A stretch of 64,000 nucleotides of DNA from Thamnaconus septentrionalis (taxonomy: Eukaryota > Chordata > Actinopteri > Tetraodontiformes > Monacanthidae). The position numbers were made by a program, and so were the translations under genes. Numbering within the stretch: position 1 is the first letter of the stretch; the number at the start of each line of letters is the position of its first letter. The stretch covers positions 19,284,501-19,348,500 of the forward strand of contig CM020513.1 in NCBI GenBank assembly GCA_009823395.1. Direction: 5' to 3'. This document shows positions 1 to 64,000 of this stretch, piece by piece. The notes beneath the pieces were generated by a model. It had not been told where the DNA came from, did no database searches, and saw only the letters and a program-made list of their open reading frames with translations.

Positions 1-3000
1 ATGATAAAGCTAATGTTCCCTCAGATGATCACCTGTTATACAAATGGTAGTCACAGCCCCCACCAAATGACTCATTTAGACGAAGGAATACCATCCACCG
101 GGTCAACAAGAGTCACACAATCAAATTATGTCATCCTCATTCAGGGCACTTGTTATGCACTTGTGCACCTCAATATGGGCAACAAATATATGGGAGATGA
201 AACTGGCAAACCCAAACGATGTGATAACCTGACTGGAGGGACTGGAAAGTCAAGAAAAAAGGGACAAGGAAACCATTCTCTGCAATTTGAAACAATTCTT
301 CCTGGTCTGGATATGAAGGGGTGATTCAAGACTGAAATATGAAATAATAAGTCCTCTCTCTGTGTTAACAACTCGGATGCATGAATCAGAAGCACAAAAC
401 CAGTAAAAAAATAAATAAATAAAATAAATAAATATATATATATATAACAACATGAACCAATTCAGTAGTTTTTCTCTTCAGGCTACTGCTCCATTTTTAA
501 CCTCCACTTTTTAATTCAAACTAAACAGAATGACCATTTTAATAACACTTTATAAACATTGTTTTGTATGTGTACAAACATTTTAATCATTATTATTTTT
601 ATATTTTACAAATAAAGTTCAGGACCACCTAACTAATTTAAACTCGAGTTGCTCAACTCTTTTCCGTTCTTCCTTCCTACAATAAATTAATTAAGGAGAC
701 ACTGGCTTTTTCAGTTGAATTTTTTAAGTTCCATAAAGCTTCCAGGTCAAGGTGGAAATATCATGGAGCAACTTAATCAATATGAGCAGAGGGTGGTCCA
801 TGTTATTTCACTCAGATGTCATTATACCACCGCTATGGAGGGAAGGGACAGGCGCTACGTAGCAGCATTTCAAAGCAGTTTTCCATCTAAGGCAGTGTGT
901 GTGTTTGGTTTACTTGCTTATCACACTGAATGAGGGAGTATTGTTGTTTGCTCGCCTTGTGTTGTTTTCCTGTACAATTGCCACCAGACTGTTTTTCTCA
1001 ACAGCAGTCCATATAAAATGGAGCTGATCTCTGAAAGACATTTTTCCCCTCTTGAATGGTTATTTATAGTTACTAGCTTGATGGAAACTCAACCCAACAA
1101 GCACATTTTCATGCATAATGCCTGTAATCCTGGACAGATTGCAGACATTATGCAGGTGGAGCTTGAAAAACAGAAAAACAATGAATACGTGTTATGAGAG
1201 TAAGTCAAAGCATCAGGAGATGTGGCCTTTGGTTTGCAGAAATGCAACAAATAATTAGCAATTTACAGATGGTTACACAGGTAGAGCTTTTCCTCACAAA
1301 ATTCACAACATTTCATTTCCAAGACTCGGAAACGACTTAACACCTAAAAAAAAAACCCACCCCAAGTTATTCTAATTTAAACGGTTGCGGCATAAAAGCA
1401 GCTAACGCGTTTCGATTTTGCCCTTTGAAGTGGACGCAGGTGCTGAATACATTTTCTTGTCCGCATTGTGAGTACACATTTGAACTCAGCTGAATGTTGT
1501 GTTTTCCTGTTTTTTTTTGTGTGTGTTTTTTTCAGCCAGCCTCTGTGATGTTTCAGTGATGAAAAACATCTGCGAATCAAAGTTGCGCAGAGAAGCAGCG
1601 CTATGCTGTGATACACTAATTACCATCCAGACAGCAGCAGGGATCAAAGATGCATAATGACTTCAATGCAAAGCGTGGTTGTTAGGCATCCAGTTTGAAT
1701 TTTCCCCAAGCTATCTGCTAGCGTCTGACCAGGAAGCGATTGTGTGAAATGAGCAGAAGGAATAGCCACCATGATGTGCTTTGTATTGAAGTCAATTTCA
1801 AAAGAAATGTATAGCAAAACAAATTGAAAATAAGTAAGGACCACAATCATATACCACAACAAATCGCAATTTGAAATAGCCAGTTACACTTAGCAGCCTG
1901 CAGAATTACTCAACAAGAATGTTGCAACTCTTAATCTTAGCCTCTTAACCTATTTTTAAGGGGTTAAGGGTAAAGACTGACTCCTACCTCGAACTTTAAG
2001 GTGAGGAGTTCAAGCTCGGTTTACAATAAATCCACCACTCCAGCCAAAACACAGTATTTCCCCTGCATTCACAACAAGATCCCATCTATTTTTACTGAAT
2101 TGATTTCATGGAAAGCTACAACCCAGACAATTCCAATTTCTAAAACATCCACAGTCAGCCGTGCCGCACATCTTTCAGAGATCTAAGATGAAGGAGAACC
2201 AGTAGGGAAAAATGTTGTCTATACAAACCCCAAGCCCCCATTTTTTTGAAAACTGTCAGACAACTTGACAGTTTCTTATTTACACTGAGCTGATCTATGG
2301 AAGAAATGGTGCCAGCTTATCCCTCAAACACTTTCCATTATGGTACAGGTGTCTGTGCATTGGTGTGTTTGGCAGACTTGTGCACAGTTCAGTGTGAGGG
2401 TCTTTAATTACCTGGACAGGGCTTGTTCTGCAATGATCGCTGGCTCACTGTGCTTCATCTCTTACTTTACAACTTTTAATTAACTTTAGGGCAGTCTTTT
2501 CACTTTGAAAAACATCTGGGGCGCTTATCAGCACTGTGAACGTACACAGTGCTGATGCCAATAACCTCATGATAGATACAGCATTTTTTTTTAAAATGTA
2601 AATCTCCATAATCTTAAAGGTATTTTCAGGTAGAGTTAAAGTAACCAGCTCATGACTTTAAATTTGTCTCTCAGGCCGACTAACTGTTGATGCCATTACA
2701 GAGGGGGTTGATTATATAGGTAGTCAAATGATGTGGTTCGGAGGTTTGTGTGGGAAAATGAAAACTTGTGTAAATACAGTAAGATCAGAGACTGACTTTT
2801 TCAGCTATTTAACATGTTTTTTGGCATTAAAGGCACAGCAACTAACACAGTCTGAAAAAGTACTGAAAATTGGGGCAAAACTATATTTGCTTCATTTATT
2901 TGATCTTGATTTATTTCATTTGCTCAATAAAAGCGAAACAACAGAGACATAATAAGATAAAAACAGATTGTGCAGGTGAAATACAGAAGAACTCTAGTCT

Positions 3001-4500
3001 CGTGCCCTTGTTTCTGTGATTCTTTTTACCTATTAGAAATGATCCTAAATGGAAAAACAATCTGGTTACTGATAAGGCTGCAAAGAAACTGGGGTACATG
3101 CAAAACTAAAAAAAAAAACAACAACACTACAACTATTAGCTGATGGTGCAAAGAATTTCAGCACACACTTCCTTCACACTGACAGCCAAACCTTAACAAG
3201 GCAAGGTGTGACTGCTTAAATGTCAAGTATGATCTGACGCGGAAGGATAGAGTGGAGTTCAAGTGGAACCTGAACCACGCAGCAACATGGGGGAAAAGAT
3301 AAAAGTCAGCTGACTCACTCATCAAGTCTTTCAATGGCTTCTTGAGTCCCATGAAGCCTTAACCAGTCATGGAGACGGACGCTCATGAGATGTGACTGTA
3401 AACTGTACTGCAGCACGCAATTACAACATGGACCGGCTTGTCTCATAAAGAGAAATCATGTGCACAGTGGGAAGGTTGGACTGGACATAGACCCATTCAT
3501 CGAGAAGAGGCATTCAAAATCAAACAAGCCGCCCAAGGGTTTAATGTCTGCAGAAACAACTGTCCCACATCAAATCAATAAGCACTGTAAAACCCTGACG
3601 GTATTTAAACCTCACGCTAGAATATTAAACTGAGCAGATGAAGGCTCGACCATTGTTTCAAGTGCAGGCTGTTATCTGTATTAACAGCAGACGCTCTGCT
3701 TGATAAGTGTCAATAGCTACAGAGGACAGACAGACGTTTGAGGAGGAAGAGGAGGGGCCCGTTTAAAGCGTGCAGTAAAATAAGGATCACAACAGTCCGG
3801 GAGCGCAGACAGAGATGAATCATCCAGCCATCTACTTTATGGTGCAGAATTGAGGAGGATGACGACAAGGGAGAAGAGGAGGCGGCAACAGCAGCAGTGA
3901 GGACACAGAGAGGTGTGGGGGGGGTGAAGCAGGAACGTAGAAAAGGCGAGACAGATTTAAAAGGGAAATTGATGAAAAAGAGAGCACACAGGGGAGCATT
4001 ACGGATGAAAATGCAGAAACACAGGGGGTTAAGACAGGGGTTAGGCTGACTCATGGTGTGGAGAATAAACATGGAGTGTCAGAGGGAGAGAGAATGAGGG
4101 GTGAGAAAACGAGGGGAGTCAGAAGGGCAGAAAAAGAGTGGAGGTAACCAGAGACAGAGGCATAAAAGAAAGAAAATGCAGCCGCGATACAACAGGTAGC
4201 GTCTGAGTTCCAAAACCTTTTTAGGAGTTGATGGGTGTGATGACACAATTTGCTGCCTTCTCACTTTAACGCTATTAAATATCTGATGGCCGCGTGTGGG
4301 ATGTACCTCTTCATCTTGAAACTAGGAAACCTGGAAACTTAGATCCAACATCCAGCAGCTAATTTTTTAAATCTTTGTTTTCATTTTTTCATCTGTAAAT
4401 AATTTGTTGTCATTTTCCTTCAATATCACAAACGTGATTCTTAAATTGCTTAAATTGCTCAGTTTAAAATTAATGCTCACAGTGAGCATAGGGTAGCCTG
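1..4500. other. Non-coding stretch, no gene recognised
   Basis: I see no exon with convincing splice sites or protein similarity on either strand. The stretch is AT-rich with short A/T runs. Around 2400-2480 there are homeodomain-type TAATTA cores. If the missing znrf1 exons lie further left, this is znrf1 intron 1, but that is inference. Confidence 0.5.
405..447. repeat. A/T-rich simple repeat (AAAT then TA)
   Basis: An (AAAT)n-like run passes directly into (TA)n. It is low-complexity sequence with no coding content. Confidence 0.8.
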
Positions 4501-4519
4501 CTGATTGATTTTTTTTTTA

Positions 4520-4925
4520 AAACATGGGAAGATTCAAGATTGAATCAGAGACACTTTCGAGGGATACTTGAGTAAAGAGAGAGCTGCACCATCATCTTTT
4601 TACTTGCGAGCAAAAACAAGGAGTATTTTTTGTGTATAGACTGATTTATTTCCAATGCATTAAACGAAGGTACTCATGTTACTTAATCGGTACATTAAAA
4701 TGAAGATTGTATCAGAAATAAGATAATGTAATTTGTGTGACACATCTCTATAAACATTGCTGACTTCTGGCGAAAATAACAATCAGACCTTGCATAAAAA
4801 TAAACTTCCTTTGGAAAAATACTTGAGACTCCATATACACTACAAAAAATATAAGTAGCCCTCTACAAACAGAGAACCACTTTCTAACATGGAAAACATT
4901 CTGCATTTCTCTTTAAACAAATAAT
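4520..4925 (-). repeat. Decayed U4-array spacer unit at the left edge
   Basis: The order of motifs matches the spacer between U4 copies but is strongly diverged: a degraded 'gaatcagagacac...gagcaaaaac' block, then 'gatttatttccaa', then 'gagaaccactttctaac...acattctgca'. This part lies downstream of U4 copy 1 on the minus strand and includes a 3'-box-like block at about 4900-4919. No U4 body survives to its left, so it looks like the eroded end of the array. Confidence 0.6.
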
Positions 4926-5070
4926 TGAGTCTCCTTAGAGACCATCAAAAATTGCCAAAGCCGACTGTTTTTCAAGTCGTCATGGCGGGGTATTGGGTAA
5001 AGTTTTCAACTAGCAATAATCGCGCCTCGGATAAACCTCATAGGCTACGATACTGCCACTGCGCAAAGCT
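4926..5070 (-). ncRNA. U4 snRNA copy 1
   Basis: The minus strand starts AGCTTTGCGCAGTGGCAGTA, the vertebrate U4 5' end that pairs with U6. It contains the 5' stem-loop with GAGGTTTATCCGAGG, the CCCAATACCCCGCC stretch, an Sm-type site AATTTTTGA and a 3' hairpin GGTCTC..GAGAC. The 3' stem is better paired here (GAGACTC) than in most copies. A PSE-like block lies 39-59 bp upstream (5109-5129). It looks intact. Confidence 0.93.
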
Positions 5071-5513
5071 GACGAGGCTCTGTTACTCAGAGAGTACTAT
5101 GATGGGTGCACAGGAACCACTGTGATGGTTGTGAATTGGGCGTGGTTTCCAGTAAAAGACAAGACCAAATGTGTAGTGGAGATGGGCATTCTGCTTACAG
5201 TATAGGTTTCATTTTGTACCTGGGCTGACTCAAGACTGAACCAGACCTGAGATACTGGAGCAAAAAGAGAGGTGCACCTCAAAACACTTGACTTCATCAT
5301 TTTGCTCATTAGCCTAATAAAGGTTTATTTTGCACACAAAACAGATTTATTTCCAAGTTATAAAGAACAGTTACACAGATTCCTCTGGAAAATGTATCAA
5401 GTAAAGCTGTGAAAGAGATAAGGCAATGTAGCTTCTCAAACATAGTCCACTTCAAACAGAAAACCAGTTTCCAACAAGTGAAAATATTTTGCGTTACTTT
5501 TTAAACAAATAAC

Positions 5514-5658
5514 TGAGCCTCCTTAGAGACCATCAAAATTGCCAAAGCATACTATTTTTCAAGTCGTCATGGGCGGGGTATTGGGTAAAGTTTTCAACTA
5601 GCAATAATCGCGCCTCGGATAAACCTCATAGGCTACGATACTGCCACTGCGCAAAGCT
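5514..5658 (-). ncRNA. U4 snRNA copy 2 (divergent)
   Basis: It has the full U4 5' domain. It carries one U fewer in the Sm-type site (AATTTTGA), an extra base in the CCCCGCC stretch, and a changed block before the 3' hairpin (AGTATGC in place of AGTCGGC). The promoter is present. It may be a weak or non-functional copy. Confidence 0.85.
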
Positions 5659-6106
5659 GATGAGTCCCTATTACTCAGAAAGTACTATGATGGGTGCACA
5701 GGAACCACTGTGATGGTTGTGAAGTGGGTGTGGTTTCCAGTAAATGACAAGACCAAATGTGTAGTGGAGATGGGCATTCTGCTCACAAGTATAGGTTTCA
5801 TTTTGTACCTGGGCTGACTCAAGACTGAACCAGACCAGAGATACTGGAGCAAAAAAGAGATGCTCCTCAAAACATTTGACTTCATCATTTTACTCATTAG
5901 CCTAAAAAGGCTTACGTAGCATGCCAGATAAGATTCATGTCCAACGCATAAAGAACAGCTAAACAGATTCCGATGGAAAATGTATCAGGTAAAGCTGTGA
6001 AAGACATAAGGCAATAAAGCTTCTCAAACATAATCCTCTTCAAACATGGAACCAATTTCCAACAATGTGAAGACATTCTGCATTCTTTTTAGACACATAA
6101 CTCAGC

Positions 6107-6248
6107 CAGCCTCCTTAGAGACCATCAAAATTGCCAGAGCCGACTGTTTTCAAGTCGTCATGGCGGGGTATTGGGTAAAGTTTTCAACTAGCAATAATCG
6201 CGCCTCGGATAAACCTCATAGGCTACGATACTGCCACTGCGCAAAGCT
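6107..6248 (-). ncRNA. U4 snRNA copy 3 (variant)
   Basis: The 5' domain is intact. The Sm-type site is one U shorter, the central region has one A fewer, and the 3' flank has a 4-base duplication (cagccagcc on the plus strand). Copy 7, its partner in the four-unit duplication, shares the GGCTCTGGC change. Confidence 0.87.
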
Positions 6249-6658
6249 GATGAGTCCCTATTACTCAGAAAGTACTATGATGGGTGCACAGGAACCACTG
6301 TGATGGTTGATGGGTGAAAAACAAGAAAAAACGTGGACTTGAGAAGGGAATTCTGCTCACAATATAGCTTAGCCTTTTCATTTTGTACCTGGGCTGACTC
6401 AAGACTGAACCAGACCAGAGATACTGGAGCAAAAAGAGAGTTGCACCTCAAAACATTTGACTTCATCATTTTACTCGTTAGCCTAAAAAAAGGCTTACTT
6501 CACGTGCAAAACAGATTCGTGTCCAACGTATAAAGAACAGCTAAACAGATTCCTATGGAATATCTATTAGGTAAAGCTGTGAAAGACATAAGGCAATAAA
6601 GCTTCTCAAACATAATCATCTTCAAACATGGAACCAATTTCCAACAATGTGAAGACAT

Positions 6659-6678
6659 TCTGCATTCTTTTTAGACAC
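6659..6678 (-). terminator. 3' box of U4 copy 4 (class GTGTCTAAAAAG)
   Basis: The minus strand reads GTGTCTAAAAAGAATGCAGA, beginning about 6 bases after the U4 3' end. It resembles the vertebrate snRNA 3'-end formation signal (GTTT..AAAR..AGA). It is present in this form in units that share the 'agacacataac' flank. Confidence 0.65.
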
Positions 6679-6683
6679 ATAAC

Positions 6684-6828
6684 TGAGCCTCCTTAGAGAC
6701 CATCAAAAATTGCCAAAGCCGACTGTTTTTCAAGTCGTCATGGCGGGGTATTGGGTAAAGTTTTCAACTAGCAATAATCGCGCCTCGGATAAACCTCATA
6801 GGCTACGATACTGCCACTGCGCAAAGCT
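6684..6828 (-). ncRNA. U4 snRNA copy 4
   Basis: This is a consensus-type copy with the standard 5' end, the 5' stem-loop, a GAAAAACAGTCGGC central block, AATTTTTGA and a GGTCTCTAAGGAGGC hairpin. A 3' box lies at 6659-6678 and a PSE-like block at 6867-6887. It looks intact. Confidence 0.93.
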
Positions 6829-6866
6829 GATGAGTCCCTATTACTCAGAAAGTACTATGATGGGTG

Positions 6867-6887
6867 CACAGGAACCACTGTGATGGT
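6867..6887 (-). promoter_or_regulatory. PSE-like element of U4 copy 4 (representative)
   Basis: On the minus strand this reads ACCATCACAGTGGTTCCTGT plus G and lies 39-59 bp upstream of the U4 start, the usual place for the proximal sequence element of vertebrate snRNA genes. A nearly identical block stands at the same offset in the other units, although the rest of the spacer varies. No TATA box sits between it and the gene, which fits RNA polymerase II transcription. Confidence 0.6.
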
Positions 6888-7270
6888 TGTGAATTGGGCG
6901 TGGTTTCCAGTGAAAGACAAGACAAAACGTGGACTTGAGAAGGGAATTCTGCTCACAATATAGGTTAGCCTTTTCAATTTGTACCTGGGCTGACTCAAGA
7001 CTGAACCAGACCAGAGATACTGGAGCAAATAGAGAGATGCTCCTCAAAACATTTGACTTCATCATTTTACTCATTAGCCTAAAAAGGCTTACGTAGCATG
7101 CCAGATAAGATTCATGTCCAACGCATAAAGAACAGATTCCTACGGAATATCTATAAGGTAAAGCTGTGAAAGACATAGGGCAATAAAGCTTCTCAAACAT
7201 AGCCATCTTCAAACATGGAACCAATTTCCAACAATGTGAAGACATTCTGCATTCCCTTTAGACACATAAC

Positions 7271-7415
7271 TTAGCCTCCTTGGAGACCATCAAAAATTGC
7301 CAAAGCCGACTGTTTTTCAAGTCGTCATGGCGGGGTATTGGGTAAAGTTTTCAACTAGCAATAATCGCGCCTCGGATAAACCTCATAGGCTACGATACTG
7401 CCACTGCGCAAAGCT
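7271..7415 (-). ncRNA. U4 snRNA copy 5
   Basis: This is a full-length U4. The 3' hairpin loop variant (GGTCTCCAAGGAGGC) is shared with copies 9, 14 and 19. The Sm-type site and the 5' end are standard. Confidence 0.93.
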
Positions 7416-7830
7416 GACGAGTCCTTGTTACTCAGAGAGTACTATGGTGGGTGCACAGGGACCACTGTGATGGTTGTGAAGTGGGCGTGGTTTCCAGTAA
7501 AAGACAAGACCAAATGTGTAGTGGAGATGGGCATTCTGCTTACAGTATAGGTTTCATTTTGTACCTGGGCTGACTCAAGACTGAACCAGACCAGAGATAC
7601 TGGAGCAAAAAGAGAGGTGCACCTCAAAACACTTGACTTCATCATTTTACTCATTAGCCTAATAAAGGTTTATTTTGCACACAAAACAGATTTATTTCCA
7701 AGTTATAAAGAACAGTTACACAGATTCCTCTGGAAAATGTATCAAGTAAAGCTGTGAAAGAGATAAGGCAATGTAGCTTCTCAAACGTAGTCCACTTCAA
7801 ACAGAAAACCAGTTTCCAACAGTGAAAATA

Positions 7831-7850
7831 TTTTGCGTTACTTTTTAAAC
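7831..7850 (-). terminator. 3' box of U4 copy 6 (class GTTTAAAAAG)
   Basis: The minus strand reads GTTTAAAAAGTAACGCAAAA, a closer match to the vertebrate 3' box core. It is present in units with the 'aaacaaataa' flank (for example copies 2, 6, 11, 20 and 21). Confidence 0.65.
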
Positions 7851-7857
7851 AAATAAC

Positions 7858-8002
7858 TGAGCCTCCTTAGAGACCATCAAAAATTGCCAAAGCCGACTGT
7901 TTTTCAAGTCGTCATGGCGGGGTATTGGGTAAAGTTTTCAACTAGCAATAATCGCGCCTCGGATAAACCTCATAGGCTACGATACTGCCACTGCGCAAAG
8001 CT
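7858..8002 (-). ncRNA. U4 snRNA copy 6
   Basis: This is a consensus full-length copy. Its 3' box is of the GTTTAAAAAG class (7831-7850). It is the counterpart of copy 2 in the four-unit duplication but lacks the lesions of copy 2. Confidence 0.93.
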
Positions 8003-8445
8003 GATGAGTCCCTATTACTCAGAAAGTACTATGATGGGTGCACAGGAACCACTGTGATGGTTGTGAATTGGGTGTGGTTTCCAGTAAATGACAAGACCAA
8101 ATGTGTAGTGGAGATGGGCATTCTGCTTACAGTATAGGTTTCATTTTGTACCTGGGCTGACTCAAGACTGAACCAGACCAGAGATACTGGAGCAAAAAGA
8201 GAGATGCTCCTCAAAACATTTGACTTCATCATTTTACTCATTAGCCTAAAAAGGCTTACGTAGCATGCCAGATAAGATTCATGTCCAACGCATAAAGAAC
8301 AGCTAAACAGATTCCGATGGAAAATGTATCAGGTAAAGCTGTGAAAGACATAAGGCAATAAAGCTTCTCAAACATAATCCTCTTCAAACATGGAACCAAT
8401 TTCCAACAATGTGAAGACATTCTGCATTCTTTTTAGACACATAAC

Positions 8446-8590
8446 TCAGCCTCCTTAGAGACCACCAAAAATTGCCAGAGCCGACTGTTTTTCAAGTCGT
8501 CATGGCGGGGTATTGGGTAAAGTTTTCAACTAGCAATAATCGCGCCTCGGATAAACCTCATAGGCTACGATACTGCCACTGCGCAAAGCT
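8446..8590 (-). ncRNA. U4 snRNA copy 7
   Basis: This is a full-length U4. The base after the Sm-type U tract gives AATTTTTGG, and GGCTCTGGC replaces GGCTTTGGC. The promoter is intact. Confidence 0.92.
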
Positions 8591-9023
8591 GATGAGTCCC
8601 TATTACTCAGAAAGTACTATGATGGGTGCACAGGAACCACTGTGATGGTTGATGGGTGAAAAACAAGAAAAAACGTGGACTTGAGAAGGGAATTCTGCTC
8701 ACAGTATAGGTTAGCCTTTTCATTTTGTACCTGGGCTGGCTCAAGACTGAACCAGACCAGAGATACTGGAGAAAAAGAGAGTTGCACCTCAAAACATTTG
8801 ACTTCATCATTTTACTCGTTAGCCTAAAAAGGCTTACTTCACGTGCAAAACAGATTAAGTGTCCAACGTATAAAGAACAGCTAAACAGATTCCTATGGAA
8901 TATCTATTAGGTAAAGCTGTGAAAGACATAAGGCAATAAAGCTTCTCAAACATAATCATCTTCAAACATGGAACCAATTTCCAACAATGTGAAGACATTC
9001 TGCATTCTTTTTAGACACATAAC

Positions 9024-9169
9024 TGAGCCTCCTTAGAGACCATCAAAAATTGCCAAAGCCGACTGTTTTCAAGTCGTCATGGCGGGGTATTGGGTAAAGT
9101 TTTCAACTAGCAATAATCGCGCCTCGGATAAACCTCATAGGCTCACGATACTGCCACTGCGCCAAAGCT
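9024..9169 (-). ncRNA. U4 snRNA copy 8, 5'-end insertions (likely pseudogene)
   Basis: Two single-base insertions fall in the most conserved part. The 5' end reads AGCTTTGGCGCAGTGGC, inside the U6-pairing stem, and the 5' stem-loop reads CGTGAGCC in place of CGTAGCC. Its surroundings are nearly identical to copy 4 (shift 2341 bp), so the lesions are recent. It is expected to impair U4/U6 pairing if transcribed. Confidence 0.88.
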
Positions 9170-9611
9170 GATGAGTCCCTATTACTCAGAAAGTACTATG
9201 ATGGGTGCACAGGAACCACTGTGATGGTTGTGAATTGGGCGTGGTTTCCAGTGAAAGACAAGACAAAACGTGGACTTGAGAAGGGAATTCTGCTCACAAT
9301 ATAGGTTAGCCTTTTCAATTTGTACCTGGGCTGACTCAAGACTGAACCAGACCAGAGATACTGGAGCAAATAGAGAGATGCTCCTCAAAACATTTGACTT
9401 CATCATTTTACTCATTAGCCTAAAAAGGCTTACGTAGCATGCCAGATAAGATTCATGTCCAACGCATAAAGAACAGATTCCTACGGAATATCTATAAGGT
9501 AAAGCTGTGAAAGACATAGGGCAATAAAGCTTCTCAAACATAGCCATCTTCAAACATGGAACCAATTTCCAACAATGTGAAGACATTCTGCATTCCCTTT
9601 AGACACATAAC

Positions 9612-9755
9612 TTAGCCTCCTTGGAGACCATCAAAAATTGCCAAAGCCGACTGTTTTCAAGTCGTCATGGCGGGGTATTGGGTAAAGTTTTCAACTAGCA
9701 ATAATCGCGCCTCGGATAAACCTCATAGGCTACGATACTGCCACTGCGCAAAGCT
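9612..9755 (-). ncRNA. U4 snRNA copy 9
   Basis: This is a full-length U4 with one A fewer in the central GAAAA block. It is otherwise like copy 5, its duplicate about 2340 bp away. The 5' end and Sm-type site are standard. Confidence 0.92.
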
Positions 9756-10164
9756 GACGAGTCCTTGTTACTCAGAGAGTACTATGGTGGGTGCACAGGG
9801 ACCACTGTGATGGTTGTGAAGTGGGCGTGGTTTCCAGTAAAAGACAAGACCAAATGTGTAGTGGAGATGGGCATTCTGCTTACAGTATAGGTTTCATTTT
9901 GTACCTGGGCTGACTCAAGACTGAACCAGACCAGAGATACTGGAGCAAAAAGAGAGGTGCACCTCAAAACATTTGACTTCATCATTTTACTCATTAGCCT
10001 AAAAAAAGGCTTACTTCGCGTGCAAAAACAGATTCGTGTTCAACGTATAAGGTAAAGCTGTGAAAGAGACAAGGCAATAAAGCTTCTCAAAGATAGCCCT
10101 CTTCAAACAGTGAACTAACTTCCAACAATGTGAAGACATTCTGCATTCTTTTTAGACACATAAC

Positions 10165-10310
10165 TCAGCCTCCTTGGAGACTATCAAAAATTGCCAAAGC
10201 CGACTATTTTTCAAGTCGTCATGGCGGGGTATTGGGTAAAGTTTTCAACTAGCAATAATCGCGCCTCGGATAAACCTCGTGAGGCTACGATACTGCCACT
10301 GCGCAAAGCT
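10165..10310 (-). ncRNA. U4 snRNA copy 10 (k-turn variant)
   Basis: This U4 is changed in the 5' stem-loop: GCCTCACGAGG replaces GCCTATGAGG. This replaces the U that is flipped out in the known 15.5K/SNU13-binding k-turn and adds a base. The central block is the GAAAAATAGTC class. It belongs to a short, 555 bp unit. Confidence 0.9.
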
Positions 10311-10743
10311 GACGAGTCCCTGTTACTCAGAGAGTACTATGGTGGGTGCACAGGAACCACTGTGATGGTTGATGGGTGAAAAACAAGACAAAACGTGGAC
10401 TTGAGAAGGGAATTCTGCTCACAATATAGGTTAGCCTTTTCATTTTGTACCTGGGCTGACTCAAGACTGAACCAGACCAGAGATACTGGAGCAAAAAGAG
10501 TGATGCTCCTCAAAACATTTGACTTCATCATTTTACTCATTAGCCTAAAAAGGCTTACGTTGCATGCCAGATAAGGTTCATGTCCAACGCATAAAGAACA
10601 GCTAAACAGATTCCTATGGAATATCTATAAGGTAAAGCTGTGAAAGACATAAGGCAATAAAGCTTCTCAAACATAATCCTCTTCAAACAGAAAACCAGTT
10701 TCCAACAGTGAAAATATTTTGCATTGCTTTTTAAACAAATAAT

Positions 10744-10888
10744 TGAGCCTCCTTAGAGACCATCAAAAATTGCCAAAGCCGACTGTTTTTCAAGTCGTCA
10801 TGGCGGGGTATTGGGTAAAGTTTTCAACTAGCAATAATCGCGCCTCGGATAAACCTCATAGGCTACGATACTGCCACTGCGCAAAGCT
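10744..10888 (-). ncRNA. U4 snRNA copy 11
   Basis: This is a consensus full-length copy with the standard 5' end, Sm-type site and 3' hairpin. The spacer to its right is the class found after copies 9 and 15. Confidence 0.93.
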
Positions 10889-11297
10889 GACGAGTCCCTG
10901 TTACTCAGAGAGTACTATGGTGGGTGCACAGGGACCACTGTGATGGTTGTGAAGTGGGCGTGGTTTCCAGTAAAAGACAAGACCAAATGTGTAGTGGAGA
11001 TGGGCATTCTGCTTACAGTATAGGTTTCATTTTGTACCTGGGCTGACTCAAGACTGAACCAGACCAGAGATACTGGAGCAAAAAGAGAGGTGCACCTCAA
11101 AACATTTGACTTCATCATTTTACTCATTAGCCTAAAAAAAGGCTTACTTCGCGTGCAAAAACAGATTCGTGTTCAACGTATAAGGTAAAGCTGTGAAAGA
11201 GACAAGGCAATAAAGCTTCTCAAAGATAGCCCTCTTCAAACAGTGAACTAACTTCCAACAATGTGAAGACATTCTGCATTCTTTTTAGACACATAAC

Positions 11298-11443
11298 TCA
11301 GCCTCCTTGGAGACTATCAAAAAATTGCCAAAGCCGACTATTTTTCAAGTCGTCATGGCGGGGTATTGGGTAAAGTTTTCAACTAGCAATAATCGCGCCT
11401 CGGATAAACCTCATAGGCTACGATACTGCCACTGCGCAAAGCT
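11298..11443 (-). ncRNA. U4 snRNA copy 12
   Basis: This is a full-length U4 with one extra U in the Sm-type tract (AATTTTTTGA) and the GAAAAATAGTC central block. It sits in a 555 bp unit like copies 10, 16 and 18. Confidence 0.92.
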
Positions 11444-11878
11444 GACGAGTCCCTGTTACTCAGAGAGTACTATGGTGGGTGCACAGGAACCACTGTGATG
11501 GTTGATGGGTGAAAAAACAAGACAAAACGTGGACTTGAGAAGGGAATTCTGCTCACAATATAGGTTAGCCTTTTCATTTTGTACCTGGGCTGACTCAAGA
11601 CTGAACCAGACCAGAGATACTGGAGCAAAAAGAGTGATGCTCCTCAAAACATTTGACTTCATCATTTTACTCATTAGCCTAAAAAGGCTTACGTTGCATG
11701 CCAGATAAGGTTCATGTCCAACGCATAAAGAACAGCTAAACAGATTCCTATGGAATATCTATAAGGTAAAGCTGTGAAAGACATAAGGCAACAAAGCTTC
11801 TCAAACATAATCCTCTTCAAACATGGAACCAATTTCCAACAATGTGAAGACATTCTGCATTCTTTTTAGACACATAAC

Positions 11879-12023
11879 TCAGCCTCCTTAGAGACCACCA
11901 AAAATTGCCAAAGCCGACTGTTTTTCAAGTCGTCATGGCGGGGTATTGGGTAAAGTTTTCAACTAGCAATAATCGCGCCTCGGATAAACCTCATAGGCTA
12001 CAATACTGCCACTGCGCAAAGCT
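11879..12023 (-). ncRNA. U4 snRNA copy 13
   Basis: This is a full-length U4 with AATTTTTGG at the Sm-type site. One change in the 5' stem-loop (ATTGTAGCC in place of ATCGTAGCC) would leave a G-U pair. Confidence 0.92.
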
Positions 12024-12458
12024 GACGAGTCCCTGTTACTCAGAGAGTACTATGGTGGGTGCACAGGAACCACTGTGATGGTTGTGAAGTGGGTGTGGTT
12101 TCCAGTAAAAGACGAGACAAAACGTGGACTTGAGAAGGGAATTCTGCTTACAGTATAGGTTTCATTTTGTACCTGGGCTGACTCAAGACTGAACCAGACC
12201 AGAGATACTGGAGCAAAAGGAGAGATGCTCCTCAAAACATTTGACCTCATCATTTTACTCATTAGCCTAAAAAGGCTTATGTTGCATGCCAGATAAGATT
12301 CATGTCCAACGCATAAAGAACAGATTCCTATGGAATATCTATAAGGTAAAGCTGTGAAAGACATAGGGCAATAAAGCTTCTCAAACATAGCCCTCTTCAA
12401 ACATGGAACCAATTTCCAACAATGTGAAGACATTCTGCATTCCCTTTAGACACATAAC

Positions 12459-12603
12459 TTAGCCTCCTTGGAGACCAGCAAAAATTGCCAAAGCCAACTG
12501 TTTTTCAAGTCGTCATGGCGGGGTATTGGGTAAAGTTTTCAACTAGCAATAATCGCGCCTCGGATAAACCTCATAGGCTACGATACTGCCACTGCGCAAA
12601 GCT
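12459..12603 (-). ncRNA. U4 snRNA copy 14
   Basis: This is a full-length U4. CAGTTGGC replaces CAGTCGGC, and one base after the Sm-type tract is changed (TTTTTGC). The 5' end is standard. Confidence 0.92.
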
Positions 12604-13053
12604 GATGAGTCCCTATTACTCAGAAAGTACTATGATGGGTGCACAGGAACCACTGTGATGGTTGTGAATTGGGCGTGGTTTCCAGTGAAAGACAAGACAA
12701 AACGTGGACTTGAGAAGGGAATTCTGCTCACAATATAGGTTAGCCTTTTCATTTTGTACCTGGGCTGACTCAAGACTGAACCAGACCAGAGATACTGGAG
12801 CAAAAGGAGAGATGCTCCTCAAAACATTTGACTTCATCATTTTACTCATTAGCCTAAAAAGGCTTACGTAGCATGCCAGATAAGATTCATGTCCAACGCA
12901 TTAAGAACAGCTAAACAGATTCCGATGGAAAATGTATCAGGTAAAGCTGTGTAAGACATAAGGCAATAAAGCTTCTCAAACATAATCCTCTTCAAACATG
13001 GAACCAATTTCCAACAATGTGAAGACATTCTGCATTCATTTTAGACACATAAC

Positions 13054-13198
13054 TCAGCCTCCTTAGAGACCACCAAAAATTGCCAAAGCCGACTGTTTTT
13101 CAAGTCGTCATGGCGGGGTATTGGGTAAAGTTTTCAACTAGCAATAATCGCGCCTCGGATAAACCTCATAGGCTACGATACTGCCACTGCGCAAAGCT
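13054..13198 (-). ncRNA. U4 snRNA copy 15
   Basis: This is a full-length U4 with AATTTTTGG. Its promoter and spacer match those of copy 9 at a shift of 3443 bp. Confidence 0.93.
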
Positions 13199-13607
13199 GA
13201 CGAGTCCTTGTTACTCAGAGAGTACTATGGTGGGTGCACAGGGACCACTGTGATGGTTGTGAAGTGGGCGTGGTTTCCAGTAAAAGACAAGACCAAATGT
13301 GTAGTGGAGATGGGCATTCTGCTTACAGTATAGGTTTCATTTTGTACCTGGGCTGACTCAAGACTGAACCAGACCAGAGATACTGGAGCAAAAAGAGAGG
13401 TGCACCTCAAAACATTTGACTTCATCATTTTACTCATTAGCCTAAAAAAAGGCTTACTTCGCGTGCAAAAACAGATTCGTGTTCAACGTATAAGGTAAAG
13501 CTGTGAAAGAGACAAGGCAATAAAGCTTCTCAAAGATAGCCCTCTTCAAACAGTGAACTAACTTCCAACAATGTGAAGACATTCTGCATTCTTTTTAGAC
13601 ACATAAC

Positions 13608-13752
13608 TCAGCCTCCTTGGAGACTATCAAAAATTGCCAAAGCCGACTATTTTTCAAGTCGTCATGGCGGGGTATTGGGTAAAGTTTTCAACTAGCAATA
13701 ATCGCGCCTCGGATAAACCTCATAGGCTACGATACTGCCACTGCGCAAAGCT
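13608..13752 (-). ncRNA. U4 snRNA copy 16
   Basis: This is a full-length U4 of the GAAAAATAGTC class. It matches copy 10 at a shift of 3442 bp but keeps the normal TATGAGG 5' stem-loop. Confidence 0.93.
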
Positions 13753-14186
13753 GACGAGTCCCTGTTACTCAGAGAGTACTATGGTGGGTGCACAGGAACC
13801 ACTGTGATGGTTGATGGGTGAAAAACAAGACAAAACGTGGACTTGAGAAGGGAATTCTGCTCACAATATAGGTTAGCCTTTTCATTTTGTACCTGGGCTG
13901 ACTCAAGACTGAACCAGACCAGAGATACTGGAGCAAAAAGAGTGATGCTCCTCAAAACATTTGACTTCATCATTTTACTCATTAGTCTAAAAAGGCTTAC
14001 GTTGCATGCCAGATAAGGTTCATGTCCAACGCATAAAGAACAGCTAAACAGATTCCTATGGAATATCTATAAGGTAAAGCTGTGAAAGACATAAGGCAAC
14101 AAAGCTTCTCAAACATAATCCTCTTCAAACATGGAACCAATTTCCAACAATGTGAAGACATTCTGCATTCTTTTTAGACACATAAC

Positions 14187-14331
14187 TCAGCCTCCTTAGA
14201 GACCACCAAAAATTGCCAAAGCCGACTGTTTTTCAAGTCGTCATGGCGGGGTATTGGGTAAAGTTTTCAACTAGCAATAATCGCGCCTCGGATAAACCTC
14301 ATAGGCTACGATACTGCCACTGCGCAAAGCT
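14187..14331 (-). ncRNA. U4 snRNA copy 17
   Basis: This is a full-length U4 with AATTTTTGG. The promoter-proximal part matches copy 6, while the distal spacer matches the short-unit class. The unit is therefore a mosaic. Confidence 0.93.
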
Positions 14332-14740
14332 GATGAGTCCCTATTACTCAGAAAGTACTATGATGGGTGCACAGGAACCACTGTGATGGTTGTGAATTGG
14401 GTGTGGTTTCCAGTAAATGACAAGACCAAATGTGTAGTGGAGATGGGCATTCTGCTTACAGTATAGGTTTCATTTTGTACCTGGGCTGACTCAAGACTGA
14501 ACCAGACCAGAGATACTGGAGCAAAAAGAGAGATGCTCCTCAAAACATTTGACTTCATCATTTTACTCATTAGCCTAAAAAAAGGCTTACTTCGCGTGCA
14601 AAAACAGATTCGTGTTCAACGTATAAGGTAAAGCTGTGAAAGAGACAAGGCAATAAAGCTTCTCAAAGATAGCCCTCTTCAAACAGTGAACTAACTTCCA
14701 ACAATGTGAAGACATTCTGCATTCTTTTTAGACACATAAC

Positions 14741-14885
14741 TCAGCCTCCTTGGAGACTATCAAAAATTGCCAAAGCCGACTATTTTTCAAGTCGTCATGG
14801 CGGGGTATTGGGTAAAGTTTTCAACTAGCAATAATCGCGCCTCGGATAAACCTCATAGGCTACGATACTGCCACTGCGCAAAGCT
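14741..14885 (-). ncRNA. U4 snRNA copy 18
   Basis: This is a full-length U4 of the GAAAAATAGTC class in a 554 bp unit. The 5' end, Sm-type site and 3' hairpin are standard. Confidence 0.93.
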
Positions 14886-15320
14886 GATGAGTCCCTATTA
14901 CTCAGAAAGTACTATGATGGGTGCACAGGAACCACTGTGATGGTTGATGGGTGAAAAACAAGCCAAAACGTGGACTTGAGAAGGGAATTCTGCTCACAGT
15001 GTAGGTTGGCCTTTTCATTTTGTACCTGGGCTGGCTCAAGACTGAACCAGACCAGAGATACTGGAGCAAAAAGAGAGGTGCACCTCAAAACATTTGACTT
15101 CATCATTTTACTCGTTAGCCTAAAAAAAGGCTTACTTCACGTGCAAAACAGATTCGTGTCCAACGTATAAAGAACAGCTAAACAGATTCCTATGGAATAT
15201 CTATTAGGTAAAGCTGTGAAAGACATAAGGCAATAAAGCTTCTCAAACATAATCCTCTTCAAACATGGAACCAATTTCCAACAATGTGAAGACATTCTGC
15301 ATTCCCTTTAGACACATAAC

Positions 15321-15465
15321 TTAGCCTCCTTGGAGACCATCAAAAATTGCCAAAGCCGACTATTTTTCAAGTCGTCATGGCGGGGTATTGGGTAAAGTTT
15401 TCAACTAGCAATAATCGCGCCTCGGATAAACCTCATAGGCTACGATACTGCCACTGCGCAAAGCT
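15321..15465 (-). ncRNA. U4 snRNA copy 19
   Basis: This is a full-length U4 that combines the GAAAAATAGTC central block with the 3' hairpin loop variant of copies 5, 9 and 14. Confidence 0.93.
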
Positions 15466-15918
15466 GATGAGTCCCTATTACTCAGAAAGTACTATGATGG
15501 GTGCACAGGAACCACTGTGATGGTTGTGAATTGGGCGTGGTTTCCAGTGAAAGACAAGACAAAACGTGGACTTGAGAAGGGAATTCTGCTCACAATATAG
15601 CTTAGCCTTTTCATTTTGTACCTGGGCTGACTAAAGACTGAACCAGACCAGAGATACTGAAGCAAAAAGAGGGATGCTCCTCAAAACATTTGACTTCATC
15701 ATTTTACCTATTAGCCTAAAAAAAAAGTCTTACTTCGCGTGCAAAAACAGATTCGTGTCCAACATATAAAGAACAGCTAAACAGGTTCCTATGGAAAATG
15801 TATCAAGTAAAGCTGTGAAAGAGATAAGGCAATGTAGCTTCTCGAAAGTAGTCCACTTCAAACAGAAAACCAGTTTCCAACAGTGAAAATATTTTGCATT
15901 GCTTTTTAAACAAATAAT

Positions 15919-16063
15919 TGAGTCTCCTTAGAGACCATCAAAAATTGCCAAAGCCGACTGTTTTTCAAGTCGTCATGGCGGGGTATTGGGTAAAGTTTTC
16001 AACTAGCAATAATCGCGCCTCGGATAAACCTCATAGGCTACGATACTGCCACTGCGCAAAGCT
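15919..16063 (-). ncRNA. U4 snRNA copy 20
   Basis: This is a full-length U4 with the better-paired 3' stem (GAGACTC) also seen in copies 1 and 22. It looks intact. Confidence 0.93.
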
Positions 16064-16507
16064 GATGAGTCCCTATTACTCAGAAAGTACTATGATGGGT
16101 GCACAGGAACCACTGTGATGGTTGTGAATTGGGCGTGGTTTCCAGTGAAAGACAAGACAAAACGTGTAGTGGAGATGGGCATTCTGCTTACAGTATAGGT
16201 TTCATTTTGTACCTGGGCTGACTCAAGACTGAACCAGACCTGAGATACTGGAGCAAAAAGAGAGGTGCACCTCAAAACACTTGACTTCATCATTTTACTC
16301 ATTAGCCTGACAAAAAAGCTTATTTTGCACACAAAACAGATTTATTTCCAAGTTATAAAGAACAGTTACACAGATTCCTCTGGAAAATGTATCAAGTAAA
16401 GCTGTGAAAGAGATAAGGCAATGTAGCTTCTCAAATGTAGTCCACTTCAAACAGAAAACCAGTTTCCAACAGTGAAAATATTTTGCGTTACTTTTTAAAC
16501 AAATAAC

Positions 16508-16652
16508 TGAGCCTCCTTCGAGACCATCAAAAATTGCCAAAGCCGACTATTTTTCAAGTCGTCATGGCGGGGTATTGGGTAAAGTTTTCAACTAGCAATA
16601 ATCGCGCCTCGGATAAACCTCATAGGCTACGATACTGCCACTGCGCAAAGCT
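16508..16652 (-). ncRNA. U4 snRNA copy 21
   Basis: This is a full-length U4. The 3' hairpin loop is changed (GGTCTCGAAGGAGGC). The Sm-type site and 5' end are standard. Confidence 0.93.
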
Positions 16653-17082
16653 GATGAGTCCCTATTACTCAGAAAGTACTATGATGGGTGCACAGGAACC
16701 ACTGTGATGGTTGATGGGTGAAAAACAAGACAAAACGTGGACTTGAGAAGGGAATTCTGCTCACAGTATAGGTTAACCTTTTCATTTTGTACCTGGGCTG
16801 ACTCAAGACTGAACCAGACCAGAGATACTGGAGCAAAAAGAGAGATGCTCCTCAAAACATTTGATCATCATTTTACTCATTAGCCTAATAAAGGCTTATT
16901 TTGCATTCAAAACAGATTTATTTCCAAGGTATAAAGAACAGTCTAAACAGATTCCTATGGAAAATGTATCAGGTAAAGCCGTGAAAAACATAAGGCCATG
17001 TAGCTTCTCAAACATAGTCCACTTCAAACAGAACCAGTTTCCAAAAGTTAATATATTTTGCATTACTTTTTAGACAAATAAT

Positions 17083-17227
17083 TGAGTCTCCTTGGAGACC
17101 ATCAAAAATTGCCAAAGCCGACTATTTTTCAAGTCGTCATGGCGGGGTATTGGGTAAAGTTTTCAACTAGCAATAATCGCGCCTCGGATAAACCTCATAG
17201 GCTATGATACTGCCACTGCGCAAAGCT
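17083..17227 (-). ncRNA. U4 snRNA copy 22 (array end)
   Basis: This is a full-length U4 whose 5' stem-loop carries ATCATAGCC (G to A, breaking one pair). Only about 80 bp of upstream spacer remains before unrelated sequence. The copy keeps the PSE-like block but lacks the more distal upstream region that all other copies have. Confidence 0.92.
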
Positions 17228-20034
17228 GACGAGTCCCTGTTACTCAGAGAGTACTATGGTGGGTGCACAGGGACCACTGTGATGGTTGTGAAGTGGGCAC
17301 ACAGAACATTTGACTTAATTACAGTATGGTCTTTATCATCAATTCAGAAACTTGAAACTGTATGCAATACTTGAAACTAAATGGACTTTATCTATATGTA
17401 TAACCTCCATTTAAAGTTTAAAGGTAGTCTGCTTGCAGCAACTTCATTGTTCAGCAGTGAAATTACGTTACATTTGCTTTCTCTTTCACATTCCTGAAAG
17501 TCCTTCAAGAGCCATGGGGTTTCTTGAGGACATGGACTGAATATTGCTTTAGAACCCCTCCTGGGCTAGATGTTATAGCTGTTAGACATGACTGATTCTA
17601 AGGATAAAACAGATGACAAAAAGAGATTCTCAGTGGTGGGTAGCAGACTTGAACACAGTGACACAGCAAGATCAACAACACAGTAACGCAGGAGGTTTAA
17701 TCAATATCAGCCCCGGTGGAGATGAACACAAGCAAAACAAAGTCAATGTGGCTAAATTCAGGTGAGTTTAGCAAGGGAAGCGCTGATACAAATAAAGGTC
17801 GAATCTTCATTTCAATGTAAGTGACTTGTTTTTTCTGGCTTAAACTGATGCATTTCACAACATTTTAGCAGTTATCAAGGTGCTATAATAGCTGAGCACC
17901 ACTTTGTCACATACTTCCTCTTATTCATCAAAGAGAGAATCTGTTTTGTCAAAGTTGTATGTAAAATAGTTTTTCCTCAACAGCAAGATAAAACTATATT
18001 TTATCAAGCCTAGTTTTAATCTTGCTTCTGGTTCAGATGAAGCTATTTATCCAGGCACTGAGTGGTCCATTACAGTATTTGGAACAAAATGAATCATCAA
18101 CAATGACAATCTCAAGACTTCTTGTCACCTAGTGAAATCTAATGAGAGTTTTTAATTTAAAGAAGGATGAAAAAAATTTTCTGTCTTATGTGTGCTTAAT
18201 AGTCACTTGACGTTCACAAAACAGAAATGTTTGCAATGCATACGTTGTGTCTTTGTTTTGTTCGCCAACTCCAGCAGAGTCCGTGAGGACGTGCACTAGG
18301 GCAGGTTTATTTTTAACGTGAAGCGAAAAACTACGACATCTAGTGGTGGAATGACAACAGCTTAATACAAATCGTGGAGAAAACACAGGTAGCATTGGTA
18401 TTGTTAACATGCTATGAAAAGGTTTGGCAACCACTGACTACTGTCAGTCTTGGGCAGTTATGTGAACAATGGTTGGACATTCAAAGTGATCTCAGCTTCC
18501 CAAACTGAAGACCCACCCAGTACATTTTTATTCTTGCTTTGAGGAAGCCAGAACAGAAGGGAAGAGACGATATGTAGCACTGTGAACGGAAAGTCGGAAA
18601 CTGATTCAGCTGCAGATCCACACACACACAAACACACGTTGGAGAAACGCTGTGACTCTCTGGCAGACAGGCTGAAGGCAGAGATTCTAGTGCAGGAGCT
18701 CCACAAAGTAACTCTGGGGGTTTAGCACTGTGGCACGGCAGACTGAAGGAGGAGATTTAACACACAGAGGCACTCCAGGCAGGCGGTGTCAAGCAGTCAG
18801 ATCAGAGAGAAGAGAGGAGACACCATTAATGCCACAGATGGAAGGTCTGGGAGCAAACAGTCAGACTACTTGTCACGCTGCACAGCCAACCAGGCACAGG
18901 GATGGATGGATGGATGGATAAATGGATGGACAGAATGGGGGAGCAGAGAAACCAATGGGGTTTTGAGGAGAGACCTACTTAGCTCGAGAATCCAAACTGT
19001 GGAATGTTTACCAACTGTGTTGGGATTAGTTCACATATCAATTTGGAAAGTAGAAATTGGGATCATTGCAAAGGAAAGCTAGACACTAACATCACTGCTG
19101 TAAATACTGCAGCTCAATCTGCCATTTTATGTCACTCTGTACTTTCTCTAACGTGCTAAGTGACGTGTTACCAACAGAACTTTACCTTGATGCTGTGCAG
19201 TGGAGGCTGCAAGCAGCACTTATCTGAACATTTGCGAGATTGTGCTAATACATTTCCAAGGTTGTGAGGACTGTTGAACTGCATCTGAGTCACACACAAC
19301 AGACTTTGTGTTTATGTAAGCCCCATTTACACTCAGGCACAGACAGAGCCACACAGGAATCAGTCTAAATAACAATGGTTCAAATAGTGCAGTTTCTATA
19401 ATATTTTCAAATGCAAATGACTTCTCAGTGCACATTAAAAGGTTTCATGGAAACACACTGAATGACATTTCCAATGGCATGCCATATCTGTACTAGCGCG
19501 GTAATTGTGCTCACGCTGACAATCTGAACCCTGATGGTGGACATTGTGCAGAATTAGCATTAACATATTTGTACCGCCAAGATAAGCGTGTTACTAGGCA
19601 GACCCCAAGTCCTCAGCACCGCCTCTGAGTCGCAATCATGACTGAACACGAAGTACAAAAGAAAAGAAAAAAGTGTTGTTGGCACAACAATGAAGACGGA
19701 AGACCAGGCCTGACTTGACTTGTGAAATCCTGTAAGCAATGGGCAACGAATCTAGAGAGACTCAAACTGGTTCACATGATGTCTTCTTGCCAACTTTATT
19801 GAAAGCTTGTTACAACTGGAATGCTTTTACTCTCGACCACCTTTGTCAACAGGGAAACATCTCACTTGAATATGAGTGCGTGCCCATCTACAATCCTTTT
19901 GACTGTGGTCGCTCGCACCCATTTCCTTCCACCACCTTGATTATGCACTTGTGGGCAAAGTAATGCTTGAAGAGACATTAGTGAATGAGGCGGATTTGTG
20001 GTATTCCTTTCAACTGCAGAAATATGCCCATAAA

Positions 20035-20053
20035 GACACACACACACACACAC
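20035..20053. repeat. (CA)n microsatellite
   Basis: A short uninterrupted CA dinucleotide run. Confidence 0.85.
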
Positions 20054-22060
20054 TTCAGTGTTTCACACTGAAAAAAAGGCAGCCCAGTCGACAGCAGCCT
20101 ACTGCTGTCCTGACCATAAACGGGAGCCCTGGCAACTGTTCCTTTCATTACATCACAACCTAAAACTAATGCGATTCCCTCCAACAAACTCTCCTTACCT
20201 TACCGGAAAGACCAGCAGTTTCCATGGGAACAGGATGGAAGGAGAGAACAAGAGGGAGACAGAGACAGAGGGGAGGATGGATGTCAGGGGTGTGGAGAGA
20301 GGAGAGCTTACAGAAACAGGGAAATGAGAAACACGTCTATTGTTATTTTTTTCTTCTTTATACCGCGCAGGGAGGCAGCGTGACCTCAGCTGAAGGTGAG
20401 GTGGCGCCATATCAACACAGATTGTGAGCCAGAGAGAGAAATGTATATTTGTAACACGATGGAAAACAAAAAAGACGGGCCGGCAGCTTGGGAGTGGCCC
20501 TTGTTCCAGGTCGCTACGATCCAGCGGCACCAGGGGTTAATTTTGAATGTTGTCTGAAAAGAGTCCCTCAACACTTAATCAACCCCCTAAGAGCCTCCCT
20601 CCACAAAAACACAACAGGCATGAAGGGGATCGGCAAAAACAACAGGACAACAGCGGAGCTTCACATATGACATTCTTTCAAAAGCCTCGGCTCATGAGCT
20701 GTAGATCTGCAGTGTGAATTTATTGATTACATCATCATCAATGAGCAAGATTATTTGTTACAAACAGAGATGCAGGTAAAACTACTCCAAGGATTACTGA
20801 GATACTCAGACCAGAGCATCTGACGCCAACAACCCTGTTCACAAAAGTCACCTAAATCCCCTTTCTTCCCCCATTTCGATGCTCACGTTGAACTTCAGCA
20901 GGTTGCCTTTGTCTCTATTTGTGTTAACAAGCAATTGAACGTTGTACCTGATAAAGTGGCCGGTGAGTGCATGTGCACCCCGAGAAAACTGGGCAGATGC
21001 ACTGATATTGAGATAAAGCAGCGCCAAAAGACTGTTGGAGTCTCTTGGAAGTGGCAACACTGAGTGAAGCTTATTTTGTGAATGTATACATACATATATA
21101 CATATATGCTGAAGGATTAACTTTTTAATTAAAAAAATGAAGTTGCAGTAGTTATTGAAATCTGAAAAAGAAATGAAATGATTAAACAGTGAGAATAGAA
21201 GAAAATAAAATCGAACTGCATTCTTGCCTTCTCTTCATTTGTTAGAAAAAATACTCACATTTCATGGCTCAGCGAGCCGTGATAAATGAATGATGACAAC
21301 TGCGCTTGATTGGTGTTTTTCTAAATTATAAATTTAGAAAGAGAATTAGCTATTCCATCAATCAACAAAAGAATTAGTCAGTTATTCTGGGCAATTTTGA
21401 AAAGTTATGGACTTGCGCTGGGTTGCTCACCATGACACAGAGAAATGGATGCGGCAAAGCAATCATCTGCACCTTCTTATAATAGGTTCCTAATTTTTAA
21501 CTCCTGACATCTAAGACCTGTTTGGTAAATTAGCGTTCTTTGTTTTGCCTGCTGCAGAAAAACAAGACCCGACCTTTTGGAAAGTCAGTTTCACAGCAAA
21601 CAGCTGCTGAGAGTCAACCTAGCTGTTCGATATCAGCCTGCCAACAGCTATCACTGTGCGTGCATGACTGTAGCGTAGTGATGCAACCCTATGTTTCCTG
21701 TCTGCAACATGCAAAATAAGGCCCAAAGTGTCGACACCCCAAAAGGTTGCAGCGACGGTGTTATCTTCATCCAAAACCCATTTCTTCCGTGAATCACGAA
21801 CTCTGCTGCTCATACTTCCTTGTTTGGGTGTGTGTGCTTATGTCGGTGAGAGGCTGAGGTGAGGCAGGTTATGGATGTGCATGTCTGGAGAAACATCTCT
21901 GCGAGGCAGCTGTGCGGTTGTCAAGGCGATGAAATGCAACCCCTCGTCTACATGTCTCACTTACCGTCAGCGTTATCTGCACTCGCATTATTTGTATGAT
22001 TTACACTCTGTCTGTAAATGCAGACAACATTGAGAAAAACGTCACAGCGAGATGGGAAGG

Positions 22061-22061
<1 letters not shown>

Positions 22062-22089
<28 letters not shown>
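22062..22089. repeat. (TG)n microsatellite
   Basis: An uninterrupted TG run of about 14 repeats. Confidence 0.9.
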
Positions 22090-22091
<2 letters not shown>

Positions 22092-22610
22092 TGAGACGCA
22101 GAGAGAGGAAGTAAGACGGGCAGGAAGCAGAAATAAATTGCCGCGCTGACCTATATTCTGGAATCCTGCAAGCAGTTCAGCAGCACAGATGTTCCTCCAA
22201 TCCCCGCGCTCCTGAAACCCTCGCCCGTGAAATCCAGCCACAACAGACAGCGCGGAAGCAAGACGCTTTAATTGTCCCAGTCATGCTACGCATCAGCGGC
22301 GTTGCTCGCCGCGCTCGTGGCCGCACACCACCGACGTGTGACCGATTTCAGCCCTGCCAACGTGTGCGTGTTTCATGAAAGGCCTCGCGCTCCCCTGTCA
22401 ATAATCTATGATGTCCGCCAGTGAGGTCTGCCTCATCTCACATCGCTGCAAGTGAGGCTTGTTCATGCCACTGACTGCTGATCAACTGCCTGCCTTTACT
22501 TGTGCACATTCCACAAATACAGGAGGCTACTTGCACTGAAACATTGCACAGCAATGACAATACATTTCTGTGGCAGTCTGAAGGCTTGAAAACGGACTAT
22601 ATCCTTGGTC

Positions 22611-22637
22611 AACAACAACAATGATAATAATAATAAC

Positions 22638-22683
<46 letters not shown>
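22611..22683. repeat. (AAC)n then (AAT)n microsatellite
   Basis: AAC triplets pass into ATA/AAT triplets. On translation it gives meaningless isoleucine runs. Confidence 0.9.
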
Positions 22684-22685
<2 letters not shown>

Positions 22686-25600
22686 CCTAAGGTCTACTTT
22701 TATAGTACAATTAATCCAAGTATGGGTGTTTAGTTCAATTAGTGGTCGAATTTGGCAAATCAAAAAAAATCCTTCGTCTTTTGCGTCTTTTGACCTGTTG
22801 CTTTGTGTTTTTCATCGTCTGTTTGTTCTCAGTCCTGATTGCTGACAGCCACTGCTGTCCTACTCGAGCCATGTCGTTCATTACAAGCCTCTATCTGACA
22901 GCTATCAGGCCAGGTGAGCCTGAACAATGCTCAAAGCCTTGTAAGGAATGTCTTATTATTAGAACCTATTAAATTAACATGGGAAGTGAAAAACCACACC
23001 AACAAGGAAATGATTTGCTGTGCGCCTGTTGTTCTTAAACCATTTGACTTGTCTACCGCCACTGTATTATATGGTCATACTCATAACACTTTCAAAATCT
23101 ATTGGTACCAACTTACCCAGCTTTGTTATTGGCTGAAAACAGAACGACTAAAATAAATGCACACGGTTCATTAAAATTATCAATATTTAGACACTCAAAA
23201 TTTGACACTCTACTCAGCTGAAGATCAGTTGTGCTTGTACTACACTACACACTACCAGGATAACTTCAAAAATCAAGGCCCAGCAGTTCTGTCTGACAAG
23301 GGCTCCACATATTATATATTTCACGACAACCATATCTTCGAGGCTTTTCCCCAGAATCTGATTCGCTCACGGCAATCAATGATGTAACTCTGCTCCAAAG
23401 TGTTGTTCAGACAAACAATTGATTTTTGAAGTAACCCTTCGCGCATTCAACCACGTAACAAATGGACCTGGGGGACGCTACGCTACCAGCTGCCGTGGCT
23501 GCTGGGAGGGAGACCTGTGACTCATCTACTGAGGGCTCCACTGAGTGGCCTCTGAGTTCTGTTGTGAACAAACAGGGAATGCAATCAAGCGTTAAAAATG
23601 GTTTTCCACTTACAAGGCACCACAGGGACATTGGCAGCCAAGGTGGACATGGATTAAACTTGTTGGTCAGAAAAAGAGTGCAAATGCTGTATCGATTAAA
23701 TGCTGATGCTGTATTGACAGCACGTATCAATAAAGAGGCAGGAGGGCGAAAGGGAGGCCCGTTGGTCCGAGGGATGACTGTGCTTGAGTACAAAATGCCA
23801 CGATCAAAGGTGTGCTAAGGCACTGGGATGTACAAAAAAGCTTGTTATTGGTGTTTAGCTTGGAAGCGACTGCTCTGTCTGTCCGCTTTATCTTCCAAGT
23901 ATCAAAGCTTAACTTTCTCAATATTGATTTTATTTCATGGGTTCCAATCCCCCATCCATCCCTAATCTGTTTTAACCCACTGCCCCTTAAAAATCCCATA
24001 CTGGAATCATTTATCAATAGTAATTAGCCATCTCTTTCCTAGTTTGCTGTTTGGTGCTGCCATTCTACTGCCACAGTATCCTACTCAGTCACAGCAAATC
24101 ACGTGCATATTCTAACTGATAGCTAAATAATGCATCAGCCCATGGTAGAAGCTCAAACACTGCCAAAGCCAAAGTCAAATCACCAGTTCAATTTTTCTAT
24201 TTCTCTGCGGTTGTGTTTGCGTTAAGTCACGTGATCTTGTGTGAATTCCTGAAACGTTGCGGCACCATGTTGGTCTCGCCACTCTGGCCGTACCACGGAG
24301 CGCACCCTTCAAAAAATGCAGCTAGTGGGTGTGCATGCAGAGCGCAACGCACACGCATCCAGTGCAATCCCAGGGTGACAAGAGTTTGTGTGGCATGAAT
24401 CAAGAATGGACGCTTTGTACATGCTGGCATTTTTAAACCTCCTGTACTTTACTGATGGTACAATTATCACTACCAAATCATATTGGACCTTGATAATTGT
24501 GGTAGTGGTTCGCACTGCCGCCTCACTGTTTTCCATTTCAATGTAAAACACAATGTATAATAATTATCTAGCATGTAAGGAAGTACATTTGCATTTTACT
24601 TTGCCAGACTTTGCTGCTGTCTCTCTGCAACGTTCCTCTGTTACATCACAACACAACCTCATCACAAGGGGCTCCATCTGTTCCCTTCAGGGATTCATTC
24701 ACTTTTCACGTCTTCTGAGTTCAATCTGTCACTTCCAACAGTCATTAACAAGACTGGGTCTTAATGTCTTTAAGGACTGGTCTCCTAAACTGTCAAAGCT
24801 TTCGACTCTTCACACCTACAGCAGTAGGCAACAGAACAAAGGGACTAATTATTACAGCAACACAGATCACTTGCACACGAGACCAGAAGGACATTAGGAA
24901 TAGATGAGAAGAATAAACAAACTGTTTTAAACATTTAACTGGAGGACGAGGGTTTTGCACAAAACAAGGTTGTTCAGAGTCTAGCCTGAAACAATGGGGT
25001 TTCACTAATTAAAAGACAATTCTGGGCAACAAATGAATAATTTGCTTATAATCCTCAATAACACAAACTAGCACTTGCATGAAGTCAGAAATGTGCCTAG
25101 CAGGTGCATTGCTGAGGTCTCAACCAGACAATAAAATTATTATACATCTATTGATAGATACATATACAAAAAGCTTCAATTTCACTCATTTTCACATAGG
25201 TTTTTTAATCAGTCAGTGCCCTGAAAAAAGGAGACATGAAATGGAAATATTCTTTTGGCCCACACATTGTTGCTTGTGTAGAAACTTATTAAAGTCAAAT
25301 TTGTTGCAACTCTACATCCGCCTTAAGACACAGATTTGGACATAATTGTCAGTCATTTGCAATAGAGAAGCAAAGTCAGACCAATTAATGTCTCAAGAGT
25401 TATGGGAGACAAACAAAATGCTGGTTTGGAAGAAGGTTGTGTATAATTGCATTTAACAGCCAAGCGAGGACCGTGTAATGTCCTGCCACTTCACCATCTA
25501 CAAGAGTTTCACTGGTCTCGGACGCTGAAGAAGTGTCAGCGTTCTCGACTGTTCGGTGATTATTTTGTGTCTTCTTTATTGAATGCAGTCCAGATCTTGT

Positions 25601-26148
25601 TCACAGACACATCCCCCAAGGGCAAGCAAGGGTGGAGGCACCTGCGGCCTGCTTGATTAACTGCCATTTCACAGTGGAGGAGCGAGGCTCAAGTGATTTC
25701 ACCACAGCATGCAAGTGTCCTCCGGGAATCCATCTAAGCATGCCTATGTTTGCGTGTGTTTGTGTGTGCGTGCGCTTGGTAACTATGTCAACAGCCGTCC
25801 ATCTCTGGTTCAACAGCAACCGCAAACCTCACACAGGCACACAAAGGTCAAGGCCTGAATGTGACTTTTTCTCTGTGCCACAAACTGTGCAGATATGATG
25901 CTATTGACTCCGTCGCCCTGCCAACAGTGATTAGACTATATTGTGATGTATGGGACAGTTTGTCAGGTATACGTCACAACCATCAGAAACTCAATTTTCA
26001 ATTACATTTTAAATCACATTGGATGTTTGAAATCAATTTTGATCAATTTGCCTAAAACTAAATAGACTAAACAGAACCAAATAGTTCATCAAAGTGCTTA
26101 AATCAAGTTATTTAGTGCATATTGAGTAATGTGCTATGATGGTATGTT

Positions 26149-26164
26149 ATGATGGTGATGATGA

Positions 26165-26201
<37 letters not shown>

Positions 26202-26224
26202 TATTAGTAGTAGTAGTAGTATTA
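26149..26224. repeat. (GAT)n then (TAG)n microsatellite
   Basis: ATG/GAT triplets are followed by a TAG triplet run. It is low complexity and non-coding. Confidence 0.9.
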
Positions 26225-28195
26225 TAGTGTTCACTGAAAACCCTAGAATAGAAAAAGAACAAATAGATTTGAGGATTTTCTCACATAAGTTACAAGTTAT
26301 GAAAAATTGCAACGCACAGACGAAAGCGTTAAGCGTTGGGGAAGTGTATTTTCATTTGAGACATGACCATTAATCCATTGCAGCTTGCAGCTTGTTGCTG
26401 CTGGTAAGCAGTGCTCACAAGTGCTTACGCGCACAAAACAGAATGTTTTCATTAGCATAAAGTATCGCATAAACCGAACAGTGCATCTCATCCAGTGAAG
26501 TTACATGGTGCAGTCATATTTGATTTTATTTTTCAATATTGCAATATCCCCTGGTAACAAAGGGTTTTGTAATACAGGTTCTAATCTTAGTCCTCTTCGG
26601 TAAAATGTGTATCTCAGAAGCTTCTTCTTCTTGTTCTTGTGTTTGGGTGGGACTACATTGTAGTGATAGTCCTGCTTTGAATTGGAAGCCAGTCTACAAG
26701 AATTGAATGAGTGAATAAACCTCCCTCACAGCCAGTTCTCGCTCTCGTTGCCTTCCTCACAAATAGACTAGTCCGCGAAAGCTCCGGGGGTTGAAATCTC
26801 TAACTAAGTGTGTGATCAAGCCCAGGGGACAGACTAAACCAGGAGAACAGCAGCCTTACAATTGACTCCATCGTCAGGGTGTGGGCCTATTTTGACCCTC
26901 TTACAGCAGCTGCCTGCCTGAAGACACCATATTTTATTATAGCTGCATTGTCTGCTACTTGCCCTACTTTATTTGCCTCAGCCTTCTCTGGAAGCACAAC
27001 ACTTAAAAGTTTCATTCACTGCAAGAGCACTGAAGAGAAACATTTCCACTGAAAATCTCTAAGAAATAACAGGTCAGGGTAAGCGACTGGACCAAAGCTT
27101 CGAAAGGTTATCGGCTGTTTCCCCTCTCGGTTGGACTGTTGTTGTCAAGATACCTGATCAGGATGGGCGGTGTATTCAAAACAGCACTGTGATTCAGTGT
27201 GAATTTGGATGACTTTGAACTTTGAGACTCTTTGTTATGAATGGGCAGGGACCAACTGCCAACTTTTCAGTCACAAAACGATACCCGCTAACCACACCCA
27301 TAATACCACAATATTGAATCAAGGCAATCATATGTTTGTAAATTTAAAATATTTCGCCTTTGACTCATAAAAAAGATCGCAGTCAAAGCCATGCTTGTAT
27401 TTTCACTCCTTTTCTTCGGACCTTCTCTTTCGGAGAAGGTCCTTAGTTTTTGTGAAGCCGCTCCACCTCAGTTCTGTTATCCCCTCCCACTGATTCGAAA
27501 GAACATCTTAGTCGCTAGGCAATGTCCGCAGGAAAAAACAGCGGAGATGTTGACGTCCAACCAAGCTATTTTCCCGCAGCGAGCCGGTCAGGGCTTTAGT
27601 AATGAGAGCCTTGGGACCTGGCTGAGCCTCAGAGTGTGTGAGCGAGTGTGTGCGAGAGCGTGAGAGTGCGTGTGTGCGTGCAGGGCGGGAGAGATTGTGT
27701 GTATCACTGCTGACTGACTGTGTTTCAGTTGGAAGGGAACCAGCTGTGACCATGTGTTTAAGGATTTGTTGTGCGCCAGGGTGTGTATCATCACGCGACT
27801 TGTATGTCACGAGTGTGTGTGCGTCCGCGCGCAGGTGCAGGTGTGCGTGTGAATGTGAATGTAGTCCATGGCCTCACAGCTCACATCATGGTCGGGAGTG
27901 TGAAGCCGGCGATCAGCACGAACAGGCCCTTCTCTCCATCCTCTGGTGCCCTCACTTGCCTCCTCGCCACCTTCGTCCCTCCCTTCTTCCCTCACTGGTG
28001 CCCCCTCCTACCCGTCTCCTCCCTAATCACAGGGCTAATTGACTCAGCCAGATTTGGCAACAGGCTTATTAGTGTCATTTCACGCAGCAAGGAATGACCT
28101 GTGCAGGCAGTCAAGGCGGTCTGCAATATTTCGTTCATCCAGTCTGATTTACCGCCACCACGCATCACATAATTCACAGAATTTTTCATCAAGTA

Positions 28196-28250
28196 GTTCC
28201 ATCCTTCCATTTTCAATACCCGCTTATTCCTGAACTCAGGGTTGGAGGGT
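28196..28250 (-). repeat. SINE tail remnant
   Basis: On the minus strand it reads CCCTGAGTTCAGGAATAAGC followed by a degraded AAAATGGAAGGATGG end. That is the 3' tail of the fish tRNA-headed SINE seen in fuller form at 31380-31735. Only the tail is left. Confidence 0.6.
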
Positions 28251-28567
28251 TCAAGCAGTTCAAATTTTCAATTTTACATATTGTTCAATGACGTGGACTT
28301 TTTACTTTATGAATCCGTAGCTTCAACAGCTAAAATTTAAATCCACTTTAAAATTAGAGCAAATACCACCACTCTGTTGCAGCCATACATTTTCAGCAAG
28401 TTTAAAGTTTAAAAACAGGCTCAGGACGTGCAACCCTGATGATATCCTGCTTGTTTGCTGACCCAAACCTCCACTGATGCCAGTGCAATTTAACGCCCTG
28501 CCCTGGTGATGCTCCCAACTGCAGGTAAACAAGGTGCTTGTCGTGACTGTGGGTGCATTGTCTCTAG

Positions 28568-28570
<3 letters not shown>

Positions 28571-28628
<58 letters not shown>
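28571..28628. repeat. (GT)29 microsatellite beside the znrf1 splice donor
   Basis: Fifty-eight bases of uninterrupted GT on the plus strand, which is CA in the direction of znrf1 transcription. It begins about 20 bases after the exon 1 splice donor. Confidence 0.95.
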
Positions 28629-28629
<1 letters not shown>

Positions 28630-28649
28630 GGCCTGCCGGCCCTCCTTAC

Positions 28650-29058
28650 CGCTGTGGGCGCTGAACCAGCGGGGTGCGATGTGCAGGGGCAAGGTGTCAG
28701 CCAGCGACCCCCTGGATCCCAGGTAGAGCACCCCGTCCGTGTGGTGCCCTCCGCCCCCACTGTCCTGGTAGCCGCCACTGTGGGTGGCAGCGGTGGTGGT
28801 GGTGGTGCCAGTGCCCCCTGACCCCCCTCCGGCCCGCTCCGAGTCCGTCCCTCTCGGAGCGTAGAAGCCGAAGGGCACGCCGGGGCTGTGCTCGATGCCC
28901 ATGCCGGCCACGGAGCTCACCGAGCGGCTCCGCAGGCCCATGGTGCCGCTCGGCCGGTAGTGGCCGAAGTGGGCCGAGGGAGGCACCGCGCTGTCATCAG
29001 TGGAGACGCCGGGAAAAGCACCCCGGGGCCGACCCGCCGTGCTCTGCTTTCCCCCCAT
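28650..29058 (-). CDS. znrf1: znrf1 coding exon 1 (E3 ubiquitin ligase ZNRF1), 5' part only
   Basis: This exon starts at an ATG at 29056-29058 and reads MGGKQSTAGRPRGAFPGVST, nearly the same as the N-terminus of vertebrate ZNRF1, a membrane-associated E3 ubiquitin ligase of endosomes and lysosomes that acts in neurons and Schwann cells. The glycine at position 2 is the N-myristoylation site known in the family. The exon ends after 136 codons with LPLHIAPRWFSAHS and one spare base, then a donor (G|gtaagg). Human ZNRF1 continues with the C-terminal zinc-finger and RING domains, whose exons I could not find anywhere in the window. They are presumably left of position 1. A Gly/Thr-rich stretch (TGTTTTTAATH) replaces the Ser/Gly linker of the mammalian protein. 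ldhd lies upstream in the same orientation, as in human 16q23.1. Confidence 0.93.
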
Positions 29059-29930
29059 CCAGAGCCGGGGAAGGCGAGCGGGTGGGTGGGGGGTGGAGGA
29101 GGAGGCTCCGGGGGTGGAAGCGGGAGGGTCGCTCGCCTCGGTCCGCCAAAAAAGGGTCGAGAGAGACCGAAGCAGGCTGTCACCCCCCCTCCCCTCGCTC
29201 CTGTCTGTCTCTTGGCCCGCCTTGGCCCGCCTGCGCTGCTCGTCTATCAGTGCGTGTCTCGGCAGGCTCGTCAGCTCTGACTCCCCGCAGACGCAACAGC
29301 CCGTTTCCCTGCCGAGCGGAACATGAGCCCGCCCCGACGTCTGGATTCAAGCTCGCCCGCAGAACAAAACCTCCGATGGCCGCCCGAGCCGGATGACACC
29401 CAAGACGCCGGAATTGACAGACAGATGCGCGGCGACACCTCGGCTTTGCGTCCCCCCGGGGGTGATTTAGGACGGCTGTATCATCGCAGGCGGGCCGCGG
29501 CTACAGCAGCAGCAGCAGCGGCAGCAGCAGCAGCAACACGTCTACCCGCCCGCTTCCAAATCACAGCAGCGCCGCAATGTTCGCTCCTCTGCCCTCGCCT
29601 CATCTGATCTCAGACATCGTGACAACTGTTGCTGTGTGCGTCTCACCGCCACAAATACGACAGTCTGTCTCCCGCCGACAATTATGACGTCGTTCCGTCC
29701 CGTCCCCCCCTAAAAAAAACGCCGGTATGGTCTCACCGGCTACGGTGGTCTCCTAGCAGCGGTCGCCGTCCAGCCCCGTAGATCGGGGTCACAGTTAAAC
29801 CGCTCCCCGCCGCGCTCTGATCGGCGCTCCGCTGCTCCTGCGCTCCGCCTGCCGCCGCCGCTGCTGTTGTTGTTGTTGCTGCTGCCGCTGGCAGACAATG
29901 GAGGCGCACAGTGCGCAAACTCCGAGTATT
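29059..29930 (-). promoter_or_regulatory. CpG-rich promoter and 5' UTR of znrf1
   Basis: The sequence upstream of the znrf1 ATG is very GC- and CpG-rich up to about 29930, where it switches abruptly to AT-rich DNA. It contains CAG/CTG triplet runs (29513-29535 and about 29860-29885). The long open frames on both strands here are a side effect of base composition. I cannot place the transcription start. Confidence 0.65.
29513..29535. repeat. (CAG)n triplet run
   Basis: An interrupted CAG run inside the znrf1 CpG island. It has no protein match. Confidence 0.8.
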
Positions 29931-31379
29931 ATACCCACAGCATTAGGGGGCAAGGAAAACACATACACACAGAGACTGTTTAAATTATTGGATTAAAAAA
30001 CAAAACTAAACAATAATAGTATCAATAATATGATGTCGATCGTTAAACGAAGTCATAAAAAGTGTGTTTTATATTGATGTCAGTGTCACTTTCCTGAATG
30101 AAGGTCTCATGTCATCTATTCAAGCAAAACAAAGAGTACAACAGATTTTCAGCACCTCCTTTAAGACCTGTGAGTTTTTATTATTTTAATTTCTGTAGTG
30201 ATATTTCCATTAGAGGATGATTACCCTCTCTCCTTTATTTAATCAGAAATAATCCCTGTTTTTGCATGATCTACCACCATTTCTTTTCTCACACTCAGGC
30301 AACTAACATACTGTTACCATTATCATATTAGGCACAGATTTTACTGCCATATGCTAAATTGTTGAGATTAGTGGCTCACATGTTTGTCTTGGGATTATAT
30401 GGTTTAATCCTGAGCGTAGTGTCGGGTGTGTGTGAGTGTGTGTACGTACGCGTGTGTGTGTGAGTGAGTGAGATTAGGCTGGTTTTCTTCTGTCTGCTTC
30501 TTTGTTTCTTCCTAACACAGTCAGGCGTCTTGGCCTTGTTACCCAATAAGGTGAACAGCGGTGAAGTACATCCAGCAATAGGTGTTAATCTGTCCTGTGA
30601 AAATGACAGCAGGACTATAAATGGTCCCTCGTCTGCTCCTGCAGCATCCCAATATCCCTCCCCACGAGCACACATAAAATAAACCGCGTACATCATCTAC
30701 TGAGCTGGCTTTAATATAAACATAAAACCACAGGGGGGCGAGGCTTAAAGGGGCTGTTGGGAATGTTGGTCATCTGGGTTAATTTAAGTGCTTCCTGCGA
30801 TTGTCGCTCTGAAGGCTTACCGCATTTTAAGATGACTCAATCATTCTGACAGAATTAACAACAAGGATGCCCTTAATGTTCCCAAACATGCACCCGCGCA
30901 CAGGAACCCACACCCACACACACCTATTGGATCATCTCCTAATTTCAAGAAACTAAACTATGAATTGATATTGACAACCTGTAGATGACTGTTAATTTGA
31001 CATTTCTCAAGAACCATTTGAAATATAATTCCATGTAAAATAAACAACAAACAAATTAAAAAATGACTGCATACTTCCAAATCATTTACTGGTCTTGAGG
31101 AATCAAACGTCTTGTCGACAGTATTTCACTTTATATGTAAAAGGCGCCAGTCAGGTTTTATCAGATCAGAATGGAATTGTGGGATAAGTGCTGCAGGTCT
31201 GTTCTTACCCTTTCAATTTTGGGTAAACAAACAATGGTGATACTTGTCCCTGTAAGAGTTGGAAAGGGCATCTGTCCATTCATGTTTGTCTTGGGGGTAC
31301 TGGAGGACGTTCCAGCTGTCTTGGGGCGAAGGTGGGGTTACGTCCAAGATAGACCCATAGTATTAAATTATTATCCATC
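29931..31379. other. Intergenic stretch between znrf1 and ldhd
   Basis: It is AT-rich and I recognised no gene. A GT-rich tract lies at about 30424-30472. A diverged SINE piece at about 31290-31345 contains GTCTTGGGGCGAAGGTGGGG, which matches the central part of the same SINE family. Confidence 0.55.
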
Positions 31380-31735
31380 CATCTGTCCATTTTCTGTCCC
31401 CACTTTCTCCTGCACTCAGGATTGCAGAGGTCTGCTAGAGCCTATCCAGCTGTGGATCGGCTAAGGCAGGTTACACCCTGGACACATTGCCAGTTCATCA
31501 CAGGGCCACATAGAGACAAACAAAGACAAGCAACCATTTGCACTCACACACACACACCTACGGTCAATTAGAGTTCCCAACTCCACTCCGCTCACATGCA
31601 TGTTCTTGGACTGTGGACGGAAGCCGGAATACCCGAAGAGAACCCACATAGGCACGGTGAGACTGCAGGCCTGGAATCAAACCCACAACCTTCTTGCTCT
31701 GAGGCGTTAACCATTGCACCACTGTGTCAACCATT
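31380..31735 (-). mobile_element. tRNA-headed SINE of teleost type (HE1/V-SINE-like)
   Basis: Read on the minus strand, a tRNA-like head comes first. It has an A-box-like TGGTGCAATGGTTAACGCC and a B-box-like GGTTTGATTCC. Then comes the conserved central body of fish SINEs (CCGGCTTCCGTCCACAGTCC, ACATGCATG, ACCGTAGGTGTGTG, GGCCCTGTGATGAACTGGCA, CAGGGTGTAACC), and finally a GGATGGAT tail at the low-coordinate end. It is close to full length but mutated in the promoter boxes. The exact family name is from memory. Confidence 0.75.
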
Positions 31736-32471
31736 GAAATTATTATGTCATTAAAATTATTAAACGAATGTCTTAAATCTAATACAAAGAGATTTTAAGT
31801 GATACAACGTTAAGCCCTAAAGTCAATGTCAATATATTGAGAGCTACAGAGGGGAGTAATGTATTCAATACATATTAAAAGCCAGTGTGTCCAGTGCCTT
31901 ATGCAGTGAGTTGAGATTATGTACTGCTGACACTGTGTGGTAGAGCAGAGTATTGCTTCTTCCCGTCATCAAATCTTTTCTGTCCACATCAAAAATCACG
32001 TTATAGAGTTTCTACATTTAAAAAATGATGACAATCACATCACAATCCTCCAGAAAAATACTTTATTTTTTCAGGTATTTCATTGACACACATTAAAAAT
32101 AAACTATTGCCAGGACTGTTGGTACAAATCAAGCAGCTTTTAACAGAGACTCAATCAGATTTACATTTTCATACCATTTCAAATAATCAATATTTGGGAT
32201 GTACATTTATGAAAAGGGATATTGATGTTCAAAAGTAAAAAAAAATTGGTCATTGATTGTGATTATTTGTATTTTAAGCCAGGTCACTTTTTTGATGGCC
32301 TGCTGTGTAAGACTTAGTGATACTGGATTGTGAACTAACAAATAACAAACAGTGGTAAAAAAAATGTATGTCCCGCTTGATATCACATCTTTCAGTCCCA
32401 GCTGTGATGTCAAGGTCAGACCAACCTCCAGGGCAACTGAAGAAACCGCCTCCTTACAAGTGCACATTTTC
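31736..32471. other. Intergenic stretch downstream of ldhd
   Basis: It is AT-rich with no exon recognised. A possible second, more distal poly(A) signal for ldhd on the minus strand lies at 32062-32067. Confidence 0.4.
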
Positions 32472-32477
32472 TTTATT
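32472..32477 (-). terminator. Poly(A) signal AATAAA, candidate for ldhd
   Basis: A minus-strand AATAAA about 265 bp after the ldhd stop codon. It is the first such hexamer I noticed downstream of the stop. Confidence 0.45.
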
Positions 32478-32742
32478 TAAGTATAAGTGCTTTTGATTGG
32501 CAAACTAAAACACAAAAGTTACAAATTTTCTGGCACCATCATCTCTTTAAAAGCACACATGCTTATTTTCTGTCACACACTGGACCTTCCCACTGTCAAA
32601 TTCTTCATCTTATTGTGTGTTTCCCAGAGTTTCTGTCTGGACAGGAAGTACCTCTAAGCTGATACATTCAGAAAAAGTGCACCAATAACTCAGTAACAAG
32701 CAGTGATTTTCTGTTCAGGGGCTTTTCTTCATTCTGAAATAC

Positions 32743-35700
32743 TTAAAGCTCTCTCGGCTGCAGAACCTTCCCAGGATTCATCAGATTCTTTGGGTCAAGG
32801 GCGTCTTTTACACTGTGCATAATCTGGATGGTGTCAGGTCCTACCTCCTCACACAGCAGCGCCCTCTTCCCCAGGCCCACTCCGTGTTCTCCTGTACACG
32901 TGCCGGACATAGCCAGGGCTCGCCTACGGGAAACAAGCGCACCACATAATCACGCTGTTGTGCATTTGCCTTCATTTAAGTTCATGAGTAGAGGCAGAAC
33001 ATGGGGTTTAAATGATCGGCTGCCAGGTGGAAGTGTTTCGAGATGGACTACCTGGCCAGCCTCTCTGAGAAGAGGTGGACCTTCTGCAGCTCCTCTGGAT
33101 CAGTGGGGTCCATGACCATGAGACAGTGGAAGTTCCCATCACCCACATGACCGGCAATGGGACCTGAAGACACAATTCCTGACGAATCAGCTTTCATTTA
33201 TGGCGCCAACTTGCAATATCGTATTTGAAACTCCACCTTTCCTCCTATTATGTTGTTATCAATGCTAAGATGTTCCCACCATCTGTAGCAAAGTTCTTTG
33301 CCTTGTCTCTTGCAAATGGACTTGCTCTACTTTGGCAAATTATTAATGGGCTCCCTTTAAACATTAATCCTGAGGTGAGCATAATTAAAATGCTGATTTG
33401 TTTTTGGTGAGGCAATGGAAAACAGACTGTACAGCTTAATGTTGGAAAAACAAGGGAGCAGGTGGTGGATTTCTGGAGGTGTCTTCACTCTTCACCCCAA
33501 AAACAGACCAGTATAACCAACCTTCCAACACAACTGGCTCTGTGTTGTGAACTGACCTGTGAGCCCGTTCGCAATCACGTCCTCCTTTGTTTCCACGACG
33601 ATTTGGGGAAGGCGAGACAGAGGAACGCACACATCTGTAGCGTAGGCCTGTGCAATACACACAGGAGACATGTGAGTTGGGCTAAGTGGTACAGATATGA
33701 TGAACAGTCAGATTTTGTTCAACATAAACCAGGAACCGTGAAACCTTCAGGTGAAAATCACTCAAGCTCAAGAAAAGTTTGTGATGTGACTTGGAAAGGT
33801 AGAAAGTCAGGTGATAACAACTGTGTCTTGTCATTCATTGAACAACAACAACTGTGAGGAGCAAGGTGTCTATAACCAATACGTTTCCACTCTTCAGTGA
33901 TGGTGGTAGCTCTCTTTTCCTTTACCTTGCAGCCTGGCCTGAGAGCCAGAGCAGCGTACCAGGCGTCGTGACGAGCTTTCCACAGCCGGTTCCGCGTTTC
34001 TGCATCTCGAGCCCACTGGAAATCTGAACCTCCATTACTCTGAGCGATTTCCTCTGAACAAAATAAACGGCAAAATGATGTTGAGTGACTCACTGTTCGA
34101 TAACTCATCCTGTTAATGCACTATTTACATTCTTTCAGGTGGGTTTGGGCTGTAACAGAGCGCTGCCGGTCATGCTAACTCAGTTTAATGGCTTTTGGCG
34201 TGGACATCTACTGTGGAATGGACGTATGAAGACAGCGTGAACCATTTTACTTTCAATTTACTTTCATCTTCTTAAAACACACACCGGTTGTGCGGACCTG
34301 CTCCTCAAGGCTGCGCTCGGTGCCGTGGAACTCCAGGAAGAGGGTCGGAGTCACGGGGTAGGACAGCGAGCTGAATCTGTTGCACGCATCCATCATCACA
34401 TCATCCAGGAACTCTGCAGGCACAATGCACAGAGGGAAAGCAGAAGGGTGAGGCAGCAAGGAGCAGCTCCTTCGAAAGAACTCTATTTTCAGAATTAATT
34501 TTATGATTCATGTCTCCCTCCTGTATTCTGATATGTTTCAGGCCGGCAATGTTTTCTCACTGATCAATCAAGTTTCATCACTTCTCCTGTTTTTAAAGTT
34601 TATTATGCCAGCCAAGGTACAATATCTTTGACAGCTGTTTCATAACTTATGGTTCTGTGCATTATCTGCAGGCTACACTAGACTTTAGCTCATTGGTATG
34701 TCACTGAGATCTCCAGTTTTGGCCACATACTGTGAGGATGGAGACAGATGATCAAAAAAATATATAATAATAAAAAAGAATCTGTGATGTATTCTTCTTT
34801 GAAGACCAAGACGTTGAAAAACGTGATTTTATTCTTAGGATTCTCTTTGTTTGTTCATACGAGATAAAGAAACCCTTTTCTAAAGGAACTTCAAAAGATC
34901 TCCTGCGTCATACTGATTAATCAGACTCAGCCCTTCTATTGAAACTAGTATTGCTATCTTTTTGAAAGAGCTTCAACTGGATCCTTAAAATCACAGTACA
35001 TATAATCTTTGTTAATTTCTGACACTTGCCCAAATTTAAAACACTGGAGAAGGGAGCCGTCAGATCGGACGATATCGCAGAGACACCGACTTATTAACGG
35101 CTTCTGCCGTGAATCCCTACAGGGCCTTTCAAAATGACACAAGAGATCAGTCAGCCTAAATGGCAACAGACAGACGTGACCAGTGGAGGATGTCATGGGG
35201 GGGGGGCTGATCGGCTGGCTGGAATTATTTATGACCTACCTATCCTTTATTAATGTTGATCTATTATACACCTTCCATTCCATTTCGCTGGGTTATCTTA
35301 AGTCTCCTGACTGCTCAGGGTTCTTGGGATGGTTGAAATTCTAATTAAAATTTCAGCCATAGCTACTCGCTGGTTTTTGAATGTGTAGGCTCTGGTCACA
35401 TTGTCTTATTCGTCTCATCTTGTTGTGATTTGCAGTTGTTTTCCTGTTGTTCTCTGTCTCCCCTGTCTGGCAGCTGGCCTGGGAGGATCGTCAACATGAT
35501 CAGCTACACCTGCTTCCTTGACTCACCTGCCACTGGTCCACCTGATTGCCTTCTGCTCATCTACACCTATACTTAAACCTGGTGTGATTATCTAGCCACT
35601 GCCTGTCAGTTGCTCCGCAAGCACGGTCAGTTCAACTGCGTCTTCGTCTCAGCCTGCTCAGCCTGGTTTTGGACTGGCACCCTTGGTTGAATCCTTGAAT

Positions 35701-37716
35701 ATTTTTCAGTTAATAAATCGACTTGCTCAATCTGCATCGTGGGTCCAGCTTCGTTTAAACCTAACACATCCTTCTGGAATTCCAGACACCATGCTGCGTT
35801 CTCACTGATCAAGTGCATGTTGACAGCAACATGGCTGCATCCAAGATCCAGCGGATATTTTGATTGAAAATATGGTGTTGGTGTCACAGTTTCAAGTCAA
35901 ACTGGACTCCATGGTTTTAATTCTAATCAATTTCTTTTGGTTTCATGTCACTAGAAAATGTCAGACCAACATCTATAAACTAGTTTCTGTGTAATTTAGA
36001 TGTCGTATCCTGTTCATCACTAGTAATCTTGTGAACACGCCTCACCGATGCGAGCAATGGGCACTCCCGCTTGCAGAACCTGCACTGTGCTGTCCACGGC
36101 AGCCTGGACTGATGGAAAAGAGCAGACGGCCGACACCATGGCTTCTGGGATGCCGTACAGACGCAGAGTGGTCTTGGTGATGATCCCCAGGGTGCCCTCT
36201 GAGCCCACAAAGAGGTTTGTCAGGTTGTAGCCTGCTGAGGTCTTTCTATCTTGTCGTGGAGACGGGAAATATTTATCAGTTAGACCAGTTATTGTTGCAT
36301 GTTGTGTGTGTGTGTGTGTGTGTGCACCTGTGGTGTCTGCCCTTTCCGGCTGTGTGCACGACAGTCCCATCAGCCAGCACCACCTCGAGGTTAATGACGT
36401 TCTCTCTCATAGTTCCATAACGAACAGCATTGGTTCCTGATGCGCCGGTGGCAGCCATGCCACACAGAGAAGCGTCGGCACCAGGGTCTGATTGTGGACA
36501 GAGCAATGATTGATATCATCATCATGTCATGCAAAATTCCCTTCATAATATGTTTCTGTATCTCTAACCTGTCTAGGAACTCCACACCAATTAGAAAAGC
36601 AATTTGTTTGCTTCTTCTTTTTCATTCCTTTTGCGTCACCAAACAAAATTAAGACAGAGACAGCTCTCTGGCTGACTGACAGATTGAATTTAGTCCAATG
36701 AAAGAAATTATGCCCATATAATGGCAGAGCTCATATGACAGACCGACAGGAAACCAGAGGCCAGTGTCGCGCAGGTAGGAGTTGAGGGCCTTTCTCGTCA
36801 CGCCAGGCTCCACCGTCACATCAAAGTCCTCCTGGTGGAGATCCAGAACCTGATCCATGTTTCTCAGGCTGAAGCAAACGCCACCCTGAGGGCAGGTCAA
36901 AGACAAGTGTCAACAACATTCAACAATATTGCATATTTTATATTTCTCAGCATGGTTTATTAATATAGATTATGACACACAGAGCATGAGATGCCCGTTT
37001 AATCACAGTGTGGATCAATTTTTGCAACTGGAAAGGAATCATAAGCACGGCAGGCAGAGTGCTTCAAATAGCCATTATAAAAACGACACTTGATTCTGAT
37101 TCTATTTGGAACCATAAATCTGAAGTACATTTACTTCAGTGTAGTGTTTTCTAATATAGTCTTGCACAGTCGAGTGAGTGAGAATCCAACATAATATGCC
37201 ATTAAAAACTCTAATTTGTACAGCCCAGGAACCTGATGCCACGTGAACCATTGAATTGCTCTCCACACCTAAATATGTATTAAACAAATGGCTTCTGCTG
37301 TCCAAGATTAGCAGCGGTCGTCCAGCTGATGTTTCAGAAAATATTGTCTCATCAGTTTAAGATCATTACATTTGAAAATATTAAATTAATTTCATATCAC
37401 TGATACATGATGATGATTTTCAAACACATCTACAGAGGCTACCTGCTTCCCACCTTCACTGCGCCAACACCTCCCTCCAGGCCCGTCCCGGTGCCAAAGG
37501 GGATGATGGGAAGGTGGTGCCTGTGGCAGACTTTAGCCAGGGCGCTGACCTCCTCCACAGACCGAGGAAACACCACCACGTCTGGGGGACGACAGCTGGG
37601 GGGCACAAATGAGTGAAAAGTCAAAACGCTGTTGTTCACTATGAAGATGAACGTGAGGTAGCTCGTGTGATAAAGGCAGAGTAGACAAACAACCCAACAC
37701 AGGACACTGGGGAACC

Positions 37717-37747
<31 letters not shown>

Positions 37748-39323
37748 TAAAAGCAAACTGCTCAGGAGCAACTAGCTGTTGAATATTTACATATTTTACA
37801 TTTACATTTAACTTTTACAGCAAGATACCTAAGCCGGATTTGGTGACTAACTCCACAGCTTAAAGCAGAGTAGACAATGACTCATTTTGGAAGTGCGAAA
37901 GCCCAACTTGCAACAGTATGTTTTTATGCTTTGTCAAATGACTAATATGATGCAGAATGACAGGGGTATACGACCTGTGAACAGACTCATCTCTGCCGTG
38001 TTGCACCCTGACAGCTTCAGCCAATGAAACAGCATCCTCGCCACAGATGCACCTGAATTCGGAGAGCACACGGTCTAGAGCTGCACTCTGCGCACAAACA
38101 AAAAACAATGAAGACGGGGTGAGTCATCACAAGGACGTGGGTAATTTTTTTATTTATTTATTTTTTGACATCAACCACTTTAAATAAGCAGTGCACTTAA
38201 AGCTGGCCTTGGTATGTTTAAATGTCTCCCCCCTTTTTGGCAGACAGAAAATTTGCACACACATTTATTCCATGAATTATTTCTTGCTTATTTGTACAAA
38301 ATCAAACTGAAAGGTTAATGATTAAAACACTGGGAAAAATTGCACTGAAACAATCATAATGCATCCAAATGTATAATGTTTAAATTGTGGCTTGCATTGA
38401 ATAAATTGCATTCACGCTGCACTGCACTGACTTTGCATGTATATTTATATGTATGTATCTTTATTGATTTAATGTTATATCCGTAAAAAGGGAGGCTAGT
38501 CAGTTTAGCGTGATAAATATTTTCACTTCTTTTTTGAAAAAAAAAAAACAAAAAAAAAATTTTCATTGCATTGGCCGGGAATCGAACCCGGGCCTCCCGC
38601 GTGGCAGGCGAGAATTCTACCACTGAACCACCAATGCATAGAGACTGCAACCATTGTACGCACTGCAGTGCTTACGTCAATGAACCACTAGGGACATTTT
38701 GCTGGAAGAATTGTGGCTTGAACATGAAACTCGACTTAGAGAAACAATTTGTGAGGAAAGTCTCGCCCACTACTACTAATACATAACGACGTTTACGCCT
38801 GCGCTGGATGAGGATCCTAAAACGGATTATGTCCCGATATTCACAAGCATTGGTGGTTCAGTGGTAGAATTCTCGCCTGCCACGCGGGAGGCCCGGGTTC
38901 GATTCCCGGCCAATGCATACATCCTTTTCTCTCTTTTTGTCCACCCTCATGCTTAAGTATTCATGCATCTGGTGATCTAAATTTCTCGCAGTCAATGAAT
39001 CCGACTTCCACATAACGCCTCACTTAAAATTCTATTTCTTCCCCAAACAACACACATGCACATATACAGCGTTTGGGAGCAAATGAATTCTGAACGGGAC
39101 CGACCGTGTTTTGCAGTCAGAAATAAACAAGCGAGGCTTGCCGAATTGATAAATTACACTTTAAAAAATGTTTTTAACGGCAAGTCGGCGCTACAAATTA
39201 CAGACGAAAAGACAATAAACTAGGGTTAAACCCAGGGATTCTCGGTGACAACCTTACCAACGTATTTGACTTCTTTCTAAGCCCCATTTCGCGGGCTGTA
39301 AAGTAATTTTCACACAACCACAT
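32743..39323 (-). CDS. ldhd: ldhd, mitochondrial D-lactate dehydrogenase
   Basis: This is an FAD-dependent enzyme that oxidises D-lactate to pyruvate in mitochondria. Coding exons in transcript order are 39258-39323 (tentative first exon), 37975-38087, 37454-37595, 36744-36885, 36328-36487, 36046-36245, 34285-34413, 33926-34053, 33557-33647, 33052-33163 and 32743-32923. From the second exon on, all have GT/AG borders and matching phases, giving 465 codons before the stop. Human LDHD is about 500 residues. Hallmarks in order are QHGRDESVH, the FAD-domain core [61 protein letters not shown], the C-domain metal-site motif GHVGDGNFH, and the terminal [14 protein letters not shown]. The tentative first exon (22 codons, basic end [10 protein letters not shown], good donor) would supply the mitochondrial leader but has no homology support. 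The gene is divergent from the FAM169 gene and hosts two tRNA genes in its presumed first intron. Confidence 0.92.
35400..35770 (+). mobile_element. Retroelement fragment, possible solo LTR, in an ldhd intron
   Basis: It is a pyrimidine-rich block with 'ccacctgattgccttctgct', then 'acttaaacctggtgtg', an AATAAA at about 35715 and 'tgcatcgtgggtccagcttc'. That order (CACCTG-rich, promoter-like, poly(A) signal, 'GGGTCC') recalls LTRs of fish Ty3/gypsy-like elements. I cannot define the ends or a target-site duplication, and I see no element genes. The family assignment is a guess. Confidence 0.35.
36300..36324. repeat. (TG)n microsatellite next to an ldhd donor
   Basis: A TG run in the ldhd intron, starting a few bases after the donor of the exon at 36328-36487. 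Confidence 0.85.
37717..37742. repeat. Poly(T) tract
   Basis: About 26 consecutive T in an ldhd intron. Confidence 0.9.
38567..38637 (-). tRNA. tRNA-Gly (GCC)
   Basis: On the minus strand this is a 71-base cloverleaf. The acceptor arms are GCATTGG/CCAATGC with discriminator A. It has an A box TGGTTCAGTGG, an anticodon loop CTGCCAC with anticodon GCC, and a B box GGTTCGATTCC. There is no intron. Long T runs follow its 3' end on the minus strand and would stop RNA polymerase III. It is identical to the copy at 38847-38917 but points away from it. Confidence 0.97.
38847..38917 (+). tRNA. tRNA-Gly (GCC)
   Basis: This is a 71-base plus-strand copy identical to the minus-strand one at 38567-38637, with anticodon GCC and intact A and B boxes. 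A pyrimidine-rich stretch with a five-T run follows within about 25 bases and can act as the polymerase III terminator. The two genes are head to head, 209 bp apart, in the presumed first intron of ldhd. Confidence 0.97.
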
Positions 39324-40394
39324 AGCTGCAATAATGAACTGAGTTCTTAAACAACTGCACATGTACGCAACAGCAACAGTAACAGACCTTCGACCTTCAA
39401 GATGGCATTAAAAAAATAAACAACCCTCACTTACTCTTGTGGCAATACTTGATTTTATGCCTCGACACTGCAGCAGAGAGCGTAGGTGAGACACTACTTG
39501 TCGTCTTTGTATCACCCCGAACATTATTAATATTATTTACCCTGTGTCACACCGGGGACATTTCAAGCGAATTTTATTTCCTGTATCTGTGTCACGTGGG
39601 TATTTTACCGACACTACGAAAACGTAAACACGTTTAAATTACTTTTTAAAAATATAAATATAGTATATATTTCGAATAACATTTAGAATAAGTTGAGGTA
39701 TCTATAATTAGGGTAGAGCGAATAGGAATCTAAAATATTCCGTTTTAAGTAATCGACGTTTTGAAAGAAGAAAAAGACGTAATGTTTGTCTCTCACCAGA
39801 GAGTGTCGCTGCAACGCAAGAAAGGGGCTGAAAGTTTCACTCTAGTGTTTACGGAAGTTACAGGTGGAGCCGAAGAATTCTGCTAATAAATGCGTTTTCA
39901 TTGTTTCAATGCTTAGCCTGACACTGGAAGGCACGCCGCATATGCTCTCCATGTAAGGTGAAGCCATCTGTTTCTTTCTTCGACGCTTATTTTGTTGATC
40001 GTCTTTTTGGCATTTGACAAAAATCAAAACAGAGCAACAGCGTACCACTTGCTCGTTTGAATAAAGCGTTGATTGGTGTTTATCTGCGAACGTGTATACT
40101 TGGAAAAATCCCCTCAATCATTATTTCCCGATGTAACGTGTTCGCGTTCTAAAACCTTTGTTACCTAAAGGGGCTTCGTTTCGAAGTTAAGGTTCTCGTG
40201 GTTGTTTAAAACACAGTTGAGAAATGTGGTTTGTTTGCTGTATAAGAGCTGAACACTACCATGTCTGTTTTTGATGGTTTCATTGCAGCAATACACCAAT
40301 GAGGCCAAAGCCATATTAGTTGCAGGTTGGTGTGGCTCAACCATTGTAAATGTCTGTTGTTCTGCCTCCCGAACACAGCTGCGTTTGAGCAGCC
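39324..40394. other. Intergenic region between divergent ldhd and FAM169 genes
   Basis: About 1.07 kb separates the tentative ldhd ATG from the FAM169 ATG. It should hold the promoters and 5' UTRs of both, but there is no obvious CpG island or TATA box. I saw no gene inside. Confidence 0.45.
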
Positions 40395-43300
40395 ATGTAT
40401 CCCGTGGACCTTCCAGCTGTGAATGGTACTGAGCTGACGTCAGCATCAAAACAATACCTCGCTTCTTTGGAATCAAGACTTCCTGATAATGAGATGTTTC
40501 AGTGTCCCTCGGAGGTAGAGGTACAACAAAAGTCTACTCTTCCCTACACTCTAACTCCTGACTGATTATAAAATACTTAATTTTCTCCGAAAATGTTCTA
40601 ATTTTCTCTCTTGGCAGATCTTAACTTCTGATTTCTCAGTACAGACTGCTGTCTGTAAAATTTTCATGATGGAAAACATTGTTGTGGGCCTTAAATTTGA
40701 AACAGTGCTATTGCTTTAAGCAAAGCAAATTGGCTGTCAGAAGTTTTTCCTTTTTATTCTCTATTTGTCTGCCACATCAATGTTTTTGATTAACATAAAT
40801 TGCTGGGACATCTGTTTTTGTTTTTTCTGTTCATCACTCAGTCTATTCAGGTAGCCATAACAGAAAACAACATAAAACATTTGCAGCTGTTTGAGGATAA
40901 CCAACCCGGCTCCATGCTGTTGGCACTTCATCACCCTGATGACCCGGCCCAAGGTTTTGAGTCAAAACTGTCGCCCTTATTGCACATGCAAAAGTTAAAA
41001 GCTTACATGTTTTGTTTTTTCTTTAATCTTTCAGTTGTGGCTGTCTTTTTGCACGAGGAGTGGTGGTGTGTGGAGGACATCTTACAAACTTCCAGCAAAA
41101 CCAGAAGTGGCCTGTTGCCGGTAAATATGCCACTGTTTGCAAATGTTTCCATTGCTTTGAGACTGGATATGCTTTCTTAATTTTGAAGTTTTGGACAGGA
41201 AGGGTTCAACCTTTTACTGTGCAAATCTTCAATTAATTTGATGTTAATCTTGTCAAAACCAGTACAATCTGTAAATAGTTTTGTGTGGAAACGGTAGTTC
41301 TGAAAAGTTGTGGCTCTTGCGATTTGAAAGCATTTTTCAAAATGCGACGTGTTGCACCGACGATGGACTCTGGTAGTTTTAATGTTGCAATAGGTTGACC
41401 TCTTTGACTTGAACTATCTCAGGTGCATTCAGGATTATTTCCAACGTGCTCTCAGACATTGTGAACGACACTCTGATGGCATGTTGGTTGATGTGTCACG
41501 TCTGAGCGTCAGTTGAGTTGCAGATGCAGAAGCAAAGTGCAAGTGTTCACGTCATCGTCTTACACGGTGTCTAAGAGATAACCGTTGTCATTTCCCAATC
41601 ACAAAACGGCTAGGCTTTCACAAAAAAAGTGAATCATTGAGTCGGGAGTGGAAAAAACGTCAGGATTCAGAACAAGAAGTTCCAGCTTATCTTGATGAAC
41701 AGGCAAAAACATATCACTATTGACATGGTTGACACGTGACTCATGGTGATTGTTGTTATTTTAGACACTGTAACATTACACATGATGGAAAACTTCAAAT
41801 CCTACTATGTGCTCCCCAGGTGGAGTCCCTGGTGGAGAGGGTGATTGTGTTCCTGCTGAGTCAGGTAGTGGAGAGGCACCCGGAGGAAGGCTTGCTGTTC
41901 TCCCTGCACCCTCGGACAGAGAGCTGCAAACTGCTGTGGAGAGACGGTCAAGCAGTTGGCTTCTACACCGTCAAACACAAAGGTGAGACGGACGGCGGAG
42001 GTGAAAGGTCGGCACTCCCTTTTTTGGGCGATGCTGTGTGTAGTTTCCACCCGGTAAATATTTTGCAGTTGCGCTTATCGCCTGCTGGTTCCTCTTGACA
42101 AAGTTGTTTTCTCATTAGCGTAAACGGTCCCAGGTGTTTGCAGAGGGCGCAGTGGAGAAGGTCCCAGTCCAAAACCTTCTTGTCTGCCTTGTTCACGCAC
42201 ACAGTAAAACAGATAAAGGCTGTCTCTGTAATGCCACTGCTTCATTTATCCTTGAAAGATGCTGTGAATTGTAAGTGTGTTTAATGCAGCATTGAGGAAG
42301 TAGGGAAATGCTCGTTATCTAAGCTAAGAATAGAGAAGTACAATGCAACACCACTGCAGGTTAGACAGCTGGACACTTTTAGGCAATTTTCGCGTTTGAT
42401 TTTGCCCGTTTAGTTATCTGCCTGTCTGATAAATCAAGTCAAAACTGATACCTCACTGATACCTGTCTCACCTGCCATGCCGCGACCTGACACTTCATAT
42501 TTCATCCCCTCCATTGCACCTTCACAGAGGGTGCAACAAACTTTGTTTGTGTGAAGTCAGACATCAGTTTAAGGATATTAAAAATTTCAAATTTAAAACA
42601 AATATGACTGAAACATATTTTGCTGCATAAAAACTGTGCCCTTTGCTCATTCCACCGCCGTCTTTGTTGTGCACAGCAGTGACGTTGGCGACATAGCACA
42701 CAGAGCATGAAAATGCCGTCCAGATGTTTGGCAGAACTTTTAAGGGATGCTGGTCGAAATGCCATGTCTGTATCGTATTACTGCTGAATTGATCTGTATT
42801 AAGAATGTCTCCTTCTTATGCCCATCGGCTGCATTTCATTCAATCTTGGTGTATTTACACATGTATCTGACCCAGACTTATGGCCATAAAGCTGACAGGG
42901 CAAATTCAAGTTGAAAAACAGAGCAATGTTTTTATTTAGTCATACAGATCATCAGGGTAAACACCTGATATGTTCAGGGTCAGGGATGTTGCATGTGGGA
43001 AAAGAGCAAAGGGCAAACAGATAGGACTTAAAACCATGAAGGAAAGTTCAAGGGCATTTTCATTGGGCGTGTTGATGTCCGTGGATCATCTGTGACGGCG
43101 TCATTTAAGCTGAAAGTCATTCATCGGTTTTGGAGAAACATATATTCTCCTTCTTGGTCATGTTTTTTTAGGAGATGGTTGTTATAACAAGAGAATGAGG
43201 ATCATCTAAAGTCAAGATTTTGCTGAGTGAAAAGGGGAACAAAGTGAAAATGTGTCTTACAGTGAAGGGAACAGAGTAAAATAAGTATTAATAAGCATTA

Positions 43301-45687
43301 GGAACGACTGGTACAATGTACTGTAAATTTTAATACTTCAACTAATAGCATTGTTTATTCCCAAATGTACTGAGCATTTAAAAAAAAACCAAAACAACTG
43401 TGTTTCAATGATGTTTTGGGTGGCATATGCCATATCCCACGATAACATTTCATTTGTATCATAGGGAATCCCATATCAAGACTGTTTTCAAGGTGAAAGT
43501 TTGATCTATGCATATTACAGGTGAGTTAATATGACGCATGGTGCCGGCCTGTCTTCTAGGAAGTCTGTGTTACAACTGGAGCAGCCATGGCTACCTGTTG
43601 CCTGTGCTGGACACAGTTTTGGTGAGGAAGAGCTGGAGGAGGAGAGGCTTTGGCGTCCTGATGCTGGAGGATTTCTGCTCCACATTCCAGTCAGAAGAAT
43701 ATATAGGCGTCAGCACTCCGCTATCGCCCAGCATGGCGGCAGGTCAGAAAAGCCACTCAATTTCCTCGTTTTAACACTCTTAATTTTTTGTCATAAGTTG
43801 TCATATTTGCTAGAATAATCCCCTCCAGCATCAACGGCAGGTCATTGTGCCTACTTGCCTACTACTAGCTAACAAATTTAGTTGAAAATTACTCTTAACA
43901 TCCCGTAACATTGAGCTCATTGAGTTGGGTTTTGAAAATGGATGGATGGATGGATTACTCTCAACACACTAAGGGTTTTAGAGGGCTGTGTAGAAAAAAA
44001 GCAAAAAGCACCTTCCACCATTTTTTTTTATTTATTTTTTTTTTAGAAAAAGATTCAATTGGGATCAGCCGCTTCTTGCACTTGACGAAATAACAAACTC
44101 TTACCTGTTGTGTATGTATGAAGTATGTAGAAAGTTTCTGCTGGAGCATGCAGAACATCGGGAGAGCCTTTATGAAGTGGAGGCTCCAGGGGGCTGGACT
44201 GAGCGCCGAAACATCTGGCTCAACATTAAGCTGGGCCGCTACACCCCCGGTAAGAATTCCACATCACCAACAGTACATTGCGAAACTCCAGCTCACTGAT
44301 TTTCCAGCTTTCATGGTCTGAATGTTTCCATATTCTAGCTTTCCAAGACACATTGAAGCAGGCTGACAGGGTTTGTTTTACTCAGTAAAACCAGAAAACT
44401 GCAAACACAACCCCCCATTCTCCCCCAAACACTTGTTTGCTACTAAAGCAGATGTTTTGTTGTGCGTTCCAGAGGACGCAAATTGCTCTGAGAGGGCAGA
44501 ATAAACCATTACCAGCGGTGTTGTTATTGTCTTTTATCAGTTGTACAAAAAAAATGAAGTGGACTCTCTTGTTTCTGCGGAGTTCATTGACAGAAACTCA
44601 TGCAACTTATACATGTGTGCGTGTTTTTAAATATTGGGAGATTGAATTTTGCCTAATATTTGATACCTTTATTTGTCTTCTGTCTTTGTAGGTACCAATG
44701 AAGACAGCAGTCCCTTGTCAGGAGACACGATAGCAAATAAAGCAACTGTTTCCGCCACTGAAGTAAGAACCTCATTGTACAGCAACCATCCAGTTGCATG
44801 TGTTGCAATGTTTTAAACCTAAAAGCTTAAGCCTGTCATAGCAAAAGAAATTCAAAGTAGTGGAGGTAGGAATGTGAATTTGATGATTTTTTTTTGTTGT
44901 TGTTGTTAAGCTAAAAAAAGCTGACCTGAGGCCTTTTTTAGAACACCACTAGGGTTTGCTGGCTACATTCTGAAACCCACAAACCTAACTAAATTAAATA
45001 AATAAAAAAAATCATTCAGTTGAGTGTTGCTCAATGACCCCATATAAATCTTAAGTTGTTTTTCATAGTGTCATAATAGTTATCATATGAAAAACATGTG
45101 TGTAGCATTACCTTTTGAGCCTTAACCAAGAGGACAGTGGCAGAATTCATGTATCTTGCATCCATGAATTCATTTTTGCAAGTGTTCATGGTTGACCTTT
45201 TAAAGCAAATGTTGGGATGTGTTGGTTTAGCTTTGTTTTCTTCCATTTAATCATTAAAAAGTGTGTATAACGTGCTGATGCTCTGTGCATGGAAACGTAT
45301 CTCTTCATCATTCTGTTGTCATGGGCCAATGACTGTTATTTAGACAGAGTTTTGTTTATGTGACTTATATTACTGTTTTTTTCTCCCCAGAACTGTGGAA
45401 GAAATCTGAAATCATTCAGCACCTGTGATGCAAACACCCCCCGAGTCGCTGGCTCCGCCAAGGAACACGTTAACTGTGATCTGAGCCAAGGAGGAAGGTC
45501 CCAGATGAGTGGGTTTTCTGGAACAGGATGTTCCCCAAATCTGGACTCCTCAACTCCTCCTGCGGAACCAGCAGGGCCTCTGAACATATATCAATCTTCC
45601 TTGTCTGAGCCTTCTCAGTACACACATCCTTGTGATGAAGAGCCAGGGAAAATAGACAGACGTGCCAAACGAGCCAAGAGAACATGA
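40395..45687 (+). CDS. fam169b: FAM169 family protein (FAM169B-like)
   Basis: Eight phase-consistent exons: 40395-40520, 40842-40953, 41035-41120, 41820-41982, 43560-43742, 44124-44249, 44692-44762 and 45391-45687. Together they encode about 387 residues. The order of blocks matches vertebrate FAM169A (SLAP75, a lamin-associated nuclear protein): YPVDLP..., HEEWWCVEDILQTS (human QWWAIDDIVKTS), KLLWRDGQAVGFYTVK (human KILWKKGEAIGFYSVK), YLLPVLDTVLVRKSWRRRGF followed by GVLMLEDF, and LYEVEAPGGW. The RRRGFG segment looks like the acetyl-CoA loop of GNAT acetyltransferases. The C-terminus ends with a basic, NLS-like DRRAKRAKRT. It lacks the long acidic tail of FAM169A, which with the nearby arpin and anpep genes suggests FAM169B. 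Exon 1 could instead end at 40514, since two in-phase donors are present. The biochemical function is not established. Confidence 0.85.
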
Positions 45688-45913
45688 GTTTATTTTGTAG
45701 ATGCCATTGTGTTGTTTTGATAAGTGTTAATGTTGAGCTTGCATTCAAAATCGTAATCGTAGCTGCAGGCGATACCACTGCGCAACCCATTCACAGCAAT
45801 TGCGTACTGGCTGCGTAGCTTGCGTAGAGTAGGCTATGAATGAATCTGCTTTATTTATTTAATTCCTTTGTAAAAAGCCATCCATTCTGCACTTTGAATG
45901 TTGAGTATGTTCA

Positions 45914-45919
45914 ATTAAA
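45914..45919 (+). terminator. Poly(A) signal ATTAAA of the FAM169 gene
   Basis: An ATTAAA hexamer about 230 bp after the stop codon. It is followed by ordinary T/G-containing sequence before the arpin promoter region. Confidence 0.5.
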
Positions 45920-46251
45920 AGATTTCATTCCAATTTAGACAGTCATCTTATTTCTAATGTCTGTTGGTAACAAAGCAGTTCACTATATGAACCATTTACT
46001 TTTTTGAAACCCTATTTTAAGTTGTGATTTACCGCGACTGGACATGCACTGGCAATTCTGTTTATCATTAAGTTTAGTGGCGGGCGCCGAATGCCACCGC
46101 TCAGCATGATCTTCCCCGCCTGCGGCATTGCGTGGTCCGAAAATCGAGCGCGCCTCTACTATGCCGCTCTCTCCATGTAGGAAGAAACAGGAAGTGCGGA
46201 AACAGGAAAACATTTGCGTTTGGGTGGGAAAAGACGTGCAGCGCATAAAAT

Positions 46252-49200
46252 ATGAGTCGAATATATCACAACACGTCTTTACAGAACAAACCGGTGCACA
46301 ATGAGAAAGTGGACCGCGTTTGGTCGCCTTCTGCCTATGAAAGGTACGAGTTTAAACTGTGTGTTTTTGACAGTGAGAGTCCGGTTGTTGTCAGCGACAG
46401 CTTGGTGTCATGCAGTCGCTCCCAACTCCGCTTGAATAATATGAATTGTCCGAGATTTAGTCAAACATTTTAGCGTTAAATCGAAGATACGTAACCAGTT
46501 AGGGCTCGGGTTTCAATCAATTTCTCTTTCGGAAGAAAGCGTCGTCCTTGTTGATGTTTTCTTTTTGGTTGGTGTTTGCCAGCACCCTCTGCCGTCCGGC
46601 GGCTATTGCCGAGCCCTTGCTGCTCGTATCGTTAAAGGGAGACTTCACCCTTTTCCGCAGTGACGTGTGCTGATGTTTTATTTTCTCATCTTTTTTTGAC
46701 GGAACTAGAAGCTGTCCTGGCATTTTCTAACTCTCACCGTGGTCCTGAAATTCCAATATGTACTGACAAATTGGAAGAGTACAGCGGCCTCGTATTAAAG
46801 TAGTATAACAACGGAAGAGGAATATACATATATACAGTATCCCCATTTTGCTTCCGCTATTTCCGCTTTTGGAAGACTCGATACCCCAATGTGACCCTAA
46901 GTTACAAACGGGTTAGAACAGCAAATAAATGTATTGTGTATAAAATGTCAGCTGTTACTGAAACCAGTTTGAGATAACGTTGATTATTAATACCAATACA
47001 CACTTTTTTTCAGATCGAGTCTAAGCTCTGGGGTGAATTGGTTTGACAGAAGTATTGTTTCTGTTGTCTATCCGCAGTGGCGAAGGAGTTCTTCTAGAGG
47101 GGAAGCTGCTGGATGTTTCCAGACATGCCATCAGTGATGACAACGGTCAGAAGGTACCGTCAGCACACTCTGGTAGTGGTGTGTGCTACTGCAAAACACG
47201 GAGCCAGTATCACCGATACCAGTACCAATACTTTATAATGTGTTTTTAAATATTAATTGAGGTGGAGGTGTCATCAAATTTACCAAATGAAGGTGTAGCT
47301 GTTGCTAAATCTGAATGAATTCTTATGACCTCCCATCTTTGACGTTAGGTCCGCTACTATGTGCTGTACATCAAACCCAGTCGCATCCATCAGAGGAAGT
47401 TTGATGGCAGTGGCAAGGAGATCGAGCCAAACTTCAGTGACACCAAGAAGGTCACCACTGGCTACCTCATGTCCTCTTACAGTGAGTAGACCACACCAGT
47501 CATCGCAGCGTCGCAGCTTGCATTTTTCATTTTTCATTTTTCATTTTTTTCTGCTCCTTGTACTTGCATGTGTAATTGTCAATTAAATTTTTTGTTACTG
47601 TAGTGTGTTTTGTTTTATTTTATTTTACTATAGTCCAAATATTTGTATTACGGTGACGTTGTTTTTTTGTTTGTTTTTTTTTGCGATCAAAATTGCCTTC
47701 ATCCAAAGGAATGAATTAATACTTAATTTATGGAGTATTTTGTTGTCACTTGGTGGATGCCGCCACTGAAGTGCAGTCAGAGTATCCTCGTCAAATCATC
47801 CTAAGTGTATCTTGTGTTCCACTCAAGAGACGGAAGCCACGGGCACGTCGGACCGTCTGTCTGAGGAGCGGCTCTCTGCCATGGTGAACAAACCCGAGTT
47901 GGTGAAGATGACTGACAGGCACCGACCGAGCGGCACCTGGGCCTTCTGGTACCCGGAGTCAGAGATGGACAAAACTGAGCTCGAAACAGGGCAGGAAGTG
48001 CGGCTAAAGACCAGAGGAAATGGTCCTTTCATATGTGAGTCACAACTGTAAGGCTCTTCTTTAATACTTGTACATCTCAAAACATTTACTTTGCGTCACA
48101 GAAAAGCGTGTGCATGGGGAATCCTGTCGCCACAATGACGAGTTTTAAATGACCAGAGAGAAAGAAACGCTTTGTTGCCGAATCTCCTGGCCTGTTTCTT
48201 CAGCTTTGGTCTGGGACATTTCAGCAGTCTCTCTTTGGGAGTACTTTAGAGCACTTCTGCTTGTTTTCTGATTACATCAGATGATGAGAGTCCTTATGGG
48301 GAGAGCTTGTCCTACCTCTGACCTTCATTTCTACGCGAAGTGAATGAAATCAAACCTGGCATTTGTTTTTCTGGCCTTTGTCTGTCGCTCAGAGGGTGGC
48401 CACACAGTTTGAACTCTCTTATTCAGTCTTTTGATATACAATAGCCAGTTTTCTTAGATCGTCAGCGGACTCTGCTCAGATCACAGCTTCCACTTCCTTA
48501 ATGTAATGTATCCAGGAAAGAAAAAGACTTTAAGAGCAGAGCAAATTACTCGACGGTCCCAGTTGAAGCTAAACTCCTTTGACAAGTTTCGAAACACTAA
48601 GATACTGTAGGTCCCCCGTGGAAACTCCTGCTAGAAGAAGTCCTGCTAGATTTTTCATAAAATGCTTTGAAAATATGCAGTTAGTTCTGTACAAAAATCT
48701 CTATTTTTCTGTAGTTTGTTCAACTTGAAGTAAACAAAACAGTTGATAACCTCGCTTCTGCGCTCCAACAGTCTCTTTAGCCAAAGTGGACAGCGGCACG
48801 GTGACCAAGTGTAACTTCGCTGGAGATACGGAGGCCGGAGCATCGTGGACGGACAAGATCATGGCCAACAAAGCGGACGCTGTCAGCTCTCAGGCTGGAG
48901 GAGAAGGAGAGGCTGCAGCAGAGGATGAATGGGTGAGAATGGCCACCAGAGCCTGTAAAGTCCACATGCACTGATCACAAGTACCTGTGTGGGTGGTCTG
49001 ATGAAACTTCAGATGGCACCTAAAACGCACCACAACCTTTACAAGAAAACCTATGAACTTGACCATCTCTAATCCAGCTGTTCAATGTTGCAATACTTCA
49101 ATACTAAATATTCCATGACCGTTTGTACCTGAACAGTCGTTTACATCACACGGTTGACATATTGACATCGTGAGACCAAGACAGCAACAAAAAAAGGTCA

Positions 49201-50035
49201 CATGCTCAGTTGTTGAGAAGTTGACGGTTTTTGTTGTTCTATACCCACCAAACTTCATGACATAATATCATTGTAGCGTGAACTTTTTATTATATTTTGC
49301 ATGAATTTCACCCAATTGTGTGATAAGTCCTAACTTTTAGTGAGTAGTGTAGTAGGGGTTTGAAACACTTGTCCATAGTTTTCAATGTAAATCTCCCAGT
49401 AAAAATGTCCGGTCCTGGTGATGTATGTTTTTTCATGCTCAGTCTACAAACCTTATGTTGTGAAAACATGATTTCTCTACAAAAGTCTTGTAATGACAAT
49501 GTCAGAGTTGTAATCTCCCAGTTATCCACACTATAAAATAGTATTCTGTCGCACCAACTTTCAGCGGGACAACCTTTAACCCTTACTATCATAATTTATA
49601 GGGAAACAGCAGAGGAATTAAGTTGTCACTGTAATATATGCAGATTTGAAAATTTGTGTTAAAAAAAGAAAAGAAAAAAGATTAGTGTTTTTAATCTCAA
49701 GCAACTCGTGTGCAGTCTTTCGTTTCATTTGACTTCCAAGCCCCTGGGAGCTTCTAGAAGCTCTTTGCAGCTGCAGGCAGTGCATTCATATGTTACTTTG
49801 TCATCTGTCCACATTTTGCTGTATTAAAAACATTACCAACGCAAGAGGAATGTCAAGTTGCCGCTTTGCAGAGTTAGTAAACTAACCGTCTCCTTCTCGG
49901 TGACTGGATGGTCACTGAACTGTCAGCAAGTTACAACCTCGGACCCGTTGAAGTGGAAAAGACAAAGGCATCTTGCAACTCAACAATTCAACTCAACAGT
50001 GTTTTCTCTCTTTGTTTATCTGTCAGGATGACTGA
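46252..50035 (+). CDS. arpin: arpin, inhibitor of the Arp2/3 complex
   Basis: Arpin binds and inhibits the Arp2/3 complex at the leading edge, acting downstream of Rac and opposing WAVE. Six exons with matching phases: 46252-46343, 47078-47153, 47349-47481, 47828-48034, 48772-48932 and 50027-50035. They give 225 residues, against 226 in human. It begins MSRIYHNTSLQNKPV and contains GVLLEGKLLDVSRH, YYVLYIKPSRIHQRKFD, EIEPNF, GYLMSSYK, TDRLSEERL, MVNKPELVKMT, VRLKTRGNGPF, SLAKVDSGTVTKCNF and GASWTDKIMA, all close to the human protein. It ends with the acidic tail EDEWDD that contacts Arp2/3. The last exon carries only Asp-Asp-stop. The gene follows FAM169 in the same direction and converges on anpep. 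Confidence 0.96.
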
Positions 50036-50353
50036 GGAGTCGTCTCTTGTGTCCTCCTCAAACGTTGCATGGATGCAGCCTCCAGGTTCCCCTGCACTTT
50101 GGCCCCCGTCCCTCTGGCTCCTGGCGTGATTGTGACTGGCCATGGGCGTTCTGAGTTAATGACGAGTCTCTGGGGTCTCTGAATCTTTCAGCACCACAGT
50201 GTCATTAAAAGGCAATCTCCGCTCATTTTAATCAAGAGAACAGCCTTTAAAACATTTTTTGTTTTATTTTTCTTTCATTTCTTTTCCCCGAACAAGTGCA
50301 TTTTTTTAGCGCAGAGATGTTTCTGATACGGAAATGTACAAAATGCATTTAAT

Positions 50354-50359
50354 AATAAA
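50354..50359 (+). terminator. Poly(A) signal AATAAA of arpin
   Basis: The first AATAAA after the arpin stop codon, about 320 bp downstream. Another plus-strand AATAAA at 51442-51447 could serve a longer 3' UTR. Confidence 0.55.
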
Positions 50360-51475
50360 AATTTTTGAAGAAACCATTTGGTAAAAGGTAATACTTATCT
50401 TTTTCAACATTGTCTATTGTGGGGTTTTTCTTTGTTATTCGTTCAACATGCAACTAAACAGTGAGTTGTTTCATTTAGAATGAGCAAAACAGCTTTTAAT
50501 TCATGCTCATTGCATTTGAAAAACAAATTATTTTGACATACATACATTTTTTTTCCCCCTTATGATCAGACGATGGCAGTTGGCCAGTTGAGTATTAGTT
50601 CACGTTCTGCAGACACAATGCTGCAATAAACAACTTTTAGTATTTGATAATATACTTGTGCATGTGTTTATGTGCAACGATTATCATGAAAACATCACCC
50701 TTTTTGAAGCATATTTGCAAATAGACTATCAAAAGATCACTGTGTTAAAACGGCAACAGGAAGCCTCTGTACTTGGCTAAATTCAGACCGTGACCAGTGT
50801 CTTGAGTAACTGACCTTCTGGATCCGAGGCAGATCATAACGAGCCATCAGGGGTCGACTCCTCACGCAGGGGTTTGAAGTTTTCACTGCGCCTTTGCACT
50901 TTAGCCTGCGATTTATGACCGTACTGCGCAGTTGTATCTAGTTTATGATCTGAATGAAGCTCTCAAGTTGTGAAAGTTAAGTGTTTCTTTAAAGTAAATT
51001 ATGGTCCTATGACAGGTAAACAAATGATACTGCAGGTGTATTTTATGGCCTGGCAACGTGTCGCTGTTTTCTGGCAAAAGATTGTTTTTTAAACTTTTCA
51101 GAATGGGCCAGGCTTCATGGTTGAAGTTGATTATAAAGTGTTTTTCTACCGATTTTTTCCATAGTTGTGTTTATGTTTCCACTCACTTCAATGAGGCATT
51201 GGCTTAAACTTTAAAGGCTCATAAAAGAGTTATTGACTCATTATACAATGCACAGTAGAACCTTGATGTATTCACTTGCAGTTGGCTTCCTTATTGCCGT
51301 GATCAGCTATCAGCCTTCCTTGTCGGTATCCACTACTTACACACACTGTATTATCTAACATATGTTTTACCATTTGTTCTTGATGTGTGATATGGGCTTT
51401 ATTTTCATTGTGACATAAGATGGTATAAAAATGACGTACTCAATAAATAACTTTTTTTTATTCCAATATTCATAT
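50360..51475. other. Region between convergent arpin and anpep 3' ends
   Basis: It is AT-rich with no exon. It carries a plus-strand AATAAA at 51442-51447 facing the minus-strand AATAAA at 51476-51481, so the alternative 3' ends of the two genes would meet here. Confidence 0.5.
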
Positions 51476-51481
51476 TTTATT
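51476..51481 (-). terminator. Poly(A) signal AATAAA, candidate for anpep
   Basis: A minus-strand AATAAA about 460 bp downstream of the anpep stop codon. A second hexamer lies just beyond it at about 51457-51462. Confidence 0.45.
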
Positions 51482-51939
51482 ATGATGTGCAAATGTATAG
51501 AAGCTGCTGTTTCCAGATGCTAGATCGCCTACACAGCTCATTAGGAGATAATTACGAGTAACTTGTGATACGCTATTTTCACTGTAAAAAATATAGTCAT
51601 TTTATAGTACTAAAAAATAAAACTATTCACTTCAAAACATAACAATAATATAAACAGTGCTTTGGAAGCATGATGTGCAAATATCACAAACCAGAAGTCC
51701 AACGCGGGCCGTTTGCATGAAGTTGACAATCAAAATAATTCATTTAGGTACATATAAAAAAGTGCTTTGTCTCCCTTTGGGCTCGTCCTGAAATGTTTGG
51801 ACTTGTCAGCACTGAAAAATGTGTTACTTCTAATGTGCAGCAACATCATTGTTTGCTTGTTAAACCTTTTCCCTGATAAAGTGAGTGAGGCAGTGGCCGG
51901 CTGGTTCCACCCATTACTGAGGGAGGAGGCATTTAGGCT

Positions 51940-54900
51940 CTAGGAGCCGGCTTCTCTTCTGAACCACTGCAGGAGGACTTCCTTGTGCTCGCCGACCCAC
52001 TTGATGTTGACTTGGGTTCGCTCGATGGCCTGCTTTATCTCCTGGCTGTCGCTCAGATCCTGGTCCGCTGCAAAGCGTTTCAGCTGCAAACACAAACACA
52101 ACAGGGATCATTCAGGTGGCAACATCAAGGTTTCGGCATTTTTCTTGTCATCTGCGTGTCCGCCAAGAGACCCTGAAGCAGCTAAAGTGCAAAATACTTT
52201 TATGAATTTAGTGGACTTAAGTCGAGCTCTTTAATTATTAGAATAGCTGTAAGGCTTTGCCTTATAAGAGCATTATACCCTTGTAATACCCTTTAAAAAA
52301 AAATCACTGGATATGAAGTGAAGTTATCTAAATTATATTAAAAGCTGACTTTTCTAAGTGACTCTCAGCCAATGGCAACACCGCCAACAGTTATTTTTTG
52401 ATACTACATGGAGGAAAATTTTATCTACAACACATTTACTGGCAGCGGATCTGCACTGTGCCATAGTTCACATGTCTGGAAAAGGAAAGGTTCAGTTTTA
52501 CAACGTTTTCCAGGCAGCAGTTGTGAGTTTATCAATTCTTGAATCTTGCTTACTTGTCTCGCCAGGCTCCAATAAATAGTATTTTCAGTTGGTCGGATTC
52601 CAAGACTGACCAGGTCCCTTGTAATTATGACAAAGACGGGAGGCAACTCACGTAAAATCCACAGCAGGATATGATTGTGCGCCTAGATAATAGATGCTGG
52701 AGCAGTTTAAGGAGAACTGCAGGCTTTTTATTGGTGGAAAAATGTTTTCCCTTCACTTGAGGCTGGCGTTAGCGAGAGTTCACAAAGATGTCGAGAAGTC
52801 AGTCCCGATCTCGCATCTACAGCTGCGTCAAGATCTCCAAATTCATATCTACGTTTATGTGTTTGAACCAATTTGTTGTGATTAATTAATTACCTCGTCC
52901 AGCTCAAACTGCGTGGAGAACCTCCTGGTCACGGTATTTATCAGCATTTTCACATAACTGCAGTGGAAAGAGAGTGGAGAAAATGGTGGAAAAATACGTT
53001 ATGCAGTGACCCTTACTGTCCAGTAGAGCAAGGACCTGCAGACACAGATGTACATTTAGATTTGTTTATGCTTGCATTGGGCAGTTCTGCATTTTGCGAC
53101 TTCGGTGAAGTCTTTTAAGTCTTACAGAAGCTTATCAGTCCTTTTCATTCACACACACCGAGCTACCAAAAGTGTGAAGGTAGTATTAGCAGCCAAGTCT
53201 TTAATCAGCATTTTATTTGAGTTGGATTCATTCCAAATGCCACTGTGTGCTTTGAAATATCAAGTCCTCACTTTTTATCTGTTAAACCTTGATAGTGGTG
53301 GTTTCTTGGCAATGGCATAAAACAGGAACCTTATGGAGATAAACAAATGATAAGACACGACTAAACAGAACCCTTTATTATATAGAGGGCATTGTAAATG
53401 ACAGGAGCAACACATGGATGCTAAATATTACCTATAGGCATTGATGGACTGAACCGACCATGCCTTTTATTAATGCTGTAAAAGCAGGAGAACACAGCGG
53501 TAACACTCAACAGACACTATACGAGACAAAAATAGCTATTCTGCCAATCACACGACAGCAAGTCGATGTATTTGCGGGGTGCAGATGCGGTAAAGACGAC
53601 TTGCTGAAGTTCAGCGAGCATCAGAATGGGGATTTTAAGGTATGGCAAAGGCTCTTGGTGTGAGAGGGGCAGGACAGAGTGTTTTACAGACTTCTGAACT
53701 ACTGACATTTTCACACACAACAATCTCTAGGGTTTAAAGAGAGAGCTGGAGTGGGCAGACTGGTTGGACACCATCGAGAGGCAACAGAAACTCAAATAAA
53801 CAGCGGTTACAACCAAGGTCTGTAGAAAAGCATCTCTGATGGCGCAACACAGGAACATTGGATCTGGATGTTCACTCGATCAAAGAGTCGCACAGAAGAA
53901 TCTTTGAGAAGAATCTGTCTGCTGTTCAAACCCACGTTCTTCTAATCAGTGAAGACCTACCGTGACCGCAATGCTATAATTCCAAACCATCACGACTAGA
54001 GCAGCAAAACTATCTTTTATGGAATATATTTTGTTCATCATTAACCTCTACACCTTGCACCTAAACATGATCATGTACATTGTGCATTGTTGTACCGTGA
54101 AAACTGACAGAGGAAGAGGCAGAGGAACATGGCGAGATGCACGTCGATGGTGTCCATCTGGCTACGAATGCTGACGGACCCAAGGAAAATAGTTCTAAAT
54201 GGAAGTACGTCAGCTCTAGTGCCGCCAAATAAAACAACTTCCCAGTCCGCACCTCCTTTATCATTTGATTACAGCTGCCTGATGAAAATTTCTGCAAATT
54301 TTCAGTGATTATGACAGATTGTTCAATTTAGCTTTGCAATCATTGACAGTGAATCATGATTCTGCAAACCTCCTGGAGCAGTGCAACGGGCCAAAAAACA
54401 TGTTACCACGCACGCACACTGTTATCTTAACGTGGTCTCTAAATATTTATGATAATTACAAAGAAGGCTTTGGTTTCTTTCATCTAATAAAGCATCAACA
54501 GACAGTTAAATTTAACGTCAGCTGAATTTCCTGTGCAGCTACAATGAATAAGAAATTGATTTTAAGTGAACTGATGTGTAAAGTATACACTCAAGGTAAA
54601 CAAATGTAGATTTGTACATACAGTAAAAGAACTGAGAGTTCTACCAGGTGGAAGTCCAGAGGAAATGACTTGTTTACCTGGCTAGACACTGTTTGCTGTG
54701 TGTAGGTTCATGGCTACTGAGGGTTTTAAAGACATTTAGAGCCAGATCCACAAAGAATATGCTTTGGATCTATATGCGCCACATCGTTGTCTTGCTGTGA
54801 AACACCTTCATCTTTAAGAGTTTCAACGTAAATGCTGGAAGAAACTGTTGCCGATTTCTTGCAGGGGCATGAAAATAAAAACTTGATTTCATAGTCAGAC

Positions 54901-57900
54901 AAAATGTTTCTCATTTCAGTTTCGGGTTATTGTTAGTGTTAAAACCATTTGAAATCTAGAACAATTTAAAAACACAGCCACTGGCATTGATGGCTCGTGT
55001 GCTTTGAAGTCCCAGCACCCGTTGCCGAGCAATGTGCGAGCTTTTACACTGAACATAAGTCATCGGCGCCTGAACACAACAAATTGTAAATGACAACTTG
55101 CCCGTGTTTGATGTCATCCCAGCGCGCTCTCATAAAGTTCCAGGCTAGTGCGTGCCCTGCCACATTCCTGGCTACATAGCTGATGGTGGCGAGGGCTTCC
55201 AGCGGATGTATCTTCTCTTCGTCCAAAGTGTACTCCAGGTATCTGCAAGATAACAAAGGCTCTCAGACACGACTAGGCCCCTATCTAATAGGAATCTTTA
55301 TGAGAATTCTCTGTTCACTCTGAGCCCGGATCTCAGCGTTCACCTGCTGAGCAGCCAGATCTTTGTGGTGCAGGCGAGGGCTCCCCCGAGCCGATCTTTG
55401 TCTGATGTGTCGTTGGAGTTCTGAAACTTGTCCCAGGCAAACTCCCACTCTTTCTCCCCACCAGTAGCCAAAGCGTAACAGTATATCAAGTCCCTCAGGT
55501 TGGAGGGGATACTGAACAGCGCGTGTGGAGCACAAATACAAATAGAAGAATTGTTTAAATGTCCAATTTAGCCAGAGTTCCTTTTGATTTTTGACATTCT
55601 ACATATTTGTTTTAACTAACCTACATAATCAAAGCAATGTGGCACCAGTGTTGACTGTGTTAGAACAACAAAGAATCATACAATTTGGGAACACATATGG
55701 ACTATTAACTAGTAGCCTGATGGAAGAAATTAAAGTAACCACGTTATCAAACCCTATTCATAATCAACCCGTTTATTATTCTTTACATTGAAGCCTCCTT
55801 GCAATAAGAGCAAAACAAATGACGGCCATCTTCACATAAACATTGTTAAAGCTACATAATATAATCAAAGCTATGCGTGAGAGCACAGCTCAGTAATAGC
55901 TAAAACTGGGAGAATTCCAAAAGATATACAATGAGACACATTGTAGCCGCATAAATTATATTTATTTCTCCTTTTCTTACGTGTTATTGTCAGTATCCAT
56001 CCAGTTTGCAAACTTTTCAGACGCCATTTCCAGGCATTCGGGGAGTCCGTTCTGACATGCTATTTTTATGGCAAGGTACTGGTTTTGCCTGCAAACAACA
56101 ACATAAACTCAAGGTGTCAAATATACCTGGGAAATCATTTTTCCAATGGCAGTATCTGTAAAAATGATGTTTATTAAATCTGAACAATATATACAGTAAA
56201 TAACATGAGTAGGAGTGAGTCCACTTGTGAGAATCAGCCCAGATTATGGATGTGACCCCAACCAGGTATGTCGCCTAACTGGTGCTTTGCTCTGAAACTC
56301 ATGTGATTTGTTCTGCTCCGCAGGGGCCAGTTAAAGTGGCCCAATTTTAGCCATTTCCAGATGTAATTAACTTATTTTTGGTGGTTGACTTCCAACAAGA
56401 ACTCATCCCTCCTCTCATGTGTGTTCCATCAGTGGCTTGGCCTTGGAACAGCCCACTCTCTTGTGATTGACCACATTAAATGAAATTTAAGCCTGCAGGG
56501 GCATTACTATGACTATCAGTTTGACTTGTGACAGTGCACAAAGGCACCCCCCCAGACACATCTGTCAATAACATGACCGAACATCAGTAACAGGACTTGT
56601 AGTGTCTTAGTAGTGTCTTAGCCAATTATGCAAAATTCCACATGTGTTTTGCATTTTTCTTGTTAAAATGATAAAGTGTGACTCATTAACTGAGGAGAGT
56701 GTACTTTTAAACAATGAACTGTGGTTACTGTATGCTTCCTTACTGTTCGAACTCATCCTCTGGGACTTTGGAGAGGTTTGTGTAATGGCTGAAGTGGTGG
56801 TACAGGCCCTTGACTTGGTTTCGCAGGTAGGCCTGCAGGGAAACACAACTTTTGGAATATTCACAGCAATTTCAACTTTCTTTTTCTGACTGCACATCAG
56901 TTTCACTTCCATTAAGGGATGAACACTGGCACCAACAGGAAGTTCAAATTTAGGTCTTCACATCCATCTACTTCACTTCCAGCATGTCATTTTATGTTAT
57001 ATAATTACATTAATAGTCACACCTGCATGGGTCCATAGACTTCGGTGCGGTCGAACATCTCGTGTAAGTATTGCATATTCATGTTTGCTATGTCCCAGGG
57101 AAGGAATTCCGTTTCATTTCGAAGGTAGCGGGTGGAATTAAGAGCCACGGTGATGTGGATGAGTTTCGCCCTGCGGAAGCCGTTAGGGTTCAGTTAAATG
57201 GCTGAGTATTGCTCACCCGCATTTTAGTTTGTAAAATTCATGTGAACCACAACACATTTAAACCACAGGACTAAGACTTTGGGGTCCACTGTTCGGCAGA
57301 GCCGGGTCTTTACCTTGCCAAGCTGAATGCGTCATCAATCAGCTGTATTCGGTTCACCGTTGAAATCCTCTGAAAGTGCGAGATGGGTGACAGTTGGAAG
57401 GTTGAAGCATTACAAACGTAAGAGCAGACAAAGCAAGGTAAGCATGAAAATACAGACTTGGTTTTCCTGCTGAATTAAGAGGACACCAATTAATTTCCCC
57501 CCCCTTTTATTTCTTTCTACAGGCCTGTTCTACACCAGTCGGAGAAATAATTAACTCTAGTAAGGCACAACACAATAATCTTTCGTTAAGCTATCAATGA
57601 TGCAACGAGCAATTTAAAAAATGAGAAAATTGTGCTTTTAGATATTCTCAAAACAAATTGCACAAAATCTCCATCATTTCTCACCTGCAGAGGGATTCGT
57701 TTTGTTTTACCTCATCTTTCACGAAGCAGTGTGGTTTTATCAAGCAGGAATCATTTAGTCACTGCACTTCCGCTACAAATATATCACTCTAACTCGATGA
57801 TGAGAAACTCAACCAAATTTTTCATCTACATGTTGGAAGAGACACCAAGTAAAAGGAACCATTGGATCCAGCAGGTGGTTTTATCTATATTGGTGACTAA

Positions 57901-60900
57901 ATACACAACACCACCACCACATCCAAGTCTTTGTATCACAGGACCAGACATCCTACACCTGACAAAGCCCTGGAGTGATGATGTCACATTCTAGGATCTT
58001 GGCAAAGCCCTCAGCTTTTTTAAACAACGGTACACTATAGAAAGGGGATATGCCCTTCTCACTTCGGTCATGTGTTTAAGTGTATTTGGCTCACTTGTTG
58101 GCCTGTCTCCAGGTCATTCAAAAGGCGTTCCCAGTTTTCCAGGTCGTAATTGACCCTGTAGTATCCGATTCTGTTGACATTGGCCAGAATCCACTCCCCA
58201 TCCTTGGAAATCAATTCCTCTTTTCTTTCTGCAACATCAAAGGCAGGTTAAACTTTGCTCACCACTCCTGAGAGAACAGTGAAACCGACTGACGTACCAT
58301 CAAAAACACTTTGACATCCAGTCATTTTTCTTTTTTGCATCACCAATCGTTTGTACAAAGTGGACTGTGTCAAAAGCTACTGACACTAGCCTTGAAACAA
58401 TTAGTGCCTTTATCTTACCTGGGTTACTGGACGTCAGTGAGATATAGGTGGGTTTAGACGTCGCTGACATGACTTTAATTGGGATATACCACCAAAGGCT
58501 AAACAGAAAACAAGGACAAAAAGTTGAAAATTTGGCTTGAATCTAGGAAAATATAAAAACAACTGCTGGACACTGATATAGACAAAAAGCAAACAAACAA
58601 GCAAAAATAAAAAGAGGGTGTTACTGCTACTGGTCAGAATGTGGAGCAGTGATACCTAATCTGATTGTAGCAATGTTGTGGCTCGAATGAGGTCAAAGTA
58701 GCTTTTTCAGGTATCATTGTACAACTCGTGTGGTGGTGGTGGTTCTGAAGTTACAAAACATTGTGCCAAAACTGCCCTAATGACCACACGTTAGCACATG
58801 CAGTGGTTTTGAGCAGACTGGACAGTGAAATGCTTGCTCAACAAACTGGCTTTGCCACAATAACAACTGGCCATCTAAAATAGGTGGAAGGTTGTATTTA
58901 GCGTCAGTTGCACACACAAGAGTTACTGAGGTGAGTCAGTGTCTTGATTGTTTCATATTCCAAATTTTGTGCATAAATCTTACTTTGTCTTTATTTTAGT
59001 GGTGGTCAGTAAGTGAACACCACAGCTGCATGATGAATTTACAGTACACCAGTTAGATGAAAGCACGCCAGTGGACAAAGACCATAATCCATGTTGGATA
59101 CTGACTTGTATAAATTAGCAAATGATGTACGTTAAAAATATATATGTAACATATATACATGTGTATAAAAAAAAGGGGTTGTGTTGAATACTCAATACAC
59201 TTAACATTGTGATGTAATCATTAAAAAACACTTACGCAACTTTTTATGAAAAAACAATACTTTCGTTTACAACATCATTGTGGTATTTCACCACCGTTTT
59301 TATGGAGTGGAGTTTTTATTATGCAATGATGATGTTGCAAAAGGCACATACCTCGATTCTGCAGAATCGTTGAAGAGAAAGTGCTTCTGGGAGATTTCCC
59401 CAGTAGTTGTGTTGATGGTGACAACCGGATAGCCGATCTGGTTGGTCCAGGTTTCCATCATTCGTCGCAACATTAATGTGACCAGAATCCTCATTCACAG
59501 CCTGCAAATGGGGCACAGGTTAGTGTGGTAGTTTATAAAATCAACGTCACAATCTGGGCTTCCGAGTTGAAATCTGAAGGCTTTACCATCTGCATGCATT
59601 CCCAGAGGTCCTTCTGTTCTGCATTTTTATAGCTCAGATCCGACAGGTACTTCTGAGAGAGGAGGCCCAACGAGAGAGGAAGAGTTTGAGGATGAATTTT
59701 GGGATGTGCTTTAGAGTCGGCCAAAGAGCTTCAGTGATGAAACTATTAGTGGTAAAATAGTTTTACTGAATATCATAGCATCCCATAGCAGGGCGGCTGA
59801 GGACAAGGGACAGAAAGATGCTTTTCAAAAATGGCTGTGACTGCAGGTCAATGTGCATTTACACTGACCTCTAGGTGAGAAACAAACTATGAAAGGGATA
59901 ATATTTAGCTGCACATTTTGGGAAGAATTTTTTTTTTTTCCTCCCTGAGGCTAAGCTGAACTTTTTTGTTGCTTTGGTGCCTCTTTGATTAAAAGAGTCA
60001 TTTCATTTTTAAATTATTATGTAAAACTTAATCTTGAACGCCATGGTTGTAGATTGCTTGCACATCTCCAGGCTGTGTAGGTCATATCACATAATCACAA
60101 TGATGCAACTTCCTCTGTCTTGCCATCTTTGACGACCACTTTGTTAAATTTAAAGGACAATCCCATCAATCAACCAATAAGTTTTCAGCAGCAGCCCTAT
60201 TGTAATTGAGGGGAAAAAAAGTAACTTCTTACTCTGACTCCTTTTTGGAAAACCTTTTCGTCAAGAGTGTCTGCCAGCATTCTCAGCACCACTGCGCCCT
60301 ACAGCAGATATCACATTAGATGTTCATCAAATTAAAATGAGAAAAATATAATGTCTGATCTTGTGGTTCTAATTCCATTTAACCTTGAAACAGTCATAGC
60401 ACTTTTGAGCTATAAAGGCAGACAACATTTTTTGACATATAACTGGATAACTGGTCAAATTTCTGAGAATCATTTACAATAATAATTTGTAGATGCTATA
60501 CCTTACGGTAGCTTATGACATCAAACATGTCAGTGATCTCATCCAGTGTTTGGACATCCTCCTCTGGAGGATTGAGAGGATGAGATGTTTCCAAAGCGTC
60601 CACCTCAAAAGCTATATACATTTCTGTCATGAACATTTCATCCTACAAATCAGAGCATTAAAGAGTTCAAAGAGCATTAACCAGAGTGGAAAAACTTAAT
60701 GTTGAAGGTTATGGTTAGTTAAACCAGCAGATAACTCGATATAGACAAAGTATTTTTGAAGTATCAGTTCATAATTACATGGAAAGCTCACCCCCACATC
60801 ACTCCTACCGTTTTAAACGTAGGCTCAATATGGGCCAAGGCAAGGTCAGACATATATGTGGCAAAGCCTTCATTCAACCATACTTGGTTCCACCACTTCA

Positions 60901-63333
60901 TGGTCACCAAATTGCCAAACCACTGTCAACAAAAAAATTGCAAGTTTGTAACTTGAGGGTCAGATGGACTCGAGAGACACTCTGTAAATGGAGGCACCTA
61001 TTTTCTTTTTCTTTTTAAAGACAAACCTGGTGCGCCAGCTCATGGGCGATGAGTTTGGCAATGCCTTCCTTTTGAAACTTTGAGGACCGCTCTTCCTCGT
61101 ATAGAAAATCTGACTCGTCGTACGTGACTAGTCCCCAGTTTTCCATGGCTGTAACAGCAAGGCGTGGCATGGCAATTTGATCTGGAAAGGTGAAGGTTCA
61201 TATGGTCAGTTGTGTGCTTGAAAATCCTAAAAATAGTAGCATCGGTCACTTATGTCCAAGCACTGGGACAGGCTTCTCCTAAATTTATAAATGAACACGT
61301 TTATACAAATAAAATGAAATGTTAGCCTTAAGGCAAAATCTTGTGTTTTCATATCACCTCTTCAACTGACTGTCGGTTGGTTAGCACAACTGACTCATTC
61401 ATGTTTTGATTACTTGACCTCAGTAGGAGGAGCCTATTTTTGACTGTGTGAAATTATAATTTTCTCACACACTCACTTTTGTTGCTTTCCTAAAAATGTA
61501 TGACAAAGTTTACCCTTCCTGCTTCCTTCTCTGCAATTAAATAATTCCCAGAAACCTTGAACATTTTGTCTTATTAAAGTAAATGAGTTTGTGGCACTTT
61601 GTGTTTCAACCTGGAAGAAAAAAAGTTTGAAAAAAAAAGAAAAGAAGAATACAGCTAACTGGATAAACAGCAAAGACACAATAAATACAGTGTAGGCAGA
61701 CAGGAGGGCTAAAATGAAGACCTAAGGGGAGATTGATGCATGCAGAGAATAGACCTCTTCGACTGCAATGTCACGGAAAATACTGTATGTGCGCGCAGCA
61801 TGGGGTCAGAAAACCGCCCAGCTCTCGCAAAGTCCAGCTCTAAACAGGAAAACCAAGGGACCATTTCAGTGGTCTAATTTAACTAAACACACAACAATTC
61901 ATACAGGCGTGTGCTGTTAAATTTGATATTGTGTCAAGTTTCTCTTAAATAAAACAACAACCGAAGTTACATATTTCCTGGGTTGTGACTGGCCAAAGCC
62001 ATTGTCAATCAGCATTCCATCCAATCGGAATGTTGACGTGTCAGTCTCAGGCACTGGCGCCACACTAACGAAGTTCAACCAGTTGAAGGGGCTGCGTTTT
62101 TTGTAACGCTCACTTCATTCCAGGCAAGTTATTATTCATCAGCCCTTTCTGTTAGATCACGCTGAAAAGCCTGGGATACACACGAAACATATGAAACCTA
62201 TGCAGCTTGGCATTGCTTTGCGGTGGACGTCGGCTAGCGTTTTCGTCGACCAACACGCTTGTCCACGCAGAGCTTCGCCATTGGCTAATGCTAATTTTCC
62301 AAGGTACTCCTCACAATCCTTTAATGGACAGCGAAACGGACGGTGAGCATCTATGCCCTTTGTTTATCTGCAATGACAGTTTCTGACCCAATAATGCGCG
62401 CACATGCTCGCAAGGTTTGGAACGCTTGTGTACAATGAAGGGGTCTATAGACTCTACAGGGCTGGATAGAGGCGGATGATGAAAGGAACAGCTTAAAAAA
62501 AAAAAAAAAAAAAGACGTTCTTTGTTTAAATACTAGTATAGAGCTGTTTGTCAGCTGTTTAACAAGAAACAAAACGAACACAGTCTTACCGAGTTTGTTC
62601 TGTTGGTAATTAATTCCACTGTATTCCTCAAAGAAGCTGAGAATGGGTCCTGTGATGTTGGCTGCATAATCAGCCAGACCTGCTGTTGTGGCTTCAGGTC
62701 GAGCGTACGTCTGGAGTGAGGAAAACACATTCACATCCTTAGTTTGTATTATTGTCTATACCTGTGTAAAGTAGCCCTGACAAGGAATAGTTCGTAGTTT
62801 TGATTTATGGTACTAAACTGAAGTCATGTGTCAAAGTGATTTTTGGGACTCCTTATTGTTGTTCTAATTAAGATGAATTTACCACACTACAATCCAAAAA
62901 AGGAGAAAATCTCTTATTGCTATATGTTTTTACTATGGAAATCTCTCCAGGTGCACACGTACATTAATTTGCACACGTTCATGTTGTGAAGAGGTTGCTG
63001 TGAACTCGGACACAGTGAAGGCAAATAAGTACGTGGACATCTTTGGCGTGGGATAAAATGTAGTGAACTGCCACTCGTCATCTATAAGAGTAGTGCCTAA
63101 GAGAGTGAGAACAAAACACACGCAATGCAAATCAGTGAGAACATTTGTCATTCTGTGGCCTCTGTGTTTTTTCTGTCTTTTTTTCTTTACCTGACTTATC
63201 TGCATTTCCCAGAGCGACCGTGCCCCGTCGGTGGATAATGGTGACATTGAACACTGCTTTCATTTCTGGCTCATCAAAACAGGGAAAGACTTCCCTGGCA
63301 TGCGTCGGTTCCAGTTGAGTGGCCAAAATATAT
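51940..63333 (-). CDS. anpep: anpep-like aminopeptidase N (M1 metallopeptidase), partial with a frameshift
   Basis: M1 zinc aminopeptidase that trims N-terminal residues of peptides at the cell surface. Nineteen exons in transcript order: 63191-63333, 62963-63096, 62590-62710, 61027-61181, 60809-60922, 60502-60642, 60233-60298, 59587-59652, 59352-59501, 58419-58498, 58095-58228, 57314-57369, 57023-57170, 56744-56832, 55981-56088, 55344-55511, 55102-55242, 52894-52957 and 51940-52083, about 740 codons. Human ANPEP has 967. The first exon (cytoplasmic tail, membrane anchor, start) is outside the window. Visible motifs are [16 protein letters not shown] (61030-61044), the third zinc ligand in WLNEGFA 18 residues later, the catalytic Tyr in [13 protein letters not shown], and RVNYD. 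Oddities: GAMEN is replaced by TAMEN (61138-61152), exon 59352-59501 needs a one-base frameshift, and the donor at 55102 is GC (GG|gcaagt). It could be anpep, a duplicated relative, or a decaying copy. Confidence 0.9.
62492..62512. repeat. Poly(A) tract in an anpep intron
   Basis: About 19 consecutive A on the plus strand inside the intron between exons 62590-62710 and 61027-61181. Confidence 0.85.
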
Positions 63334-64000
63334 CTTCAAACAGGAAGGACTTTCATTAAGTTTGACACAGTTTGAAAGCAACTGAGCATCTCTTTTCATT
63401 GATGTGTTTTGAAGCTTGGTTAATTAAATAGAAGTTTTCTTTTTGTGTCTTTCATGCAGTTAGTCTCCATGACGAGGGGCGAAAAAACGATGTTGGCAAC
63501 AACGGTGAGCGTTATTGAAGCAAGTGTGGTTTGTGTTTTTTCCCCCCTGCTTTGACTTTCATCACCATTCAAGCTGCTGGAAACAGAGCTCAGACTTTTT
63601 TTTGATTTTTGAATCCTCATTGGGACATGAGTGTATAATTCAATAAGAGTCAGCTCAAAGCAACAGCAAGAACAAAAAAACAAAACAAAACATGGGGGGG
63701 GCAATGAGAAGCAGGAGGTTCTCGGCCTCCCACAGAGTGAAGGAAAAATGGCGTCACCCAACACATTGACTCATGCTGATTGTTGAGGAAAAACAACTGT
63801 AAAGACAGATTTACTAGAATACCCGTCTTAAGAGCTCCTTTGTTTAAATGCCATTCATGTGAACAGAGAGACCTCATCTCGCTTATGTGTGAACAGGTTA
63901 AGGCATTCGAAAGCGGAATCATCTTCTCATGATTGGAAGAACCGCTGGAAAAGTGCCTATTATTACATCACAAGTCTCTCAGATGTTTGCTTCACATTAT
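63334..64000. other. anpep intron, 5' part of the gene not reached
   Basis: Upstream of the exon at 63191-63333 I find no sequence resembling the membrane anchor or the N-terminal beta domain of aminopeptidase N. The stretch is therefore read as intron, with the first coding exon beyond position 64000. Confidence 0.55.

What the first reader, a model, noticed from the sequence alone, without database searches (positions are those of the whole stretch)
4926..17310. A 22-copy tandem array of U4 spliceosomal snRNA genes
All 22 units carry a complete U4-like RNA on the minus strand: a U6-pairing 5' end AGCTTTGCGCAGTGGC (interrupted only in copy 8), the 5' stem-loop, an Sm-type site and a 3' hairpin. 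A PSE-like block sits 39-59 bp upstream and a 3' box just downstream. Tandem snRNA arrays are well known for U1, U2 and 5S-type loci. A large dedicated U4 array in a vertebrate is much less familiar to me. Most copies look functional, so this could be the main source of U4 in this species.
Basis: partly seen in the sequence, partly recalled or inferred. Interest (0 to 1): 0.88.

Follow-up and report, generated by a model that had tools for sequence, protein, structure and literature searches.

The report
Fish-like tandem array of U4 genes
In what is likely a fish genome, a 12-kilobase stretch holds 22 tandem copies of the gene for U4, a core RNA of the gene-splicing machinery, and they spell a U4 that differs at three fixed letters from the three other well-preserved copies found in that genome; the array would likely supply U4 in bulk, perhaps to eggs and early embryos.

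Summary
Rfam's U4 model hits 22 of 22 units, all full length (108-128 bits). U6 pairing is unbroken in 21 of 22 and a PSE sits at -61 in 22 of 22. Only 2 of 80 columns vary in RNA nt 1-80 against 84 of 291 in spacer (p=2.5e-8), so the copies look constrained, not dead; 17 of 22 are well preserved.

The search found one other U4 locus, 18.9 Mb away, with three intact genes and one decayed copy. All 22 array copies differ from those three at nt 102, 112 and 127. The array is a separate U4 isoform, born by DNA duplication of a U4 gene with its promoter and reshuffled in multi-unit blocks.

Tandem snRNA genes are not rare here: U5 has a longer, decaying array and U1/U2 have linked clusters. I file it as a new member of a known kind. 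Bulk supply to oocytes and early embryos is my favoured role, untested.

The parts
4853..17298 (-). the whole array, from 75 bp past the 3' end of copy 1 to 71 bp upstream of copy 22
   Evidence: edges by blastn of units against the window
4930..5070 (-). U4 copy 1 (RNA identical to copy 20)
   Evidence: 127.7 bits
4946..4953 (-). Sm site of copy 1 (AATTTTTG)
5116..5131 (-). PSE of copy 1, -61 to -46; same motif and place in all 22 units
4900..4918 (-). 3' box-like element of copy 1
   Evidence: box consensus recalled
5518..5658 (-). U4 copy 2: central stem damaged, four U in Sm site
   Evidence: 108.3 bits
6110..6248 (-). U4 copy 3: four U in Sm site, one A fewer in a loop
   Evidence: 115.0 bits
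6688..6828 (-). U4 copy 4 (RNA identical to copies 6 and 11)
   Evidence: 126.1 bits
7275..7415 (-). U4 copy 5
   Evidence: 125.4 bits
7862..8002 (-). U4 copy 6
   Evidence: 126.1 bits
8450..8590 (-). U4 copy 7
   Evidence: 122.9 bits
9028..9169 (-). U4 copy 8: extra G in the U6-pairing region, extra G in the 5' stem-loop, one A fewer; the rest of the unit equals unit 4
   Evidence: 110.3 bits
9616..9755 (-). U4 copy 9: one A fewer in a loop
   Evidence: 125.5 bits
10169..10310 (-). U4 copy 10: extra C and T to C in the 5' stem-loop
   Evidence: 115.2 bits
10748..10888 (-). U4 copy 11
   Evidence: 126.1 bits
11302..11443 (-). U4 copy 12: six U in Sm site
   Evidence: 121.0 bits
11883..12023 (-). 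U4 copy 13: C22 to T in the 5' stem
   Evidence: 123.5 bits
12463..12603 (-). U4 copy 14
   Evidence: 122.4 bits
13058..13198 (-). U4 copy 15 (RNA identical to copy 17)
   Evidence: 126.2 bits
13612..13752 (-). U4 copy 16 (RNA identical to copy 18)
   Evidence: 127.5 bits
14191..14331 (-). U4 copy 17
   Evidence: 126.2 bits
14745..14885 (-). U4 copy 18
   Evidence: 127.5 bits
15325..15465 (-). U4 copy 19
   Evidence: 126.3 bits
15923..16063 (-). U4 copy 20
   Evidence: 127.7 bits
16512..16652 (-). U4 copy 21
   Evidence: 125.6 bits
17087..17227 (-). U4 copy 22: G23 to A in the 5' stem; no array spacer upstream of its PSE
   Evidence: 122.7 bits

Best explanation
This is a single-locus tandem array of 22 U4 snRNA gene copies, 17 of them well preserved, that spells its own U4 isoform and would likely be read by RNA polymerase II, one transcript per unit, to supply U4 in bulk. 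Each unit carries a PSE at -61, no visible TATA box, a U4 of about 141 nt and a 3' box-like element. In most copies the RNA keeps the U6-pairing stems, the 5' stem-loop and the Sm site, so it is predicted to enter ordinary U4/U6 and tri-snRNP. The array arose by DNA duplication of a U4 gene with its proximal promoter, from the same family as the dispersed U4 genes at C13:414-416 kb (inferred from promoter homology). It has since been reshuffled in multi-unit blocks while selection held the RNA. Expression is inferred, not shown. By analogy with the U4 forms that switch in Xenopus and chicken development and with the maternal snRNA genes of zebrafish, the most likely time of heavy use is oocyte growth and early embryogenesis, with the dispersed genes as the somatic set.
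For: Full-length U4 in 22 of 22 units. RNA nt 1-80 vary at 2 of 80 columns against 84 of 291 in spacer (p=2.5e-8); pi is 0 in nt 1-16 and 56-80 against 0.08-0.09 in the three spacer stretches (21 units, unit 22 left out). U4/U6 stem I forms in 22 of 22 and stem II unbroken in 21 of 22 with this genome's own U6. A PSE model from 18 promoters outside the array finds the array PSE at -61 in 22 of 22, score 7.2 against a maximum of 5.2 over 9782 spacer positions. The promoter of unit 4 aligns with those of D1, D3, D4 and a U4 fragment (0 of 1000 shuffles reach the score) but not with D2 (481 of 1000) or with 7 U1/U2/U5/U6 promoters (254-930 of 1000). Three differences are fixed between 22 array copies and 3 intact dispersed copies: nt 102, 112, 127. 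Block duplications: units 1-4 with 5-8, and 9/11/15/17 alternating with 10/12/16. Developmental precedent, passages only: PMC4291461, PMC11075544.
Against: No expression data. In PMC11075544 the zebrafish genes called maternal are U1 and U6; the two U4 named there are somatic. No consistent octamer (DSE): 0 of 22 units have an exact ATGCAAAT and 4 of 22 a one-mismatch form at varying distance; the dispersed genes lack an exact one too (0 of 4, one with one mismatch), so this does not set the array apart; SPH was not scanned. The GC box at about -80 is present in only 14 of 22. The array PSE scores below 17 of the 18 outside promoters, and its conservation is marginal (2 of 23 columns vary, p=0.049). 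Nt 118-141 (p=0.24), -39 to -1 (p=0.18) and the 3' flank (p=0.67) are not significantly more conserved than spacer. Five of 22 copies are damaged, perhaps partly by assembly error. The U-A to U-U change at nt 112 opens the central stem slightly. No pair shows covariation (0 of 36).
Confidence: 0.6

Rival explanations
1. The array is the constitutive, tissue-wide main source of U4, kept large for dosage, and the three dispersed genes are minor.
For: 22 of the 25 U4 matches over 100 bits are in the array. The RNA is under constraint. U5 has an array too, so a high dose of two tri-snRNP RNAs could be a general need.
Against: The dispersed genes encode a slightly more consensus-like U4. Their RNAs D2-D4 are nearly identical while their promoters have diverged: of three pairs tested, D1-D3 and D3-D4 align beyond 1000 shuffles and D2-D3 does not. 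They look like old genes kept by selection, not leftovers.
Confidence: 0.27
2. The array is mostly silent: a U4-derived tandem repeat drifting towards satellite DNA, with few working copies.
For: 5 of 22 copies are damaged. No consistent octamer was found. The U5 array on C3 shows such a course, its scores falling, with ups and downs, from 93 to 43 bits.
Against: RNA nt 1-80 vary far less than the spacers (p=2.5e-8). The PSE core is identical in 22 of 22. The lowest U4 score is still 108 bits against a cut-off of 46.
Confidence: 0.1
3. Copy number and the damaged copies are assembly artefacts of a smaller array.
For: Units 4 and 8 are identical over 589 columns except for three 1-base indels, all in the RNA. 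That is the pattern expected if repeated RNA parts were polished badly.
Against: Many neighbouring units have clearly different spacers (identity down to about 76%, gaps counted, unit 22 aside), and non-array sequence flanks the array on one 22.5-Mb contig. At most the indels and the closest duplicates are in doubt.
Confidence: 0.03

Closest known systems
Zebrafish maternal versus somatic snRNA genes (Pagano et al. preprint 10.1101/858944, not held; known only through passages of PMC11075544)
   Same: Two kinds of genes for one snRNA in one fish genome, one kind multicopy and clustered
   Different: There the clustered maternal types named are U1 and U6, and the two U4 sequences named are somatic; here U6 has three full-score copies and U4 is arrayed. 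No expression data here.
[quoted passage not shown] 1988; known only through passages of PMC4291461)
   Same: Two vertebrate U4 isoforms; [quoted passage not shown]
   Different: A 22-copy single-locus array is not described in the passages seen
Linked U1/U2 snRNA gene clusters of fishes, e.g. European hake (PMC4696792, passages)
   Same: Repeated snRNA genes clustered on a fish chromosome; this genome has U1-U2 clusters too
   Different: Here the array is U4 only, one gene per unit of about 0.58 kb
Primate RNU2 tandem array (titles in the reference list of PMC4291461; details recalled)
   Same: Head-to-tail single-snRNA array evolving in concert
   Different: U2 instead of U4; the U4 spacers here are not uniform (mean 81% identity over 22 units, unit 22 included)

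Membership tests
U4 spliceosomal snRNA (RF00015) | covariance model score over the gathering cut-off, full length | tested here: met
   22 of 22, 108.3-127.7 bits, cut-off 46
U4 spliceosomal snRNA (RF00015) | base pairing with U6 (stems I and II) | tested here: met
   stem I 22 of 22; stem II unbroken 21 of 22, copy 8 weaker at -20.0 against -23.8 kcal/mol, with this genome's own U6
U4 spliceosomal snRNA (RF00015) | Sm site and 3' stem-loop | tested here: met
   AAUUUUUG 19 of 22, four U in 2, six U in 1; the six predicted 3'-stem pairs form in all 22 array copies
U4 spliceosomal snRNA (RF00015) | assembles with Sm, 15.5K/PRPF31 and U6 in vivo | not testable with these tools
   no RNA or protein data
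Pol II-type snRNA gene | PSE near -60, no TATA box, 3' box (definition recalled) | tested here: met
   PSE at -61 in 22 of 22; no TATA seen by eye at -25/-30, while the three U6 promoters viewed show a TATA-like stretch; 3' box-like element 21 of 22
Pol II-type snRNA gene | distal enhancer (octamer/SPH; definition recalled) | tested here: inconclusive
   octamer exact 0 of 22, one mismatch 4 of 22; SPH not scanned; CCAC[G/A]CCCA box at about -80 in 14 of 22
Tandem snRNA array in concerted evolution | head-to-tail units sharing fixed differences from outside copies, with block exchange | tested here: met
Maternal (oocyte/embryo) snRNA type | expression in oocyte and early embryo, replaced by a somatic type | not testable with these tools
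   no expression data; only the two-type gene structure is shown

The most novel reading that the evidence does not exclude
The fish has a dedicated second tri-snRNP RNA set: U4 and U5 were each amplified as single-snRNA tandem arrays with array-specific isoforms (U4 changed in its central stem-loop and at the foot of its 3' stem, U5 changed next to its Sm site), which are switched on together in oocytes and replaced by the low-copy set after zygotic genome activation.
Probability: 0.3. Interest if true: 0.65.

Novelty: new member of a known kind. Interest (0 to 1): 0.4.

Why it matters
If used, the array gives a natural two-isoform U4 system in one vertebrate: 22 copies of one form against 3 intact copies of another, separable by three fixed bases. 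That makes the old question whether developmental U4 isoforms differ in function or only in supply directly testable, by read counting and by deleting one locus. It also adds a case for how snRNA arrays are born (gene plus promoter duplicated), kept (RNA constrained, spacer free) and lost (the decaying U5 array in the same genome).

Tried and rejected
Pseudogene array: rejected as the main reading because RNA nt 1-80 are far more conserved than the spacer. Origin by retrotransposition of U4 RNA: rejected, since the promoter is homologous too. Copies of the unit-4 spacer elsewhere: none among the 22 candidates scored. Array continuing past its edges inside the window: no. A shared array-type promoter among U4, U1, U2, U5 and U6 as a sign of common maternal control: not supported; the promoter of U4 unit 4 is no closer to 7 such promoters than shuffled sequence. 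Consistent octamer: not found, in the array or in the dispersed genes. 5S rRNA survey: it hit its candidate ceiling (47 of 47 scored candidates matched), so no statement on 5S types. Covariation over 26 U4 sequences: 0 of 36 predicted pairs changed on both sides, so it neither supports nor opposes the fold. Inverted repeats of 18 bases or more within 600 bases in the array: none. Comparison with other fish genomes and naming the species: not done; the tools used held no other fish genome. A U4 array in a fish in print: not found in the held library (searches; listings read, most papers not opened). Marz et al. 2008, the survey most likely to mention one, was not looked up; it was seen only in a reference list. 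The 'in RNA' counts were partly wrong (the RNA start was not located in gapped rows) and were replaced.
Full report
Observation. Rfam's U4 model finds 22 U4 genes on the minus strand between 4930 and 17227, all full length at 108.3-127.7 bits against a cut-off of 46. Starts are 553-598 bp apart. Homology between units begins at 4853, 75 bp past the 3' end of copy 1, and ends at 17298, 71 bp upstream of copy 22. The spacer of unit 4 was found only here in the 474-Mb assembly (22 of 22 scored candidates).

Are the copies constrained? Over 21 units (unit 22 left out because its spacer is missing), diversity per site is 0.082-0.092 in three spacer stretches, 0.117 in the 3' flank, 0.064 at -39 to -1, 0.034 in the PSE, zero in RNA nt 1-16 and 56-80, 0.005 in the 5' stem-loop, 0.025 in the central stem-loop, 0.045 around the Sm site and 0.07 in the 3' stem-loop. 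Variable columns are 2 of 80 in RNA nt 1-80 against 84 of 291 in spacer (Fisher p=2.5e-8) and 4 of 37 in the central stem-loop (p=0.018). For the PSE the contrast is marginal (2 of 23, p=0.049), and there is none for nt 118-141 (p=0.24), -39 to -1 (p=0.18) or the 3' flank (p=0.67). Against this genome's own U6, stem I forms in 22 of 22 and stem II unbroken in 21 of 22. Nt 1-80 equal those of the three intact dispersed genes in 18 of 22; copies 8, 10, 13 and 22 differ, and copy 2 has a broken central stem. That leaves 17 of 22 that I call well preserved, with copies 3 and 12 counted although their Sm run is one U short or long. The only three differences between units 4 and 8 are 1-base indels inside the RNA, which may be assembly errors (inference).

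Promoter. A PSE model learned from 18 promoters outside the array (U1, U2, U4, U5 and U6 genes of the same genome) places the array PSE at -61, where the Pol II-type genes have theirs (-60 to -64), in 22 of 22 units. Its score of 7.2 lies below 17 of the 18 (leave-one-out 7.8-18.4, with one U6 at -3.5) but above the highest of 9782 spacer positions (5.2). The three U6 genes have theirs at -67 together with a TATA-like stretch; the array shows none by eye. No consistent octamer was found in the array, nor in the four dispersed copies, and a GC box at about -80 is present in 14 of 22. So the genes look like Pol II snRNA genes with an unrecognised distal element; transcription itself is inferred.

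The other U4 locus. The same contig carries four U4 copies on the plus strand at C13:413628-416253, 18.9 Mb away: three intact (130.4, 128.8, 128.5 bits) and one decayed (70.8 bits), plus an 89-bp fragment. All 22 array copies differ from the three intact ones at nt 102 (T to A), 112 (A to T) and 127 (C to T), and 19 of 22 also at nt 141 (A to G). The decayed copy D1 shares T at nt 112 with the array. The nt 112 change replaces a U-A pair by U-U in the central stem. The promoter of array unit 4 aligns with those of D1, D3, D4 and the fragment (0 of 1000 shuffles as good) but not with D2 (481 of 1000) or with 7 promoters of other snRNAs. I infer that the array came from DNA duplication of a U4 gene with its promoter; since the two sets keep fixed differences, they evolve apart.

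How the array evolves. Spacer relationships run in blocks: units 1-4 correspond to 5-8; 9, 11, 15 and 17 are one type, alternating with 10, 12 and 16. Next neighbours of different type are 76-79% alike (units 9-12 and 15-18) while copies two, four or six units away reach 99.8-100% (gaps counted). That is what unequal exchange of multi-unit blocks gives.

Setting in the genome. U5 has 24 matches over the cut-off on C3 at 17.00-17.04 Mb, 20 of them on one strand and mostly about 715 bp apart, falling unevenly from 93 to 43 bits, and 3 tandem copies on C19. The C3 array differs from C19 next to the Sm site (18 of 27 copies viewed). U1 and U2 lie interleaved: 7 U2 and 5 U1 on C12, a pair each on C8 and C19, and further copies on C20, C14, C15, C9, C43 and a few other contigs. 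Of 33 U1 matches I viewed 17: five, on C8, C12 and C19, are identical, and twelve, on C14, C15, C9 and C20, share a variant. Of 40 U2 matches I viewed 7. U6 has three identical full-score copies and four weaker matches. Genome counts are lower bounds by the tool's own statement. For scale, an annotation of the killifish N. furzeri lists 8 U4 (PMC5584509, passages); methods differ.

What it likely does. The array is best read as a bulk source of a second U4 isoform. [quoted passage not shown] Zebrafish keep multicopy maternal U1 and U6 genes, although the two U4 named there are somatic (PMC11075544, passages). On that analogy the array is most likely used in oocytes and early embryos. That step is inference; constitutive supply is the main rival.

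Novelty. Multicopy and linked snRNA genes in fishes are known (PMC4696792, passages; PMC3706591, passages). I found no fish U4 array in the held library (searches; listings only), but the main survey of metazoan snRNA genes (Marz et al. 2008) was not opened. I call it a new member of a known kind, of moderate interest.

Noticed in passing
G000:C3:17000077-17035655 (L064-L067): 24 U5 matches, 20 on the minus strand and mostly about 715 bp apart; scores fall unevenly from 93 to 43 bits along the array, a decaying counterpart of the U4 array
   Followed up: partly
G000:C12:11242742-11257892; C8:10.86 Mb; C19:10.54 Mb; C20, C14, C15, C9: Two U1 sequence types: identical U1 in interleaved U1/U2 genes on C12, C8 and C19 (5 viewed), and a multicopy variant (changed at nt 59, 61, 62; 12 viewed on C14, C15, C9, C20) with near-identical promoters
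   Followed up: partly
window 9028-9169: Copy 8 differs from unit 4 only by three 1-base indels, all in the RNA, over 589 aligned columns; possible polishing error in repeated sequence
   Followed up: partly
L009:9899-9987 (C13:417899-417987): U4 fragment lacking its 5' part but keeping an upstream promoter homologous to the array's
   Followed up: yes
window 38566-38638 and 38847-38917: Two tRNA-Gly(GCC) genes in opposite orientation, about 210 bp apart
   Followed up: no
window 36652-36909: Minus-strand open frame with an FAD_binding_4 domain (PF01565), with a weak, below cut-off FAD-oxidase_C match at 36023-36406
   Followed up: no
window 28001-30000: GC-rich stretch (59% against about 41-44% around it) with a 58-bp GT repeat
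   Followed up: no
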